NCBI GenBank assembly: GCA_022652735.1
Contig: JALCRP010000015.1
Location: 1-42,446 of the forward strand
Origin: Faecalibacterium sp.
GTDB lineage: Bacteria; Bacillota; Clostridia; Oscillospirales; Ruminococcaceae
Reading direction: 5' to 3'
Length of the DNA: 42,446 bases
Shown one piece after another: positions 1 to 42,446 of the stretch. The position numbers and the translations under genes were made by a program. The notes under the pieces are model-generated. The model had not been told where the DNA came from and did not search any database. It worked only from the letters and a program-made list of their open reading frames with translations. Each line of letters begins with the position of its first letter. The first letter of the stretch is position 1.

Positions 1-51
1 GGGGCCTCGGGCTTAGGAGGCTCGCGCTCTATCCAACTGAGCTACAGAGAC
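1..51 (-). tRNA. tRNA-Arg(CCU), cut by the window edge or itself a 5' fragment
   Basis: Read on the minus strand from 51 leftwards, this begins with acceptor strand GTCTCTG, then TA, D-stem GCTC, a D-loop AGTTGGATA, GAGC, and an anticodon loop CTCCTAA with anticodon CCU. The bases after the loop (GCCCG) pair with four of the five bases of the 5' anticodon stem (CGAGC), leaving one A-C mismatch, so this copy could be an intact gene that continues beyond position 1. The window ends before the T-arm and acceptor 3' strand, so intactness cannot be judged. Confidence 0.65.
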
Positions 52-115
52 GTATTTAATTTTTCGCATCCACAGCCTATCGCATTTTGGCCCTAAATGC
101 AAGGACTTTCATAGA

Positions 116-155
116 CTTAGGAGGCGTGTGCTCTATCCAGCTGAGCTATATGGAC
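116..155 (-). pseudogene. tRNA-Arg(CCU) 5' half, truncated after the anticodon loop
   Basis: The minus strand shows 40 bases of tRNA: acceptor strand GTCCATA, D-arm GCTCAGCTGGATAGAGC, anticodon stem CACGC and loop CTCCTAA plus one G. The next bases (GTCTATG) cannot form the 3' anticodon stem, and no T-arm or acceptor complement follows before the next copy at 51. It is a half gene broken at the anticodon loop, at the same base as the copy at 240-279. A good promoter lies just upstream, so the half may be transcribed. Confidence 0.75.
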
Positions 156-169
156 GTGTCTGATATATG

Positions 170-198
170 ATTATAGCCCGATCAAAATCGAACTGCAA
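170..198 (-). promoter_or_regulatory. Promoter upstream of the middle tRNA half
   Basis: On the minus strand TTGCAG (193-198) and TATAAT (170-175) are separated by 17 bases, and the tRNA half starts 15 bases after the -10 box, as expected for a tRNA gene promoter. This suggests that the displaced 5' half kept its original promoter. Confidence 0.55.
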
Positions 199-239
199 TC
201 CCTTATTTAGTTTTTTTGAGGTGACCGTTGTAACGCAAC

Positions 240-279
240 CTTAGGAGGCGAATGCTCTATCCAGCTGAGCTACAGAGAC
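240..279 (-). pseudogene. tRNA-Arg(CCU) 5' half, truncated after the anticodon loop
   Basis: The minus strand reads GTCTCTG, TA, GCTCAGCTGGATAGAGC, stem TTCGC and loop CTCCTAA, then GGTTGCG, which does not complete the anticodon stem. Its 5' acceptor strand is identical to that of the copy at 1-51. Breakage after CTCCTAAG is the same as in the copy at 116-155. A short open frame across it encodes a peptide ending VAQLDRA, the usual spurious translation of a tRNA gene, and is not a gene. Confidence 0.75.
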
Positions 280-543
280 ATATATAAGGTTGCATTTATG
301 ATGTTTCCCCGTTTTCCAGGTACCCGCCAGGGCGCAGCTTTCGGCGGCAAACGCTGTATTGGGCTGGGCGAAAAAAGCCCTTTTTTCTGCTGCGCCGCCC
401 CCTAAGCTTCCCCGCCGGGCGGCACAGCGCAGCAGCGCTTTGTGGGCAAAAACAGTATACCGTCCGCGCAGGGGAAAATCAAGCCCGCGCCTGATGTGCT
501 GCCTTGGCGCGGCCACCCGATAACGATGCTATATCCACAAAGA
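280..543. other. Intergenic spacer without a recognisable gene
   Basis: I see no convincing coding region in either strand. A weak plus-strand terminator-like hairpin (GGGCT at 361-365, AGCCC at 376-380, then six T) is present. The part next to 279 must hold the promoter of the rightmost tRNA half, but no clear consensus is visible. Confidence 0.4.
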
Positions 544-580
544 AAGCCACCGGTTTCGTTTTGTCCAGAACCGGCGGCTT
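544..580 (-). terminator. Intrinsic terminator after pepT
   Basis: Arms 544-555 (AAGCCACCGGTT) and 569-580 (AACCGGCGGCTT) pair over 12 bases with one A-C mismatch. Read on the minus strand the hairpin is followed by CTTTCTTTG. It lies 92 bases past the pepT stop codon. The plus-strand side is also T-rich, so it could act in both directions. Confidence 0.6.
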
Positions 581-672
581 AACGTTTCTTTTTCAATTTC
601 ATCCATTGGCTTTTTCCCCTTAGGGGCAGCCTGCTTTGTGTTTTGCCGAGAAAAGCAGCGGGCAGCGCGCAT

Positions 673-1887
673 TTACTGCGCGTAAAGGGCAATAATCTCG
701 AGCAGGATCGCTGCGGCACGATCCATACGCTCGACGGTCGTGCACTCGCAGACACCATGAAAGTTGAACCCGCCCGTGCCAAGGTTCGGGCAAGGCAGGC
801 CCCGCCAGCTCAGCACGGCACCGTCCGTGCCGCCGCGCACCGGCTCCTCGATCGGCGTCATGCCCGTGCGGCGCACGGCCTCGCGCGCGTTCTCGATCAA
901 ATGCCAGTGCGGCTTTACTTTTTCAAGCATATTGCGGTAGCCATCGGCCAGCTCGAGCGTGACCGTGCCCGCGCCGTACTTGCCGTTCAGGCAATCGGCA
1001 ATATGCGCCATCGCCTGTTTTTTGCATTCCAGTTTGGCCGCATCGTGATCGCGCAGGATATAGCCGAGTTTTGCCTCGTTCACATCGCCGTACAGCTGCG
1101 TCAGATGGTAAAATCCCTCATATCCTTCGGTATGCTCCGGGCGGTCCATTTCAGGCAGGGCGTTATGAAATTCGATCGCCACATTGGCCGCGTTCACCAT
1201 TGTATCCTTTGCCTCGCCGGGATGCACCGAAAATCCCTTCACCGTGACAATAGCCCGCGCCGCGTTAAAGTTTTCGTATTCGATGCTGCCGGCATCGCCG
1301 CCGTCCACAGTATACGCAAAATCGGCGCCGAAGCCCGGAATGTCGAAGTTGTCGGCCCCGCGGCCGATCTCTTCATCCGGCGTAATACAGACGCAAAGCT
1401 TTGCATGCGGGCGGTTTTGTTGTGCCACGGTTTCCACGGCCGAAAAGATCTCGGCAATGCCGGCCTTATCGTCGGCGCCCAGCAGGGTTGTGCCATCGCT
1501 GGTGATGAGCGTTTCCCCTTTCATGCGCGCCAAAAACGGAAAACGCGCCGGGCTAAGCACCGGCCCGCCGGGCAGGCGCAGTTCGCCGCCATCGTAATCT
1601 TCATGCAGCATCGGCTTGACCTCATGGCCGGGCGCATCCGCCGAGGTATCCATGTGGGCAATCAGCCCGAGCACAGGCTTTCCCTCACAGCCCGGCGAGG
1701 CCGGCAAAGAGGCGTAGACATACCCCTTTTCGTCAACGTGGGCATCGGCGCAGCCGGCCGCGCGTAAATCGTCAGCCAGCATCTTGGCCAGCGTCAGCTC
1801 CTGCGCAGCGGAAGGGCAGGTTTCGCTTTCCGGGTTGCTTGTTGTATCTACGGGCGCATAGCGAAGCAAATATTCATAAGGGCGCAT
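673..1887 (-). CDS. pepT: Peptidase T (tripeptide aminopeptidase)
   Basis: Zinc-dependent cytosolic aminopeptidase of family M20B that removes the N-terminal residue from tripeptides, feeding peptide-derived amino acids into metabolism. From the ATG at 1887 the protein has 404 residues, matching the roughly 408 of E. coli PepT. The two-metal site is complete and lies at nearly the same positions as in E. coli: HMDTS (H78, D80), GADDKAG (D140), the catalytic DEE (E172/E173) and VDGG (D195); the C-terminal GFNFHG supplies the last histidine. An ATG at 1956 would add 23 residues, but AAAGGAAG about 13 bases before 1887 and the family length favour 1887. It is a single gene with its own promoter at 2009-2037, divergent from the glycan operon. 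Confidence 0.95.
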   Translation of the reverse strand: MRPYEYLLRYAPVDTTSNPESETCPSAAQELTLAKMLADDLRAAGCADAHVDEKGYVYASLPASPGCEGKPVLGLIAHMDTSADAPGHEVKPMLHEDYDGGELRLPGGPVLSPARFPFLARMKGETLITSDGTTLLGADDKAGIAEIFSAVETVAQQNRPHAKLCVCITPDEEIGRGADNFDIPGFGADFAYTVDGGDAGSIEYENFNAARAIVTVKGFSVHPGEAKDTMVNAANVAIEFHNALPEMDRPEHTEGYEGFYHLTQLYGDVNEAKLGYILRDHDAAKLECKKQAMAHIADCLNGKYGAGTVTLELADGYRNMLEKVKPHWHLIENAREAVRRTGMTPIEEPVRGGTDGAVLSWRGLPCPNLGTGGFNFHGVCECTTVERMDRAAAILLEIIALYAQ

Positions 1888-2008
1888 CTCTAAAAACAGC
1901 TTCCTTTCTTCTTTCGTGCGGCAAAAGGCAAATTTTTGAAAATATGCCCTCCGCACGGGCCGCCGCGGCCCGCTTAAGCGGGGCGGCAGCCGATACAGAA
2001 CCTTTTAT

Positions 2009-2037
2009 AGTATACCCGTTCCGGGCACGTTCGGCAA
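2009..2037 (-). promoter_or_regulatory. pepT promoter
   Basis: On the minus strand TTGCCG (2032-2037), 17 bases, then TATACT (2009-2014). It leaves a leader of about 115 bases before the pepT start at 1887. Confidence 0.6.
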
Positions 2038-2055
2038 CTTTTGACGAAAATGCAG

Positions 2056-2084
2056 TTGGAAACATGCCCTGTTTGTGATAAACT
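2056..2084 (+). promoter_or_regulatory. Promoter of the fnlA glycan operon
   Basis: TTGGAA (2056-2061), 17 bases, TAAACT (2079-2084), ahead of fnlA at 2147. It is back to back with the pepT promoter in the same 190-base gap. The -35 box is imperfect, and TTGACG at 2041 is an alternative with less suitable spacing. Confidence 0.5.
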
Positions 2085-2146
2085 GTTTATGTTTGTAAGG
2101 ATTCCTGCGCTATAAAAAGCGCATATTCACAGGAGGTTATAAAACA

Positions 2147-3193
2147 ATGGCAAATAGTGCATTTCATGGTAAAACTCTGATGATTACCGGCGGCACAGGC
2201 AGCTTCGGCCATACTGTGCTGAAGCGTTTTTTGACCACCGACATCGGCCAGATCCGCATTTTTTCCCGCGACGAGAAAAAGCAGGACGATATGCGCCACG
2301 AGCTGCAGGCCCAATATCCCGAATACTTTGAAAAGGTAAAATTTTATATCGGCGATGTGCGCAATATGCAAAGCCTGCGCGATGCGATGCCCGGCGTGGA
2401 TTATATCTTCCATGCCGCTGCGCTGAAAGAAGTGCCGAGCTGTGAATTCTTCCCGATGGAAGCTGTCCGCACGAATATCGAGGGCACTGACAATATGATC
2501 CACGCCGCGGTTGAAAACGGCGTCAAAACGGTTGTCTGTCTTTCTACGGATAAAGCCGCCTACCCCATCAACGCGATGGGCATCACCAAGGCCATGATGG
2601 AGCATGTGGTAACGGCAAACGCGCGCGTCGCCGCCGAGCACGGCACAACTTTGTGCTGCACCCGCTATGGCAACGTCATGTGCAGCCGCGGCAGCGTGAT
2701 CCCGCTGTTTGTCGATCAGATCCGCGCAGGCCATCCCATCACGATCACCGACCCCGGCATGACGCGCTTTATGATGAACTTGGACGAGGCCGTTGACCTC
2801 GTGATGTTCGCATTTCAGCATGCCAATCCGGGCGATTTGTTCATCCAGAAAGCCGACGCCTCCACGATCGGCGACCTTGCCAAAGCCGTGCAGAGCCTGT
2901 TCGGCGATACCGGCACTCGCGTGATCGGCACCCGCCACGGCGAAAAGCTGTACGAGACGCTGATGACCCGCGAGGAATGCCTGCGCAGCGAGGATATGGG
3001 CCATTATTTCCGTATCGCTGCCGATAACCGCGACCTCAACTACGATAAGTTTGTGGTAAAGGGCGAAGTGCACACGATGGCCGACGAAGCCTATACAAGC
3101 CACAACACGCAACGCTTGGATGTGGCGGGCACGATCGCCAAGATTCAGACGACCGAATATATCCAAGAGCGCCTCGCAAACTGGGACAAATGA
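2147..3193 (+). CDS. fnlA: UDP-GlcNAc C4,6-dehydratase/C5-epimerase for UDP-L-FucNAc synthesis
   Basis: First enzyme of the UDP-N-acetyl-L-fucosamine pathway (FnlA/WbjB/CapE family): it dehydrates UDP-GlcNAc at C4/C6 and epimerises it. It is a cytosolic extended short-chain dehydrogenase of 348 residues, the usual size. A Rossmann NAD(P) motif, TGGTGSFG, is at residues 14-21; STDKA and NAMGITK carry the active-site region typical of the inverting dehydratases; RYGNVMCSRGSV and the H-G-E-K-LYE stretch near residue 265 are family hallmarks. AGGAGG ends ten bases before the ATG. It opens a plus-strand operon, and the two following genes are the second and third enzymes of the same pathway, which fixes the assignment to FnlA rather than to the pseudaminic acid enzyme PseB. 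Confidence 0.93.
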   Translation: MANSAFHGKTLMITGGTGSFGHTVLKRFLTTDIGQIRIFSRDEKKQDDMRHELQAQYPEYFEKVKFYIGDVRNMQSLRDAMPGVDYIFHAAALKEVPSCEFFPMEAVRTNIEGTDNMIHAAVENGVKTVVCLSTDKAAYPINAMGITKAMMEHVVTANARVAAEHGTTLCCTRYGNVMCSRGSVIPLFVDQIRAGHPITITDPGMTRFMMNLDEAVDLVMFAFQHANPGDLFIQKADASTIGDLAKAVQSLFGDTGTRVIGTRHGEKLYETLMTREECLRSEDMGHYFRIAADNRDLNYDKFVVKGEVHTMADEAYTSHNTQRLDVAGTIAKIQTTEYIQERLANWDK

Positions 3194-3284
3194 TTTTCTC
3201 CCGCGGGCCGGGCCAAAAAAGCGCCAGGCGCCGCGGTTTTACCTTTTTCTACGCAAATATCATGAAAAGGGAGTATCGGAAGCT

Positions 3285-4454
3285 ATGGAGAAATCGGCCC
3301 CAATTCTAATTACGGGCGCCGGCGGTTTTGTCGGCAAAAACTTAGTTGAGACGCTGAAAGCCGCGGGCTACGAGCACCTTTTGTGCTTTGAAAAAGACGA
3401 CACGCCCGAAACGCTGGCCGCCTACTGTGCGCGCGCAGCGTTTGTGGTGCATCTGGCGGGTATCAACCGCCCGAAGGACCCGAGCGAATTTTATTCCGGC
3501 AACGCCGGCCTGACGGAAACGCTGCTGGCCGACCTTGCGGCCGTGGGCAGCAAAGCGCCCGTGCTCGTCACCTCGAGCACACAGGCCGCGCTGGAAAACG
3601 ATTACGGCAAAAGCAAGCTCGAAGCCGAAAACGCGATCTTCGCGCACGGCGAGAAAAACGGTTCGCCCGTCTATGTATTTCGCATGGAGGGCGTATTCGG
3701 CAAGTGGTGCCGCCCAAACTACAACAGCGTCGTCGCCACCTTTTGCTATAATGTCGCCAACGGCCTGCCCATCTCTGTGCGGGACCCTGATTTTTCGCTG
3801 CCGCTTGTGTATATCGACGATGTGGTGCACTGCATCCTTGATGCATTCGATGGCAAGGTGATGCAGGAGAAATCGGCGCGGCCCATCTGCCATATTCATC
3901 CTGTGCACACCACAACGCTCGGGCAGCTGGCCGATACGATCAAGGGCTTTGCGCTTGCCCGCGGCGGCGCGGCGGCGAAAGCCCTCGGCGGCGAAACGCC
4001 GACGCTGGCCGTGCCAACGCTTGCCGACGGCACCTTTGAAAAAAAGCTGTACAGCACCTATGTCTCTTATCTGCCGGAAAGCGATTTTGCGTATCCGCTG
4101 ACGATGCACACCGACGCGCGCGGCAGCTTTACCGAGATTTTGCGTACGCCCGAGCGCGGCCAGTTCAGCGTGAACCAGATTCGCCCCGGCGTGGTAAAGG
4201 GCAACCACTGGCACAACTCAAAAACCGAAAAGTATCTTGTGGTGGCAGGCACTTGCACGACGCGCCTGCGCAAAGTAGGCACGGACGAAGTGCACGAGAT
4301 CGTCACCTCGGGCGAAACCCTTACGGTGATTGACATCCCCACGGGCTATACGCATAATATCGAAAATACCGGCGATACCGATGCCGCCGTGTTCATGTGG
4401 GTCAACGAGCCTTTCGACCCTGAGCACCCGGATACAATCCCTTTGAAAGTGTGA
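3285..4454 (+). CDS. fnlB: UDP-2-acetamido-2,6-dideoxy-hexulose reductase/epimerase, two-domain CapF/FnlB type
   Basis: Second enzyme of UDP-L-FucNAc synthesis (FnlB/WbjC/CapF), which epimerises and then reduces the keto sugar made by FnlA. Two domains are visible: an N-terminal NADPH-binding reductase starting ILITGAGGFVGKN at about residues 6-18, and a C-terminal cupin of about 110 residues beginning HTDARGSFTEI, with a metal-site stretch GNHWHNSKTEK. This fusion is diagnostic of CapF. The start at 3285 gives 389 residues, near the family's 370, and AAAAGGGA precedes it; an upstream in-frame ATG at 3120 overlaps fnlA and would add 55 residues unlike the family. The stop overlaps the first codons of the next frame, suggesting translational coupling to fnlC. 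Confidence 0.92.
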   Translation: MEKSAPILITGAGGFVGKNLVETLKAAGYEHLLCFEKDDTPETLAAYCARAAFVVHLAGINRPKDPSEFYSGNAGLTETLLADLAAVGSKAPVLVTSSTQAALENDYGKSKLEAENAIFAHGEKNGSPVYVFRMEGVFGKWCRPNYNSVVATFCYNVANGLPISVRDPDFSLPLVYIDDVVHCILDAFDGKVMQEKSARPICHIHPVHTTTLGQLADTIKGFALARGGAAAKALGGETPTLAVPTLADGTFEKKLYSTYVSYLPESDFAYPLTMHTDARGSFTEILRTPERGQFSVNQIRPGVVKGNHWHNSKTEKYLVVAGTCTTRLRKVGTDEVHEIVTSGETLTVIDIPTGYTHNIENTGDTDAAVFMWVNEPFDPEHPDTIPLKV

Positions 4455-4462
4455 AAACTGCT

Positions 4463-5602
4463 ATGTCTAAAATCAAACTGATGACGATTATCGGCACACG
4501 CCCGGAGATCATCCGCCTCGCGGCCGTAATCAAAAAATGCGACGTTTACTTCGATCAGCTCTTGGTGCATACGGGCCAAAACTACGACTATAACCTCAAC
4601 CAGGTGTTTTTCGATGATTTGGGCCTGCGCGCGCCGGATTTCTATTTGGATGCCGTGGGCAAAGATCTCGGCGAGACGATCGGCAACATTATTGCGAAAA
4701 GCTATGCCCTGATGGCCGAGCAAAAGCCCGATGCGCTGCTGATCTTGGGCGATACCAACAGCTGCCTTTCCGCGATTGCCGCCAAGCGCCTGCACATCCC
4801 TATTTTTCACATGGAGGCCGGCAACCGCTGCTTTGACGAGTGCCTGCCCGAAGAAACGAACCGCCGCATTGTCGACCATATTTCCGACGTAAACATGTGC
4901 TATTCCGAGCATGCCCGCCGCTATTTGAACGCAGAGGGCACCGCGAAGGAGCGCACTTTTGTTACGGGCAGCCCGATGGCCGAGGTGCTGCATGCAAACC
5001 TCGCCAAGATCGAGGCCTCGGACATTTTGACGCGCCTTGGCCTTGAAGCGCACAAATATATGCTGCTTTCGGCCCACCGCGAGGAGAACATCGACACCGA
5101 GAAGAACTTTCTCGATCTGTTTACTTCCGTTAACGCGCTGGCCGAAAAATATGATATGCCGATTTTGTATTCCTGCCATCCGCGCAGCAAAAAGCGTTTG
5201 GATGCGATGGGCTTTGCGCTTGATACGCGCGTAAAGCTGCACGAACCGCTGGGCTTCCATGATTATAACCACTTACAGATGAACGCCTACTGCGTCATCT
5301 CCGATTCCGGTACGCTGCCGGAGGAATCCAGCTTTTTCACGAGCGTGGGGCATCCGTTCCCTGCCGTATGTATCCGCACCTCTACCGAGCGCCCCGAGGC
5401 GCTGGATAAAGGATGCTTTGTGCTGGCCGGCATCAGCCGCGGCGGCGTGGAGCAGGCCGTAGAAACGGCCGTCGCCATGAATGATAACGGCGATACCGGT
5501 ATCCCTGTGCCCTACTATACCGAGGATGTTTCCACCAAGGTTGTCAAGATCATCCAGAGCTATACGGGCGTTATCGACAAGATGGTGTGGAGAAAATACT
5601 GA
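4463..5602 (+). CDS. fnlC: UDP-N-acetyl-hexosamine 2-epimerase, last step to UDP-L-FucNAc
   Basis: Non-hydrolysing UDP-GlcNAc 2-epimerase family (FnlC/WbjD/CapG), converting UDP-N-acetyl-L-pneumosamine to UDP-N-acetyl-L-fucosamine. Family motifs in order are IIGTRPEII near the N-terminus, HTGQNYD, GDTNS, HMEAGNRCFDECLPEETNRR, the SAHREEN segment, and ISDSGTLPEES in the C-terminal nucleotide-binding half. The ATG at 4463 gives 379 residues. A GTG at 4451 overlapping the fnlB stop is possible (four extra residues); neither has a clear Shine-Dalgarno sequence, so initiation probably relies on coupling to fnlB. It completes the three-gene set fnlA-fnlB-fnlC. Confidence 0.92.
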   Translation: MSKIKLMTIIGTRPEIIRLAAVIKKCDVYFDQLLVHTGQNYDYNLNQVFFDDLGLRAPDFYLDAVGKDLGETIGNIIAKSYALMAEQKPDALLILGDTNSCLSAIAAKRLHIPIFHMEAGNRCFDECLPEETNRRIVDHISDVNMCYSEHARRYLNAEGTAKERTFVTGSPMAEVLHANLAKIEASDILTRLGLEAHKYMLLSAHREENIDTEKNFLDLFTSVNALAEKYDMPILYSCHPRSKKRLDAMGFALDTRVKLHEPLGFHDYNHLQMNAYCVISDSGTLPEESSFFTSVGHPFPAVCIRTSTERPEALDKGCFVLAGISRGGVEQAVETAVAMNDNGDTGIPVPYYTEDVSTKVVKIIQSYTGVIDKMVWRKY

Positions 5603-5629
5603 TCGTATCGCAGAAAGTGAGTTTTACAG

Positions 5630-6928
5630 ATGGGAAAGCGGCTTCTGGTCGTCACACAGCACTTTTGGCCGGAAAATTTCCGCGTCAATGATCTTGTGGA
5701 AGGCCTTGTCGCCGACGGCATCGAGGTAGATGTGCTGTGTGGCCTGCCGAACTACCCGAAAGGCGAATGGTTTAACGGCTACAGCGCCAACGGCCCTTGG
5801 CGGGAAGCTTGGCACGGCGCGCAGCTTTATCGCTGCCGCGAAGTGCCGCGCCGCGGCAACACAGGCAAAAGCATTTTTTTGAATTACGTTTCATGGCCGT
5901 GGTATGCCCGCCGGACGCTTTCGCGCTTGCCGGGCGGTTACGATGCCGTGCTTTGCTACAACACCAGCCCCGTGCTGATGAGCTGGCCGGCCATTTGTGC
6001 CGCGCGCCGCTTTTCTGCGCCGCTCACAAACTATGTGCTCGATCTCTGGCCCGAAAACCTTTATTCCGTTCTGCCCGTAAAAAGCCGCTTTTTACGCGCT
6101 GTGGCAAAGGGCACATCGGATTGGCTTTACCGCCGGGCCGACCGTCTGATTGCTTTAAGCGAAGGCCTCGCGGCGCGCCTCAAAGCGCGTGTCGGCACCG
6201 AAAATGCGCGCGGCTGCATCGAGCACGAAAAGAAATATGCCGTGATCCCGCAATACTGCGAGGATTTTTATGCTGTACCGGCCTGTGACGAGGCTTTGGC
6301 CCGCCAAAATGCCGGGCGCTTTACGCTGCTGTTCGCGGGGAACTTTTCGCCCGCGCAAAGCTTGGAAACTTTGCTGCAGGCAATGGCGCTTGTCCGGCAG
6401 GCCGCCGGGCCGGGCCGCACACGGGCGGATACAAAATGCCCCAGCGAGCCGGCTTGTACGCCGCTCCCGGTACATTTGCTTTTGGTCGGTGACGGCATGA
6501 GCCGCCCCGCGCTGGAAGCTTTGACGGACAAGCTGCATCTGCGCGATTGCGTCACATTTTACGGCAGCGTCGCGCCCGAGGCCGTGCCTGCGCTGGCCGG
6601 GGCCTGCGATGCGCTGGTGGTTTCGCTTTCGGATTCGCCCGATCTTGGGCTGACGATCCCGGCGAAACTTGCCTCGTGCATGGCCTGCCGCAAGCCGCTG
6701 CTTGTATCGCTTTCCGGCGAAGGGGCCGTGGCCGCACAGGCCAGCGGCGGCGCATTTGTCAGCGCAGCATGCGACGCCGACGCGCTGGCTGAAAACATTG
6801 TGCGCCTCGCCGGGGCGGATACCGCCGCGCGCGCAGCAATGGGCGACGCAGCCTTTGCCTATTATCAGGCGCATTACCGCCGTGCGGCGCTGCTGCGGCA
6901 GCTGGAAGTGTTTGTGCTCGGCGAATAA
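5630..6928 (+). CDS. GT4-family glycosyltransferase, WbuB-like (putative L-FucNAc transferase)
   Basis: GT-B-fold transferase of 432 residues. The start MGKRLLVVTQHFWPENFRVND and the LDLWPENL segment are typical of WbuB, which lies directly after fnlABC in E. coli O26-type clusters and is proposed to add L-FucNAc to a lipid-linked glycan. The C-terminal half has the usual donor-site elements: LLFAGNFSPAQSLETLLQA, LLVGDGM, and SPDLGLTIPAKLASCMAC. About 25 residues inserted near residue 260 (after ALVRQAAGPG) are poorly conserved-looking and probably a surface loop. Position immediately after fnlC, with 27 bases between, supports L-FucNAc as donor sugar; the acceptor cannot be read from sequence. 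The upstream ribosome binding site is weak. Confidence 0.85.
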   Translation: MGKRLLVVTQHFWPENFRVNDLVEGLVADGIEVDVLCGLPNYPKGEWFNGYSANGPWREAWHGAQLYRCREVPRRGNTGKSIFLNYVSWPWYARRTLSRLPGGYDAVLCYNTSPVLMSWPAICAARRFSAPLTNYVLDLWPENLYSVLPVKSRFLRAVAKGTSDWLYRRADRLIALSEGLAARLKARVGTENARGCIEHEKKYAVIPQYCEDFYAVPACDEALARQNAGRFTLLFAGNFSPAQSLETLLQAMALVRQAAGPGRTRADTKCPSEPACTPLPVHLLLVGDGMSRPALEALTDKLHLRDCVTFYGSVAPEAVPALAGACDALVVSLSDSPDLGLTIPAKLASCMACRKPLLVSLSGEGAVAAQASGGAFVSAACDADALAENIVRLAGADTAARAAMGDAAFAYYQAHYRRAALLRQLEVFVLGE

Positions 6929-6951
6929 ACGGAAAGGACGGGTGAACGCCC

Positions 6952-7674
6952 TTGAAGCATTCCAACATTCTGGTGATTATCCCCTGCTACAACGAAGAAG
7001 CGAATATTGAGCGCGTTTTGGAGCGCCTGCTGCGCACCCGCCCCGATGTAGATTATCTCGTCATCAACGATTGCTCGACAGACCAAAGCGAGGCCATTTT
7101 ACAGCGCCGCGGCTACACGCATGTGTGCCTGCCTGTAAACCTCGGCATCGGCGGCGGCGTACAAACGGGCTATCGCTATGCGCGCGATAACGGCTACGAA
7201 GTGGCCGTGCAGATGGACGGCGACGGCCAGCACGACCCTGCCTTTCTCGAGGCCGTGACGGCGCCCGTGCTGGCCGGAAAACTCGACCTATGCATCGGCA
7301 GCCGCTTTGTCACGAAAGAGGGCTTTCAATCCAGCGCGCTGCGGCGCTTTGGCATCAACTTTTTATCGGGGCTGATCTTTTTGCTTTCGGGCAAGCATGT
7401 ACGCGATGTAACCAGCGGCTTTCGCGCTACAGGCCGGCGCATGACGGCCTTTTTTGCCGAGCATTACGCCGCCGATTACCCCGAGCCTGAGGCGATTTTG
7501 GCTGCGACGCTGCGCGGCTTTTCCGTCGGCGAGGCGCCTGTTATCATGGAAGAGCGCATGGGCGGCGTATCCAGCATCCGCAGCTTCAAAAGCGCTTACT
7601 ATATGATTAAAGTCAGCCTCTCGCTATTGGTTGACCGCATTTCGATCAAGCGCAGAAAAGAGGACGGACAATGA
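6952..7674 (+). CDS. GT2-family glycosyltransferase (polyprenyl-phosphate sugar transferase type)
   Basis: Family 2 transferase with a GT-A fold, 240 residues, no membrane segment. It starts NILVIIPCYNEEANIERVLERL, has the nucleotide-sugar residues VINDCSTDQS, and the metal site QMDGDGQHD near residues 88-96, followed by CIGSRFV and the FRATGRR and YPEPE segments typical of the DPM1-like branch that makes polyprenyl-phosphate sugars. Start is TTG at 6952, about 13 bases after AAAGGA; no in-frame ATG fits the family N-terminus. It overlaps the next gene by four bases (ATGA), and that gene encodes a DUF2304 membrane protein, a recurrent partner of this GT2 type. Confidence 0.85.
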   Translation: MKHSNILVIIPCYNEEANIERVLERLLRTRPDVDYLVINDCSTDQSEAILQRRGYTHVCLPVNLGIGGGVQTGYRYARDNGYEVAVQMDGDGQHDPAFLEAVTAPVLAGKLDLCIGSRFVTKEGFQSSALRRFGINFLSGLIFLLSGKHVRDVTSGFRATGRRMTAFFAEHYAADYPEPEAILAATLRGFSVGEAPVIMEERMGGVSSIRSFKSAYYMIKVSLSLLVDRISIKRRKEDGQ

Positions 7675-8048
7675 CCCTCATTAATCAAATCTGGTTCATC
7701 ATCATGGCGGTATGCCTGCTGTTGATGGTTTTGCTTCTGCTAAAAAAAGGCGTACTAACAGTAAAATACAGCTTATTGTGGCTGTTTTGCGGCTTTGGCC
7801 TGCTGATCGCCGCGCTGTTCCCCTATCTCATCTACGTCATCCGTGACATTTTGGACATGGTAATGCCCTCGAACGTCGTGTTTTTGATGATGTTCGGGTT
7901 TGTGCTGCTGCTGCTTTTGTCGCACAGCGTCGCTATCAGCCAGCTCAGCGAAAAATCCAAACGCCAGACGCAAAGCCTTGCGCTTCTGGAAAAGCGGGTG
8001 CGCGCGCTGGAGGAACAGCTGCGCGCCGAAAAAGGCCCGCGGGACTAA
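7671..8048 (+). CDS. DUF2304 small membrane protein, partner of the GT2 enzyme
   Basis: A 125-residue protein with three hydrophobic stretches (about residues 5-24, 33-52 and 67-84) and a charged, coiled-coil-like tail (residues 90-122, LLEKRVRALEEQL). This matches DUF2304 proteins, which commonly sit next to DPM1-like GT2 genes and are thought to hold them at the membrane or help move lipid-linked sugars; the biochemical role is not established. The ATGA overlap with the GT2 gene supports a stable pair. Confidence 0.8.
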   Translation: MTLINQIWFIIMAVCLLLMVLLLLKKGVLTVKYSLLWLFCGFGLLIAALFPYLIYVIRDILDMVMPSNVVFLMMFGFVLLLLLSHSVAISQLSEKSKRQTQSLALLEKRVRALEEQLRAEKGPRD

Positions 8049-8078
8049 AAACTGCTTTAAGAGAGGAAGTAGCCCCCT

Positions 8079-9599
8079 ATGGAGCTGTTCAGCGTCACGT
8101 TTCTCGCGTTTTTGGTGGGTGCATTGTTTTTTTACTATCTGCTGCCCAAAATCGCCCGGCCGTTTTGGCTGCTTGTCTGCAGCTACGCCTTTTACCTGTA
8201 TGATTTAGCGCACATCGGTTTTATCGCGCTGCTGGCCAGCGCTACCCTGCTGACATGGCTGGCCGGGCTTTTGCTCGGCCGGGCCCAAGCGCGCTGGCTG
8301 CGGCGGCTGATTGCTGCGGCGGCAACGCTTGCCTGCCTTTTCCCGCTGGGGTACTTCAAATATGCCGGCTTTTTTACCGGCGTGGCTGAAAACATTTCGC
8401 AGGCTTTCGGCGGGCATTATGTCGCGCCCGCGTTTGATCTGGCGCTGCCGCTCGGCATCAGCTACTTTACCTTTGCGGCGCTGAGCTATGTGTTTGACCA
8501 ATACGGCCGCCGCTACCCCGCCGAGAAAAACCCGCTGTACTATGCGCTGTTTGTCAGCTTTTTTCCCTGCATCGTCACCGGCCCGATCGAGCGCGCAAAC
8601 CACATGCTGCCGCAGTTTCGCCAAAAGGTTGCTTTCGATTACAATGCTTTTGCGGGCGGTGTGTTCCGCATCCTGTACGGCTTTTTCAAGAAGCTTGTGC
8701 TGGCCGGCATGATTGCCGAGGTGCTTGAAAGCGTATGGAAAAACCCCGATAGCTATTCCGGCCCTGTGCTGGTGGTGGCCGGGCTATTGTTTACCGCCGA
8801 GCTGTACTTTGATTTTTCAAGCTGCAGCGATATTGCTATCGGCGCAGGGGCCTGCTTCGGTTTTACCGTGATGGAAAACTTTCGCCGTCCGCTCGCTTCG
8901 CCAACCTTTAAGGCGCTGTGGGATAACTGGCATATCAGCCTGACAAGCTGGCTTGAGGATTACATTTTCGAGCCTTTGGCTTGGGGCGGCTGGGAGAAGC
9001 ATATCCCGCTATTGGGCAAAAAGCTCGAGGGCTGCCACCCCACGGTGGCCGCGCTGTTTTTGACATACCTTGTCAGCGGCTTTTGGCACGGCGCAAGCTG
9101 GAACTATATCCTTTGGGGCCTTTTGAACGGGCTTTTTCTGTATATCGGCAACGTAACGCGCAAGAAACGCAAAAAGCTGAACAAGAAAAACCCGTTTTTC
9201 ACTGTGAAGGCGCTGGCGCCGTTCCGCCGCATCTTTCAGACGAGCTTTACATATTGCCTGTTCTCGTTTACGCTGGTATTTTTCTGGGTCGACCTCTATG
9301 CGGGCGGCGATGTGGCCGCGGCGTTCGGGGTTTACGGCCGGATGTTCTCCAACGGCTGGGGCCAGCTGGCGGCGGCCGTTTCCAGCCTTTCCGTGCTGGG
9401 CGTCACGCTGGAAAGCTGCATCGTGCTGCTGGCAGGCATCCTGCTGACAAATCTAATTGAAATGGCAAAAACGCCCGTCAATGTGACGATTCGCCGCATC
9501 CCGATCTGGGTACGATGGCCGCTTTACTACCTGCTGGCCGCCGCAATTTTGTTCTACGGCGCATTCGGGCAGTCTGCGTTTATCTATCAGCAATATTGA
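8079..9599 (+). CDS. MBOAT-family membrane O-acyltransferase (AlgI/DltB-like)
   Basis: Polytopic membrane protein of 506 residues. It has the N-terminal MBOAT pattern (FLVGALFFYYLLPK, then LPLGISYFTFAALSYVFDQY), the conserved WDNWHISLTSWLEDYIF segment, and the catalytic histidine in SGFWHGASWNYILWG near residue 335. Proteins of this branch transfer acyl groups, often acetyl, from the cytoplasm to extracellular polysaccharide or teichoic acid, usually with an SGNH-fold partner. Here that partner follows 13 bases downstream, and the position at the end of a sugar-transferase operon points to O-acylation of the L-FucNAc-containing glycan. The exact substrate is an inference. Confidence 0.9.
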   Translation: MELFSVTFLAFLVGALFFYYLLPKIARPFWLLVCSYAFYLYDLAHIGFIALLASATLLTWLAGLLLGRAQARWLRRLIAAAATLACLFPLGYFKYAGFFTGVAENISQAFGGHYVAPAFDLALPLGISYFTFAALSYVFDQYGRRYPAEKNPLYYALFVSFFPCIVTGPIERANHMLPQFRQKVAFDYNAFAGGVFRILYGFFKKLVLAGMIAEVLESVWKNPDSYSGPVLVVAGLLFTAELYFDFSSCSDIAIGAGACFGFTVMENFRRPLASPTFKALWDNWHISLTSWLEDYIFEPLAWGGWEKHIPLLGKKLEGCHPTVAALFLTYLVSGFWHGASWNYILWGLLNGLFLYIGNVTRKKRKKLNKKNPFFTVKALAPFRRIFQTSFTYCLFSFTLVFFWVDLYAGGDVAAAFGVYGRMFSNGWGQLAAAVSSLSVLGVTLESCIVLLAGILLTNLIEMAKTPVNVTIRRIPIWVRWPLYYLLAAAILFYGAFGQSAFIYQQY

Positions 9600-9612
9600 G
9601 GGAGGCGGGCAT

Positions 9613-10962
9613 ATGAATACAAATGAAAAGCTCCCTCAAGGCGGGCGCCACGCAAAGCCCGCTACGGCGCAGCCGGCCGACGGCCACGCCCGGTTCGCTT
9701 TCTTTTTGCAGCATCTCGGCTGGGGCGCGCGGATGCTCTTGGCTGTCGCGGCCATCAGCCCGATTTTCTTTTTTATGGTGTGGTTCAACTATACCGTGGA
9801 TTGCAGCGGCCTGTTTCATGGCGACGTGTACACGCGCGAGATCGCAGCGATGCTGCTGGCGGGCCAAAACGTCGACGGTTACGAAACGATGGACGAGCGC
9901 AGCCTGACTAAACTTACCATCGAGCAGATGGACGCCGTGCCAAGCACCGTCGCGCTCGGCTCCTCGCGCGTGATGCAGATGACACGCGATGTGGCCGGCA
10001 CCGAAGATTTTTACAATTTTGGCATGACGGGCGGCGATTTTTACGATCTGCTCGGCACGTTCGAGCTGTTTGAAGAAAAGGGCAGCCTGCCCCAAAACGT
10101 AATCCTTTGTATCGACCCGTGGCTTTTGAACGGCACCGGCTCCGGCGACACTTCGCGCAGCGACCGCAATTTGTATCAGCAGTTTCTGTCCGAGCGCCTC
10201 GGCGAGGATGTGCCTTATACCGTCAAAGACGAAAACGCCCTTTGGAAAGCCCTTGTCAGCCCGAGCTATTTTCAGGGCAACTGGAAATACTGGCGGCACG
10301 ACCGCCGCACACAGGCAATGCCGCAGGCCGTTTTGGGCGCTGATTACGACAACAGCCCCACTGAGATCAAAAACTGCGACGGCAGCGTACATTATACCGC
10401 CGCGATGCTGAGCCAGACGCCCGAGCAAACAGCGCAATATGCGCTGGATATGGCCGGCACGTATGCCTGGTGCGATGGCTTTACCGAGCCGGACGCCGAG
10501 CGTGTACGCCTTTTGAAAGAATACATTGCCTACATGCAGGATAAGGGCATCCACGTATACATTTTGCTGACGCCCATGCACCCGATCATGTACGAATACG
10601 CGCTGACTTACCCGGACGATAACATCGGCTTTTTGCGCAGCGAGGATGCCATCCGCACGATCGCGGCCGAAACCAATGTGCCCGTTTACGGCAGCTACAA
10701 CCCGCACATTTTGCCCGGCGTAGATGCCGGCACCGATTTTTATGACGGCGTCCACTGCACCTCCGAATGCCTTAAAAAGTTTTGGCCCGGCATCGAGCAG
10801 GCGCGTGCCGATGAGGCCGCGGGCATTGCCCCTTCCGCCGCCCTGCTGAACACGGTAGACAACGATATTTATGCTGAGCTGACACTGCGCTGCGGGGCTG
10901 AAAAAGCCGACGAGATGGCGGCGCTGCTGCCGCTGGAGCGGACAGCCGCGGCCGCGGCTTGA
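9613..10962 (+). CDS. SGNH-fold membrane-tethered protein, partner of the MBOAT acyltransferase
   Basis: A 449-residue protein with one N-terminal membrane segment (about residues 38-60, GARMLLAVAAISPIFFFMVW) after a 37-residue cytosolic tail, leaving the rest outside the cell. Three SGNH-like blocks are visible: the nucleophile motif ALGSSRVMQ near residue 117, FYNFGMTGGDFYDLLG just after it, and YDGVHCTSE near residue 378, providing Asp and His. This resembles the extracytoplasmic proteins (AlgX, AlgJ, DltD types) that finish acyl transfer started by MBOAT proteins. Overall similarity to any named family is low by eye, so the partner role rests mainly on the fold motifs and on following the MBOAT gene directly. 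It is the last gene of the operon; a 16-base GC palindrome (10944-10959) overlaps its end. Confidence 0.75.
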   Translation: MNTNEKLPQGGRHAKPATAQPADGHARFAFFLQHLGWGARMLLAVAAISPIFFFMVWFNYTVDCSGLFHGDVYTREIAAMLLAGQNVDGYETMDERSLTKLTIEQMDAVPSTVALGSSRVMQMTRDVAGTEDFYNFGMTGGDFYDLLGTFELFEEKGSLPQNVILCIDPWLLNGTGSGDTSRSDRNLYQQFLSERLGEDVPYTVKDENALWKALVSPSYFQGNWKYWRHDRRTQAMPQAVLGADYDNSPTEIKNCDGSVHYTAAMLSQTPEQTAQYALDMAGTYAWCDGFTEPDAERVRLLKEYIAYMQDKGIHVYILLTPMHPIMYEYALTYPDDNIGFLRSEDAIRTIAAETNVPVYGSYNPHILPGVDAGTDFYDGVHCTSECLKKFWPGIEQARADEAAGIAPSAALLNTVDNDIYAELTLRCGAEKADEMAALLPLERTAAAAA

Positions 10963-10981
10963 TGTTTCAACAAATTATTGC

Positions 10982-11010
10982 TTGACATTTCTGCTTCACG
11001 ATGCTAAACT
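10982..11010 (+). promoter_or_regulatory. leuA operon promoter
   Basis: TTGACA (10982-10987), 17 bases, TAAACT (11005-11010). Transcription would start near 11017, about 40 bases before the first helix of the T-box leader. Confidence 0.85.
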
Positions 11011-11054
11011 GTGTGCATTCCAAATCACAACAAAATGCGTTGACGGGGAAAAAG

Positions 11055-11327
11055 CGATAACGGTTCGTTTTCAGAGAGCTGCTGGTTGGTGAAAGGCAGT
11101 ACAGCGGTTATCGTCTACTGGCCCCCGAGCAGCAAAGCTGAAAGTAATCGAGTAGGGTTTGCCGGCATGCCTTTCCGTTATCAAGAAGGCGCGATTCGCC
11201 CCGTTTTTGAGGCCGATCGTTCAAGAGGCTGCATCATCACGCAGCAATGAGAGTGGTACCGCGGGAACCTGTTTTTTCAGGCCCTCGTCTCTCCGGGTTT
11301 TCGTCCGGAGAGACGAGGGCCTTTTTG
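11055..11327 (+). ncRNA. T-box leader, leucine-specific
   Basis: A tRNA-sensing leader that lets transcription continue when uncharged tRNA-Leu binds. Stem I closes by GATAACGG (11055-11062) with CCGTTATC (about 11173-11180). AGAGAG and GGTTGGTG near its top, and GAGTAGG on the return side, are usual stem I elements. The probable specifier is CTG at 11118-11120, nine bases before GAGC; CTA just before it also reads leucine. The T-box core GAGTGGTACCGCGG is at 11251-11264 and can pair with the tRNA acceptor end. The terminator helix follows at 11281. The downstream gene, leuA, agrees with leucine specificity. Confidence 0.93.
11281..11327 (+). terminator. Regulated terminator of the leucine T-box
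   Basis: A perfect 16-base-pair hairpin: arms 11281-11296 (GCCCTCGTCTCTCCGG) and 11305-11320, an 8-base loop, then CTTTTTG. The antiterminator around the T-box core is its alternative. Confidence 0.93.
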
Positions 11328-11382
11328 TATCTTCGCCGCACCGGTTTGGAATGCGGCGGCCGGAAAACAGGAGGAACTTCTC

Positions 11383-13035
11383 ATGATGGATGCCACGAAA
11401 TATGCGCCGGGCTATTACCCCGCCCCGGCAGGAAACGACGACTGGGTAAAGAAAGATCACATCGAAGCCGCCCCCGCGTGGTGCAGCGTCGATCTGCGCG
11501 ACGGCAATCAGGCGCTGGTTGTGCCGATGAGCCTCGACGAAAAACTTGAATTTTTCGAGATGCTTGTCCGCATCGGCTACAAGGAGATCGAGGTCGGCTT
11601 CCCGGCCGCGAGCGAGACGGAATATGATTTTCTGCGCACCTTGATCGAGCGGCACATGATCCCCGCGGATGTAACGGTACAGGTGCTGACACAGTGCCGT
11701 GACCACATTATCCGCAAGACCTTTGAGGCCGTCAAGGGCGCGCCCAGCGCCGTAATCCACTTTTACAATTCCACCAGCGTCGCCCAGCGTGAGCAGGTGT
11801 TCCACAAATCAAAAGAAGAAATCAAAAAGATCGCCGTCGACGGCGCAAAACTTGTTAAGCAGCTTAGCGAGGAGTACAAGGGAAACTTCCGCTTTGAATA
11901 TAGCCCCGAGAGCTTTACGGGCACCGAGCCGGAATATGCGCTGGAGGTTTGCAACGCCGTTTTGGATGTGATGCAGCCCACGCCCGAAAAGCCCATGATT
12001 ATCAACCTGCCCTCGACGGTACAGATGAGCATGCCGCATGTGTACGCCAGCCAGATCGAGTACATGTCGAAGAATCTTCGCTTCCGCAAGGCCGTGACGC
12101 TTTGCGTCCACCCGCATAACGACCGCGGCACCGGCGTCGCCGACGCCGAGCTGGCCGTTTTGGCCGGGGCACAACGCGTGGAGTGCTGCCTGTTCGGCAA
12201 CGGCGAGCGCACAGGCAATGTCGACGCCATTACGCTTGCGATGAACCTCTACAGCCACGGCGTCGATCCGCATCTGGATTTTTCCGATATGCCGCGCATC
12301 GCCCAAACCTACGAGCGTGTTACCCGCATGAAAGTTTACGACCGTACCCCCTATGCGGGCAGCCTTGTATTTGCCGCTTTCTCGGGCAGCCATCAGGATG
12401 CGATCGCGAAAGGCATGGCGTGGGGCACGGCGCACGGCGAACACCGCTGGACTTGCCCTTACATCCCCATCGACCCGACAGACATCGGCCGCACCTACGA
12501 TGCGGATGTCATCCGCATCAACAGCCAAAGCGGCAAGGGCGGCATTGGCTTTGTGCTTCAGCAAAACTATGGCTTTGACCTGCCGCCGAAAATGCGCGAG
12601 GAACTCGGCTATGCCGTGAAAGAGCTTTCTGACCATGCACATAAAGAGCTTTCGCCCGCCGAGGTATACGCGGCGTTCGCACAGAAATATCTTAACACCG
12701 CCGCGCCGCTAACGGTGACAGAGGCACACTTCCAGCAAAAGGACGGCATCACGGCCACCGTGGCAATCACTTATCAAGGCAAACGCACAGAAAGCACCGC
12801 CGCAGGCAACGGCCGCTTGGATGCAGTCGCCAACGCCGTATGCGCCGTAACCGGGCTGGAGTTCAAGCTCGAACATTACAGCGAGCACAGCTTGGATACC
12901 GGCTCGACAAGCCGTGCGGCCAGCTATGTGGGCTTACAGTGGGCCGACGGCCGTTTCACATGGGGCTGCGGCAGCCATACCGACATCATCATGGCCGGTA
13001 TCCACGCGCTGGTTTCCGCGATCAACAATCATTAA
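11383..13035 (+). CDS. leuA: 2-isopropylmalate synthase
   Basis: First committed enzyme of leucine synthesis: condenses acetyl-CoA with 2-oxoisovalerate. At 550 residues it belongs to the long bacterial/fungal LeuA branch. The catalytic-domain motif DLRDGNQAL is at residues 37-45, the metal-binding HxH lies in CVHPHNDRGTG near residue 243, and CLFGNGERTGN follows. The C-terminal 130 residues form the leucine-binding regulatory domain, ending in GCGSHTDIIMAGIHALVSA. AGGAGG ends eight bases before the ATG at 11383; an ATG directly after it is less likely. Expression is set by the leucine T-box, and activity is probably feedback-inhibited by leucine through the C-terminal domain (family knowledge). 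Confidence 0.97.
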   Translation: MMDATKYAPGYYPAPAGNDDWVKKDHIEAAPAWCSVDLRDGNQALVVPMSLDEKLEFFEMLVRIGYKEIEVGFPAASETEYDFLRTLIERHMIPADVTVQVLTQCRDHIIRKTFEAVKGAPSAVIHFYNSTSVAQREQVFHKSKEEIKKIAVDGAKLVKQLSEEYKGNFRFEYSPESFTGTEPEYALEVCNAVLDVMQPTPEKPMIINLPSTVQMSMPHVYASQIEYMSKNLRFRKAVTLCVHPHNDRGTGVADAELAVLAGAQRVECCLFGNGERTGNVDAITLAMNLYSHGVDPHLDFSDMPRIAQTYERVTRMKVYDRTPYAGSLVFAAFSGSHQDAIAKGMAWGTAHGEHRWTCPYIPIDPTDIGRTYDADVIRINSQSGKGGIGFVLQQNYGFDLPPKMREELGYAVKELSDHAHKELSPAEVYAAFAQKYLNTAAPLTVTEAHFQQKDGITATVAITYQGKRTESTAAGNGRLDAVANAVCAVTGLEFKLEHYSEHSLDTGSTSRAASYVGLQWADGRFTWGCGSHTDIIMAGIHALVSAINNH

Positions 13036-13047
13036 GGAGAGATAAAA

Positions 13048-14307
13048 ATGGGAATGACGCTTACCCAAAAGATTCTCGCCGCCCACGCCGGGGTGCCCGG
13101 CGTCCGGGCGGGCCAGCTGATTGAGGCTGGCTTGGATATTGTGCTGGGCAACGACATTACGACGCCGGTCGCCATCAACGAGTTTGAAAAGGCGGGCTTT
13201 ACCGGCGTGTTTGACAAAAAGCGCATCGCCATCGTGCTGGATCACTTTGTCCCCAACAAGGACATCAAAAGTGCCGCCCAGTCGAAGCAATGCCGTACTT
13301 TCGCAAACCAGTATGATATTCTTCACTTCTACGATGTGGGCCGCATGGGCATTGAACACGCGCTGCTGCCCGAGCAGGGCATCGTAACGGCCGGCGACTG
13401 CATCATCGGCGCCGACAGCCACACATGCACCTACGGCGCGCTGGGCGCCTTTTCGACGGGCGTGGGCAGCACAGATATGGCCGCCGGCATGGCGACGGGC
13501 AAGGCATGGTTCAAAGTGCCCTCTGCCATCCGTTTTGTGCTGAAAGGCAGCCTGCCCGCCCGTGTCTCGGGCAAAGATCTGATCCTTTCGATCATCGGGC
13601 AGATCGGCGTGGACGGCGCGCTTTACAAGAGCATGGAGTTTACCGGCCCGGGCGTGGCCAGCCTTACGATGGATGACCGTCTGTGCATCTGCAACATGGC
13701 GATCGAGGCGGGCGCGAAAAATGGCATCTTCCCCGTAGACGATGTGACGCGCGCCTACTTGAAGGGCCGCAGCACCCGCCCACCCCAAGAATTTACGCCC
13801 GACCCCGACGCCGAATATGAAAAGACGATCGAATTTGATCTTTCGGCGCTGGTGCCCACCGTCAGTTGGCCGCACCTGCCTGAAAACACGCACCCGGCCA
13901 CGGAAGGCAACGACATCGCGCTCGATCAGGTTGTGATCGGCAGCTGCACAAACGGGCGGCTGTCGGATATGGAGGCGGCCTACGAGATTTTGAAAGGCCG
14001 CCATATCGCCAAAGGTGTGCGCGGCATCATCATCCCCGCCACGATGGCCGTATACCGGGAGTGTATCCAACGCGGATGGGCAACGGCCTTCATCGACGCG
14101 GGCTGCATCGTCTCTACCCCGACGTGCGGGCCGTGCCTCGGCGGATATATGGGCGTTTTGGCCGCGGGCGAGCGCTGCATTTCCACCACAAACCGCAATT
14201 TTGTGGGCCGCATGGGCCATACTGAAAGCGAAGTTTATCTGGCAAGCCCCGCCACGGCGGCGGCCAGCGCGCTCACGGGCCATATCACCGACCCGCGCAT
14301 GGTTTGA
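13048..14307 (+). CDS. leuC: 3-isopropylmalate dehydratase large subunit
   Basis: Iron-sulfur subunit of isopropylmalate isomerase, which converts 2- to 3-isopropylmalate together with LeuD. The three cluster cysteines are visible in VIGSCTNGR (near residue 301) and [10 protein letters not shown] (near residues 360-363). DHFVPNKD and [22 protein letters not shown] are aconitase-family signatures. The 419-residue length is that of the shorter, bacterial/archaeal homoaconitase-like LeuC branch rather than the 465-residue E. coli type. AAGGAGAG precedes the ATG, and leuA ends 12 bases upstream. Confidence 0.96.
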
Positions 14308-14322
14308 AAGGAGACGAACGGT

Positions 14323-14814
14323 ATGCAGGCAAAAGGCATGGTTTTCAAATATCCCGATAACGTCGATACCGACGTCATCATCCCGGCGCGCTACCTGAAC
14401 AGCCAAGATGCAAACGAGCTGGCGCAGCACTGCATGGAGGACATCGACAAGGGCTTCGTAAAAAAGGTGCGCCCCGGCGATGTTATGGTGGGCGGCTGGA
14501 ACTTCGGCTGCGGCTCCTCGCGGGAGCATGCGCCCCTCGTTATTAAAACAAGCGGCATCTCGTGCGTGATCGCCAAAAGCTTTGCGCGCATCTTCTACCG
14601 CAACAGCATCAACATCGGCTTGCCGATTTTGGAGTGCCCGGAGGCCGCCGAGGCCATCGCCGCGGGGGATACCGTCGCCGTAGATTTTGACAGCGGGGTT
14701 ATCACAGACGAAACCTCCGGCAAAACGTTCGCGGCCGAGCCGTTCCCGCCGTTCATCCAGAACATCATCCGCGCGGGCGGGCTGATGAACGCCATACGGG
14801 AAAAGCAGGCGTAA
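14323..14814 (+). CDS. leuD: 3-isopropylmalate dehydratase small subunit
   Basis: Swivel-domain partner of LeuC in isopropylmalate isomerase. It has 163 residues, typical of the short branch that pairs with 420-residue LeuC. Family signatures are [19 protein letters not shown] at the N-terminus, [19 protein letters not shown] in the middle, and [24 protein letters not shown] lies ahead of the ATG, 15 bases after leuC. A 126-base gap with two hairpins separates it from leuB. Confidence 0.96.
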
Positions 14815-14830
14815 GCCAAAAGGCGGCGGA

Positions 14831-14864
14831 GCTTCGGCGCGGCGTGTGCGGCCGGCCGAAAAGC
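14831..14864 (+). repeat. Hairpin 1 with the shared GGCGTGTGCGGC loop
   Basis: GCTTCGGC (14831-14838) pairs with GCCGAAAAGC (14855-14864, one extra A). The loop holds GGCGTGTGCGGCC (14841-14853). It lies in the leuD-leuB gap and has no clear T-run directly after it, so it may be a processing or stability element, or a weak terminator that lowers leuB expression. Confidence 0.6.
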
Positions 14865-14888
14865 TCTTTGCCCCTGCGGAAATCGTGT

Positions 14889-14920
14889 GCCTCGGCATGG
14901 CGTGTGCGGCTGGCCGAGGC
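14889..14920 (+). repeat. Hairpin 2 with the shared GGCGTGTGCGGC loop
   Basis: A perfect 8-base stem, GCCTCGGC (14889-14896) with GCCGAGGC (14913-14920). Its loop contains GGCGTGTGCGGCTG, a near copy of the loop in hairpin 1. It ends 20 bases before the leuB start and just before that gene's ribosome binding site. Confidence 0.65.
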
Positions 14921-14940
14921 CCCGAAAAGGAGAATTGCGT

Positions 14941-16011
14941 ATGCAGAAAAATATTGCCCTGATTTGGGGCGACTGTGCCAGCCCCGAAATCATAGCCGAA
15001 AGCGTACATGTGCTGGATCGCATTGCGGCTAAGTACGGCCATACTTTCATCTATACGGATGTAAAGATGGGCGGCGCGGCCATCGACGCCTACGGCGACC
15101 CGCTGCCCCAAAGCGAGCTGGATAAGTGCCTTGCGGCCGACGCCGTACTGCTTGGGGCCGTGGGCGGGCCGAAATGGGAGGGTGTGCCGGGCGATCAGCG
15201 CCCCGAAAAAGGTTTGTTGCGCCTGCGCGCCGGCATGGGCCTTTACGCCAACACGCGCCCGGCCAAGATCTGGCCGCAGCTGGCCCCGGCCAGCCCCTTA
15301 AAGCCGGAGCTTGTAGAAAAAGGCATTGATTTTGTGATTGTGCGCGAGCTGACGGGCGGCGTGTATTTCGGCAAGCACGAAACCGTTGAGGCAAACGGCG
15401 AAAAGCAGGCCATCGATTGGATGCCCTATAGCGAGCATGAAATCGAGCGCATCGCGCGCATCGGCTTTGAGACGGCACAAAAGCGCCGCAAAAAGCTCTG
15501 CTGCGTGGATAAGGCGAATGTGCTGGATACCTCGCGGCTGTGGCGCGCGGTGATGCATCGCTTACAGCCGGAATATCCGGATGTTGCTTACAGCGAAATG
15601 TTTGTGGATAATTGCGCGATGCAGATCGTGAAGGACCCGAGCCAGTTTGACGTGATCGTTACGGAGAACATGTTCGGCGACATCCTTTCCGACGAAGCGT
15701 CGGAAATTACCGGCTCGATCGGCATGATCCCGTCCTCCTCGCTCGGCGAGGGAACACGTGGGTTATACGAGCCGATTCACGGCTCTGCGCCGGACATTGC
15801 CGGGCAGGATAAAATCAACCCCACGGCCTGCATCCTTTCGGCCGCCATGATGCTGCGTTACAGCTTTGGGCTGGCGCAGGAGGCAGACGACATCGAGGCC
15901 GCCGTGGGCACCGTGCTGGACAAAGGCTTCCGTACCGCCGATAACATGAGCGCCGGAAACCGCTGCCTCGGCTGCAAAGACATGGGCGCCGCCATCGTGG
16001 CGGCATTATAG
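14941..16011 (+). CDS. leuB: 3-isopropylmalate dehydrogenase
   Basis: Oxidises and decarboxylates 3-isopropylmalate to 2-oxoisocaproate, the third leucine-specific step. The ATG at 14941, after AAAAGGAG, gives 356 residues, the usual length; in-frame extension upstream would run through hairpin 2. Family motifs are [10 protein letters not shown], the substrate arginines in [40 protein letters not shown], the metal aspartates in FVDNCAMQ and [11 protein letters not shown], and [20 protein letters not shown]. One oddity: the N-terminal motif, normally GDGIGPE, reads GDCASPE here (residues 10-16), changing three conserved positions. Everything else looks intact, so it is probably active, but cofactor contacts may differ. 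Confidence 0.94.
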
Positions 16012-16036
16012 AGTTGGGATTTGGATAAACGGTTTG

Positions 16037-16080
16037 GGAAAAGCTCTGTTCGGCGTGTGCGGCCGGGCAGGGCTTTTTCC
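16037..16080 (+). terminator. Terminator of the leu operon, loop shared with hairpins 1 and 2
   Basis: GGAAAAGCTCTG (16037-16048) pairs with CAGGGCTTTTTCC (16068-16080), one G-T pair and one bulged T. The 19-base loop holds CGGCGTGTGCGGCCGG, the same core as the two hairpins between leuD and leuB. It lies 25 bases past the leuB stop. The T-run is inside the 3' arm. Confidence 0.75.
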
Positions 16081-16198
16081 GTTATAGAAAAGTGGGGGCT
16101 TGGCTATAATTGCATCTGCGGGCGTTTCGTTTTTCGTTGCGGAAACGTTTTGGGCTTTGCCTGTATCCCCGGATGCCGCGCGCAGGCTGCCTCCTTTC

Positions 16199-16235
16199 AG
16201 CCCAAGCGGAAATGCGGCGCTTTTCCGCTTGGGCT
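16199..16235. repeat. Perfect 14-bp inverted repeat upstream of the amidohydrolase gene
   Basis: AGCCCAAGCGGAAA (16199-16212) and its exact complement (16222-16235) flank a 9-base spacer. No T-run follows on either strand, so this does not look like a terminator. It lies 58 bases before the amidohydrolase start and may be an operator or a leader hairpin. Confidence 0.55.
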
Positions 16236-16293
16236 AGCATAGCGGCGAGGGCTTTCGTCCATACTGATACGGTACAAAACAGGAGGAGCCGCC

Positions 16294-17928
16294 ATGTCCC
16301 GCATCTTTTTTTACAATGCTGATATTCTCACGATGGACCCCACGCGGCCGCAGGCCAGCACATTGCTGATCGAAAACGGGCGCATTGCCGCCGTCGGGGG
16401 CAACCATGCCGTGCTGCCCGGCGCGCGCAGCGCCCAGTGCGTCAATTTACAGGGCCGCACGATTCTGCCGGGCTTCCTCGACGGCCACAGCCATCTCGTC
16501 TCAAACAGCTATGAGCTGCTTTTTGCCAACGCCGCGCCCGCCCCGCGCGGCGAATGCGACGACATCCCTTCGTTGGTAGTTTCCCTGCAAAAGCAATTTT
16601 CCGCTTGGCTGCCCACGCGCCGCAAAGGCCAGTGGTTTGTGGCCGTGGGCCTCGAAACCGGAGCTTTTCCCGGCGGCGTGGCCCCAAGCAAATATGATCT
16701 CGACCGCATCAGCAAAGAGGTGCCCGTGGCCGTGGTATTTGCGGGCGGGCATGCGGCCGTGTTCAGCAGTTTGGCGCTTTCTCTGTGCGGCATCACGCGC
16801 AGAACGCGCTGCCCGGCCGGCGGCGCAATGCCCAAGCTCCCCGTCAGCGACGAATACAGCGGCGTTTTACAAGAGAATGCTTTTTTTGCGCAGTCGGCCC
16901 ACATCAAAACGCCGGGGCTTTCCTCAATGCTGAACGCGCTGAAAGCCTCGGTCGCCGAGTATGCCTCTTACGGCATTACCACCGCGCAGGATGCGCACGT
17001 GATGCCGGACGATTGGAAGCTTATCCGGTTGGCACAATTTCTGCACATTTTTCGCTTTGACGTGGATTTATACTTTGACCCCGCGCTGGCCGGCGAGGCT
17101 TTGCCTCGGCGTGACCCCGCACAAAACGGCTACCGCCGGCATGTGCGGCTTGCCGGATGCCGCCTATTTTTAGACGGCACGATTCAAGGGCGCACGGCAT
17201 GGCTTAGCGAGCCGTATTACACGCCGCCCGCAGGCCACGCCGAAGGTTACTGCGGCACCGGGATTTTCACCGACGACGCCGTCATGCAGCAGCTCGAAAC
17301 CTGCCTGCGCAATCGCTGGCAGGTGAGCGTACACGCCAGCGGCGATGCCGCAGCCGAGCAGCTAATCCGCTGCTATGAAGCTGTTTTACAGCGCAATCCC
17401 GATGCGCCGCCCCTGCGCCCGATCGCGCTGCATTGCCAAGTGCTGCGGCCCGGCCAGCTTGCGCGCATGGCGGCGCTTGGCATGGGCGCAAGCTTTTTCT
17501 GCGATCAAATTTGGTTTTGGGGCGACGCCGACAACGCCGCCACCCTTGGCCCGGCGCGCGCGCAAGCGCTTTGCCCTGTCAAAGGCGCGTTGGATGCCGG
17601 TATCCCGTGCTCGCTGCATCAGGATACGCCTGTTGTGCCGCCAAATGTACTGCTTGCCGTACAAAACGCCGTGCTGCGCAAAACGAAAAGCGGCCGTGTG
17701 TTGGGCGCCGATCAGCGCCTAACCGTGCAGCAGGCGCTGGAATGTGTTACGATCCGCAGCGCATGGCAGCTTTTTCAGGAGCACGACAAAGGCAGCCTTG
17801 CGCCGGGCAAGCGCGCCGATTTTGTGATTTTGGCGCAAAACCCGTTGAAAGTGCCGCCCGAAGAAATCGGGCGCATCCCAATTCTCGCCACTTTTAAGGA
17901 TGGCAAGCCTATTTTTGAGGCGCCGTAA
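16294..17928 (+). CDS. Metal-dependent amidohydrolase, YtcJ-like (amidohydrolase 3 family)
   Basis: A 544-residue hydrolase of the TIM-barrel amidohydrolase superfamily. It begins with the small beta-sandwich typical of the family (ADILTMDPTRPQASTLLIENGRIAAVGG), then the metal-binding HxH in LPGFLDGHSHLV near residues 59-69. Further ligand-bearing regions include VSVHASGDAA and ALHCQVL, and the C-terminus returns to the sandwich with SLAPGKRADFVILAQNPL. YtcJ-like proteins act on C-N bonds of small cyclic or amide compounds; the substrate cannot be read from sequence. CAGGAGGAG precedes the ATG. It stands alone between the leu operon terminator and the ilvA promoter, with a perfect palindrome upstream. 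Confidence 0.85.
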   Translation: MSRIFFYNADILTMDPTRPQASTLLIENGRIAAVGGNHAVLPGARSAQCVNLQGRTILPGFLDGHSHLVSNSYELLFANAAPAPRGECDDIPSLVVSLQKQFSAWLPTRRKGQWFVAVGLETGAFPGGVAPSKYDLDRISKEVPVAVVFAGGHAAVFSSLALSLCGITRRTRCPAGGAMPKLPVSDEYSGVLQENAFFAQSAHIKTPGLSSMLNALKASVAEYASYGITTAQDAHVMPDDWKLIRLAQFLHIFRFDVDLYFDPALAGEALPRRDPAQNGYRRHVRLAGCRLFLDGTIQGRTAWLSEPYYTPPAGHAEGYCGTGIFTDDAVMQQLETCLRNRWQVSVHASGDAAAEQLIRCYEAVLQRNPDAPPLRPIALHCQVLRPGQLARMAALGMGASFFCDQIWFWGDADNAATLGPARAQALCPVKGALDAGIPCSLHQDTPVVPPNVLLAVQNAVLRKTKSGRVLGADQRLTVQQALECVTIRSAWQLFQEHDKGSLAPGKRADFVILAQNPLKVPPEEIGRIPILATFKDGKPIFEAP

Positions 17929-18000
17929 GCAATGTGTATTTCTCTCAAATACAGACGTATGTCTATATTGTACGTTTTTCATAGTTTTTAAAACTTTTAT

Positions 18001-18029
18001 TTGACATTATGACGAAACGAGCCTATAAT
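18001..18029 (+). promoter_or_regulatory. ilvA promoter, full consensus
   Basis: TTGACA (18001-18006), 17 bases, TATAAT (18024-18029): a perfect housekeeping promoter. Transcription should begin near 18036, about 90 bases before ilvA. Confidence 0.9.
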
Positions 18030-18058
18030 ACGGGCTATACAGAAGTGGGTAGGCAAAG

Positions 18059-18098
18059 CGGCCTGCGGGAAGAGATGTTTTTCCCGTGGGCCGTTTTT
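18059..18098 (+). terminator. Terminator hairpin in the ilvA leader (probable attenuator)
   Basis: CGGCCTGCGGGAA (18059-18071) pairs with TTCCCGTGGGCCG (18081-18093) over 13 positions, two of them G-T, with a 9-base loop, followed directly by TTTTT (18094-18098). It sits about 23 bases after the predicted transcription start and 30 bases before ilvA, so most transcripts would end here unless something prevents it. No T-box or known riboswitch fits in the leader. Confidence 0.75.
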
Positions 18099-18127
18099 GC
18101 TTTGACTGCGAAAGAGAGGGCAAAAGT

Positions 18128-19348
18128 ATGCTGACACTGGATAAAATTTATCACGCCGCGTATGTGCTGAAAGATGCCGCGCGCAGAACCGATCTGATTG
18201 CCGCGCCGCGGCTGCCAAGCGAGGCCAAGCTCTATCTCAAAACCGAAAACTTGCAGGTAACAGGCAGCTTCAAGGTGCGCGGCGCCTATTACAAAATCAG
18301 CCAGCTGACGCCGGAGCAGCTGAAGAAGGGCGTGATCGCCTGCAGCGCGGGCAACCATGCACAGGGCGTGGCGCTGGCCGCGACGCACATGGGCACAAAA
18401 AGTATCGTCTGCATGCCCGAGGGCGCGCCGATCATGAAGGTGGAAAATACCCGCCGCCTCGGCGCAGAGGTATGCCTTGTCAAAGGCGGCTATGACGAAG
18501 CGCATGATAAGGCCGTGGCCCTGCAAAAACAGACGGGCATGACCTTTATCCACCCCTATGATGACGAAATGGTGATCGCCGGGCAGGGCACGATCGGGCT
18601 GGAAATTCTCGATCAGCTGCCCGAAACCGAGGCCGTCATCGTGCCCATCGGCGGTGGCGGGCTGATTTCCGGCGTGGCTTTTGCCATCAAGGCGCTGCGC
18701 CCGGATATTAAGGTTTACGGCGTACAGGCCGCCGGCTCGCCCAGCATGTACAATTCCTTCCGCGATGGCAAGTATGAGACGCTCGCCGCAGCCGCGACGT
18801 TTGCGGACGGCATTGCCGTAAAAACGCCGGGCGAAACCACTTACAAGCTCGTGCGCCAATATGTCGACGACATCGTAACCGTCAGCGAAGACGAAATCGC
18901 CGCGGCTATTCTGGCGCTGATGGAGGACCAAAAGCTTGTGGCCGAAGGCGCAGGCGCTACGCCGGTGGCGGCCGCCATGTTCGGCAAGCTGCCGATTGCG
19001 GGCAAAAAGGTGGTTTGCCTTGTTTCGGGCGGTAACATCGACGTGAACATCCTTTCGCGCGTAATTACGCGCGGGTTGGTGATGGGCGGCCGCAAAGCGA
19101 ACCTTACCGTCCGGCTGGAAGATAAGCCCGGCCAGCTTCAGCGCGTCGCCGAGATCGTGACGCGGTGCGGCGCCAACATCCTGAACGTCCGCCACGACCG
19201 TAACGATCCTTCTATGCCGATTTCTGCGTGTTATTTGAAAATCGGCATGGAAACGCGCGATCAAAAGCAGATCGACAACATCAAAGCCGAACTGAAAAAG
19301 GCGGGCTTTCCGGTTGTATGCGATCATAACGATTTGCCGCAGGCGTAA
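18128..19348 (+). CDS. ilvA: Threonine ammonia-lyase (threonine deaminase) with ACT domain
   Basis: PLP enzyme that deaminates threonine to 2-oxobutyrate, the entry to isoleucine synthesis or threonine catabolism. The ATG at 18128 gives 406 residues, the length of the short TIGR01127-type enzymes (about 320 catalytic residues plus one ACT domain) rather than the 514-residue E. coli IlvA. The PLP lysine is in TGSFKVRGA (K49), the phosphate-binding glycine loop is PIGGGGLISG, and SAGNHAQGVA contacts the substrate. The ACT domain begins near NLTVRLEDKPGQLQRV (about residue 330) and probably senses an amino acid. GAGAGGG precedes the start. The leader carries a terminator hairpin, so expression is likely attenuated. 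ridA follows 47 bases downstream. Confidence 0.93.
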   Translation: MLTLDKIYHAAYVLKDAARRTDLIAAPRLPSEAKLYLKTENLQVTGSFKVRGAYYKISQLTPEQLKKGVIACSAGNHAQGVALAATHMGTKSIVCMPEGAPIMKVENTRRLGAEVCLVKGGYDEAHDKAVALQKQTGMTFIHPYDDEMVIAGQGTIGLEILDQLPETEAVIVPIGGGGLISGVAFAIKALRPDIKVYGVQAAGSPSMYNSFRDGKYETLAAAATFADGIAVKTPGETTYKLVRQYVDDIVTVSEDEIAAAILALMEDQKLVAEGAGATPVAAAMFGKLPIAGKKVVCLVSGGNIDVNILSRVITRGLVMGGRKANLTVRLEDKPGQLQRVAEIVTRCGANILNVRHDRNDPSMPISACYLKIGMETRDQKQIDNIKAELKKAGFPVVCDHNDLPQA

Positions 19349-19395
19349 CGCGGCCGCCCCGAAATTTTTTGATTTTACAGAAAGAAGGTTTTTGT

Positions 19396-19770
19396 ATGAA
19401 AGTTGTTTCTACCCAAAATGCCCCCGCGGCCATCGGGCCGTATTCGCAGGCGCTGGATACCGGCAGCATGGTGTTTGTTTCGGGACAGATCCCCGTCGAC
19501 CCGGCGACCGGGAAAATGGCAGACACCGTTGAGGAACAGGCCGCACAGAGCCTTTCCAACCTGAAAAACATTCTGGCCGAAGCTGGGCTTTCGATGTGCA
19601 ATGTCATCAAGACGGTAGTTTTCTTGGCCGATCTTTCCGATTTTGCGGCCGTGAATGCCGTCTATGAAAAGGCCTTTACCGCGCCGTTCCCTGCGCGTAG
19701 CTGTGTGCAGGTGGCCGGCATCCCGAAGGGCGCAAAGCTCGAGATCGAGTGCATCGCGGTGCGCCCGTAA
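19396..19770 (+). CDS. ridA: RidA family enamine/imine deaminase
   Basis: Small cytosolic protein (124 residues) that hydrolyses the reactive 2-aminoacrylate and 2-aminocrotonate released by PLP dehydratases such as IlvA. Family signatures are APAAIGPYSQAL at the N-terminus, VFVSGQIPVDP, and the active-site arginine in FPARSCVQVAGIPKGAKLEIECIAV at the C-terminus. The ATG at 19396 follows GAAGG; an in-frame ATG at 19369 would add nine residues without a ribosome binding site. Being directly downstream of ilvA fits its known job of protecting the cell from that enzyme's by-products. A strong terminator follows. Confidence 0.95.
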   Translation: MKVVSTQNAPAAIGPYSQALDTGSMVFVSGQIPVDPATGKMADTVEEQAAQSLSNLKNILAEAGLSMCNVIKTVVFLADLSDFAAVNAVYEKAFTAPFPARSCVQVAGIPKGAKLEIECIAVRP

Positions 19771-19793
19771 TTTTGCCATTCTCCTCCTACTTT

Positions 19794-19828
19794 CCGTGCG
19801 CCGTTTCTTTGCGGCGCACGGCTTTTTT
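19794..19828 (+). terminator. Terminator of ilvA-ridA
   Basis: CCGTGCGCCG (19794-19803) and CGGCGCACGG (19812-19821) form a perfect 10-base-pair stem with an 8-base loop, followed by C and six T. Confidence 0.93.
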
Positions 19829-19914
19829 ATGTTTTCCGCCTGTAAAAGGCGATTGGTGCCGCACAGCCAAATTGTCATTTTGCAAATTTTTGCAACGTTT
19901 TTTTGTGCAAAAGG

Positions 19915-19943
19915 TTGACAAGGGCACTTCAGTAGCGTAAAAT
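19915..19943 (+). promoter_or_regulatory. Promoter of the lysine-riboswitch transporter operon
   Basis: TTGACA (19915-19920), 17 bases, TAAAAT (19938-19943). Transcription would begin near 19950, just before the riboswitch. Confidence 0.85.
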
Positions 19944-19956
19944 AAGCCCAACAAAA

Positions 19957-20132
19957 CCACGGCAGAGGTGCAGAAAAGATCAGTACGCGCGGCATTCCGG
20001 GCTGGCAGGCCCGCCGCGCCGAAAGGCTTTTTTGCCGAAGCCCGTATCCTCCCTGTCAGGGGTACGGCGCTGGGCCCGCACAGAACATGTGCCCGACTGT
20101 CACCGAATTGTTTCGGTGGAGCGCTTCCGTGG
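19957..20132 (+). ncRNA. Lysine riboswitch (L-box)
   Basis: The aptamer is closed by CCACGG (19957-19962) with CCGTGG (20127-20132). Conserved blocks are AGAGGTGC (19964-19971), CAGTA, GCCGAAGC (20034-20041), CTGGGCCC (about 20070), CCGACTGTCACC (about 20093-20104) and GGTGGAGCGC (20115-20124), in the order seen in lysC-type L-boxes. When lysine binds, the downstream terminator at 20205 should form and stop transcription. This marks the following ABC transporter as lysine-repressed. Confidence 0.9.
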
Positions 20133-20204
20133 GCGAGGAAAACATCATTTTCCCTTACAGCCCGGTATCCGGATACCGGTGCAGTATCGGTATTTGCTTT
20201 TTCC

Positions 20205-20249
20205 AAAGCCCCCGGTTTCGCTTCGGCGGAACCGGGGGCTTTGTGTTTT
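20205..20249 (+). terminator. Expression-platform terminator of the lysine riboswitch
   Basis: AAAGCCCCCGGTT (20205-20217) and AACCGGGGGCTTT (20230-20242) pair perfectly over 13 bases, then GTGTTTT. An upstream CCGGTATCC/GGATACCGG segment (about 20163-20180) can compete for pairing and may be the antiterminator. Confidence 0.85.
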
Positions 20250-20309
20250 CCCGCCGCTTCTGGCAGAGTGGCGGGCGTATCGCTTTTTGTGTATAGAGGA
20301 GAGGGTATT

Positions 20310-21170
20310 ATGAAAAACAGCAACAGGATTTCTCGCCGCAACTTTTTGAAGGCCGCGGGCTTTACCGCTGCGGCCGCTGCGCTGGCCGGCTGCGGCGCCA
20401 AAAAAATTGGCGACGGTGATGATGCCGTGCTGACAGTTGCGATGGAGTGCGCCTACGCGCCCTACAACTGGACACAGCCGGATGATGCCAACGGTGCCGT
20501 CAGCATTCGCGGCTCTTCCGATTTCGCCTACGGCTACGATGTGATGATGGCAAAGAAAATTGCCGAATCGCTCGGCCAAACCTTGCAGATTGTCAAGCTC
20601 GATTGGGATTCTTTGATCCCGGCCGTACAATCCGGCGATGTCGACTGCGTGATCGCAGGGCAATCCATTACGGCCGAGCGCGCCAAGATGGTAGCTTTCT
20701 CCGACCCGTACTATTACGCCACGATTGTGACGCTCGTCAAGAAGGATTCTCCGTATGCTTCGGCAAAGAGCGTCGCCGATTTGGCCGGCGCCACTGCCAC
20801 AAGCCAGCTGGGCACGATCTGGTACGATACCTGCCTGCCGCAGATCCCGAGCGGTAATATCCTTGCCGCGCAGGAAACCGCCCCGGCCATGCTTGTAGCG
20901 CTGGAATCCGGCGCCTGCGATGTCGTTGTGACGGATCACCCCACCGCACAGGCTGCGCTGGTGGCTTACCCGGATTTCGTGATGCTCGATTTCTCCGGCA
21001 CGGACGGCGATTTTCAGGTTTCGGATGAAGACGTCAACATCGGCGTCTCGATGGCAAAGGATAACGCCGCCCTTTTGAAGGCCGTCAACGAAGTGCTTGG
21101 CACGATGACGAAGGACGACTACAATGCGATGATGGACGAAGCCATTTCTGTCCAGCCGTTAAGCGAATAA
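20310..21170 (+). CDS. Amino-acid ABC transporter substrate-binding lipoprotein (probably lysine)
   Basis: Family 3 solute-binding protein of 286 residues. The N-terminus has a twin-arginine signal SRRNFLKAAG (R9, R10) followed by a lipobox LAGC with Cys28, so it is likely exported folded by Tat and then lipid-anchored on the outer face of the membrane. The mature part has the family 3 pattern: YGYDVMMAKKIAESLG, DWDSLIPAVQSGDVDCVIAG, ITAERAKMVAFSDPYYYA. GAGGAGAGGG precedes the ATG at 20310. The lysine riboswitch upstream and the permease and ATPase genes downstream identify it as the receptor of a lysine-responsive importer. A Tat signal on this family is unusual. Histidine or arginine as additional ligands cannot be excluded. 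Confidence 0.88.
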   Translation: MKNSNRISRRNFLKAAGFTAAAAALAGCGAKKIGDGDDAVLTVAMECAYAPYNWTQPDDANGAVSIRGSSDFAYGYDVMMAKKIAESLGQTLQIVKLDWDSLIPAVQSGDVDCVIAGQSITAERAKMVAFSDPYYYATIVTLVKKDSPYASAKSVADLAGATATSQLGTIWYDTCLPQIPSGNILAAQETAPAMLVALESGACDVVVTDHPTAQAALVAYPDFVMLDFSGTDGDFQVSDEDVNIGVSMAKDNAALLKAVNEVLGTMTKDDYNAMMDEAISVQPLSE

Positions 21171-21241
21171 GCCGCAAGCATTTGGGCGGCCGCATGGCAA
21201 AATGTTTTGCGGGCGCTTACAAATAGACGCATTGTAAAACG

Positions 21242-21261
21242 CTCCCCCATGCGGCGGGGAG
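21242..21261 (+). repeat. GC hairpin between binding-protein and permease genes
   Basis: CTCCCC (21242-21247) and GGGGAG (21256-21261) with an 8-base loop, followed by ATGCTTTTC. It could be a weak terminator or an mRNA 3'-end stabiliser that raises binding-protein levels over permease levels, a common pattern in such operons. Confidence 0.4.
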
Positions 21262-21290
21262 ATGCTTTTCTGCACGAGAGGAGTTTTTCC

Positions 21291-22106
21291 ATGTCCGATT
21301 TTCTGGCCTCCTGCGGCGAGGTGCTGCAAAAATACGGGATGTCGTACCTGCGCGGCGCGGGTACCACCCTGCTGATTGCCTTGGTGGGCACCTTTTTTGG
21401 CTGCTTAATCGGGTTTGGCGTCGGTGTGCTGCAAACCACCCCCATCGACAAAAAGCGCGACGCGGCGCCCAAGCGCTTTCTGCTGCATCTGTTGCGGGGG
21501 GTGCTGCGCTGCTATGTCGAGGTGTTTCGCGGTACGCCGATGATCGTGCAGGCCGTATTTATCTACTACGGCGCGATGCAGCTGCTAAACCTGAAAATGG
21601 GCATGTGGACGGCGGCATTCTTCATTGTTTCCATCAACACGGGCGCCTATATGGCCGAGACGGTGCGCGGCGGCATCATTTCCGTCGACCCCGGCCAGAC
21701 AGAGGGCGCAAAATCCATCGGTATGACGCATTTGCAGACGATGCTGTATGTCGTTTTGCCGCAGGCGCTGCGCAGCATCATCCCGCAGATCGGCAACAAT
21801 TTCATCATCAATATCAAGGATACTTCTGTTTTGTCCGTCATCGCCATCACCGACCTGTTTTTTGTGCACAAAAGCGTTGTGGGCGCGCTGTACCGCTACT
21901 TTGAATCGGCCTGCATCGTCATGGTGATCTACCTTACAATGACGATGGCCGCGAGCTGGCTTTTGCGCCGCTGGGAAAAGCACCTCGACGGCCCCGAAAA
22001 CTACGATCTTGCCACAACGGATACGCTGGCCTACACAAGCGGCACCTACAATTTTCCGGCCAAAACGGCGAATTCTCAAAATCTCGATATGAAGGAGGGC
22101 CTGTGA
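21291..22106 (+). CDS. Amino-acid ABC transporter permease
   Basis: Membrane subunit of the HisMQ type, 271 residues from the ATG at 21291 (GAGAGGAG upstream). Hydrophobic helices are visible at about 21-45 ([24 protein letters not shown]), 80-100, 105-125 and near 210-230. The EAA loop that contacts the ATPase reads [39 protein letters not shown] across about residues 140-180 and is the family signature. About 33 hydrophilic residues follow the last helix. It follows the binding protein after 120 bases and runs straight into the ATPase gene, forming a complete three-component importer. Confidence 0.92.
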
Positions 22107-22108
22107 GC

Positions 22109-22849
22109 ATGGCAGAGCATATCCTCGAAGTGCAGCACCTCTCCAAGAGCTTCGGCACACATGTAGTGCTGCGGGATGTCGATTTTCTCGTGGATCCGGG
22201 CGATGTCACCTGCATCATCGGCGCCTCCGGCTCGGGCAAATCCACGCTGCTGCGCTGCATCAATCTGCTGGAAGACCCTACGGCCGGCAAGGTGCTTTTT
22301 CACGGCAAAGATATTACCTGCCGTAATTTCGACCCGTGCGCCTACCGCGCGCGCGTCGGGATGGTATTTCAAAGTTTTAACCTTTTCGGCAATCTGACTG
22401 TGCTGGAAAACTGCACGATCGGCCCGCGCAAGGTACGAAATGCTTCGCCTGACAAGGCGCGCGCGCAGGCCCTTGCAAACCTCGAAAAGGTGGGCATGGC
22501 GCCATATGTTAACGCGAAGCCGCGCCAGCTTTCAGGCGGGCAAAAGCAGCGCGTCGCCATCGCGCGGGCGCTGACGATGCAGCCGGAAGTGCTTTTGTTC
22601 GACGAGCCGACCAGCGCACTTGACCCGCAGATGGTCGGCGAAGTGCTGGCTGTGATGCGGCGGCTGGCCGCCGAGGGCCTGACGATGATCGTCGTCACGC
22701 ACGAAATGGCATTTGCGCGCGAGGTTTCCAGCCATGTGGTATACATGGCGGATGGCGTGATTGCGGAAGAGGGAACCCCCGAAGCAATTTTCGAGCATCC
22801 TCAGAGCCCGAAAACGCAGGAATTTTTGGCTCGCTTTCGCCGGGGATAA
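22109..22849 (+). CDS. Amino-acid ABC transporter ATP-binding protein
   Basis: ATPase subunit of the GlnQ/HisP type, 246 residues. Walker [10 protein letters not shown] is near residues 39-47, the Q-loop is MVFQSFNLF, the ABC signature is [15 protein letters not shown], Walker B is [13 protein letters not shown], and the switch histidine is VTHEM. The ATG at 22109 lies nine bases after GGAGGG; a GTG at 22103 is too close to it. The gene begins two bases after the permease stop. A strong bidirectional terminator closes the operon. Confidence 0.94.
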
Positions 22850-22907
22850 GGTGGTATCGGCGCACGGCCGGGCTGCTGATAAACACAAACAGATCACGTG
22901 CAAAAGC

Positions 22908-22959
22908 AAAAAATGCACCCTGATTTGGCTTTCAAAAGCCTTTTCGGGGTGCATTTTTT
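22908..22959. terminator. Bidirectional terminator between the ABC operon and trxB
   Basis: AAAAAATGCACCC (22908-22920) and its exact complement (22947-22959) enclose an inner GGCTTT/AAAGCC stem. The outer A/T runs give a U-tract on both strands, so it can end the plus-strand transporter operon and the minus-strand trx operon. Confidence 0.92.
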
Positions 22960-23053
22960 CGATGAAAATATTTGGATGGCAAAAGGCATGCGCGCAGCTT
23001 CGCGGCACAATATTCGATGCGCGCCCTCGGCAAGCCATTTGTTTGCCGCTTTT

Positions 23054-23974
23054 TCAGCGGCTGCGCAGCCACGCGGCGGCCTCAGTGGCCGCCACAGCGC
23101 CGTCGGCAACGGCCGTCACGATTTGGCGCAGGGGCTTGGTGCGCACATCGCCCGCGGCAAATACGCCGGGCAGCGCCGTATGCGTATCTTCGCCGGCGGC
23201 TACATAACCGCCCGGCGCCAGCTCCAGCTGGCCCTCCAGCAGGGCCGTGTTCGGCGCGCGGCCGATCGCCACAAACACGCCGTCCACCGGCAGCGTATGC
23301 GCCGCGCCGGAAACTTTGTCCGTGTACTGTACGCCCGTCACGCTGTCGCCGGCTTCGAGGCCGGTGACCTGTGCGTTCCAGACATACTCGATATTTTCCG
23401 CGGCCTTCAGCGGCGCAAGATAGCTGGCATCCGCCCGCAAGGTATCGCGCCGATGCACCAGATAGACCTTTTCACACAGCTTTGCCAACACCAGCGCGTC
23501 GGCGGCCGCGGTATTGCCGCCGCCCAGCACCGCCACCGTTTTTCCCTTATAAAACATGCCGTCACAGGTGGCGCAGTAGGATACGCCGCGCCCGATGTGG
23601 CTTTCCTCGCCGGGCAGGCCCAGCTTACGCGGCGAAGCGCCCATTGCCAAGATCACCGCGCCCGCGGCAACAGGCCCGTCGCTTGTCGTTACGATCTTTG
23701 GGTCGGCGCGCAAATCAAGCGCTGTCACCTCGGCGAAAGCCGTCTCGGCGCCAAAATGCTCTGCATTTTGCTGCATCGATTCGCCCAGCGTATAGCCGTC
23801 GGCCCCAAGGCCGACGCCCGGATAATTATCCACCTGCGGGGTCGTCGCCATTTGGCCGCCGGGCGAAAGCATTTCCAGTACCAGCACATCCAGCCCGGCC
23901 CGTGCGGCATAAAGCGCCGCCGTATAGCCTGCCGGCCCGCCGCCGATTACGGCCACATCATACTGATTTTTCAC
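23054..23974 (-). CDS. trxB: Thioredoxin-disulfide reductase
   Basis: FAD/NADPH enzyme that reduces thioredoxin. The start is GTG at 23974 (MKNQYDVAVIGGG) with GAGAGG eight bases upstream, giving 306 residues, the normal size; an in-frame ATG at 24046 would overlap trxA. FAD-binding GGGPAG is at residues 11-16, the redox pair is CATC (C134, C137), NADPH-binding GGGNTA is at 151-156, and GVFAAGDVR marks the C-terminal FAD motif. It is the last gene of the minus-strand operon rrf2-trxA-trxB. Confidence 0.96.
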   Translation of the reverse strand: MKNQYDVAVIGGGPAGYTAALYAARAGLDVLVLEMLSPGGQMATTPQVDNYPGVGLGADGYTLGESMQQNAEHFGAETAFAEVTALDLRADPKIVTTSDGPVAAGAVILAMGASPRKLGLPGEESHIGRGVSYCATCDGMFYKGKTVAVLGGGNTAAADALVLAKLCEKVYLVHRRDTLRADASYLAPLKAAENIEYVWNAQVTGLEAGDSVTGVQYTDKVSGAAHTLPVDGVFVAIGRAPNTALLEGQLELAPGGYVAAGEDTHTALPGVFAAGDVRTKPLRQIVTAVADGAVAATEAAAWLRSR

Positions 23975-23990
23975 GTTATGTTCCTCTCTC

Positions 23991-24314
23991 TTAGCGTTTC
24001 TGCGCGGTGATCCATTCCTCAACGGCCGCCTGGCTCGGCGGGGCAACCAGTTTCTCGCCGTGGCTGCCGCCCTGATACAGGTAAAGCGTGGGGATTACAT
24101 CCGCGTGCAGCGCATCCGCCAGCTCCGGCTGCTCATCAATGTTAATTTTGGCAACGGTCAGCTGGCCGTCATACTTTTCCGCCACGCGGTCCAGCGCCGG
24201 GGCGAGGCGGCGGCAGTATACACACCACGGCGCCCACAAATCCACCAGCACAGGCTGTGAAGCCTGCTCGATTTCTGCCGCAAAGTTTTCTTTCGTGATC
24301 GTTTTAATTTCCAT
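23991..24314 (-). CDS. trxA: Thioredoxin with an atypical CVYC active site
   Basis: Cytosolic thioredoxin fold protein of 107 residues. The active site lies at the canonical place (LWAPWCVYCRRLAP, C31 and C34), but the two residues between the cysteines are Val-Tyr instead of Gly-Pro. The cis-proline is present in DVIPTLYLYQGG (P75), and the structural D26-equivalent is in VLVDLWA. The CxxC interior sets redox potential and partner choice, so this protein may not be a standard thioredoxin. It lies 16 bases before the trxB start and 21 after rrf2, so it is very likely the substrate of that reductase. Confidence 0.9.
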   Translation of the reverse strand: MEIKTITKENFAAEIEQASQPVLVDLWAPWCVYCRRLAPALDRVAEKYDGQLTVAKINIDEQPELADALHADVIPTLYLYQGGSHGEKLVAPPSQAAVEEWITAQKR

Positions 24315-24335
24315 ACTTTTTACCTTCTTTCAGTT

Positions 24336-24791
24336 TTAGCTTTCCCCATTTGGTTTATTTTCTTTCTTCCCGGCTGTGGCATTTGGCACAAGTTGTGCCG
24401 TGATCGCGCCGATGGTAATACCCGACAAAGTGCGGATACAATCCTCGTTCATGCGGGCATAGATGTCATCCATCACAGCGGCCATGCCCGAACATATTTG
24501 ACATGCGCGGTCGACATCGCCGCTGCGCCAGTGGCTCGAAACCGGCTCTTCCCCTAGCGCCTCTATCACTTGCCGCAGCGTAATTGCCGCCGCGCCGGGC
24601 AGCGTACAATAGCCGCTGTTTTTGCCCTCGCGGGCTTCTACAAGGCCGGCATGGTGCAGCCGGGCCATTACCTTGCGCACCCGGGCGGGGTTTGTGCAGA
24701 TGTTATCCGCCAATACCCCGCTCGGCGTCAGCGTCCCTACATGCTCAAGATAGACAAGCGCATGCACCGCCACCGCAAATTCTGCTGTCAT
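24336..24791 (-). CDS. Rrf2-family transcriptional regulator
   Basis: Winged-helix regulator of 151 residues. The Rrf2 pattern is clear: VAVHALVYLEHVG, ADNICTNPARVRKVMARLHHAGLVEAREGKNSGY (helix-turn-helix and wing), then the effector segment. That segment has only two close cysteines, CQIC (C97, C100), rather than the three that bind iron-sulfur clusters in IscR or NsrR, although C32 and C62 are also present. A thiol switch is therefore more likely than a cluster (inference). It is the first gene of an operon with trxA and trxB and probably controls it, with a promoter at 24914-24941 that overlaps imperfect inverted repeats. Confidence 0.88.
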   Translation of the reverse strand: MTAEFAVAVHALVYLEHVGTLTPSGVLADNICTNPARVRKVMARLHHAGLVEAREGKNSGYCTLPGAAAITLRQVIEALGEEPVSSHWRSGDVDRACQICSGMAAVMDDIYARMNEDCIRTLSGITIGAITAQLVPNATAGKKENKPNGES

Positions 24792-24913
24792 TGTTGTACC
24801 TCCCGCCCGGCTTTGCTACAGCCAGCCTGTTGCTTTTCTGCCGGCATGGGCCGGCTTGTTGGTTGCCCTATGCAAGTGTTTGTTTTGTGTTGGGGATTCC
24901 TTTTTCTTATGTA

Positions 24914-24941
24914 ATTATACCAGTTACAGTTATATTGTCAA
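24914..24941 (-). promoter_or_regulatory. rrf2-trxA-trxB promoter
   Basis: On the minus strand TTGACA (24936-24941), 16 bases, TATAAT (24914-24919). The spacer holds AATATAAC and the -10 region GTATAATT, an imperfect inverted repeat that could be the Rrf2 operator. The leader of about 115 bases contains a GCCGGC/GCCGGC hairpin (near 24840-24855). Confidence 0.8.
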
Positions 24942-24998
24942 GCGTAACTTTTTCGGTGAAAAAAAATACGCCACAAACTCAAATTTGCCGTTCGCTTT

Positions 24999-25030
24999 TT
25001 AACCGAACTTTTACCCCTGTCTGGTATAGT
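24999..25030 (+). promoter_or_regulatory. Promoter with shared 18-base element, site A
   Basis: TTAACCGAACTTTTACCC (24999-25016), 8 bases, TATAGT (25025-25030) followed by AT. The same 18 bases with the same 8-base gap and TATAGTAT occur on the minus strand at 37653-37684, upstream of the giant surface-protein operon. The -35 position lies inside the element and does not resemble TTGACA, which suggests an activator or an alternative sigma factor. It drives the MucBP-like surface protein. Confidence 0.75.
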
Positions 25031-25091
25031 ATCTACAGAAAGAGAAATACCATCCGAGCCGAGATAAGACGCCAATGAGGAGAATGTATCC

Positions 25092-26015
25092 ATGAAAAAG
25101 CAGATCAAAAAAATTGCAGCAGTTCTGGCAGGCATGTCGATTGCCTGCACATGCTTGCCGATGGCAGCTTTTGCGGCGGATGCTCCTCAGTACAATATCG
25201 TATTCAGCGCCGGCGAGTGCGGCACGATCCCCAATAATATGGTGCCCAGCAAGGCAGGCAGCGTTGTTTCCCCCGTGGTTACGGTAAAAGACAGCGACCT
25301 TTACAGCGCCTATGAATTTTACTGCGCCGATACGAACGAATCGGTTCAGATCGACCAGAACAGCATGACGGCCACTGTTCCGGTTACCGGCGATGCCATT
25401 TATGTAGCACAGTATATCGCCGCCAACAGCGCTTTGAGCTGCACGATCCAGTATGTGGACGAATCCGGCATTGAGATTGCGCCTTCCAAATCTTATCGTG
25501 TACAGAGCGGCGATTCCGTTGCAGAAGCTGCTGCGGCGGTAGCGGGCTACACTTACGCTTCTGCAGATTATACCGTAAACGGCGGCGCCGCACAGGCATA
25601 CGCCGGCAGCGTAAAGGTTACGAGCGCTACCGCCATCGTGTTCCACTACACTGCAAACGCTAATGTAATCACCAATACCACGACTACGACCAACACTGTA
25701 TATACCGATAATGTCACAACGGTTGGTGCTGCGGCTGTGGCCGGCGGTGCCGGTGCAGCGGCCGGGGTTGGCGGCACGACGATCACGGACAATGAAACGC
25801 CGCTTGCTGGCGGCAACGGTAATGCGGCCGGCGCCGGCGAAAGCGCTGCTTCTTCGCAGCCCAGCGAGACGATTGAGGACAGCGAAGTTCCGCAGGCCGC
25901 CTCTGTGCACAGCGTAAGCGTGGCGATGGTCGCCGGCATCCTCGCGGCGGTTGCCGTCGCAATGGTTGCGGTAGTTGTGTTCATTCGCAAGAAAAAGAGC
26001 GCACATCAGGGCTAA
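25092..26015 (+). CDS. Secreted MucBP-like surface protein with C-terminal membrane anchor
   Basis: A 307-residue exported protein. It has a signal peptide (residues 1 to about 29, cleavage near AFAA), an N-terminal beta-rich part, a MucBP-like module (about residues 115-175, CTIQYVDESGIEIAPSKSYRVQSGDSV split over two strands) and a Thr/Asn- then Ala/Gly-rich linker. The linker contains ITDNETPLAGG, a motif often seen before the anchor of clostridial surface proteins. A hydrophobic helix at about 273-297 and a KKK tail end the protein. No LPXTG motif is seen, so it is probably held in the membrane rather than sortase-linked. GAGGAGAA precedes the ATG. Its promoter shares an 18-base element with the giant surface-protein operon, implying joint regulation. 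Ligand unknown. Confidence 0.8.
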   Translation: MKKQIKKIAAVLAGMSIACTCLPMAAFAADAPQYNIVFSAGECGTIPNNMVPSKAGSVVSPVVTVKDSDLYSAYEFYCADTNESVQIDQNSMTATVPVTGDAIYVAQYIAANSALSCTIQYVDESGIEIAPSKSYRVQSGDSVAEAAAAVAGYTYASADYTVNGGAAQAYAGSVKVTSATAIVFHYTANANVITNTTTTTNTVYTDNVTTVGAAAVAGGAGAAAGVGGTTITDNETPLAGGNGNAAGAGESAASSQPSETIEDSEVPQAASVHSVSVAMVAGILAAVAVAMVAVVVFIRKKKSAHQG

Positions 26016-26038
26016 TCCGTTAGCCCCTTAGGATAGAG

Positions 26039-26074
26039 AGAAAGCGTCCCGGCATTGCTGGGACGCTTTCTTTA
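26039..26074 (+). terminator. Terminator after the MucBP-like gene
   Basis: AGAAAGCGTCCC (26039-26050) and GGGACGCTTTCT (26060-26071) pair perfectly over 12 bases, followed by TTATC. Confidence 0.9.
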
Positions 26075-26352
26075 TCTTTGCGGTGTCCCGTACAGCGCTT
26101 TGGCAGGCCATGCGCGAGAGCGATGCTTTCCCCCATGTCTGTTCTTGCAAAGCACTTCCCCGCTTTCTCTGCCCTGCCGCTATAGGCCCGGTCGGCTCAA
26201 ACTCATATCCCCCGCAGGAGCCAGGCGCTGCCTTGTTAAGCGCCCGAGAGGCACCGCGCGTCCGCAAGGCATAAGGCACAAGACGCAGGACGTATTCCGG
26301 CATATTTTCTCCGTACTATGTGCTCCCTATCCATCGTATATGCGCTATACGC
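26075..26352. other. Unassigned spacer between two terminators
   Basis: Open frames exist on both strands (for example 26028-26303 minus), but none has a ribosome binding site or a recognisable domain, and the minus frame runs through the terminator at 26039. Local inverted repeats such as GGCGC/GCGCC (about 26225-26246) and CGTCC/GGACG (about 26259-26293) hint at RNA structure, without matching a family I know. Confidence 0.35.
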
Positions 26353-26404
26353 AAAAAGCGGCGCGCCTCACGAACCGTTTCGGTTCTGTCGGGCGCGCCG
26401 CTTT
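26353..26404 (-). terminator. Terminator of the giant surface-protein operon
   Basis: AAAGCGGCGCGCC (26355-26367) and its exact complement (26392-26404) form a 13-base-pair stem, with an inner GAACCG/CGGTTC stem. Read on the minus strand it ends in TTTTTGCG. It lies 75 bases past the last gene of the operon. Confidence 0.88.
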
Positions 26405-26478
26405 GGCTTTTAACCTATTTTGTCCGCGGTATCTGTACTTTTCTTACAGAAAGCCGCCATCAAATCTGTACAATCGAA

Positions 26479-27270
26479 TTACTGCTTGTTCTGCTGTTTA
26501 TTCTTTTTGCCGCGATGAATCAGCAGCACCAGTAAAATGATACCTACCGCAAATACGATGCCGAGCAGCAAGAGCGGCGCGGTATCGCCCGTCTGCACAC
26601 GCTGCACGATTTGCCGTACAAGCGTATTGGTCTGTGTGTTCGTTTTCGTAACCGTGACCGTATGGGTCTGCGTATCCTGCGCCAAGAAGCGGTAGTCGAT
26701 TGAGGCAAGCTTATTCTGGTAATCGTTTGCCGAAGCCGAACCGTTGATCGTCATCGTCAACTTCACCATTGCCGTCTGGCCATTTTTAAGCTGTGCCACG
26801 TTCATCCATTTGCCCGCCGTATCGTCGCCGGCAACTGTGGTGCCCGTCAGAGAATTTTGGAATTCCTGTAAGCCGCTGGCGTTTTGGCCACCCGCCGTGT
26901 CGCTGTAAAGCGTCGAGGTCGTATCGCCCTGCGTCACTGTTAAATCAATGGTGTAAGCGGTAGGGTGTGCGATTCCGCTCGAAGCAGAGCGAGTCATCGT
27001 GCCGCTTTCAAACGGCAGCGTGGAAAGATCCATGTAAAAGTCTGCCGTTGTGCCGGAATCATTGCTCAGCGTAATTGTCTGTACGCAGGTGCTGCCCGGC
27101 AATACGCCGGAAAACGTTTGGTCATTGCCGGTTGTCGTCAGAGCCTTTTGGCCGGTATAGGTCACCGTCGAATCCTGCTGCTGGTCGACTTGCCCTTCGG
27201 CAAACGCCCCCATACAAAAGGTGCAGGCTACTGCGGCGGCGAAGAGCAGGCTCAAAATTCTTTTTTTCAT
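26479..27270 (-). CDS. Secreted surface protein with C-terminal membrane anchor, last gene of the operon
   Basis: A 263-residue exported protein. It has a signal peptide (MKKRILSLLFAAAVACTFCMGAFA), an extracellular beta-rich domain of about 180 residues with the look of an immunoglobulin-like fold (VLPGSTCVQTITLSNDSGTTADFYMDLS), a Thr-rich stalk (TVTVTKTNTQTNT), a membrane helix at about 231-252 and a KKNKQQNKQ tail. RVQTGDTAP just before the helix resembles a decayed sortase signal without the LPxTG core. GAGGAGAAGG precedes the ATG. It is made with the TasA-like proteins and may act as their membrane base (inference from context and topology). I do not recognise a named family. Confidence 0.75.
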   Translation of the reverse strand: MKKRILSLLFAAAVACTFCMGAFAEGQVDQQQDSTVTYTGQKALTTTGNDQTFSGVLPGSTCVQTITLSNDSGTTADFYMDLSTLPFESGTMTRSASSGIAHPTAYTIDLTVTQGDTTSTLYSDTAGGQNASGLQEFQNSLTGTTVAGDDTAGKWMNVAQLKNGQTAMVKLTMTINGSASANDYQNKLASIDYRFLAQDTQTHTVTVTKTNTQTNTLVRQIVQRVQTGDTAPLLLLGIVFAVGIILLVLLIHRGKKNKQQNKQ

Positions 27271-27289
27271 TTTTTCCTTCTCCTCACGC

Positions 27290-27967
27290 TTACAGCGTTA
27301 CAGCGGTAATCGTACCGTCAACGATGGTTGCCTGTGTGCCCCATGCGGCGAGAATCGCGTTGGTGTTGACCGTATCGTTGCCGGCCAAATACTGTACGGC
27401 CTGCGCAGAAACGCGAATCTCCGGCTGATAGCCCTGATTTGCCAGCCCCGCGCGCTCGCTCAAGCGAACGCTGTCCAAAAAGCTTCCCGTTGCGGCGTTG
27501 CTTTCCAGATGCCCCGTATGCACAAGCACAATTTGCTCTGCGCTTTTACGCAGGACAATCCATTCTGTGCCGCCGTAAGCATCCCCAGCCGCCAGCGTAT
27601 CCAGCCCATCCAAAATAATATCAGAGGGATTCGTTGCGCCGGAAGTATCCTTTTCGCCGTCTTTCGTCCAATACTTTGTAATGGTAACGCACACATATTC
27701 CGAGGTACTGTCCGTATTTTCTGCGGTATAGCCAATCTTCTGCGCGGCGCCGCCCGGAACAAGCTGATTCAGCGCGGTCGTCTGATCCGCGTCTGCCTGC
27801 GCATCGACAGCTGTATTTTCGGCCGAAAGCTTAACCGCCAGCGTTGGCGTATCATAGTTGCCCGTGATCGTGCCGCTCGTTGTTGTAGCATACGCCAGCG
27901 TAACGCCCACCGTGGCAACGGCCAAGATGCATGCGATCATGCTCAGTAACAGCAGTTTCTTTTTCAC
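27290..27967 (-). CDS. SipW-type exported protein, TasA/camelysin-like
   Basis: A 225-residue protein starting at GTG 27967, eight bases after AAGGAG. The N-terminus has the long hydrophobic, SipW-type signal ending GVTLAYATTTSGTITGNY, close to the GxTxAYFTD-like cleavage region of TasA proteins, though the usual F-T-D is changed to A-T-T. The rest is beta-rich: VPGGAAQKIGYTAENTDSTSEYVCVTITKYW is typical of TasA/CalY domains, in which a proline-glycine turn precedes a strand. No C-terminal anchor is present. It lies 43 bases after the sipW gene, its probable processing enzyme, and 19 bases before the last gene. Fibre subunit or minor pilin role is inferred. Confidence 0.75.
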   Translation of the reverse strand: MKKKLLLLSMIACILAVATVGVTLAYATTTSGTITGNYDTPTLAVKLSAENTAVDAQADADQTTALNQLVPGGAAQKIGYTAENTDSTSEYVCVTITKYWTKDGEKDTSGATNPSDIILDGLDTLAAGDAYGGTEWIVLRKSAEQIVLVHTGHLESNAATGSFLDSVRLSERAGLANQGYQPEIRVSAQAVQYLAGNDTVNTNAILAAWGTQATIVDGTITAVTL

Positions 27968-28010
27968 TTTGCATTCTCCTTCTTTTCTGATGGAAGATTT
28001 GTTTCAAAGC

Positions 28011-28526
28011 TTATTTCGTCGTGTTCTTCCCTTTGCGTTGATCGTCAGCGGCAAAAACTTCGGGAAGAAATACGGCCAGAAGCAAAAGAATCAGAATTGC
28101 GGTAATGGTTAGGATACCTGTTTTGGTTTCGACCCATTCGCATACCGCGCCTACTGCGGGGACATGAAATGCCACCTTGCCGATCACGGCATTCGCCATT
28201 GTGGTCGTCAAATCCGGGGTATTGTTGGCGTCGCCCTGTGTTGCGATGTTGCCCGCCTCGTCAATGGAGACGATGCGGTGCGTCACTACCGAGCCATCGG
28301 CTTTGCGGAAGGTGATTACATCGCCCACCGCAAGCGCCGTGCCGCCCGTAGGCTTTAGCACCACCAGCGAGCCCGTGGGGATCGCCGGCTCCATGCTGCC
28401 GGTGCGTACCGCATACAGCCGCATGCCCACCGCGCGCGGCACCAGCAGCAGCGCCGCAAATACCAGCATGACAACAATCAGGCACCAGACAATTCCGTTC
28501 CAGATTTTATGCAGTGTTCTCCGCAT
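28011..28526 (-). CDS. sipW: Signal peptidase I, SipW (ER-like) type
   Basis: Membrane-bound signal peptidase of the archaeal/ER-like type, 171 residues. Membrane helices flank the catalytic part (about residues 11-30 and 135-155). The nucleophile is Ser44 in RTGSMEPAIP. The general base is a histidine, H83 in VVTHRIVSI, instead of the lysine found in ordinary bacterial enzymes; this is the hallmark of SipW. Acidic residues GDANNTPD follow (D99, D105). SipW proteins process TasA-like fibre proteins encoded beside them, and here two such genes flank it. AAGGAG lies 11 bases before the ATG. Confidence 0.92.
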   Translation of the reverse strand: MRRTLHKIWNGIVWCLIVVMLVFAALLLVPRAVGMRLYAVRTGSMEPAIPTGSLVVLKPTGGTALAVGDVITFRKADGSVVTHRIVSIDEAGNIATQGDANNTPDLTTTMANAVIGKVAFHVPAVGAVCEWVETKTGILTITAILILLLLAVFLPEVFAADDQRKGKNTTK

Positions 28527-28595
28527 GAATCGTTTTGCTCCTTCAATCCAGCCCGGCCCCGGGCCTCATCGGCCAGAGGGCGGGCGCTTATGCTG

Positions 28596-29189
28596 TTACG
28601 GGTTTGTGGCCATGCCAGAGGAAGCTGTAAACAATTTCCCGCTGTCATACAAGGCCCAAATCGTTTGTGCATCTGTTGTGGAGGTTTGGTTTCCGCTGTT
28701 GTCCGTATAGTACACTTCCGTCGGGACAGCTTCGGATTCCACATAAATGCGAAGCCCGAGGCTGACCAGCTCTTCTTCGGTATAGTTTGTTTGTGCTGCG
28801 GCATTGCTGTTTTTGTTTGCCGTAACGGTAGTAAACAGGGGGCTTGTATTCGCATTGGGCGCTACGGCGCTTTCATAGTAATACCAGCCATCTGTGCCGT
28901 TGGTTTTCCAATCGCCGTAAAAGCCGCTGATCGTGACAAGGTTCGCCGGCGAAACCGTATAGCGCATCCGCACATAACAGGCGATTTCACTGTCGTTTTT
29001 TACAGAAGGCTTTTTCGTGGTCAGCCCGCTGTTACCTTCCTGAATTTCCGTCTTGATCGAAGCGACCGAATAGTTGTTTTTCTCGCTGGCGGTATCCGTG
29101 AAGTAGGCGAAGGTGCTGCCGACCATACCGGCGGAAAGCGCCGCTGTCAGGAGCGCGGCCATTGCGATCAGTTTCAAATTTCTTTTCAT
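28596..29189 (-). CDS. TasA/camelysin-like SipW-dependent fibre protein
   Basis: A 197-residue exported protein with the classic SipW-dependent signal: a hydrophobic run followed by STFAYFTDTASEKN, then a beta-rich domain (IACYVRMRYTVSPANLVTISGFYGDWKTN). TasA and CalY proteins form extracellular fibres or act as surface proteins in biofilms. The ATG at 29189 has AGGAGG nine bases upstream; an ATG at 29210 would add seven residues and overlap the preceding gene. No membrane anchor or sorting signal follows. It lies 17 bases after the giant gene and 69 before sipW, in the order substrate, peptidase, substrate. Confidence 0.85.
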   Translation of the reverse strand: MKRNLKLIAMAALLTAALSAGMVGSTFAYFTDTASEKNNYSVASIKTEIQEGNSGLTTKKPSVKNDSEIACYVRMRYTVSPANLVTISGFYGDWKTNGTDGWYYYESAVAPNANTSPLFTTVTANKNSNAAAQTNYTEEELVSLGLRIYVESEAVPTEVYYTDNSGNQTSTTDAQTIWALYDSGKLFTASSGMATNP

Positions 29190-29206
29190 TCTAAACCGCC
29201 TCCTCA

Positions 29207-32200
29207 TCAAGCGTTCTTCGGCGTATTGCCGTTGCCGTTACCATCGTTACCGCCATCGCCGTTTCCGTCGTCCTTGGGCTTACCAAGGTCATTTGTGGCG
29301 GGTATTACCGCTACTGCGTCCGCCGGGCGGGTAGTATCTGTCTTCTGCTCTGCAGGGGCACTGTGCACCGGATAGTTGCCATTAAAGCCGCTCTCCGTGG
29401 TGTACTGGAAATTGCCCTCGTTGTTTGCCGCCGTATTGGTGACAGCCGCAGCATACGAGAGGTAGCTGTCGCCTTTCAGCTTATTGACAAAGCTGACGCT
29501 GGCCGCCGCGCGCGCCGGCCCATCGGCGGCGTTCTCCGTAGGCGCGCTCAAAGCGACCGTTTTGGTGCTGCCATCCGCCGCCGCATAGCGGCCGGTGGAA
29601 AGCTCGGTAATCTCATATTCGCCCAGCGGCAAGCCTGCGAGAACCACGCTGTTCTTCTGGTTTTCTGCGGCCGTATCGCCGTTAAACTGGATCGCCGCGG
29701 CATACGTGACATTCGTCTTGGTGTTGCGCACGGTAAAGGTGAAGGTTGCCGCGCCAAAACTTGGCTCATATTTGTCGATCGTCTTTTCGATGGTCAAATC
29801 GCCAACCTGCACGGTATTTGTCACTGCAACAGCCTGCTTCGTCAGGGTCGGCTGCGTTGTATCGGCTTCCAGCGTCTTGGTTTCGCCGATCGTAGCAGCA
29901 TAGTTTTCCACAGGCGCTTCCGCAACCGTATAAACGATTTCCTTGCCCGCGGCGTCGTACTTCGGCAGGTTGATAAAGCGCGCCTGCCAATCGTTTTCTG
30001 CGGTAACTTCCTGCGTGGCAACCGGCGTCGTTGCGCCGTTCGCCATCAGCTGATAGGTGATGCTATTCGGCCGCAGGCCGTCAGAATTGCTGAAATCCTG
30101 CCAAACCTTGGTGACATCGAGGTTAACCGTCGCATAGGTGTTGGTGAAGTTCATCGCATCCGCCGCAACGGCTTCCGCTGCATTCGCAGCCTTGGCCGCA
30201 TAAGCTACTTCCACTGTAAACGGCTTGCCGTCGCAGTTGTCTTTCACGGTAACGGTTACCGTATACACGGTGTTGTCCTTCGTGATCGACTGATTGCTCA
30301 AATCGTTTTCTTTGACCGTGTAGCTAAAGGTGCCGGTGCCCGTAACCTTGTCGCTTGCGTCCGCCGCATAGGTCAGGTTGTCCTGCGTATAGTAGAAGCT
30401 CGGGAAGGCCGTAATGCCGGCTTCGGTTTTCGCGCCTTCTTTGGGGGCATCATTGCCGACCGTCAGCGCGTCCGTGCTGATTGCGTTGCCAGCTTTGTCG
30501 TTCATCGGGGCGGGGTTCGTGTTATCCGCCGCGGCGATGCTAAAGGTAAAGTCATTGGCCTTCAGCTGGTAGTTTTCGTCCGCGGTATCCACGTTTTTCG
30601 TGCCGTGGATCAGGTTTTCGCCTTCGGCCTCTGTGCTGCCGTCGGCGGTATAGGTGTTTACGAAATCCGCCGTGGTTGCGTCGGTAAGCTGCTTGCCGGT
30701 GGCGTCATAGTACGCCACGTTGGCCGTTAGGCTGCCCTTCTGATCGTCCGTTACGGTAACCTTTACGGTGTAGCTGGCCGTATCATACGTAATGCCGTTT
30801 GCAGCATCGCTCGGCTTCTGCTCGGCGACAGTATACGTAAACTTTTTGCTGGCGGCATAGGCGTCGCCGTCTTTCAGATCGGCCAGCGTGTACGTGATGT
30901 CGCCAAAGCCGAACGCGGTGCTCTTAGTATCTTTGGCTGCGGCCGGGTTTTGGATGGTCTTGCTGCTATCAGCGGCATCCGCCGGCATCGGGGCGTTATC
31001 ACCCGTCAAGGTAAAGCGGAACTCGCCCGCGAAGAGGGCACGGCCATTCAGCGTCTTGGTGGCTTGGATCGGGTCTTGCACCGTCAGAGCGGCCGCCGTA
31101 TAGGTGTTGGTAAAGTTCAAAGCCGTCGTGTCCGGCGCGTTATCCTTCGTGATAGCAGCGCTATCCGCACCTGTAATGCTCGTAACTTTCGCTGCAAGCT
31201 TGCCGGTGCCCGGGTCGCTCACATGGACGATGACCGTATACACGGTGTTGTCGTAGGTAATGCCGTTTGCAGGGGTATTTGCCAGCTCGGAAACGGTATA
31301 GGTGAAGTCTTTTCCGGCGGCCTTATCCGTCACATCGCTAAGCTCCGTAGCCGTATAACTTAGGCCAAAGCTAAAGTTTTGGCTATTTCGATTTACGATC
31401 TTCGTATCTGTTACGGAGCCGTCCTGCTTCAACTGGATCGTGAATTGATCGTTTTCGTTCCAAGCACGGCCCGTCAGCGTTTTGCTGCCGGAAAGGGTGA
31501 TTTGATCGCTGTCGGCCGCCGTGTAGGTGTTTGCGAAGTTGGCGGCTTGTGCGTTTTTGGCTGTCGTATCCGTAATGAGTGAGCCGGAAAAATCTTTGGT
31601 TTTTGCGTAGGTGACCGTAGTAGCCAGCGTACCATTATGTGCTGCATCCGAAACGTTAACCGTAACGGTATATTCGCTATTGTCATAGGTAACGCCGGCT
31701 GTGCTTGCATCAGCCGGCTGCTGCTCTGTGACGGTATAAGTGAAATCTTTGTTTATTGCGCCGCCGAGGTCGGCCAGCTTATAATTCAGCGGGAAAGTGA
31801 AAGAAGATGCGTCCTTATTTACCGTCGCGGTCTGGGTATTGGCAATCGTATTGCCGTCCTTGTCCACCTGTGCAAGCTGGATGGTGTAGCTTTCCGTGGC
31901 ATTCCATGCGCGGCCCGTCAACGTCTTGTTGCCGGAAACTGTCGCTGCGCCGGTAGCGGCATAGGTGTTTGTAAAGGGCAGCTGCACATTTTTCGTAGCG
32001 CTGGTTTGCGCATCTTTCTGGGCATTATCCGTCCACGAGATGGAGCCTAGCGCCAGCTTGCCGGTTTGGGTATCATCCACAATAACGATCTGCACCGTAT
32101 AGACATTGCTGTCATAAGTGATGCCGGCCTTTGCCTCCTGCGTTTCCTGCACCTTATAGGTGTAGGTGCCCGCGGCAGTAAAGGTGATGCTGCCGAAGCT

Positions 32201-35200
32201 GAACGCGGTGCTCTTGGTATCTTTGGCTGCGGCCGGGTTTTGGATGGTCTTGCTGCTATCAACGGCACCTTCCGGCATCGGGGCAGCGTCGTTGCCCGTC
32301 AAGGTAAAGCTGAACTCGCCCGCGAAGAGGGCACGGCCATTCAGCGTCTTCACCGCATGGATCGGGTCTTTCAGCGTCAGGGCCGCTGCCTGATAGTGGT
32401 TTGCAAAAGCAATAGCCGTTACGGTTGTATCCGCAATGTTGGTGCCCTCGGCATTCTTGGTCTGCCGGATGGTGCGGGTTACCGTCAGTTTTCCGTTGCC
32501 GTTATCCTGTACGGTATCGGTAACCGTGTACGCGGATGGATCGTAGGTGATGCCGGGGAGCTTGTTGTTGGTTTCCTGTACGGTGTAGGTATAGGTGCCG
32601 GCCTTATCATAGGTCTTCGCCGCAAAAGAAATGCTGCTGTCGGTTGCTGTGCCATTATTAAGGGCAGCCGCCGCGTTCTTTGCCGTGTCCGTGGCGCCGT
32701 TGCCTATCATCGTAAAGGTGAACTCGCCAGCAGCCATTGCGCGGCCCGTCAGGGTTTTTGTCAGGGTCAACTGCTGGGCCGTTGCCGCGGCCGCCGTGTA
32801 GGTGTTGTTGAACACGTTCAAGGCGTTGCTGCCATTTTCATTCTTGCCGTAGGTAACGTCTGTTTTCAGGGTTCCATTGCCATTATCCGTCACCGTGACG
32901 CTCACGGTAGCCGTGTGTGTATCATAGGTTACGCCGTTTGTTGCATCGGCAGGCACATTTTCCTGGATGGTGTAGTTGTAGGTTTTGCCGATGTCTGCCT
33001 GCGTATAGGAAATTTCGCCAAAGTCAAACGCACGATTGTTGGTCGTTTTCGTAAGGCCGGAAACCGTCGCGGTTGTATTGGCGGGCATCGGGGCATTACC
33101 CAAAGCGGCCAGTGTAAAGGTAAAGTCTTTCGCCGTGGTGGTATCCGTACCGTTCACGGTAAAGTTCTTTGTGCCGCCGATGGTGGCCGTGCCGGAAGCC
33201 GTATAGGCATTCGTGAATTTCAGCGTCGTATTGGTCGTATTGGCATTGCCATCGTCCGCTTTGGTTTGTGCAATGGTGGGCGCACCAACTGTCAGCTTAC
33301 CATTTGTAATATCATCTACAACCACATAGGTGACGGTATAGGCGGCCTTACTGTAGGCCATACCGTTTTCGGTACCAGCGGTTTCAGTAACCGTATAGGT
33401 ATAGGTGCCTGCCTTGGCAAACGTAAGCGTACCAAAACTGAAATTACCATTTGCTTTGTTCTTTGCCGTTGTGGCTGCCACCGTTGCGCCGCCCTGCGGG
33501 TTGTTGCTGTCCGCTGTCAGGGCAAAGGTGAACTCGTTTGCTTTCAGGGCGCGGCCGGTAAGGGCCTTGGTGCCGGCCAGCTCGGCGGAGGTGGCCAACG
33601 ACGGAGTATAGGTATTGGTAAACGTCAGGCCATCCAGCGTGTAAGCCTTTTGCAGATTCAGCACAGAGGTGAGTTTGCCAAGCCATGTATCGCTATTGGT
33701 CTCTTTTACTTTCGCCTCGGCACTCAGCTCGCCCGTTGTCGAATTCTGTTTTACGTCGAATGTCACCGTATAAGAGTTTTGGGCATAAGTAATGCCCTGC
33801 ACATTTCCGGCAATCTCTTTTACGGTATAGATATAGGTACCGGCCGCAGTAAAGGTCAGCAGGCCAGTATTGGCATCCGGCGCAAAGGTAATATTGCCGT
33901 TTGCATCCGCATACGCGGTGCTCACTTGCTTATTGTCCTTATCAAACAGGCCAAACTGAAACGCATTTTCCCCAAACTGGCCCACGGTATAGTTTCCGGC
34001 CGTGCTTGCGATTGTCTTGGTCGCTTGAATTGTAAGGGAAATTGCGTCTGGGGTGTAGGTGTTGACAAAGGTAGCGGTTTTGTCGCCGGTGCCCTCGCCC
34101 TTATTTAAGGTAAAGGCCTTGCCATTGGCTGTGCCGTCGCCAGTCATCGTGGCAGCCAGTACACCATTGCCGTCATCTGTAACCTTAACCTTGACCGTAT
34201 AGCTCGCATTAGAATACGAGTAATGGCTGGCGGCGGTATCCGGAACTTCCGATACGATATAGGTAAACTCTTTGCTTGCCGCGCCGTCGAGGTCTGCCAG
34301 CGTATAGCTCGGCAAGGGCAGGCTAAAGGTGCCAGTAGTATTATCGACCTTGGCCGTCGCGGTATAATTGTCGCCTCCCACAGAGGCAGGCTTGGGGCCA
34401 GTGACCTGAACAGTAAAATCAGGCGCGCTGCTCAAAGACTGGTTCAGCAGGATCTTGTTGCCGGTAACAGTCAAGTCTGTTGTTTGGTTGTCAGTGATTT
34501 TATAGGTATTGGTAAAAGCCACCGTGGCATCTGTTGTGCCCATCGTCTGCTGCTCGGTCGAAAGGCCAGTTGTCGAGGTCTGGCTACCATTCAGCGTATA
34601 TGTTGTGTCATAATAGCCAAGGCCGTTTTCTGCCACGGTATAGTTGCTGCCCACCATCAGGCCGTCGATCTTCAGGCTTTCGCCGGATTTCAGGGAAATG
34701 GTATTTTCGCCGCCTTTTAGCGTTGTGTTCGTACCATTAGAATAAGCGGCAGCATACGTTGTGCTCGCATCGCCGGGCAGGGTAACAGTAAAGGAAAACG
34801 CGCGGCTAGTTGCCGTCGTGTTGGCCGAGCCTGTTGCCGTTTTTGAGATCGTCAGCGAATGCGTAGCCAATGTGTTGGTTACCGTGTAGCCATCCACTGC
34901 GGCGGTATAGTTTTCCGGCGCAGTAGGTTCGCTAAGGGTATACTGCGCCCTTGTGCCGTCCGTGTTATACATCGGGACATTTTCAATCGTGCCCTGCCAA
35001 GTATTTGCATTGCTGTTGCCGTTCAGCTGGGCAGAATATGTTTTGCTGGAATCTGCCTTGTTCGTCAGCATCAGGGTCACGGAAGCAGGGCGGGCAGAGT
35101 AATTATTATCCACCCATTTTTTCGTGACAGTGATATTCTGCGTTTTCGCGGTATTCAGCGTATTCGTCAGGTTCAGAGTTACCGCGTTGCTGCCCGTCGC

Positions 35201-37528
35201 GGCGGTCTGCTGCGGCGCCGTCAGCTTCCAGCCGGAGGCAGATTCTAACGCACCCGGTTTCAACGTTTCCGTTGTGCCATCCTTATAAGTAATAACTTCT
35301 TTGGTAACGTCAGCCTTCGCGCCGTCATAAATTCTTGCAGAAGTGTTGGCCGTCCAGTTGTTCGCCGCATTCAGCGCAACAGTATAAGTTTGCGGTTCTT
35401 TTCCTTCCTTTGTCACAGTTACGGTAACATCTACGCTTTGGATATTGCTTGTTGCAGCGCCAGAAAGTGCATTTTGGCTTTGATCGGCAAAACTTTTGCT
35501 GACGGTCAAAGTGCCATCCAGCCCAACTTCCTGCCATTGCGCGTAAAGTGTCGTATTCTGCGTAATGGTAAAGGTTTGGCCATTCGTGTAGGCCTCCCCC
35601 TTGCCATCTACCTGCGTGTTCCAGCCCGTAAAGGTGTAACCATCCGGGCAAAGCGGCGTCCTTGCCGTAGCAGACTGTTCGTTCTCACTATGGCCTACAT
35701 AAACCGTCTCACCCGAATAAAGCTGCGTACCGTTCGGCATTGTGCCGGATTGAACGGTTTTTCCGTTATTGTTATATGTAATGGAAATCTGCGATTTATC
35801 TCTCAATACACCATCCACGTGCCACGTTGACTCATTCTTGATAACATACCAAAGCACGTACTGGGTGTCAGAATTATAGCTAGAGTACACTCCCTTGATC
35901 TGTGCGTCTGTCGGAAGCGTCGTCAGCCGGCTGTTTACACCGCTCTGAGTAGGGTCGTTGTTTTCTGTTGAGTTGAAATAGAACTCAGCCGTTCGAATCG
36001 TATTCGAAATATTGATTGCACCCGTATATTGGTTTGTATCATGACCCTGCGGCTCATAGGGAATAACGCCATCATAACGAATAAAGAATTGAGCATTTAC
36101 GTTTTTTTCAGCCCATGTGGCATACAAAGTAACATTGTCCGTTACCACATATTTATCATCCGAAGCGTAAACTTTGGTGTTGTTCTCTTTGTACTTTCCT
36201 GGTGCTGTCGCATTGTTAATTTTCGACCAGCCCACAAACACTTTATTGTCGTTTTTGCCCGTATAATCCGGGAGCGTGATCGTTTCGTTTTTCTGCGGAA
36301 CTGTCATTGCCGCTGGGGCGGGGGTGCTGCTGCCGCCGTTTTTATTAAAAGTTACCGTATAGCCGGTAGCTTTGTAAACGAAATAGATTTGGCTATTGCC
36401 AAGAGGTTTCCGACTATCCCAACTTCCATCGGTAGAATAATAGTACCAATCGTAATTCAACGTAGCATAGAAGACATACCCGACCGAGGTTGCCTTTTCG
36501 AGCGCATTGGCATTCACTTTGCCCTTGTTACCGATCACAACCGCTTTCTGATAATCATAGCCGGCAATCTTAGGTGCCTTGTCCTCCAAGACAACTTTGT
36601 TCGTACTCCAATCGGTGGACAATGTATAGCCGTTTGCATCGCCAACCGGATTTCCGTTTTCATCCACGCACTGAATCTTCAACGTGTGGCTATAGCTATT
36701 TGCATTATACTTATAGGTAATCGTGAACGTCGAGAAACTGTCCACGGTAAAATCGGTTGCCACGGTATCGCCCGTCACCGCGACGGTACCTTCCGTGTTG
36801 TCGGTGGTATCCGCAACCACCTCCGGCGTTACAACATCCTGCGCCGCATCCTCCGCCAGATGCGTCACAGCAATCGAATCCTCTGCCAGCGCCGCGCCCT
36901 CCGGCGCATTGGCCTCCAGCACGGCACGATTCAGCTCCATCGAAACCTGCAGGCTGGCGGCGTCCTTCGGCTCCACCGGCTCGCCGGTGGCGACGCTCTC
37001 GAAGTGGATGTCATACGCCAGCATGTCGTCATACTGCGTATCCGCCTCGGCCAAAGCGTCTTCTGCCTCGCTATACTGGTCTGCCGTCTGGGTATCTTCC
37101 GGGGTCAGCGCATTTACAACAAGGCGCACTTCCTCGGCAAAAGCATCCGCAGGCGCAGAAACCTTTACCGTAACCTGATCAGGCTGCTGCTCCGGCGCAT
37201 ATTCCACCATCGGCTCCGTCGTAGGCTCCGCTGTCGGCTCGGCCGTAGGCTCCGCTGTCGGCTCGGCCGTAGGCTCCGCTGTCGGTTCAGCCGTAGGCTC
37301 CGTCGTCGGTTCAGCCGTAGGTTCTGCCGTCGGCTCCGGCTCTGTAACGTCAGTTTGCCCCGCCTGCTCCTCCGGCTGTGCGCCGGCATCCGCAACTGCG
37401 GGCTCCTTGGCGGCTGCATCCGCAATCGAATCAGCAAATGCCGAAACCGGCATCACACTGACAAAAATGCAGAGCACCAGAATCAAACTGAACACTCTCT
37501 GCCAAAGTTTGATCTTTTGGGTTTCCAT
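29207..37528 (-). CDS. Giant multidomain surface protein with about ten pilin-type isopeptide repeats
   Basis: A 2773-residue exported protein. Signal peptide: residues 1 to about 32 (VSAFADS). A Pro-Thr-Glu stalk of four-residue units spans residues 66-106. Two InlB-type (Listeria-Bacteroides) repeats end near residues 470 and 664 (VTLYATWAEK, TTLYAQWQE). Cna-B-like domains follow (about 670-1010), then about ten domains of some 140 residues resembling the Spy0128/FctA pilin fold (about 1012-2466), then two more Cna-B-like domains. Most repeats keep the triad for an internal Lys-Asn isopeptide bond: Lys in TKTLTGRA, Glu in YTVxE, Asn in FxNTYTA. The C-terminus is Gly/Asn/Asp-rich (DDGNGDGGNDGNGNGN) and stops without membrane helix or LPXTG motif, which is unusual. 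AGGAGG precedes the ATG. An adhesin or fibre role is inferred. Confidence 0.9.
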   Translation of the reverse strand: METQKIKLWQRVFSLILVLCIFVSVMPVSAFADSIADAAAKEPAVADAGAQPEEQAGQTDVTEPEPTAEPTAEPTTEPTAEPTAEPTAEPTAEPTAEPTAEPTTEPMVEYAPEQQPDQVTVKVSAPADAFAEEVRLVVNALTPEDTQTADQYSEAEDALAEADTQYDDMLAYDIHFESVATGEPVEPKDAASLQVSMELNRAVLEANAPEGAALAEDSIAVTHLAEDAAQDVVTPEVVADTTDNTEGTVAVTGDTVATDFTVDSFSTFTITYKYNANSYSHTLKIQCVDENGNPVGDANGYTLSTDWSTNKVVLEDKAPKIAGYDYQKAVVIGNKGKVNANALEKATSVGYVFYATLNYDWYYYSTDGSWDSRKPLGNSQIYFVYKATGYTVTFNKNGGSSTPAPAAMTVPQKNETITLPDYTGKNDNKVFVGWSKINNATAPGKYKENNTKVYASDDKYVVTDNVTLYATWAEKNVNAQFFIRYDGVIPYEPQGHDTNQYTGAINISNTIRTAEFYFNSTENNDPTQSGVNSRLTTLPTDAQIKGVYSSYNSDTQYVLWYVIKNESTWHVDGVLRDKSQISITYNNNGKTVQSGTMPNGTQLYSGETVYVGHSENEQSATARTPLCPDGYTFTGWNTQVDGKGEAYTNGQTFTITQNTTLYAQWQEVGLDGTLTVSKSFADQSQNALSGAATSNIQSVDVTVTVTKEGKEPQTYTVALNAANNWTANTSARIYDGAKADVTKEVITYKDGTTETLKPGALESASGWKLTAPQQTAATGSNAVTLNLTNTLNTAKTQNITVTKKWVDNNYSARPASVTLMLTNKADSSKTYSAQLNGNSNANTWQGTIENVPMYNTDGTRAQYTLSEPTAPENYTAAVDGYTVTNTLATHSLTISKTATGSANTTATSRAFSFTVTLPGDASTTYAAAYSNGTNTTLKGGENTISLKSGESLKIDGLMVGSNYTVAENGLGYYDTTYTLNGSQTSTTGLSTEQQTMGTTDATVAFTNTYKITDNQTTDLTVTGNKILLNQSLSSAPDFTVQVTGPKPASVGGDNYTATAKVDNTTGTFSLPLPSYTLADLDGAASKEFTYIVSEVPDTAASHYSYSNASYTVKVKVTDDGNGVLAATMTGDGTANGKAFTLNKGEGTGDKTATFVNTYTPDAISLTIQATKTIASTAGNYTVGQFGENAFQFGLFDKDNKQVSTAYADANGNITFAPDANTGLLTFTAAGTYIYTVKEIAGNVQGITYAQNSYTVTFDVKQNSTTGELSAEAKVKETNSDTWLGKLTSVLNLQKAYTLDGLTFTNTYTPSLATSAELAGTKALTGRALKANEFTFALTADSNNPQGGATVAATTAKNKANGNFSFGTLTFAKAGTYTYTVTETAGTENGMAYSKAAYTVTYVVVDDITNGKLTVGAPTIAQTKADDGNANTTNTTLKFTNAYTASGTATIGGTKNFTVNGTDTTTAKDFTFTLAALGNAPMPANTTATVSGLTKTTNNRAFDFGEISYTQADIGKTYNYTIQENVPADATNGVTYDTHTATVSVTVTDNGNGTLKTDVTYGKNENGSNALNVFNNTYTAAAATAQQLTLTKTLTGRAMAAGEFTFTMIGNGATDTAKNAAAALNNGTATDSSISFAAKTYDKAGTYTYTVQETNNKLPGITYDPSAYTVTDTVQDNGNGKLTVTRTIRQTKNAEGTNIADTTVTAIAFANHYQAAALTLKDPIHAVKTLNGRALFAGEFSFTLTGNDAAPMPEGAVDSSKTIQNPAAAKDTKSTAFSFGSITFTAAGTYTYKVQETQEAKAGITYDSNVYTVQIVIVDDTQTGKLALGSISWTDNAQKDAQTSATKNVQLPFTNTYAATGAATVSGNKTLTGRAWNATESYTIQLAQVDKDGNTIANTQTATVNKDASSFTFPLNYKLADLGGAINKDFTYTVTEQQPADASTAGVTYDNSEYTVTVNVSDAAHNGTLATTVTYAKTKDFSGSLITDTTAKNAQAANFANTYTAADSDQITLSGSKTLTGRAWNENDQFTIQLKQDGSVTDTKIVNRNSQNFSFGLSYTATELSDVTDKAAGKDFTYTVSELANTPANGITYDNTVYTVIVHVSDPGTGKLAAKVTSITGADSAAITKDNAPDTTALNFTNTYTAAALTVQDPIQATKTLNGRALFAGEFRFTLTGDNAPMPADAADSSKTIQNPAAAKDTKSTAFGFGDITYTLADLKDGDAYAASKKFTYTVAEQKPSDAANGITYDTASYTVKVTVTDDQKGSLTANVAYYDATGKQLTDATTADFVNTYTADGSTEAEGENLIHGTKNVDTADENYQLKANDFTFSIAAADNTNPAPMNDKAGNAISTDALTVGNDAPKEGAKTEAGITAFPSFYYTQDNLTYAADASDKVTGTGTFSYTVKENDLSNQSITKDNTVYTVTVTVKDNCDGKPFTVEVAYAAKAANAAEAVAADAMNFTNTYATVNLDVTKVWQDFSNSDGLRPNSITYQLMANGATTPVATQEVTAENDWQARFINLPKYDAAGKEIVYTVAEAPVENYAATIGETKTLEADTTQPTLTKQAVAVTNTVQVGDLTIEKTIDKYEPSFGAATFTFTVRNTKTNVTYAAAIQFNGDTAAENQKNSVVLAGLPLGEYEITELSTGRYAAADGSTKTVALSAPTENAADGPARAAASVSFVNKLKGDSYLSYAAAVTNTAANNEGNFQYTTESGFNGNYPVHSAPAEQKTDTTRPADAVAVIPATNDLGKPKDDGNGDGGNDGNGNGNTPKNA
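30130..34490 (-). repeat. Tandem isopeptide-domain repeats in the giant gene
   Basis: About ten modules of 400-530 bases. Each starts with a strand around TKTLTGRA, has YTYTVxE in the middle and ends at FxNTYTA. Most are diverged; modules 6 and 9 contain a nearly identical stretch (30911-31057 and 32201-32350), so copying between modules continues. Confidence 0.8.
37211..37333 (-). repeat. Tandem repeat encoding PTAE/PTTE units
   Basis: About ten 12-base units, best seen as 24-base pairs, encode alternating PTAE and PTTE from residue 66 to 106 of the giant protein. Such arrays vary in copy number by slippage and usually form a wall-spanning or spacer stalk; here it is near the N-terminus. 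Confidence 0.88.
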
Positions 37529-37652
37529 TTTTATTCCTCCTGCTTTGCTCGTAAATCGGATACGTCCGCAGACGGTTTGCGGGCGAGAATTTCTTTTTAG
37601 GCAAACCCCAAAATTGGCATAGGGCGCCCTGCCTATTCTTCTTCTGTTTTAT

Positions 37653-37684
37653 ACTATAACAAAGATGGGTAAAAGTTCGGTTAA
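37653..37684 (-). promoter_or_regulatory. Promoter with shared 18-base element, site B
   Basis: On the minus strand TTAACCGAACTTTTACCC (37667-37684), 8 bases, TATAGT (37653-37658) followed by AT. Sequence and spacing match site A at 24999-25030. The giant gene starts about 120 bases downstream. The next 180 bases to the right are AT-rich for this genome and contain an imperfect inverted repeat (about 37688-37729) directly next to the element. Confidence 0.75.
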
Positions 37685-37699
37685 GATACGGCGCAAAAA

Positions 37700-37870
37700 C
37701 CGGAAAAAAGTTTATCCGATTTTGCCGCACGGCCTTTTTTGTTTTCTTTTTTTGCCCCGCCCATCCAGCGGCGGCCGTTTTTACCAGTATACAATATTTT
37801 TTTCTAAAAAGATGAGGATTTCACGTTTTTATGGCAAAAAACAGTTCAAGTATTTTTTTAGCCAAAAGCG
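37700..37870. other. AT-rich noncoding stretch upstream of the giant operon promoter
   Basis: Between the shared promoter element and the terminator of the ABC permease gene there is no supported gene. The sequence has many T and A runs, in contrast to the GC-rich surroundings, and could be an upstream activating or curved region. Confidence 0.35.
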
Positions 37871-37876
37871 CCACAC

Positions 37877-37923
37877 AAAAAGCGAGAGGCCCCGGCGTCA
37901 AAAAACGCCGAGGCCTCTCGCTT
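37877..37923 (-). terminator. Terminator of the Bce-like ABC operon
   Basis: AAGCGAGAGGCC (37880-37891) pairs with GGCCTCTCGCTT (37912-37923), continued by CGGCGT/ACGCCG across one mismatch. On the minus strand it is followed by TTTTGTG. It ends 48 bases beyond the permease stop. Confidence 0.88.
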
Positions 37924-37971
37924 GCAGGGCCAAAACGGAAATGCGGCCCATGCTTTTAGGCAGAAAAGGTT

Positions 37972-40005
37972 TTACTGGGCAGAGCCTGCCTGTTTCCATA
38001 CGATGGAAAAATAGTTTTTGACCGCGAGCAGATAGAACACACCATAAACCGCCACAAACGCCGCCGCTACCGCAAGGGCGTTTGCCAAAGTCGGCGTTTC
38101 CTGCCCGATCACATCCATCATGCGATTGTATGTGGTTAACGCAAAAACAGTATGCGCTAACCCAACGGCAAGCGGTGTGCCAAATACAATGCCCAGCTGC
38201 TTTGCCACAGAAGCCAGCATCTCCCGCTTTTTCATGCCGATTTTGCGCAGGATGGCATAGCGCGGGCCTTCCTCCTGCGCTTCCATAATCATTTTGTAGT
38301 ACATGACGCTGCACAACGCCAGCAAGAACAAAATCCCGACAAACAGCCCGATAAACACATACGAGCCATACAACGCAAAGTTTGCCTTGTAAACGCCGAT
38401 ATAGCTTACATTTGCCGGCAGGCCGCCGTCGCCAAAGCGCGCAGGGATAAAGGCATCCAGCGCCGCTGTAGTATTGGCAGAGGCCATTTCATCATCAAAC
38501 ATGAAACCATAGAAGGTGTCGATTTCGGTGCTGTCCGCCGCGGCATGATACTGCTGATAGACGGCATCGCTTACTACAACCGTGGGATGCTGGTATAAAT
38601 CGAGCAAGCCGATATATTTATGCAGCCCGACACCCTTTACGGTATAAACACAGCTTTGCCCCTGAAAGGCGACCGAAAGCCCCTGCCCCACAAGGCCGGC
38701 GCTGTATTGCTCGGTCATGTTGCCATCCAGAAAATAACAGGCATCGTCTGAAAGGCCACCCGCAAAATCCGTGCGCAGGCTGGACGCTTTGCCCTGCCCC
38801 GCCTGTGTATCTGCGATGATCTTCTGATAGGCGCTTTGGGAAAGCAGATAGGCATCTACCGGCGCGCCAAGGGTATCGGCAGCTTCCGTGCCAGTTTGCA
38901 CCGCATAGCTGTCATTTTGCATTTGGGCGTGCACCAGTTCGATTTGGTCTTCTGCCGTAATCTGCACCTCGCCAATGTCGGAAACCGTCTGTGCAATTTT
39001 TGCATCCTGCTCCGGCGTGATGTTTTTCACAAGATAGGAAAACGGTGCATAGAAATCCGTGCCCTGTTCCAGCCCGAGATATAAGGAAACGGAGGCGCTT
39101 ACCATCGTAATCGCAATGGCGCACAGCAGCGCGGAAAGCGTCAGCATTTTGGCGTTGGCTTTCAGGCGAAACGCGATCTGTGAGGCACTGATAAAGGTAG
39201 ACGTCTGATAATACGCCGCTTTTTTGCGTTTGAGCAGGGTCACTGCCATCGGCAGGGTGTTGCGAAAAAGCAAATACGTTCCGATGGAAACCACGGCCAC
39301 GACCGCAAAGGCCGGCAGCAACAGCTGCATGCCGGAGATATTTAAGTTCATCTTCAAAGCAATGCCATAGCCCACCGCGAGAAACGCGAGCGCCGCCCAT
39401 GCCCCCGCCGGGGAATAGTGCGGGATGCCCTCGCTCTGCTTTGTGGCCGAGAGCAGGTCGATCAGGCTATAGCGGTAGATGATCTGATACGCGCGGATGC
39501 CGCTGATGATAAACAATCCGGCAAAGGCCGCCACCGTAACAAGGATCGCCATCGGGCTGGCCGCATAAGAAACCGAAGTGCCCACGGCCATCACTTTCAG
39601 CAAAACGGAAGTGAAATATCCCGCGCTGACGCTGCCGACGCCAACCCCGAAGCCTACCGCCAGCATCCCGATGAAAAACGTTTCACAAAACAGCAACAAG
39701 GCAATCGTTTTTTTCGCCATGCCCAGCAAAGAATAAATTGCGATTTCTTTTTTTCGCCCACGGATAAAATAGCTGCCGGAATAAAGCACGAAGATAGCCG
39801 CAAACAAAAGCACCGCCACAGCAGAGCCTTGGAAAAGCGTATTCATTTTTCCGCTGCCAAAACGATATACGGAAAAGGCCGGGTTATAGTACATGGCGCA
39901 GAACAGATGAAACACCACAACACAAAACGCCGTGCTGAAAAAATAGGCCAGATAACTGCCGGCCCGTTTGCGCACATTCTTGAGGGCAATCTCAGCGAAG
40001 CTCAC
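37972..40005 (-). CDS. ABC transporter permease, BceB-like (FtsX fold, antimicrobial-peptide type)
   Basis: Large permease of about 677 residues with the BceB/VraG layout: ten membrane helices in the pattern 1 + 3, 2, 1, 3 with an extracellular domain of roughly 200 residues (about 330-540) between helices 7 and 8. SFAEIALKNVRKRAGSYLAYFFS and IYSLLGMAKKTIALLLFCETFFIG are typical; ILRKIGMKKREML precedes the last helices. The favoured start is GTG at 40005 after GGGGGTG, giving a 14-base overlap with the ATPase gene; an ATG at 40029 would add eight residues. Such transporters sense or remove cell-wall-active peptides such as bacitracin, and they often signal to a linked kinase, here encoded upstream. 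Confidence 0.88.
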   Translation of the reverse strand: MSFAEIALKNVRKRAGSYLAYFFSTAFCVVVFHLFCAMYYNPAFSVYRFGSGKMNTLFQGSAVAVLLFAAIFVLYSGSYFIRGRKKEIAIYSLLGMAKKTIALLLFCETFFIGMLAVGFGVGVGSVSAGYFTSVLLKVMAVGTSVSYAASPMAILVTVAAFAGLFIISGIRAYQIIYRYSLIDLLSATKQSEGIPHYSPAGAWAALAFLAVGYGIALKMNLNISGMQLLLPAFAVVAVVSIGTYLLFRNTLPMAVTLLKRKKAAYYQTSTFISASQIAFRLKANAKMLTLSALLCAIAITMVSASVSLYLGLEQGTDFYAPFSYLVKNITPEQDAKIAQTVSDIGEVQITAEDQIELVHAQMQNDSYAVQTGTEAADTLGAPVDAYLLSQSAYQKIIADTQAGQGKASSLRTDFAGGLSDDACYFLDGNMTEQYSAGLVGQGLSVAFQGQSCVYTVKGVGLHKYIGLLDLYQHPTVVVSDAVYQQYHAAADSTEIDTFYGFMFDDEMASANTTAALDAFIPARFGDGGLPANVSYIGVYKANFALYGSYVFIGLFVGILFLLALCSVMYYKMIMEAQEEGPRYAILRKIGMKKREMLASVAKQLGIVFGTPLAVGLAHTVFALTTYNRMMDVIGQETPTLANALAVAAAFVAVYGVFYLLAVKNYFSIVWKQAGSAQ

Positions 40006-40756
40006 TGCTATCACCCCCAAGCTCGGCAAACGCGGCTATGATGCAGTCGTAAAACTCCTTGCGCGTTCCTTCCTTATGCAGCTCACGCCAGAGCTTTCCA
40101 TCCTTAATAAGCAGAATCCGCTGGCAAAAACTTGCGGCAAATGCATCGTGCGTGACAAGCAGAATCGTCGCGTTTTGCGTTTCGTTAAGGTTTTGCAGGC
40201 ACTCCATCAAGTCCTTGGCAGATTTGGAATCGAGCGCGCCGGTGGGCTCGTCTGCCAAAAGCAGCGCAGGCCGGTTCACGATTGCGCGCGCGGCGCTGGC
40301 GCGCTGGCGCTGGCCGCCGGAAACCTCGCAGGGGTACTTTCCCAGCAAGGCTTCGATGCCGAGCCGGCGCGCCACTTCGGCCACGGTACGTTCGATTTGT
40401 TTGGCGTCCTTTTTGGCAAGGATCAGCGGCAGCGCGATGTTTTCACGCAGGGTAAGGGTATCCAGCAAATTGTAATCCTGAAATACAAAGCCGAGCTTAT
40501 TGCGGCGGAAATCAGAAAGAGCCGGCTCGCGGATGCCACAAATATTCTGCCCGCCAATTTCGATCTTGCCCGAGGTTACGGTATCAATCGTGGCGATGAC
40601 ATTCAAAAGCGTGGATTTGCCTGCACCGGAAGGCCCCATAATGCCGACAAATTCGCCTTTTTCTACCGAAAAGCTTACCCCGTCCAGCGCCGCCGAAGGG
40701 GCTGCTGAGGTTGCCTGATATATTTTTTTCACATTGCTTACGCTGAGAACAGACAT
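39992..40756 (-). CDS. ABC transporter ATP-binding protein, BceA-like
   Basis: ATPase of the MacB/BceA type, 254 residues from the ATG at 40756, which follows AGGAGG; an in-frame ATG at 40783 lies before that site. Walker A is GPSGAGKST, the Q-loop FVFQDYNLLDTLT, the signature VSGGQRQRASAARA, Walker B LLLADEPTGALD and the switch VTHDAF. The C-terminal 30 residues (KLWRELHKEGTRKEFYDCI) are typical of the peptide-resistance subgroup. It overlaps the permease gene, so the two are translationally coupled. Confidence 0.93.
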   Translation of the reverse strand: MSVLSVSNVKKIYQATSAAPSAALDGVSFSVEKGEFVGIMGPSGAGKSTLLNVIATIDTVTSGKIEIGGQNICGIREPALSDFRRNKLGFVFQDYNLLDTLTLRENIALPLILAKKDAKQIERTVAEVARRLGIEALLGKYPCEVSGGQRQRASAARAIVNRPALLLADEPTGALDSKSAKDLMECLQNLNETQNATILLVTHDAFAASFCQRILLIKDGKLWRELHKEGTRKEFYDCIIAAFAELGGDSSELR

Positions 40757-40790
40757 ATTTTTCCTCCTAAATATCCGCTGCAAGAAAAAT

Positions 40791-40826
40791 GGCAGCGGTT
40801 GATGCTCCCCATCCTAAACCGCTGCC
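40791..40826 (-). terminator. Terminator/attenuator between kinase and ABC genes
   Basis: GGCAGCGGTT (40791-40800) and AACCGCTGCC (40817-40826) form a perfect 10-base-pair stem. On the minus strand it is followed by ATTTTTCTTG. It sits 35 bases before the ABC ATPase start, so it either ends the two-component transcript or attenuates the ABC genes. TATAAG at about 40828-40833 (minus strand) is a possible -10 box for a separate promoter. Confidence 0.75.
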
Positions 40827-40860
40827 CTTATATCTGTTTTCAGAAAACCTTATTTTAACC

Positions 40861-42135
40861 TTAATTTTGTGCCGGAAGCCGAATCGTGATTTCTGTACCG
40901 ACGCCCGGCGCGCTTTGCGCCGTGATTGTGCCGCCGTGCGCCTCGATGATTTGGCGGGCGATCGCCATGCCAAGGCCGGAGCCTTCGGCTTTCACCTCAG
41001 TGCTGGTGCCGCGGTAATAGCGGGCAAACAGGCCGTCCAGCTCGGTTTGCGTCATGCCGCAGCCATTGTCTTTTACCGTAATGGCAAAGCCGTTTTCGCC
41101 GCGCAGAGAAATTGCGGTGGAAACTTCGGGGCTGTTATGTTTGAGGGAATTGATAATGATATTATCAAGCGCCCGGCGCAAAAGCTGCGCATCGAAGCAA
41201 TATTCCGCATTCTCCCGTTCCGGCAAAAACGTCACATTGCGTTCTTCATATTCTGGCGTGTTTAAGATGTCGATTACCACTTCGCGCACAAAGCGCGTGA
41301 GGTTTTGCTGCCTTGCCTGAAGCGGAAGCATCCCGCTTTGCAGTTGATAGGTCAGCTTCAAGTCGTCGACCAGCTGCTGGGTATAAAGGGCATTTTTCAG
41401 CATGATCTGCCCATATTTTTGCACCTGCGCCGGGTCGGGCTGGGCTGTGGCATCGGCCAAAAGCTCGGCATAGCCGCGAAGCGGGGCGAGCGGCGTTTTC
41501 AAATCGTGCGTGGTATTGGCCAGCCATTCTGTTTTGGCCTGCTCATCCTTTTTGCGCTGCCTTTCCGCCGCGGCAGAAACATACCCGCTGTAAACGGTAA
41601 GCGCAAGCACCAAAACCGCCGTCAGCAGCGCAGTCACGACGATCCACACACGCCCGGCCGAATAGCGCGCGTTATCCACATACATCGTCACTTTAGAGAT
41701 GGAAAGCGGGAACCCGACAAGATAGACATAGGTTTCGCCGCCCTGCGCAAGCTCCCCCAAAAAGACAGAATAGCCGTCCGTGCCATACTGATACAGGTGC
41801 GTCAGCGCATACGGCTGATAGCGTTCCGGCAAAGTATCCGGCTTATCAAGCGCAAGCACTTGCTGGCCCTCCGGGCTAAGGATCTGCAGCCAGAGGCCGT
41901 TTTGCCGCAAAAGATTCTGCCCATCGGCCGAGACGGCCGGCGCCTCGCCCGAAAAGGAAATGTACTGTGCAAAGTCCATCGTGAAATCATGCGGCCATCG
42001 GCTGCTGATGATTTTGCCATCCGCCGTGCGGGCGGTAAACGAATAGAACACCATAAACGCCGCCGTCAGCAGGATGCCGAGCAAAAGTACGGCCGGGATC
42101 AGGATAAAGCGGCGAAATTCCTTTGTCGGTTTCAT
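40861..42135 (-). CDS. Membrane sensor histidine kinase
   Basis: A 424-residue kinase. It has two membrane helices (about residues 11-33 and 162-185) that enclose an extracellular sensor domain of about 130 residues, then the dimerisation/phosphoacceptor helix with H210 in TTHDLKTPLAPLRGYAE. The ATP-binding domain has the N box DNIIINSLKHN, G1 VKDNGCGM, F box LFARYYRG and G2 GSGLGMAIA. Its ATG overlaps the response-regulator stop (ATGA). Unlike BceS kinases, which lack an extracellular domain and depend on the transporter for sensing, this one has a full sensor, so it may detect its signal directly. Confidence 0.93.
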   Translation of the reverse strand: MKPTKEFRRFILIPAVLLLGILLTAAFMVFYSFTARTADGKIISSRWPHDFTMDFAQYISFSGEAPAVSADGQNLLRQNGLWLQILSPEGQQVLALDKPDTLPERYQPYALTHLYQYGTDGYSVFLGELAQGGETYVYLVGFPLSISKVTMYVDNARYSAGRVWIVVTALLTAVLVLALTVYSGYVSAAAERQRKKDEQAKTEWLANTTHDLKTPLAPLRGYAELLADATAQPDPAQVQKYGQIMLKNALYTQQLVDDLKLTYQLQSGMLPLQARQQNLTRFVREVVIDILNTPEYEERNVTFLPERENAEYCFDAQLLRRALDNIIINSLKHNSPEVSTAISLRGENGFAITVKDNGCGMTQTELDGLFARYYRGTSTEVKAEGSGLGMAIARQIIEAHGGTITAQSAPGVGTEITIRLPAQN

Positions 42136-42446
42136 GCCTCGCCGCCTTTGAGTTTATAGCCCAGCCCTTTCACGGTGATGAGCAGCGCAGGATGCGAAGG
42201 GTCAGCCTCGATCTTTTCCCGCAGATGGCGCAGATGCACCATGATCGTGTTATCGCATACGGCGCTTTCCTCGCCCCAGACGGTTTCATACAGCCGCTCC
42301 TTGCTGATAATCTTATTCGGGTTTTCCATAAGATACTGCAAAATGCCGTATTCTTTGGCCGTCAGCGCCAGCGGCTGCCCTGCCCGATAGGCACAGCAGG
42401 CGTCCCTATCAATGGAGAGGTTGGCAAAACGCAGCAGGGCAGTTTC
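42132..42446 (-). CDS. OmpR-family response regulator, C-terminal part (cut by window edge)
   Basis: Only the last 104 residues are inside the window; the open frame continues past position 42446. They form the winged-helix DNA-binding domain of the OmpR/PhoB family: LALTAKEYGILQYLMENPNK split by strands, ISKERLYETVWGEES, and the recognition helix DNTIMVHLRHLREKIE ending in VKGLGYKL. The receiver domain lies outside. It is cotranscribed with the kinase (4-base overlap) and probably controls the adjacent ABC genes. Confidence 0.93.
   Translation of the reverse strand, partial: ETALLRFANLSIDRDACCAYRAGQPLALTAKEYGILQYLMENPNKIISKERLYETVWGEESAVCDNTIMVHLRHLREKIEADPSHPALLITVKGLGYKLKGGEA

Follow-up and report, generated by a model that had tools for sequence, protein, structure and literature searches.

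A direct-repeat element that precedes cell-surface genes in this Faecalibacterium genome is very likely the operator of a SARP-type activator and the signature of a surface regulon, although binding, activation and the signal are inferred, with no binding or expression data to support them. The sites themselves, their geometry, the genes that follow them, their co-occurrence with a SARP gene and the parallel changes in the operator and in the recognition residue are shown.

The putative operator and its copies in the window

The window, i.e., the whole stretch of 42,446 bp that was analysed, contains the 18-mer TTAACCGAACTTTTACCC exactly at 24999-25016 (+) and 37684-37667 (-), and no others are present even when 3 mismatches are allowed. 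In both cases TATAGT (25025-25030 and 37658-37653) comes after a gap of 8 bases, a combination that occurs exactly twice in the window, and the ATG starts downstream lie at 25092 and 37528, respectively. Two copies in 42 kb are not a product of chance, because none of 100 shuffles of the window held two at the same tolerance (mean of 0.02 matches). The flanks of the two copies are dissimilar and, since the same arrangement is found at related genes of other genera, neither chance nor duplication of the region explains the pair. The initial annotation, made from the sequence alone, had claimed a shared 18-mer at identical spacing to a -10 box, due neither to chance nor to recent duplication of the region, and both claims held.

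The repeat units are better framed one base leftward, as TTTAACC-GAAC-TTTTACC-N9-TATAGT at 24998-25030, where the element appears as a direct repeat of two similar 7-mers with a period of 11 bp; the distance from the 3' repeat to the TATAnT -10 box is 8 bp counted from the 18-mer and 9 bp counted from the 7-mer unit. The operator-promoter of the gene here named MUC (24998..25030, +) consists of TTTAACC (24998-25004), GAAC, TTTTACC (25009-25015), a 9-base spacer and TATAGT (25025-25030), and that of the giant-protein operon (37653..37685, -) of CTTAACC (37685-37679), GAAC, TTTTACC (37674-37668), the spacer and TATAGT (37658-37653). TTGACA is absent at the usual distance at both window sites.

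MUC (25092..26015, +) codes for a protein of 307 aa with, by eye, a signal-peptide-like start and a C-terminal hydrophobic helix followed by KKK; neither Pfam nor NCBIfam gives a match for it at E <= 0.001, so that the "MucBP-like" label of the initial annotation is unconfirmed, and the site is also found upstream of its relatives in two other genomes (G194 and G105). An Rrf2-type regulator gene (24336-24791, -) is divergent from MUC and shares its intergenic region. GIANT (29207..37528, -) codes for an isopeptide-domain surface protein of 2773 aa with ten FctA/Spy0128 stretches and two Cna_B domains; its C-terminal tail is rich in G, N and D and, by eye, has neither LPXTG nor a membrane helix. 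The operon continues with a protein with a SipW-type signal peptide domain over the cut-off and a weak BsaA-like match (28596..29189, -) and with a SipW-like signal peptidase I (28011..28526, -). Two further ORFs in the same order and strand are putative members of the operon, one with no family match (27290..27967, -) and one with a single Pfam match below the cut-off (26479..27270, -). The region at 37972-42446 (-) codes for a response regulator, of which only the C-terminal end is included, a histidine kinase, an ABC ATPase and an FtsX permease, which we take to be a BceRS/AB-like module order.

Search for further sites in the genome and the genus

The genome (G000; 2.2 Mb, 35 contigs, 93.7% complete) holds the 18-mer at 5 places with up to 3 mismatches vs 2 for the reversed control, and a degenerate fixed-spacing pattern at 8 places vs 1 at the same tolerance. 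At 0-1 mismatch, the degenerate pattern is found at four places in the whole genome, namely the window pair, C1:~8039- and C20:~7988-, the last two corresponding to matches L003 and L005 of the 18-mer search, and a more general pattern returns the same four. The four sites read TTTAACC-GAAC-TTTTACC-N9-TATAGT, CTTAACC-GAAC-TTTTACC-N9-TATAGT, TTTAACT-GAAC-TTTTACT-N9-TATACT and TTTAACC-GAGT-TTTAACC-N9-TAAACT, and the direct repeats are 11 bp apart in all of them. The search of the whole genome that the initial annotation had proposed yields two further good sites, both upstream of genes and with a spacing equal to that of the window sites. Two other candidates were set aside: C10:6767+ (L010), added by the more general pattern at 2 mismatches, is not claimed because that search is at chance level (5 places vs 3 for the reversed control), and L004 of the 18-mer search has no -10 box and is coding-like by eye.

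The C1 site sits between the SARP gene and an operon formed by an unnamed gene, here SMALL, and a sortase B gene, the sortase being over the Pfam cut-off and just under the NCBIfam cut-off for class B. The C20 site precedes a gene for a Ser-rich protein (L015:6708-7910, -) that has no family over the cut-off and, by eye, a hydrophobic helix at its N-terminus; the gene upstream of it looks like trigger factor.

Within the genus, the exact element with up to 1 mismatch is found only in this genome out of 31, and the degenerate pattern occurs at 5 places in the 30 other genomes vs 4 for the reversed control in 31. The element is confined to this species within its genus and leaves no footprint among the closest kin.

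Co-occurrence of the site and the SARP across the family

A SARP at >= 46% identity is encoded by 16 of 396 genomes of the family, this one among them. Exact matches to the pattern TTAACCG-N4-TTTAC-N10-TATNNT number 13 and are spread over 11 of the 396 genomes, 10 of the 16 SARP genomes vs 1 of the 380 others (Fisher p = 3.7e-15, uncorrected for relatedness). With 0-1 mismatch, the SARP genomes hold 14 places vs 0 for the reversed control, and all 14 precede one surface module, i.e., SMALL-led operons (10), MUC (3) and the giant gene itself (1), in agreement with the small surface regulon that had been proposed from the two window loci. The 380 other genomes hold 36 places at 0-1 mismatch, a number that does not exceed that of the reversed control (45 across 396 genomes, counted by hand), and matches outside the SARP group are therefore regarded as chance; these include the exact match in G342, before a GNAT-like gene, and a one-mismatch match in G086, inside a murI-like gene (both names by eye).

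The arrangement of the module varies. In G194 and G105, the site precedes both MUC and a SMALL-GIANT unit that directly follows the SARP gene; in the genome studied here, sortase B follows SMALL, and GIANT has a separate copy of the operator in the window. The exact site is absent from six of the 16 SARP genomes (G181, G233, G038, G156, G055 and G405), and in four of these six variants are found near the SARP, with a 12-bp period at loci L066, L069 and L070 and TTTAAGC half-sites in G055 (L082). At L069 and L070, a second operator-promoter of the same type (TTAACC, TTAACCC, CATACT), with a 12-bp period, is located about 85 bp farther upstream of SMALL, possibly forming tandem promoters.

SMALL (168 aa; L014:7484-7990, -) belongs to a conserved, unnamed family that heads SARP-linked operons and shares an RQNATWQG core in an alignment of 30 members, with no convincing Pfam, NCBIfam or PDB relative. 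It is found in 58 of the 396 genomes, and a SARP (E <= 1e-20) in 56 of these 58 carriers vs 44 of the 338 non-carriers, the overlap being counted by eye. The footprint upstream of SMALL was evaluated in 59 regions, a set in which the duplicate L118 was dropped, two coding-region paralog matches and a second L166 match were kept, many rows are near-copies, and some SMALL loci are not sampled. Without any consensus, 40 of the 59 regions hold a pair of 7-mers matching at >= 6/7 positions with a period of 11, vs about 6 in base shuffles (10 rounds) and 6-17 at 16 other periods. The consensus TKTRACC-N4-TKTRACC-N9-TATANT, which was derived from the very sequences scored, reaches >= 15/19 (rounded) in 44 of the 59 regions vs 2 of 59 on the opposite strand, and 15 of the 59 remain below this score. 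The period is 12 bp at L156, only one half-site is clear at L160, and at L166 the repeat is found solely before a second SMALL-like gene.

The candidate SARP regulator and its probable recognition residue

The SARP gene next to the C1 site (G000:C1:8143-9375-) lies outside the window and codes for a protein of 411 aa with an OmpR-type DNA-binding domain, a BTAD and a C-terminal GGDEF-like domain, in this order. The first two domains meet the definition of a SARP, while DNA binding and activation are inferred: BTAD is over its cut-off (1.9e-11) and Trans_reg_C (2.2e-4) below it, and at E <= 1 the two are found in 33/33 and 32/33 relatives, respectively. With a profile of the 33 relatives, the N-terminal domains match AfsR (6.9e-18) and EmbR (2.5e-14), and the C-terminal one matches diguanylate cyclases; the list of matches also includes many TPR proteins, among them the top row (2.9e-20), by repeat resemblance. 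This SARP is the sole BTAD match at E <= 0.001 in its genome. Five of the 30 other genomes of the genus have a BTAD gene at this threshold, none close to it; the best near-full-length match in the genus has 28% identity, and a search of the genome contigs for relatives of the SARP returned only two, at 30%.

The operator and the regulator vary together. In the structure of AfsR, T88 and R92 touch bases (PMC10936776), and by profile alignment, with positions counted by hand, these residues correspond to V73 and N77 of the SARP. In 32 loci that combine a SARP with a region upstream of SMALL, and whose site labels were assigned by hand, residue 77 is N in all 10 loci with TTTAACC-like half-sites, Q in all four with TTTAAGC/T half-sites and R in all 14 with TGTGACC- or TGTTACC-like half-sites; four further R77 loci lack a clear site, no repeat being found in four of the 32 (L158, L170, L171 and L172). 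An N-type and a Q-type SARP occur together in five genomes (G055, G166, G235, G332 and G405), two of which, G235 and G332, have the matching operator near each type. Since on the tree these labels require 2 changes, the minimum possible, the match counts as two events and not as 28; on the strength of these two changes, the half-sites change with the SARP residue at the position of R92 of AfsR.

The C-terminal domain points to a possible signal. Pfam GGDEF is found in 29 of the 33 SARPs at E <= 1 (0.029, below the cut-off, in the one studied here), and the profile of the domain matches a diguanylate cyclase in the PDB at 1.1e-8. The GG(D/E)EF signature is found in none of the 33 aligned SARPs, while an RxxD motif (R339, D342), just before the position of the signature, is kept in all 33, aligns with the RxxD of a diguanylate cyclase and is accompanied by an invariant R370. 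The degenerate GGDEF domain of Bacillus cereus PelD binds c-di-GMP via RxxD (R363, D366) and R395 (PMC7112168), and the distance from the Asp to the downstream Arg is 28 residues in the SARP vs 29 in PelD. Active GGDEF proteins commonly have RxxD as well. About 5 kb away lies a gene for a receiver/GGDEF/EAL protein (L014:924-3467-). Gating of the SARP by c-di-GMP is plausible, the binding of this molecule being inferred from the degenerate GGDEF domain and its RxxD.

In the mechanism that we propose, the activator of the operator would be an OmpR-like winged helix with a BTAD, most likely the SARP encoded at C1, two protomers of which would occupy both half-sites side by side, make up for the absent contact at -35 and bring the housekeeping RNA polymerase to the TATAnT box. 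The regulon would be a cell-surface programme made of sortase B and SMALL, the giant isopeptide protein with the SipW-like signal peptidase, and MUC, with the Ser-rich protein at C20 as a probable member, and its signal, as the C-terminal degenerate GGDEF with RxxD suggests, may be c-di-GMP.

Alternative explanations

A classical response regulator of the OmpR/PhoB family could bind the site instead, for instance that of the two-component/ABC cluster at 42446-37972 (-): the DNA-binding domain of a response regulator, truncated at the end of the window, is encoded upstream of the giant gene together with a histidine kinase, the fold of OmpR-type helices is common to the SARP N-terminus, and PhoB-type boxes likewise consist of direct repeats of 11 bp close to the -10 element. 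This reading is highly improbable. The kinase, which stands in for the incomplete regulator, finds no counterpart at E <= 1e-40 in 34 other genomes, among them the 9 relatives with the exact site, and the neighbouring two-component system, the only one of the genome's response-regulator systems compared, is therefore rejected as the conserved regulator. It is the SARP that is conserved next to the site, and the half-site changes track the residues of the SARP.

An alternative sigma factor, which the initial annotation had considered alongside a dedicated activator, or an ECF one would read GAAC as a -35 element and the remainder as a -10; the lack of TTGACA at the usual distance would be compatible with it, and GAACTTTT resembles an ECF -35 element. 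However, the -10 box is an ordinary TATAnT with an 11-bp direct repeat upstream, and GAAC falls in the N4 between the half-sites, where relatives differ (GTTC, GGCC, GGGT, GTTT) while the repeat units stay, so that this explanation, judged from the promoter sequences alone, is extremely improbable. The other half of that claim, a dedicated activator at a promoter whose -35 box is not TTGACA, holds as a fit to the 11-bp repeat and the co-occurrence of the SARP, with binding inferred. Finally, the SARP or another protein might act as a repressor on the same site, as operators overlapping the -35 element can be repressed, and a negative effect is reported for one SARP, Atr32 (PMC10972967). Against this, no usable -35 element is visible at the window sites in the absence of an activator, and SARPs are described as activators (PMC10936776); repression is most improbable, though it cannot be excluded without data.

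Relation to known systems and significance

The preferred reading, a SARP-type activator, combines known and new elements. Promoters bound by SARPs have direct repeats with a spacing of 11 or 22 bp, the 3' one of which lies 8 bp from the -10 element, and in the promoter of afsS the other repeat, farther upstream, overlaps the -35 element (PMC10936776); like AfsR-type operators, the sites described here have two repeats spaced by 11 bp, with 8 bp between the 3' repeat and the -10 element and the upstream repeat over the -35 region, and the regulator, like EmbR and the SARP/AfsR activators of Streptomyces that bind the afs box, has a winged helix followed by a BTAD. In contrast to the AfsR and EmbR systems, the half-site differs, the targets are sortase and isopeptide surface genes instead of antibiotic clusters, whose activation is the role described for SARPs (PMC10936776), and the C-terminus is a degenerate GGDEF domain instead of NOD/TPR (AfsR) or FHA (EmbR); the paper compared for the domain architectures of SARP, AfsR and EmbR does not mention GGDEF. 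PelD-type degenerate-GGDEF receptors of c-di-GMP likewise have a GGDEF fold without the catalytic signature and with the RxxD kept, whereas here the domain is fused to a DNA-binding activator and its binding of c-di-GMP is inferred. PhoB/OmpR-type boxes are tandem direct repeats of about 11 bp that replace the -35 element, as here, but the candidate SARP has no receiver domain and the neighbouring two-component system does not accompany the site in relatives. On this comparative evidence, the operator architecture is known, and the SARP branch, its targets and its sensor domain are likely new; a link of SARPs to sortase or surface genes, or to GGDEF, is undescribed in the part of the literature searched, which excludes most subscription papers and preprints.

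A bolder reading, against which we lean slightly, is that of a new type of c-di-GMP-gated activator, i.e., a SARP that senses c-di-GMP through an intact I-site. If true, afs-box-like operators would switch on a family-wide surface/matrix programme that comprises sortase B, giant isopeptide proteins, SipW-dependent secretion and the unnamed companion SMALL at the head of the operons. The comparative evidence connects a branch of the SARPs with genes of the cell surface, gives this branch a named operator and suggests c-di-GMP as a testable signal, and the operator pattern offers a simple predictor of surface regulons in little-studied bacteria.
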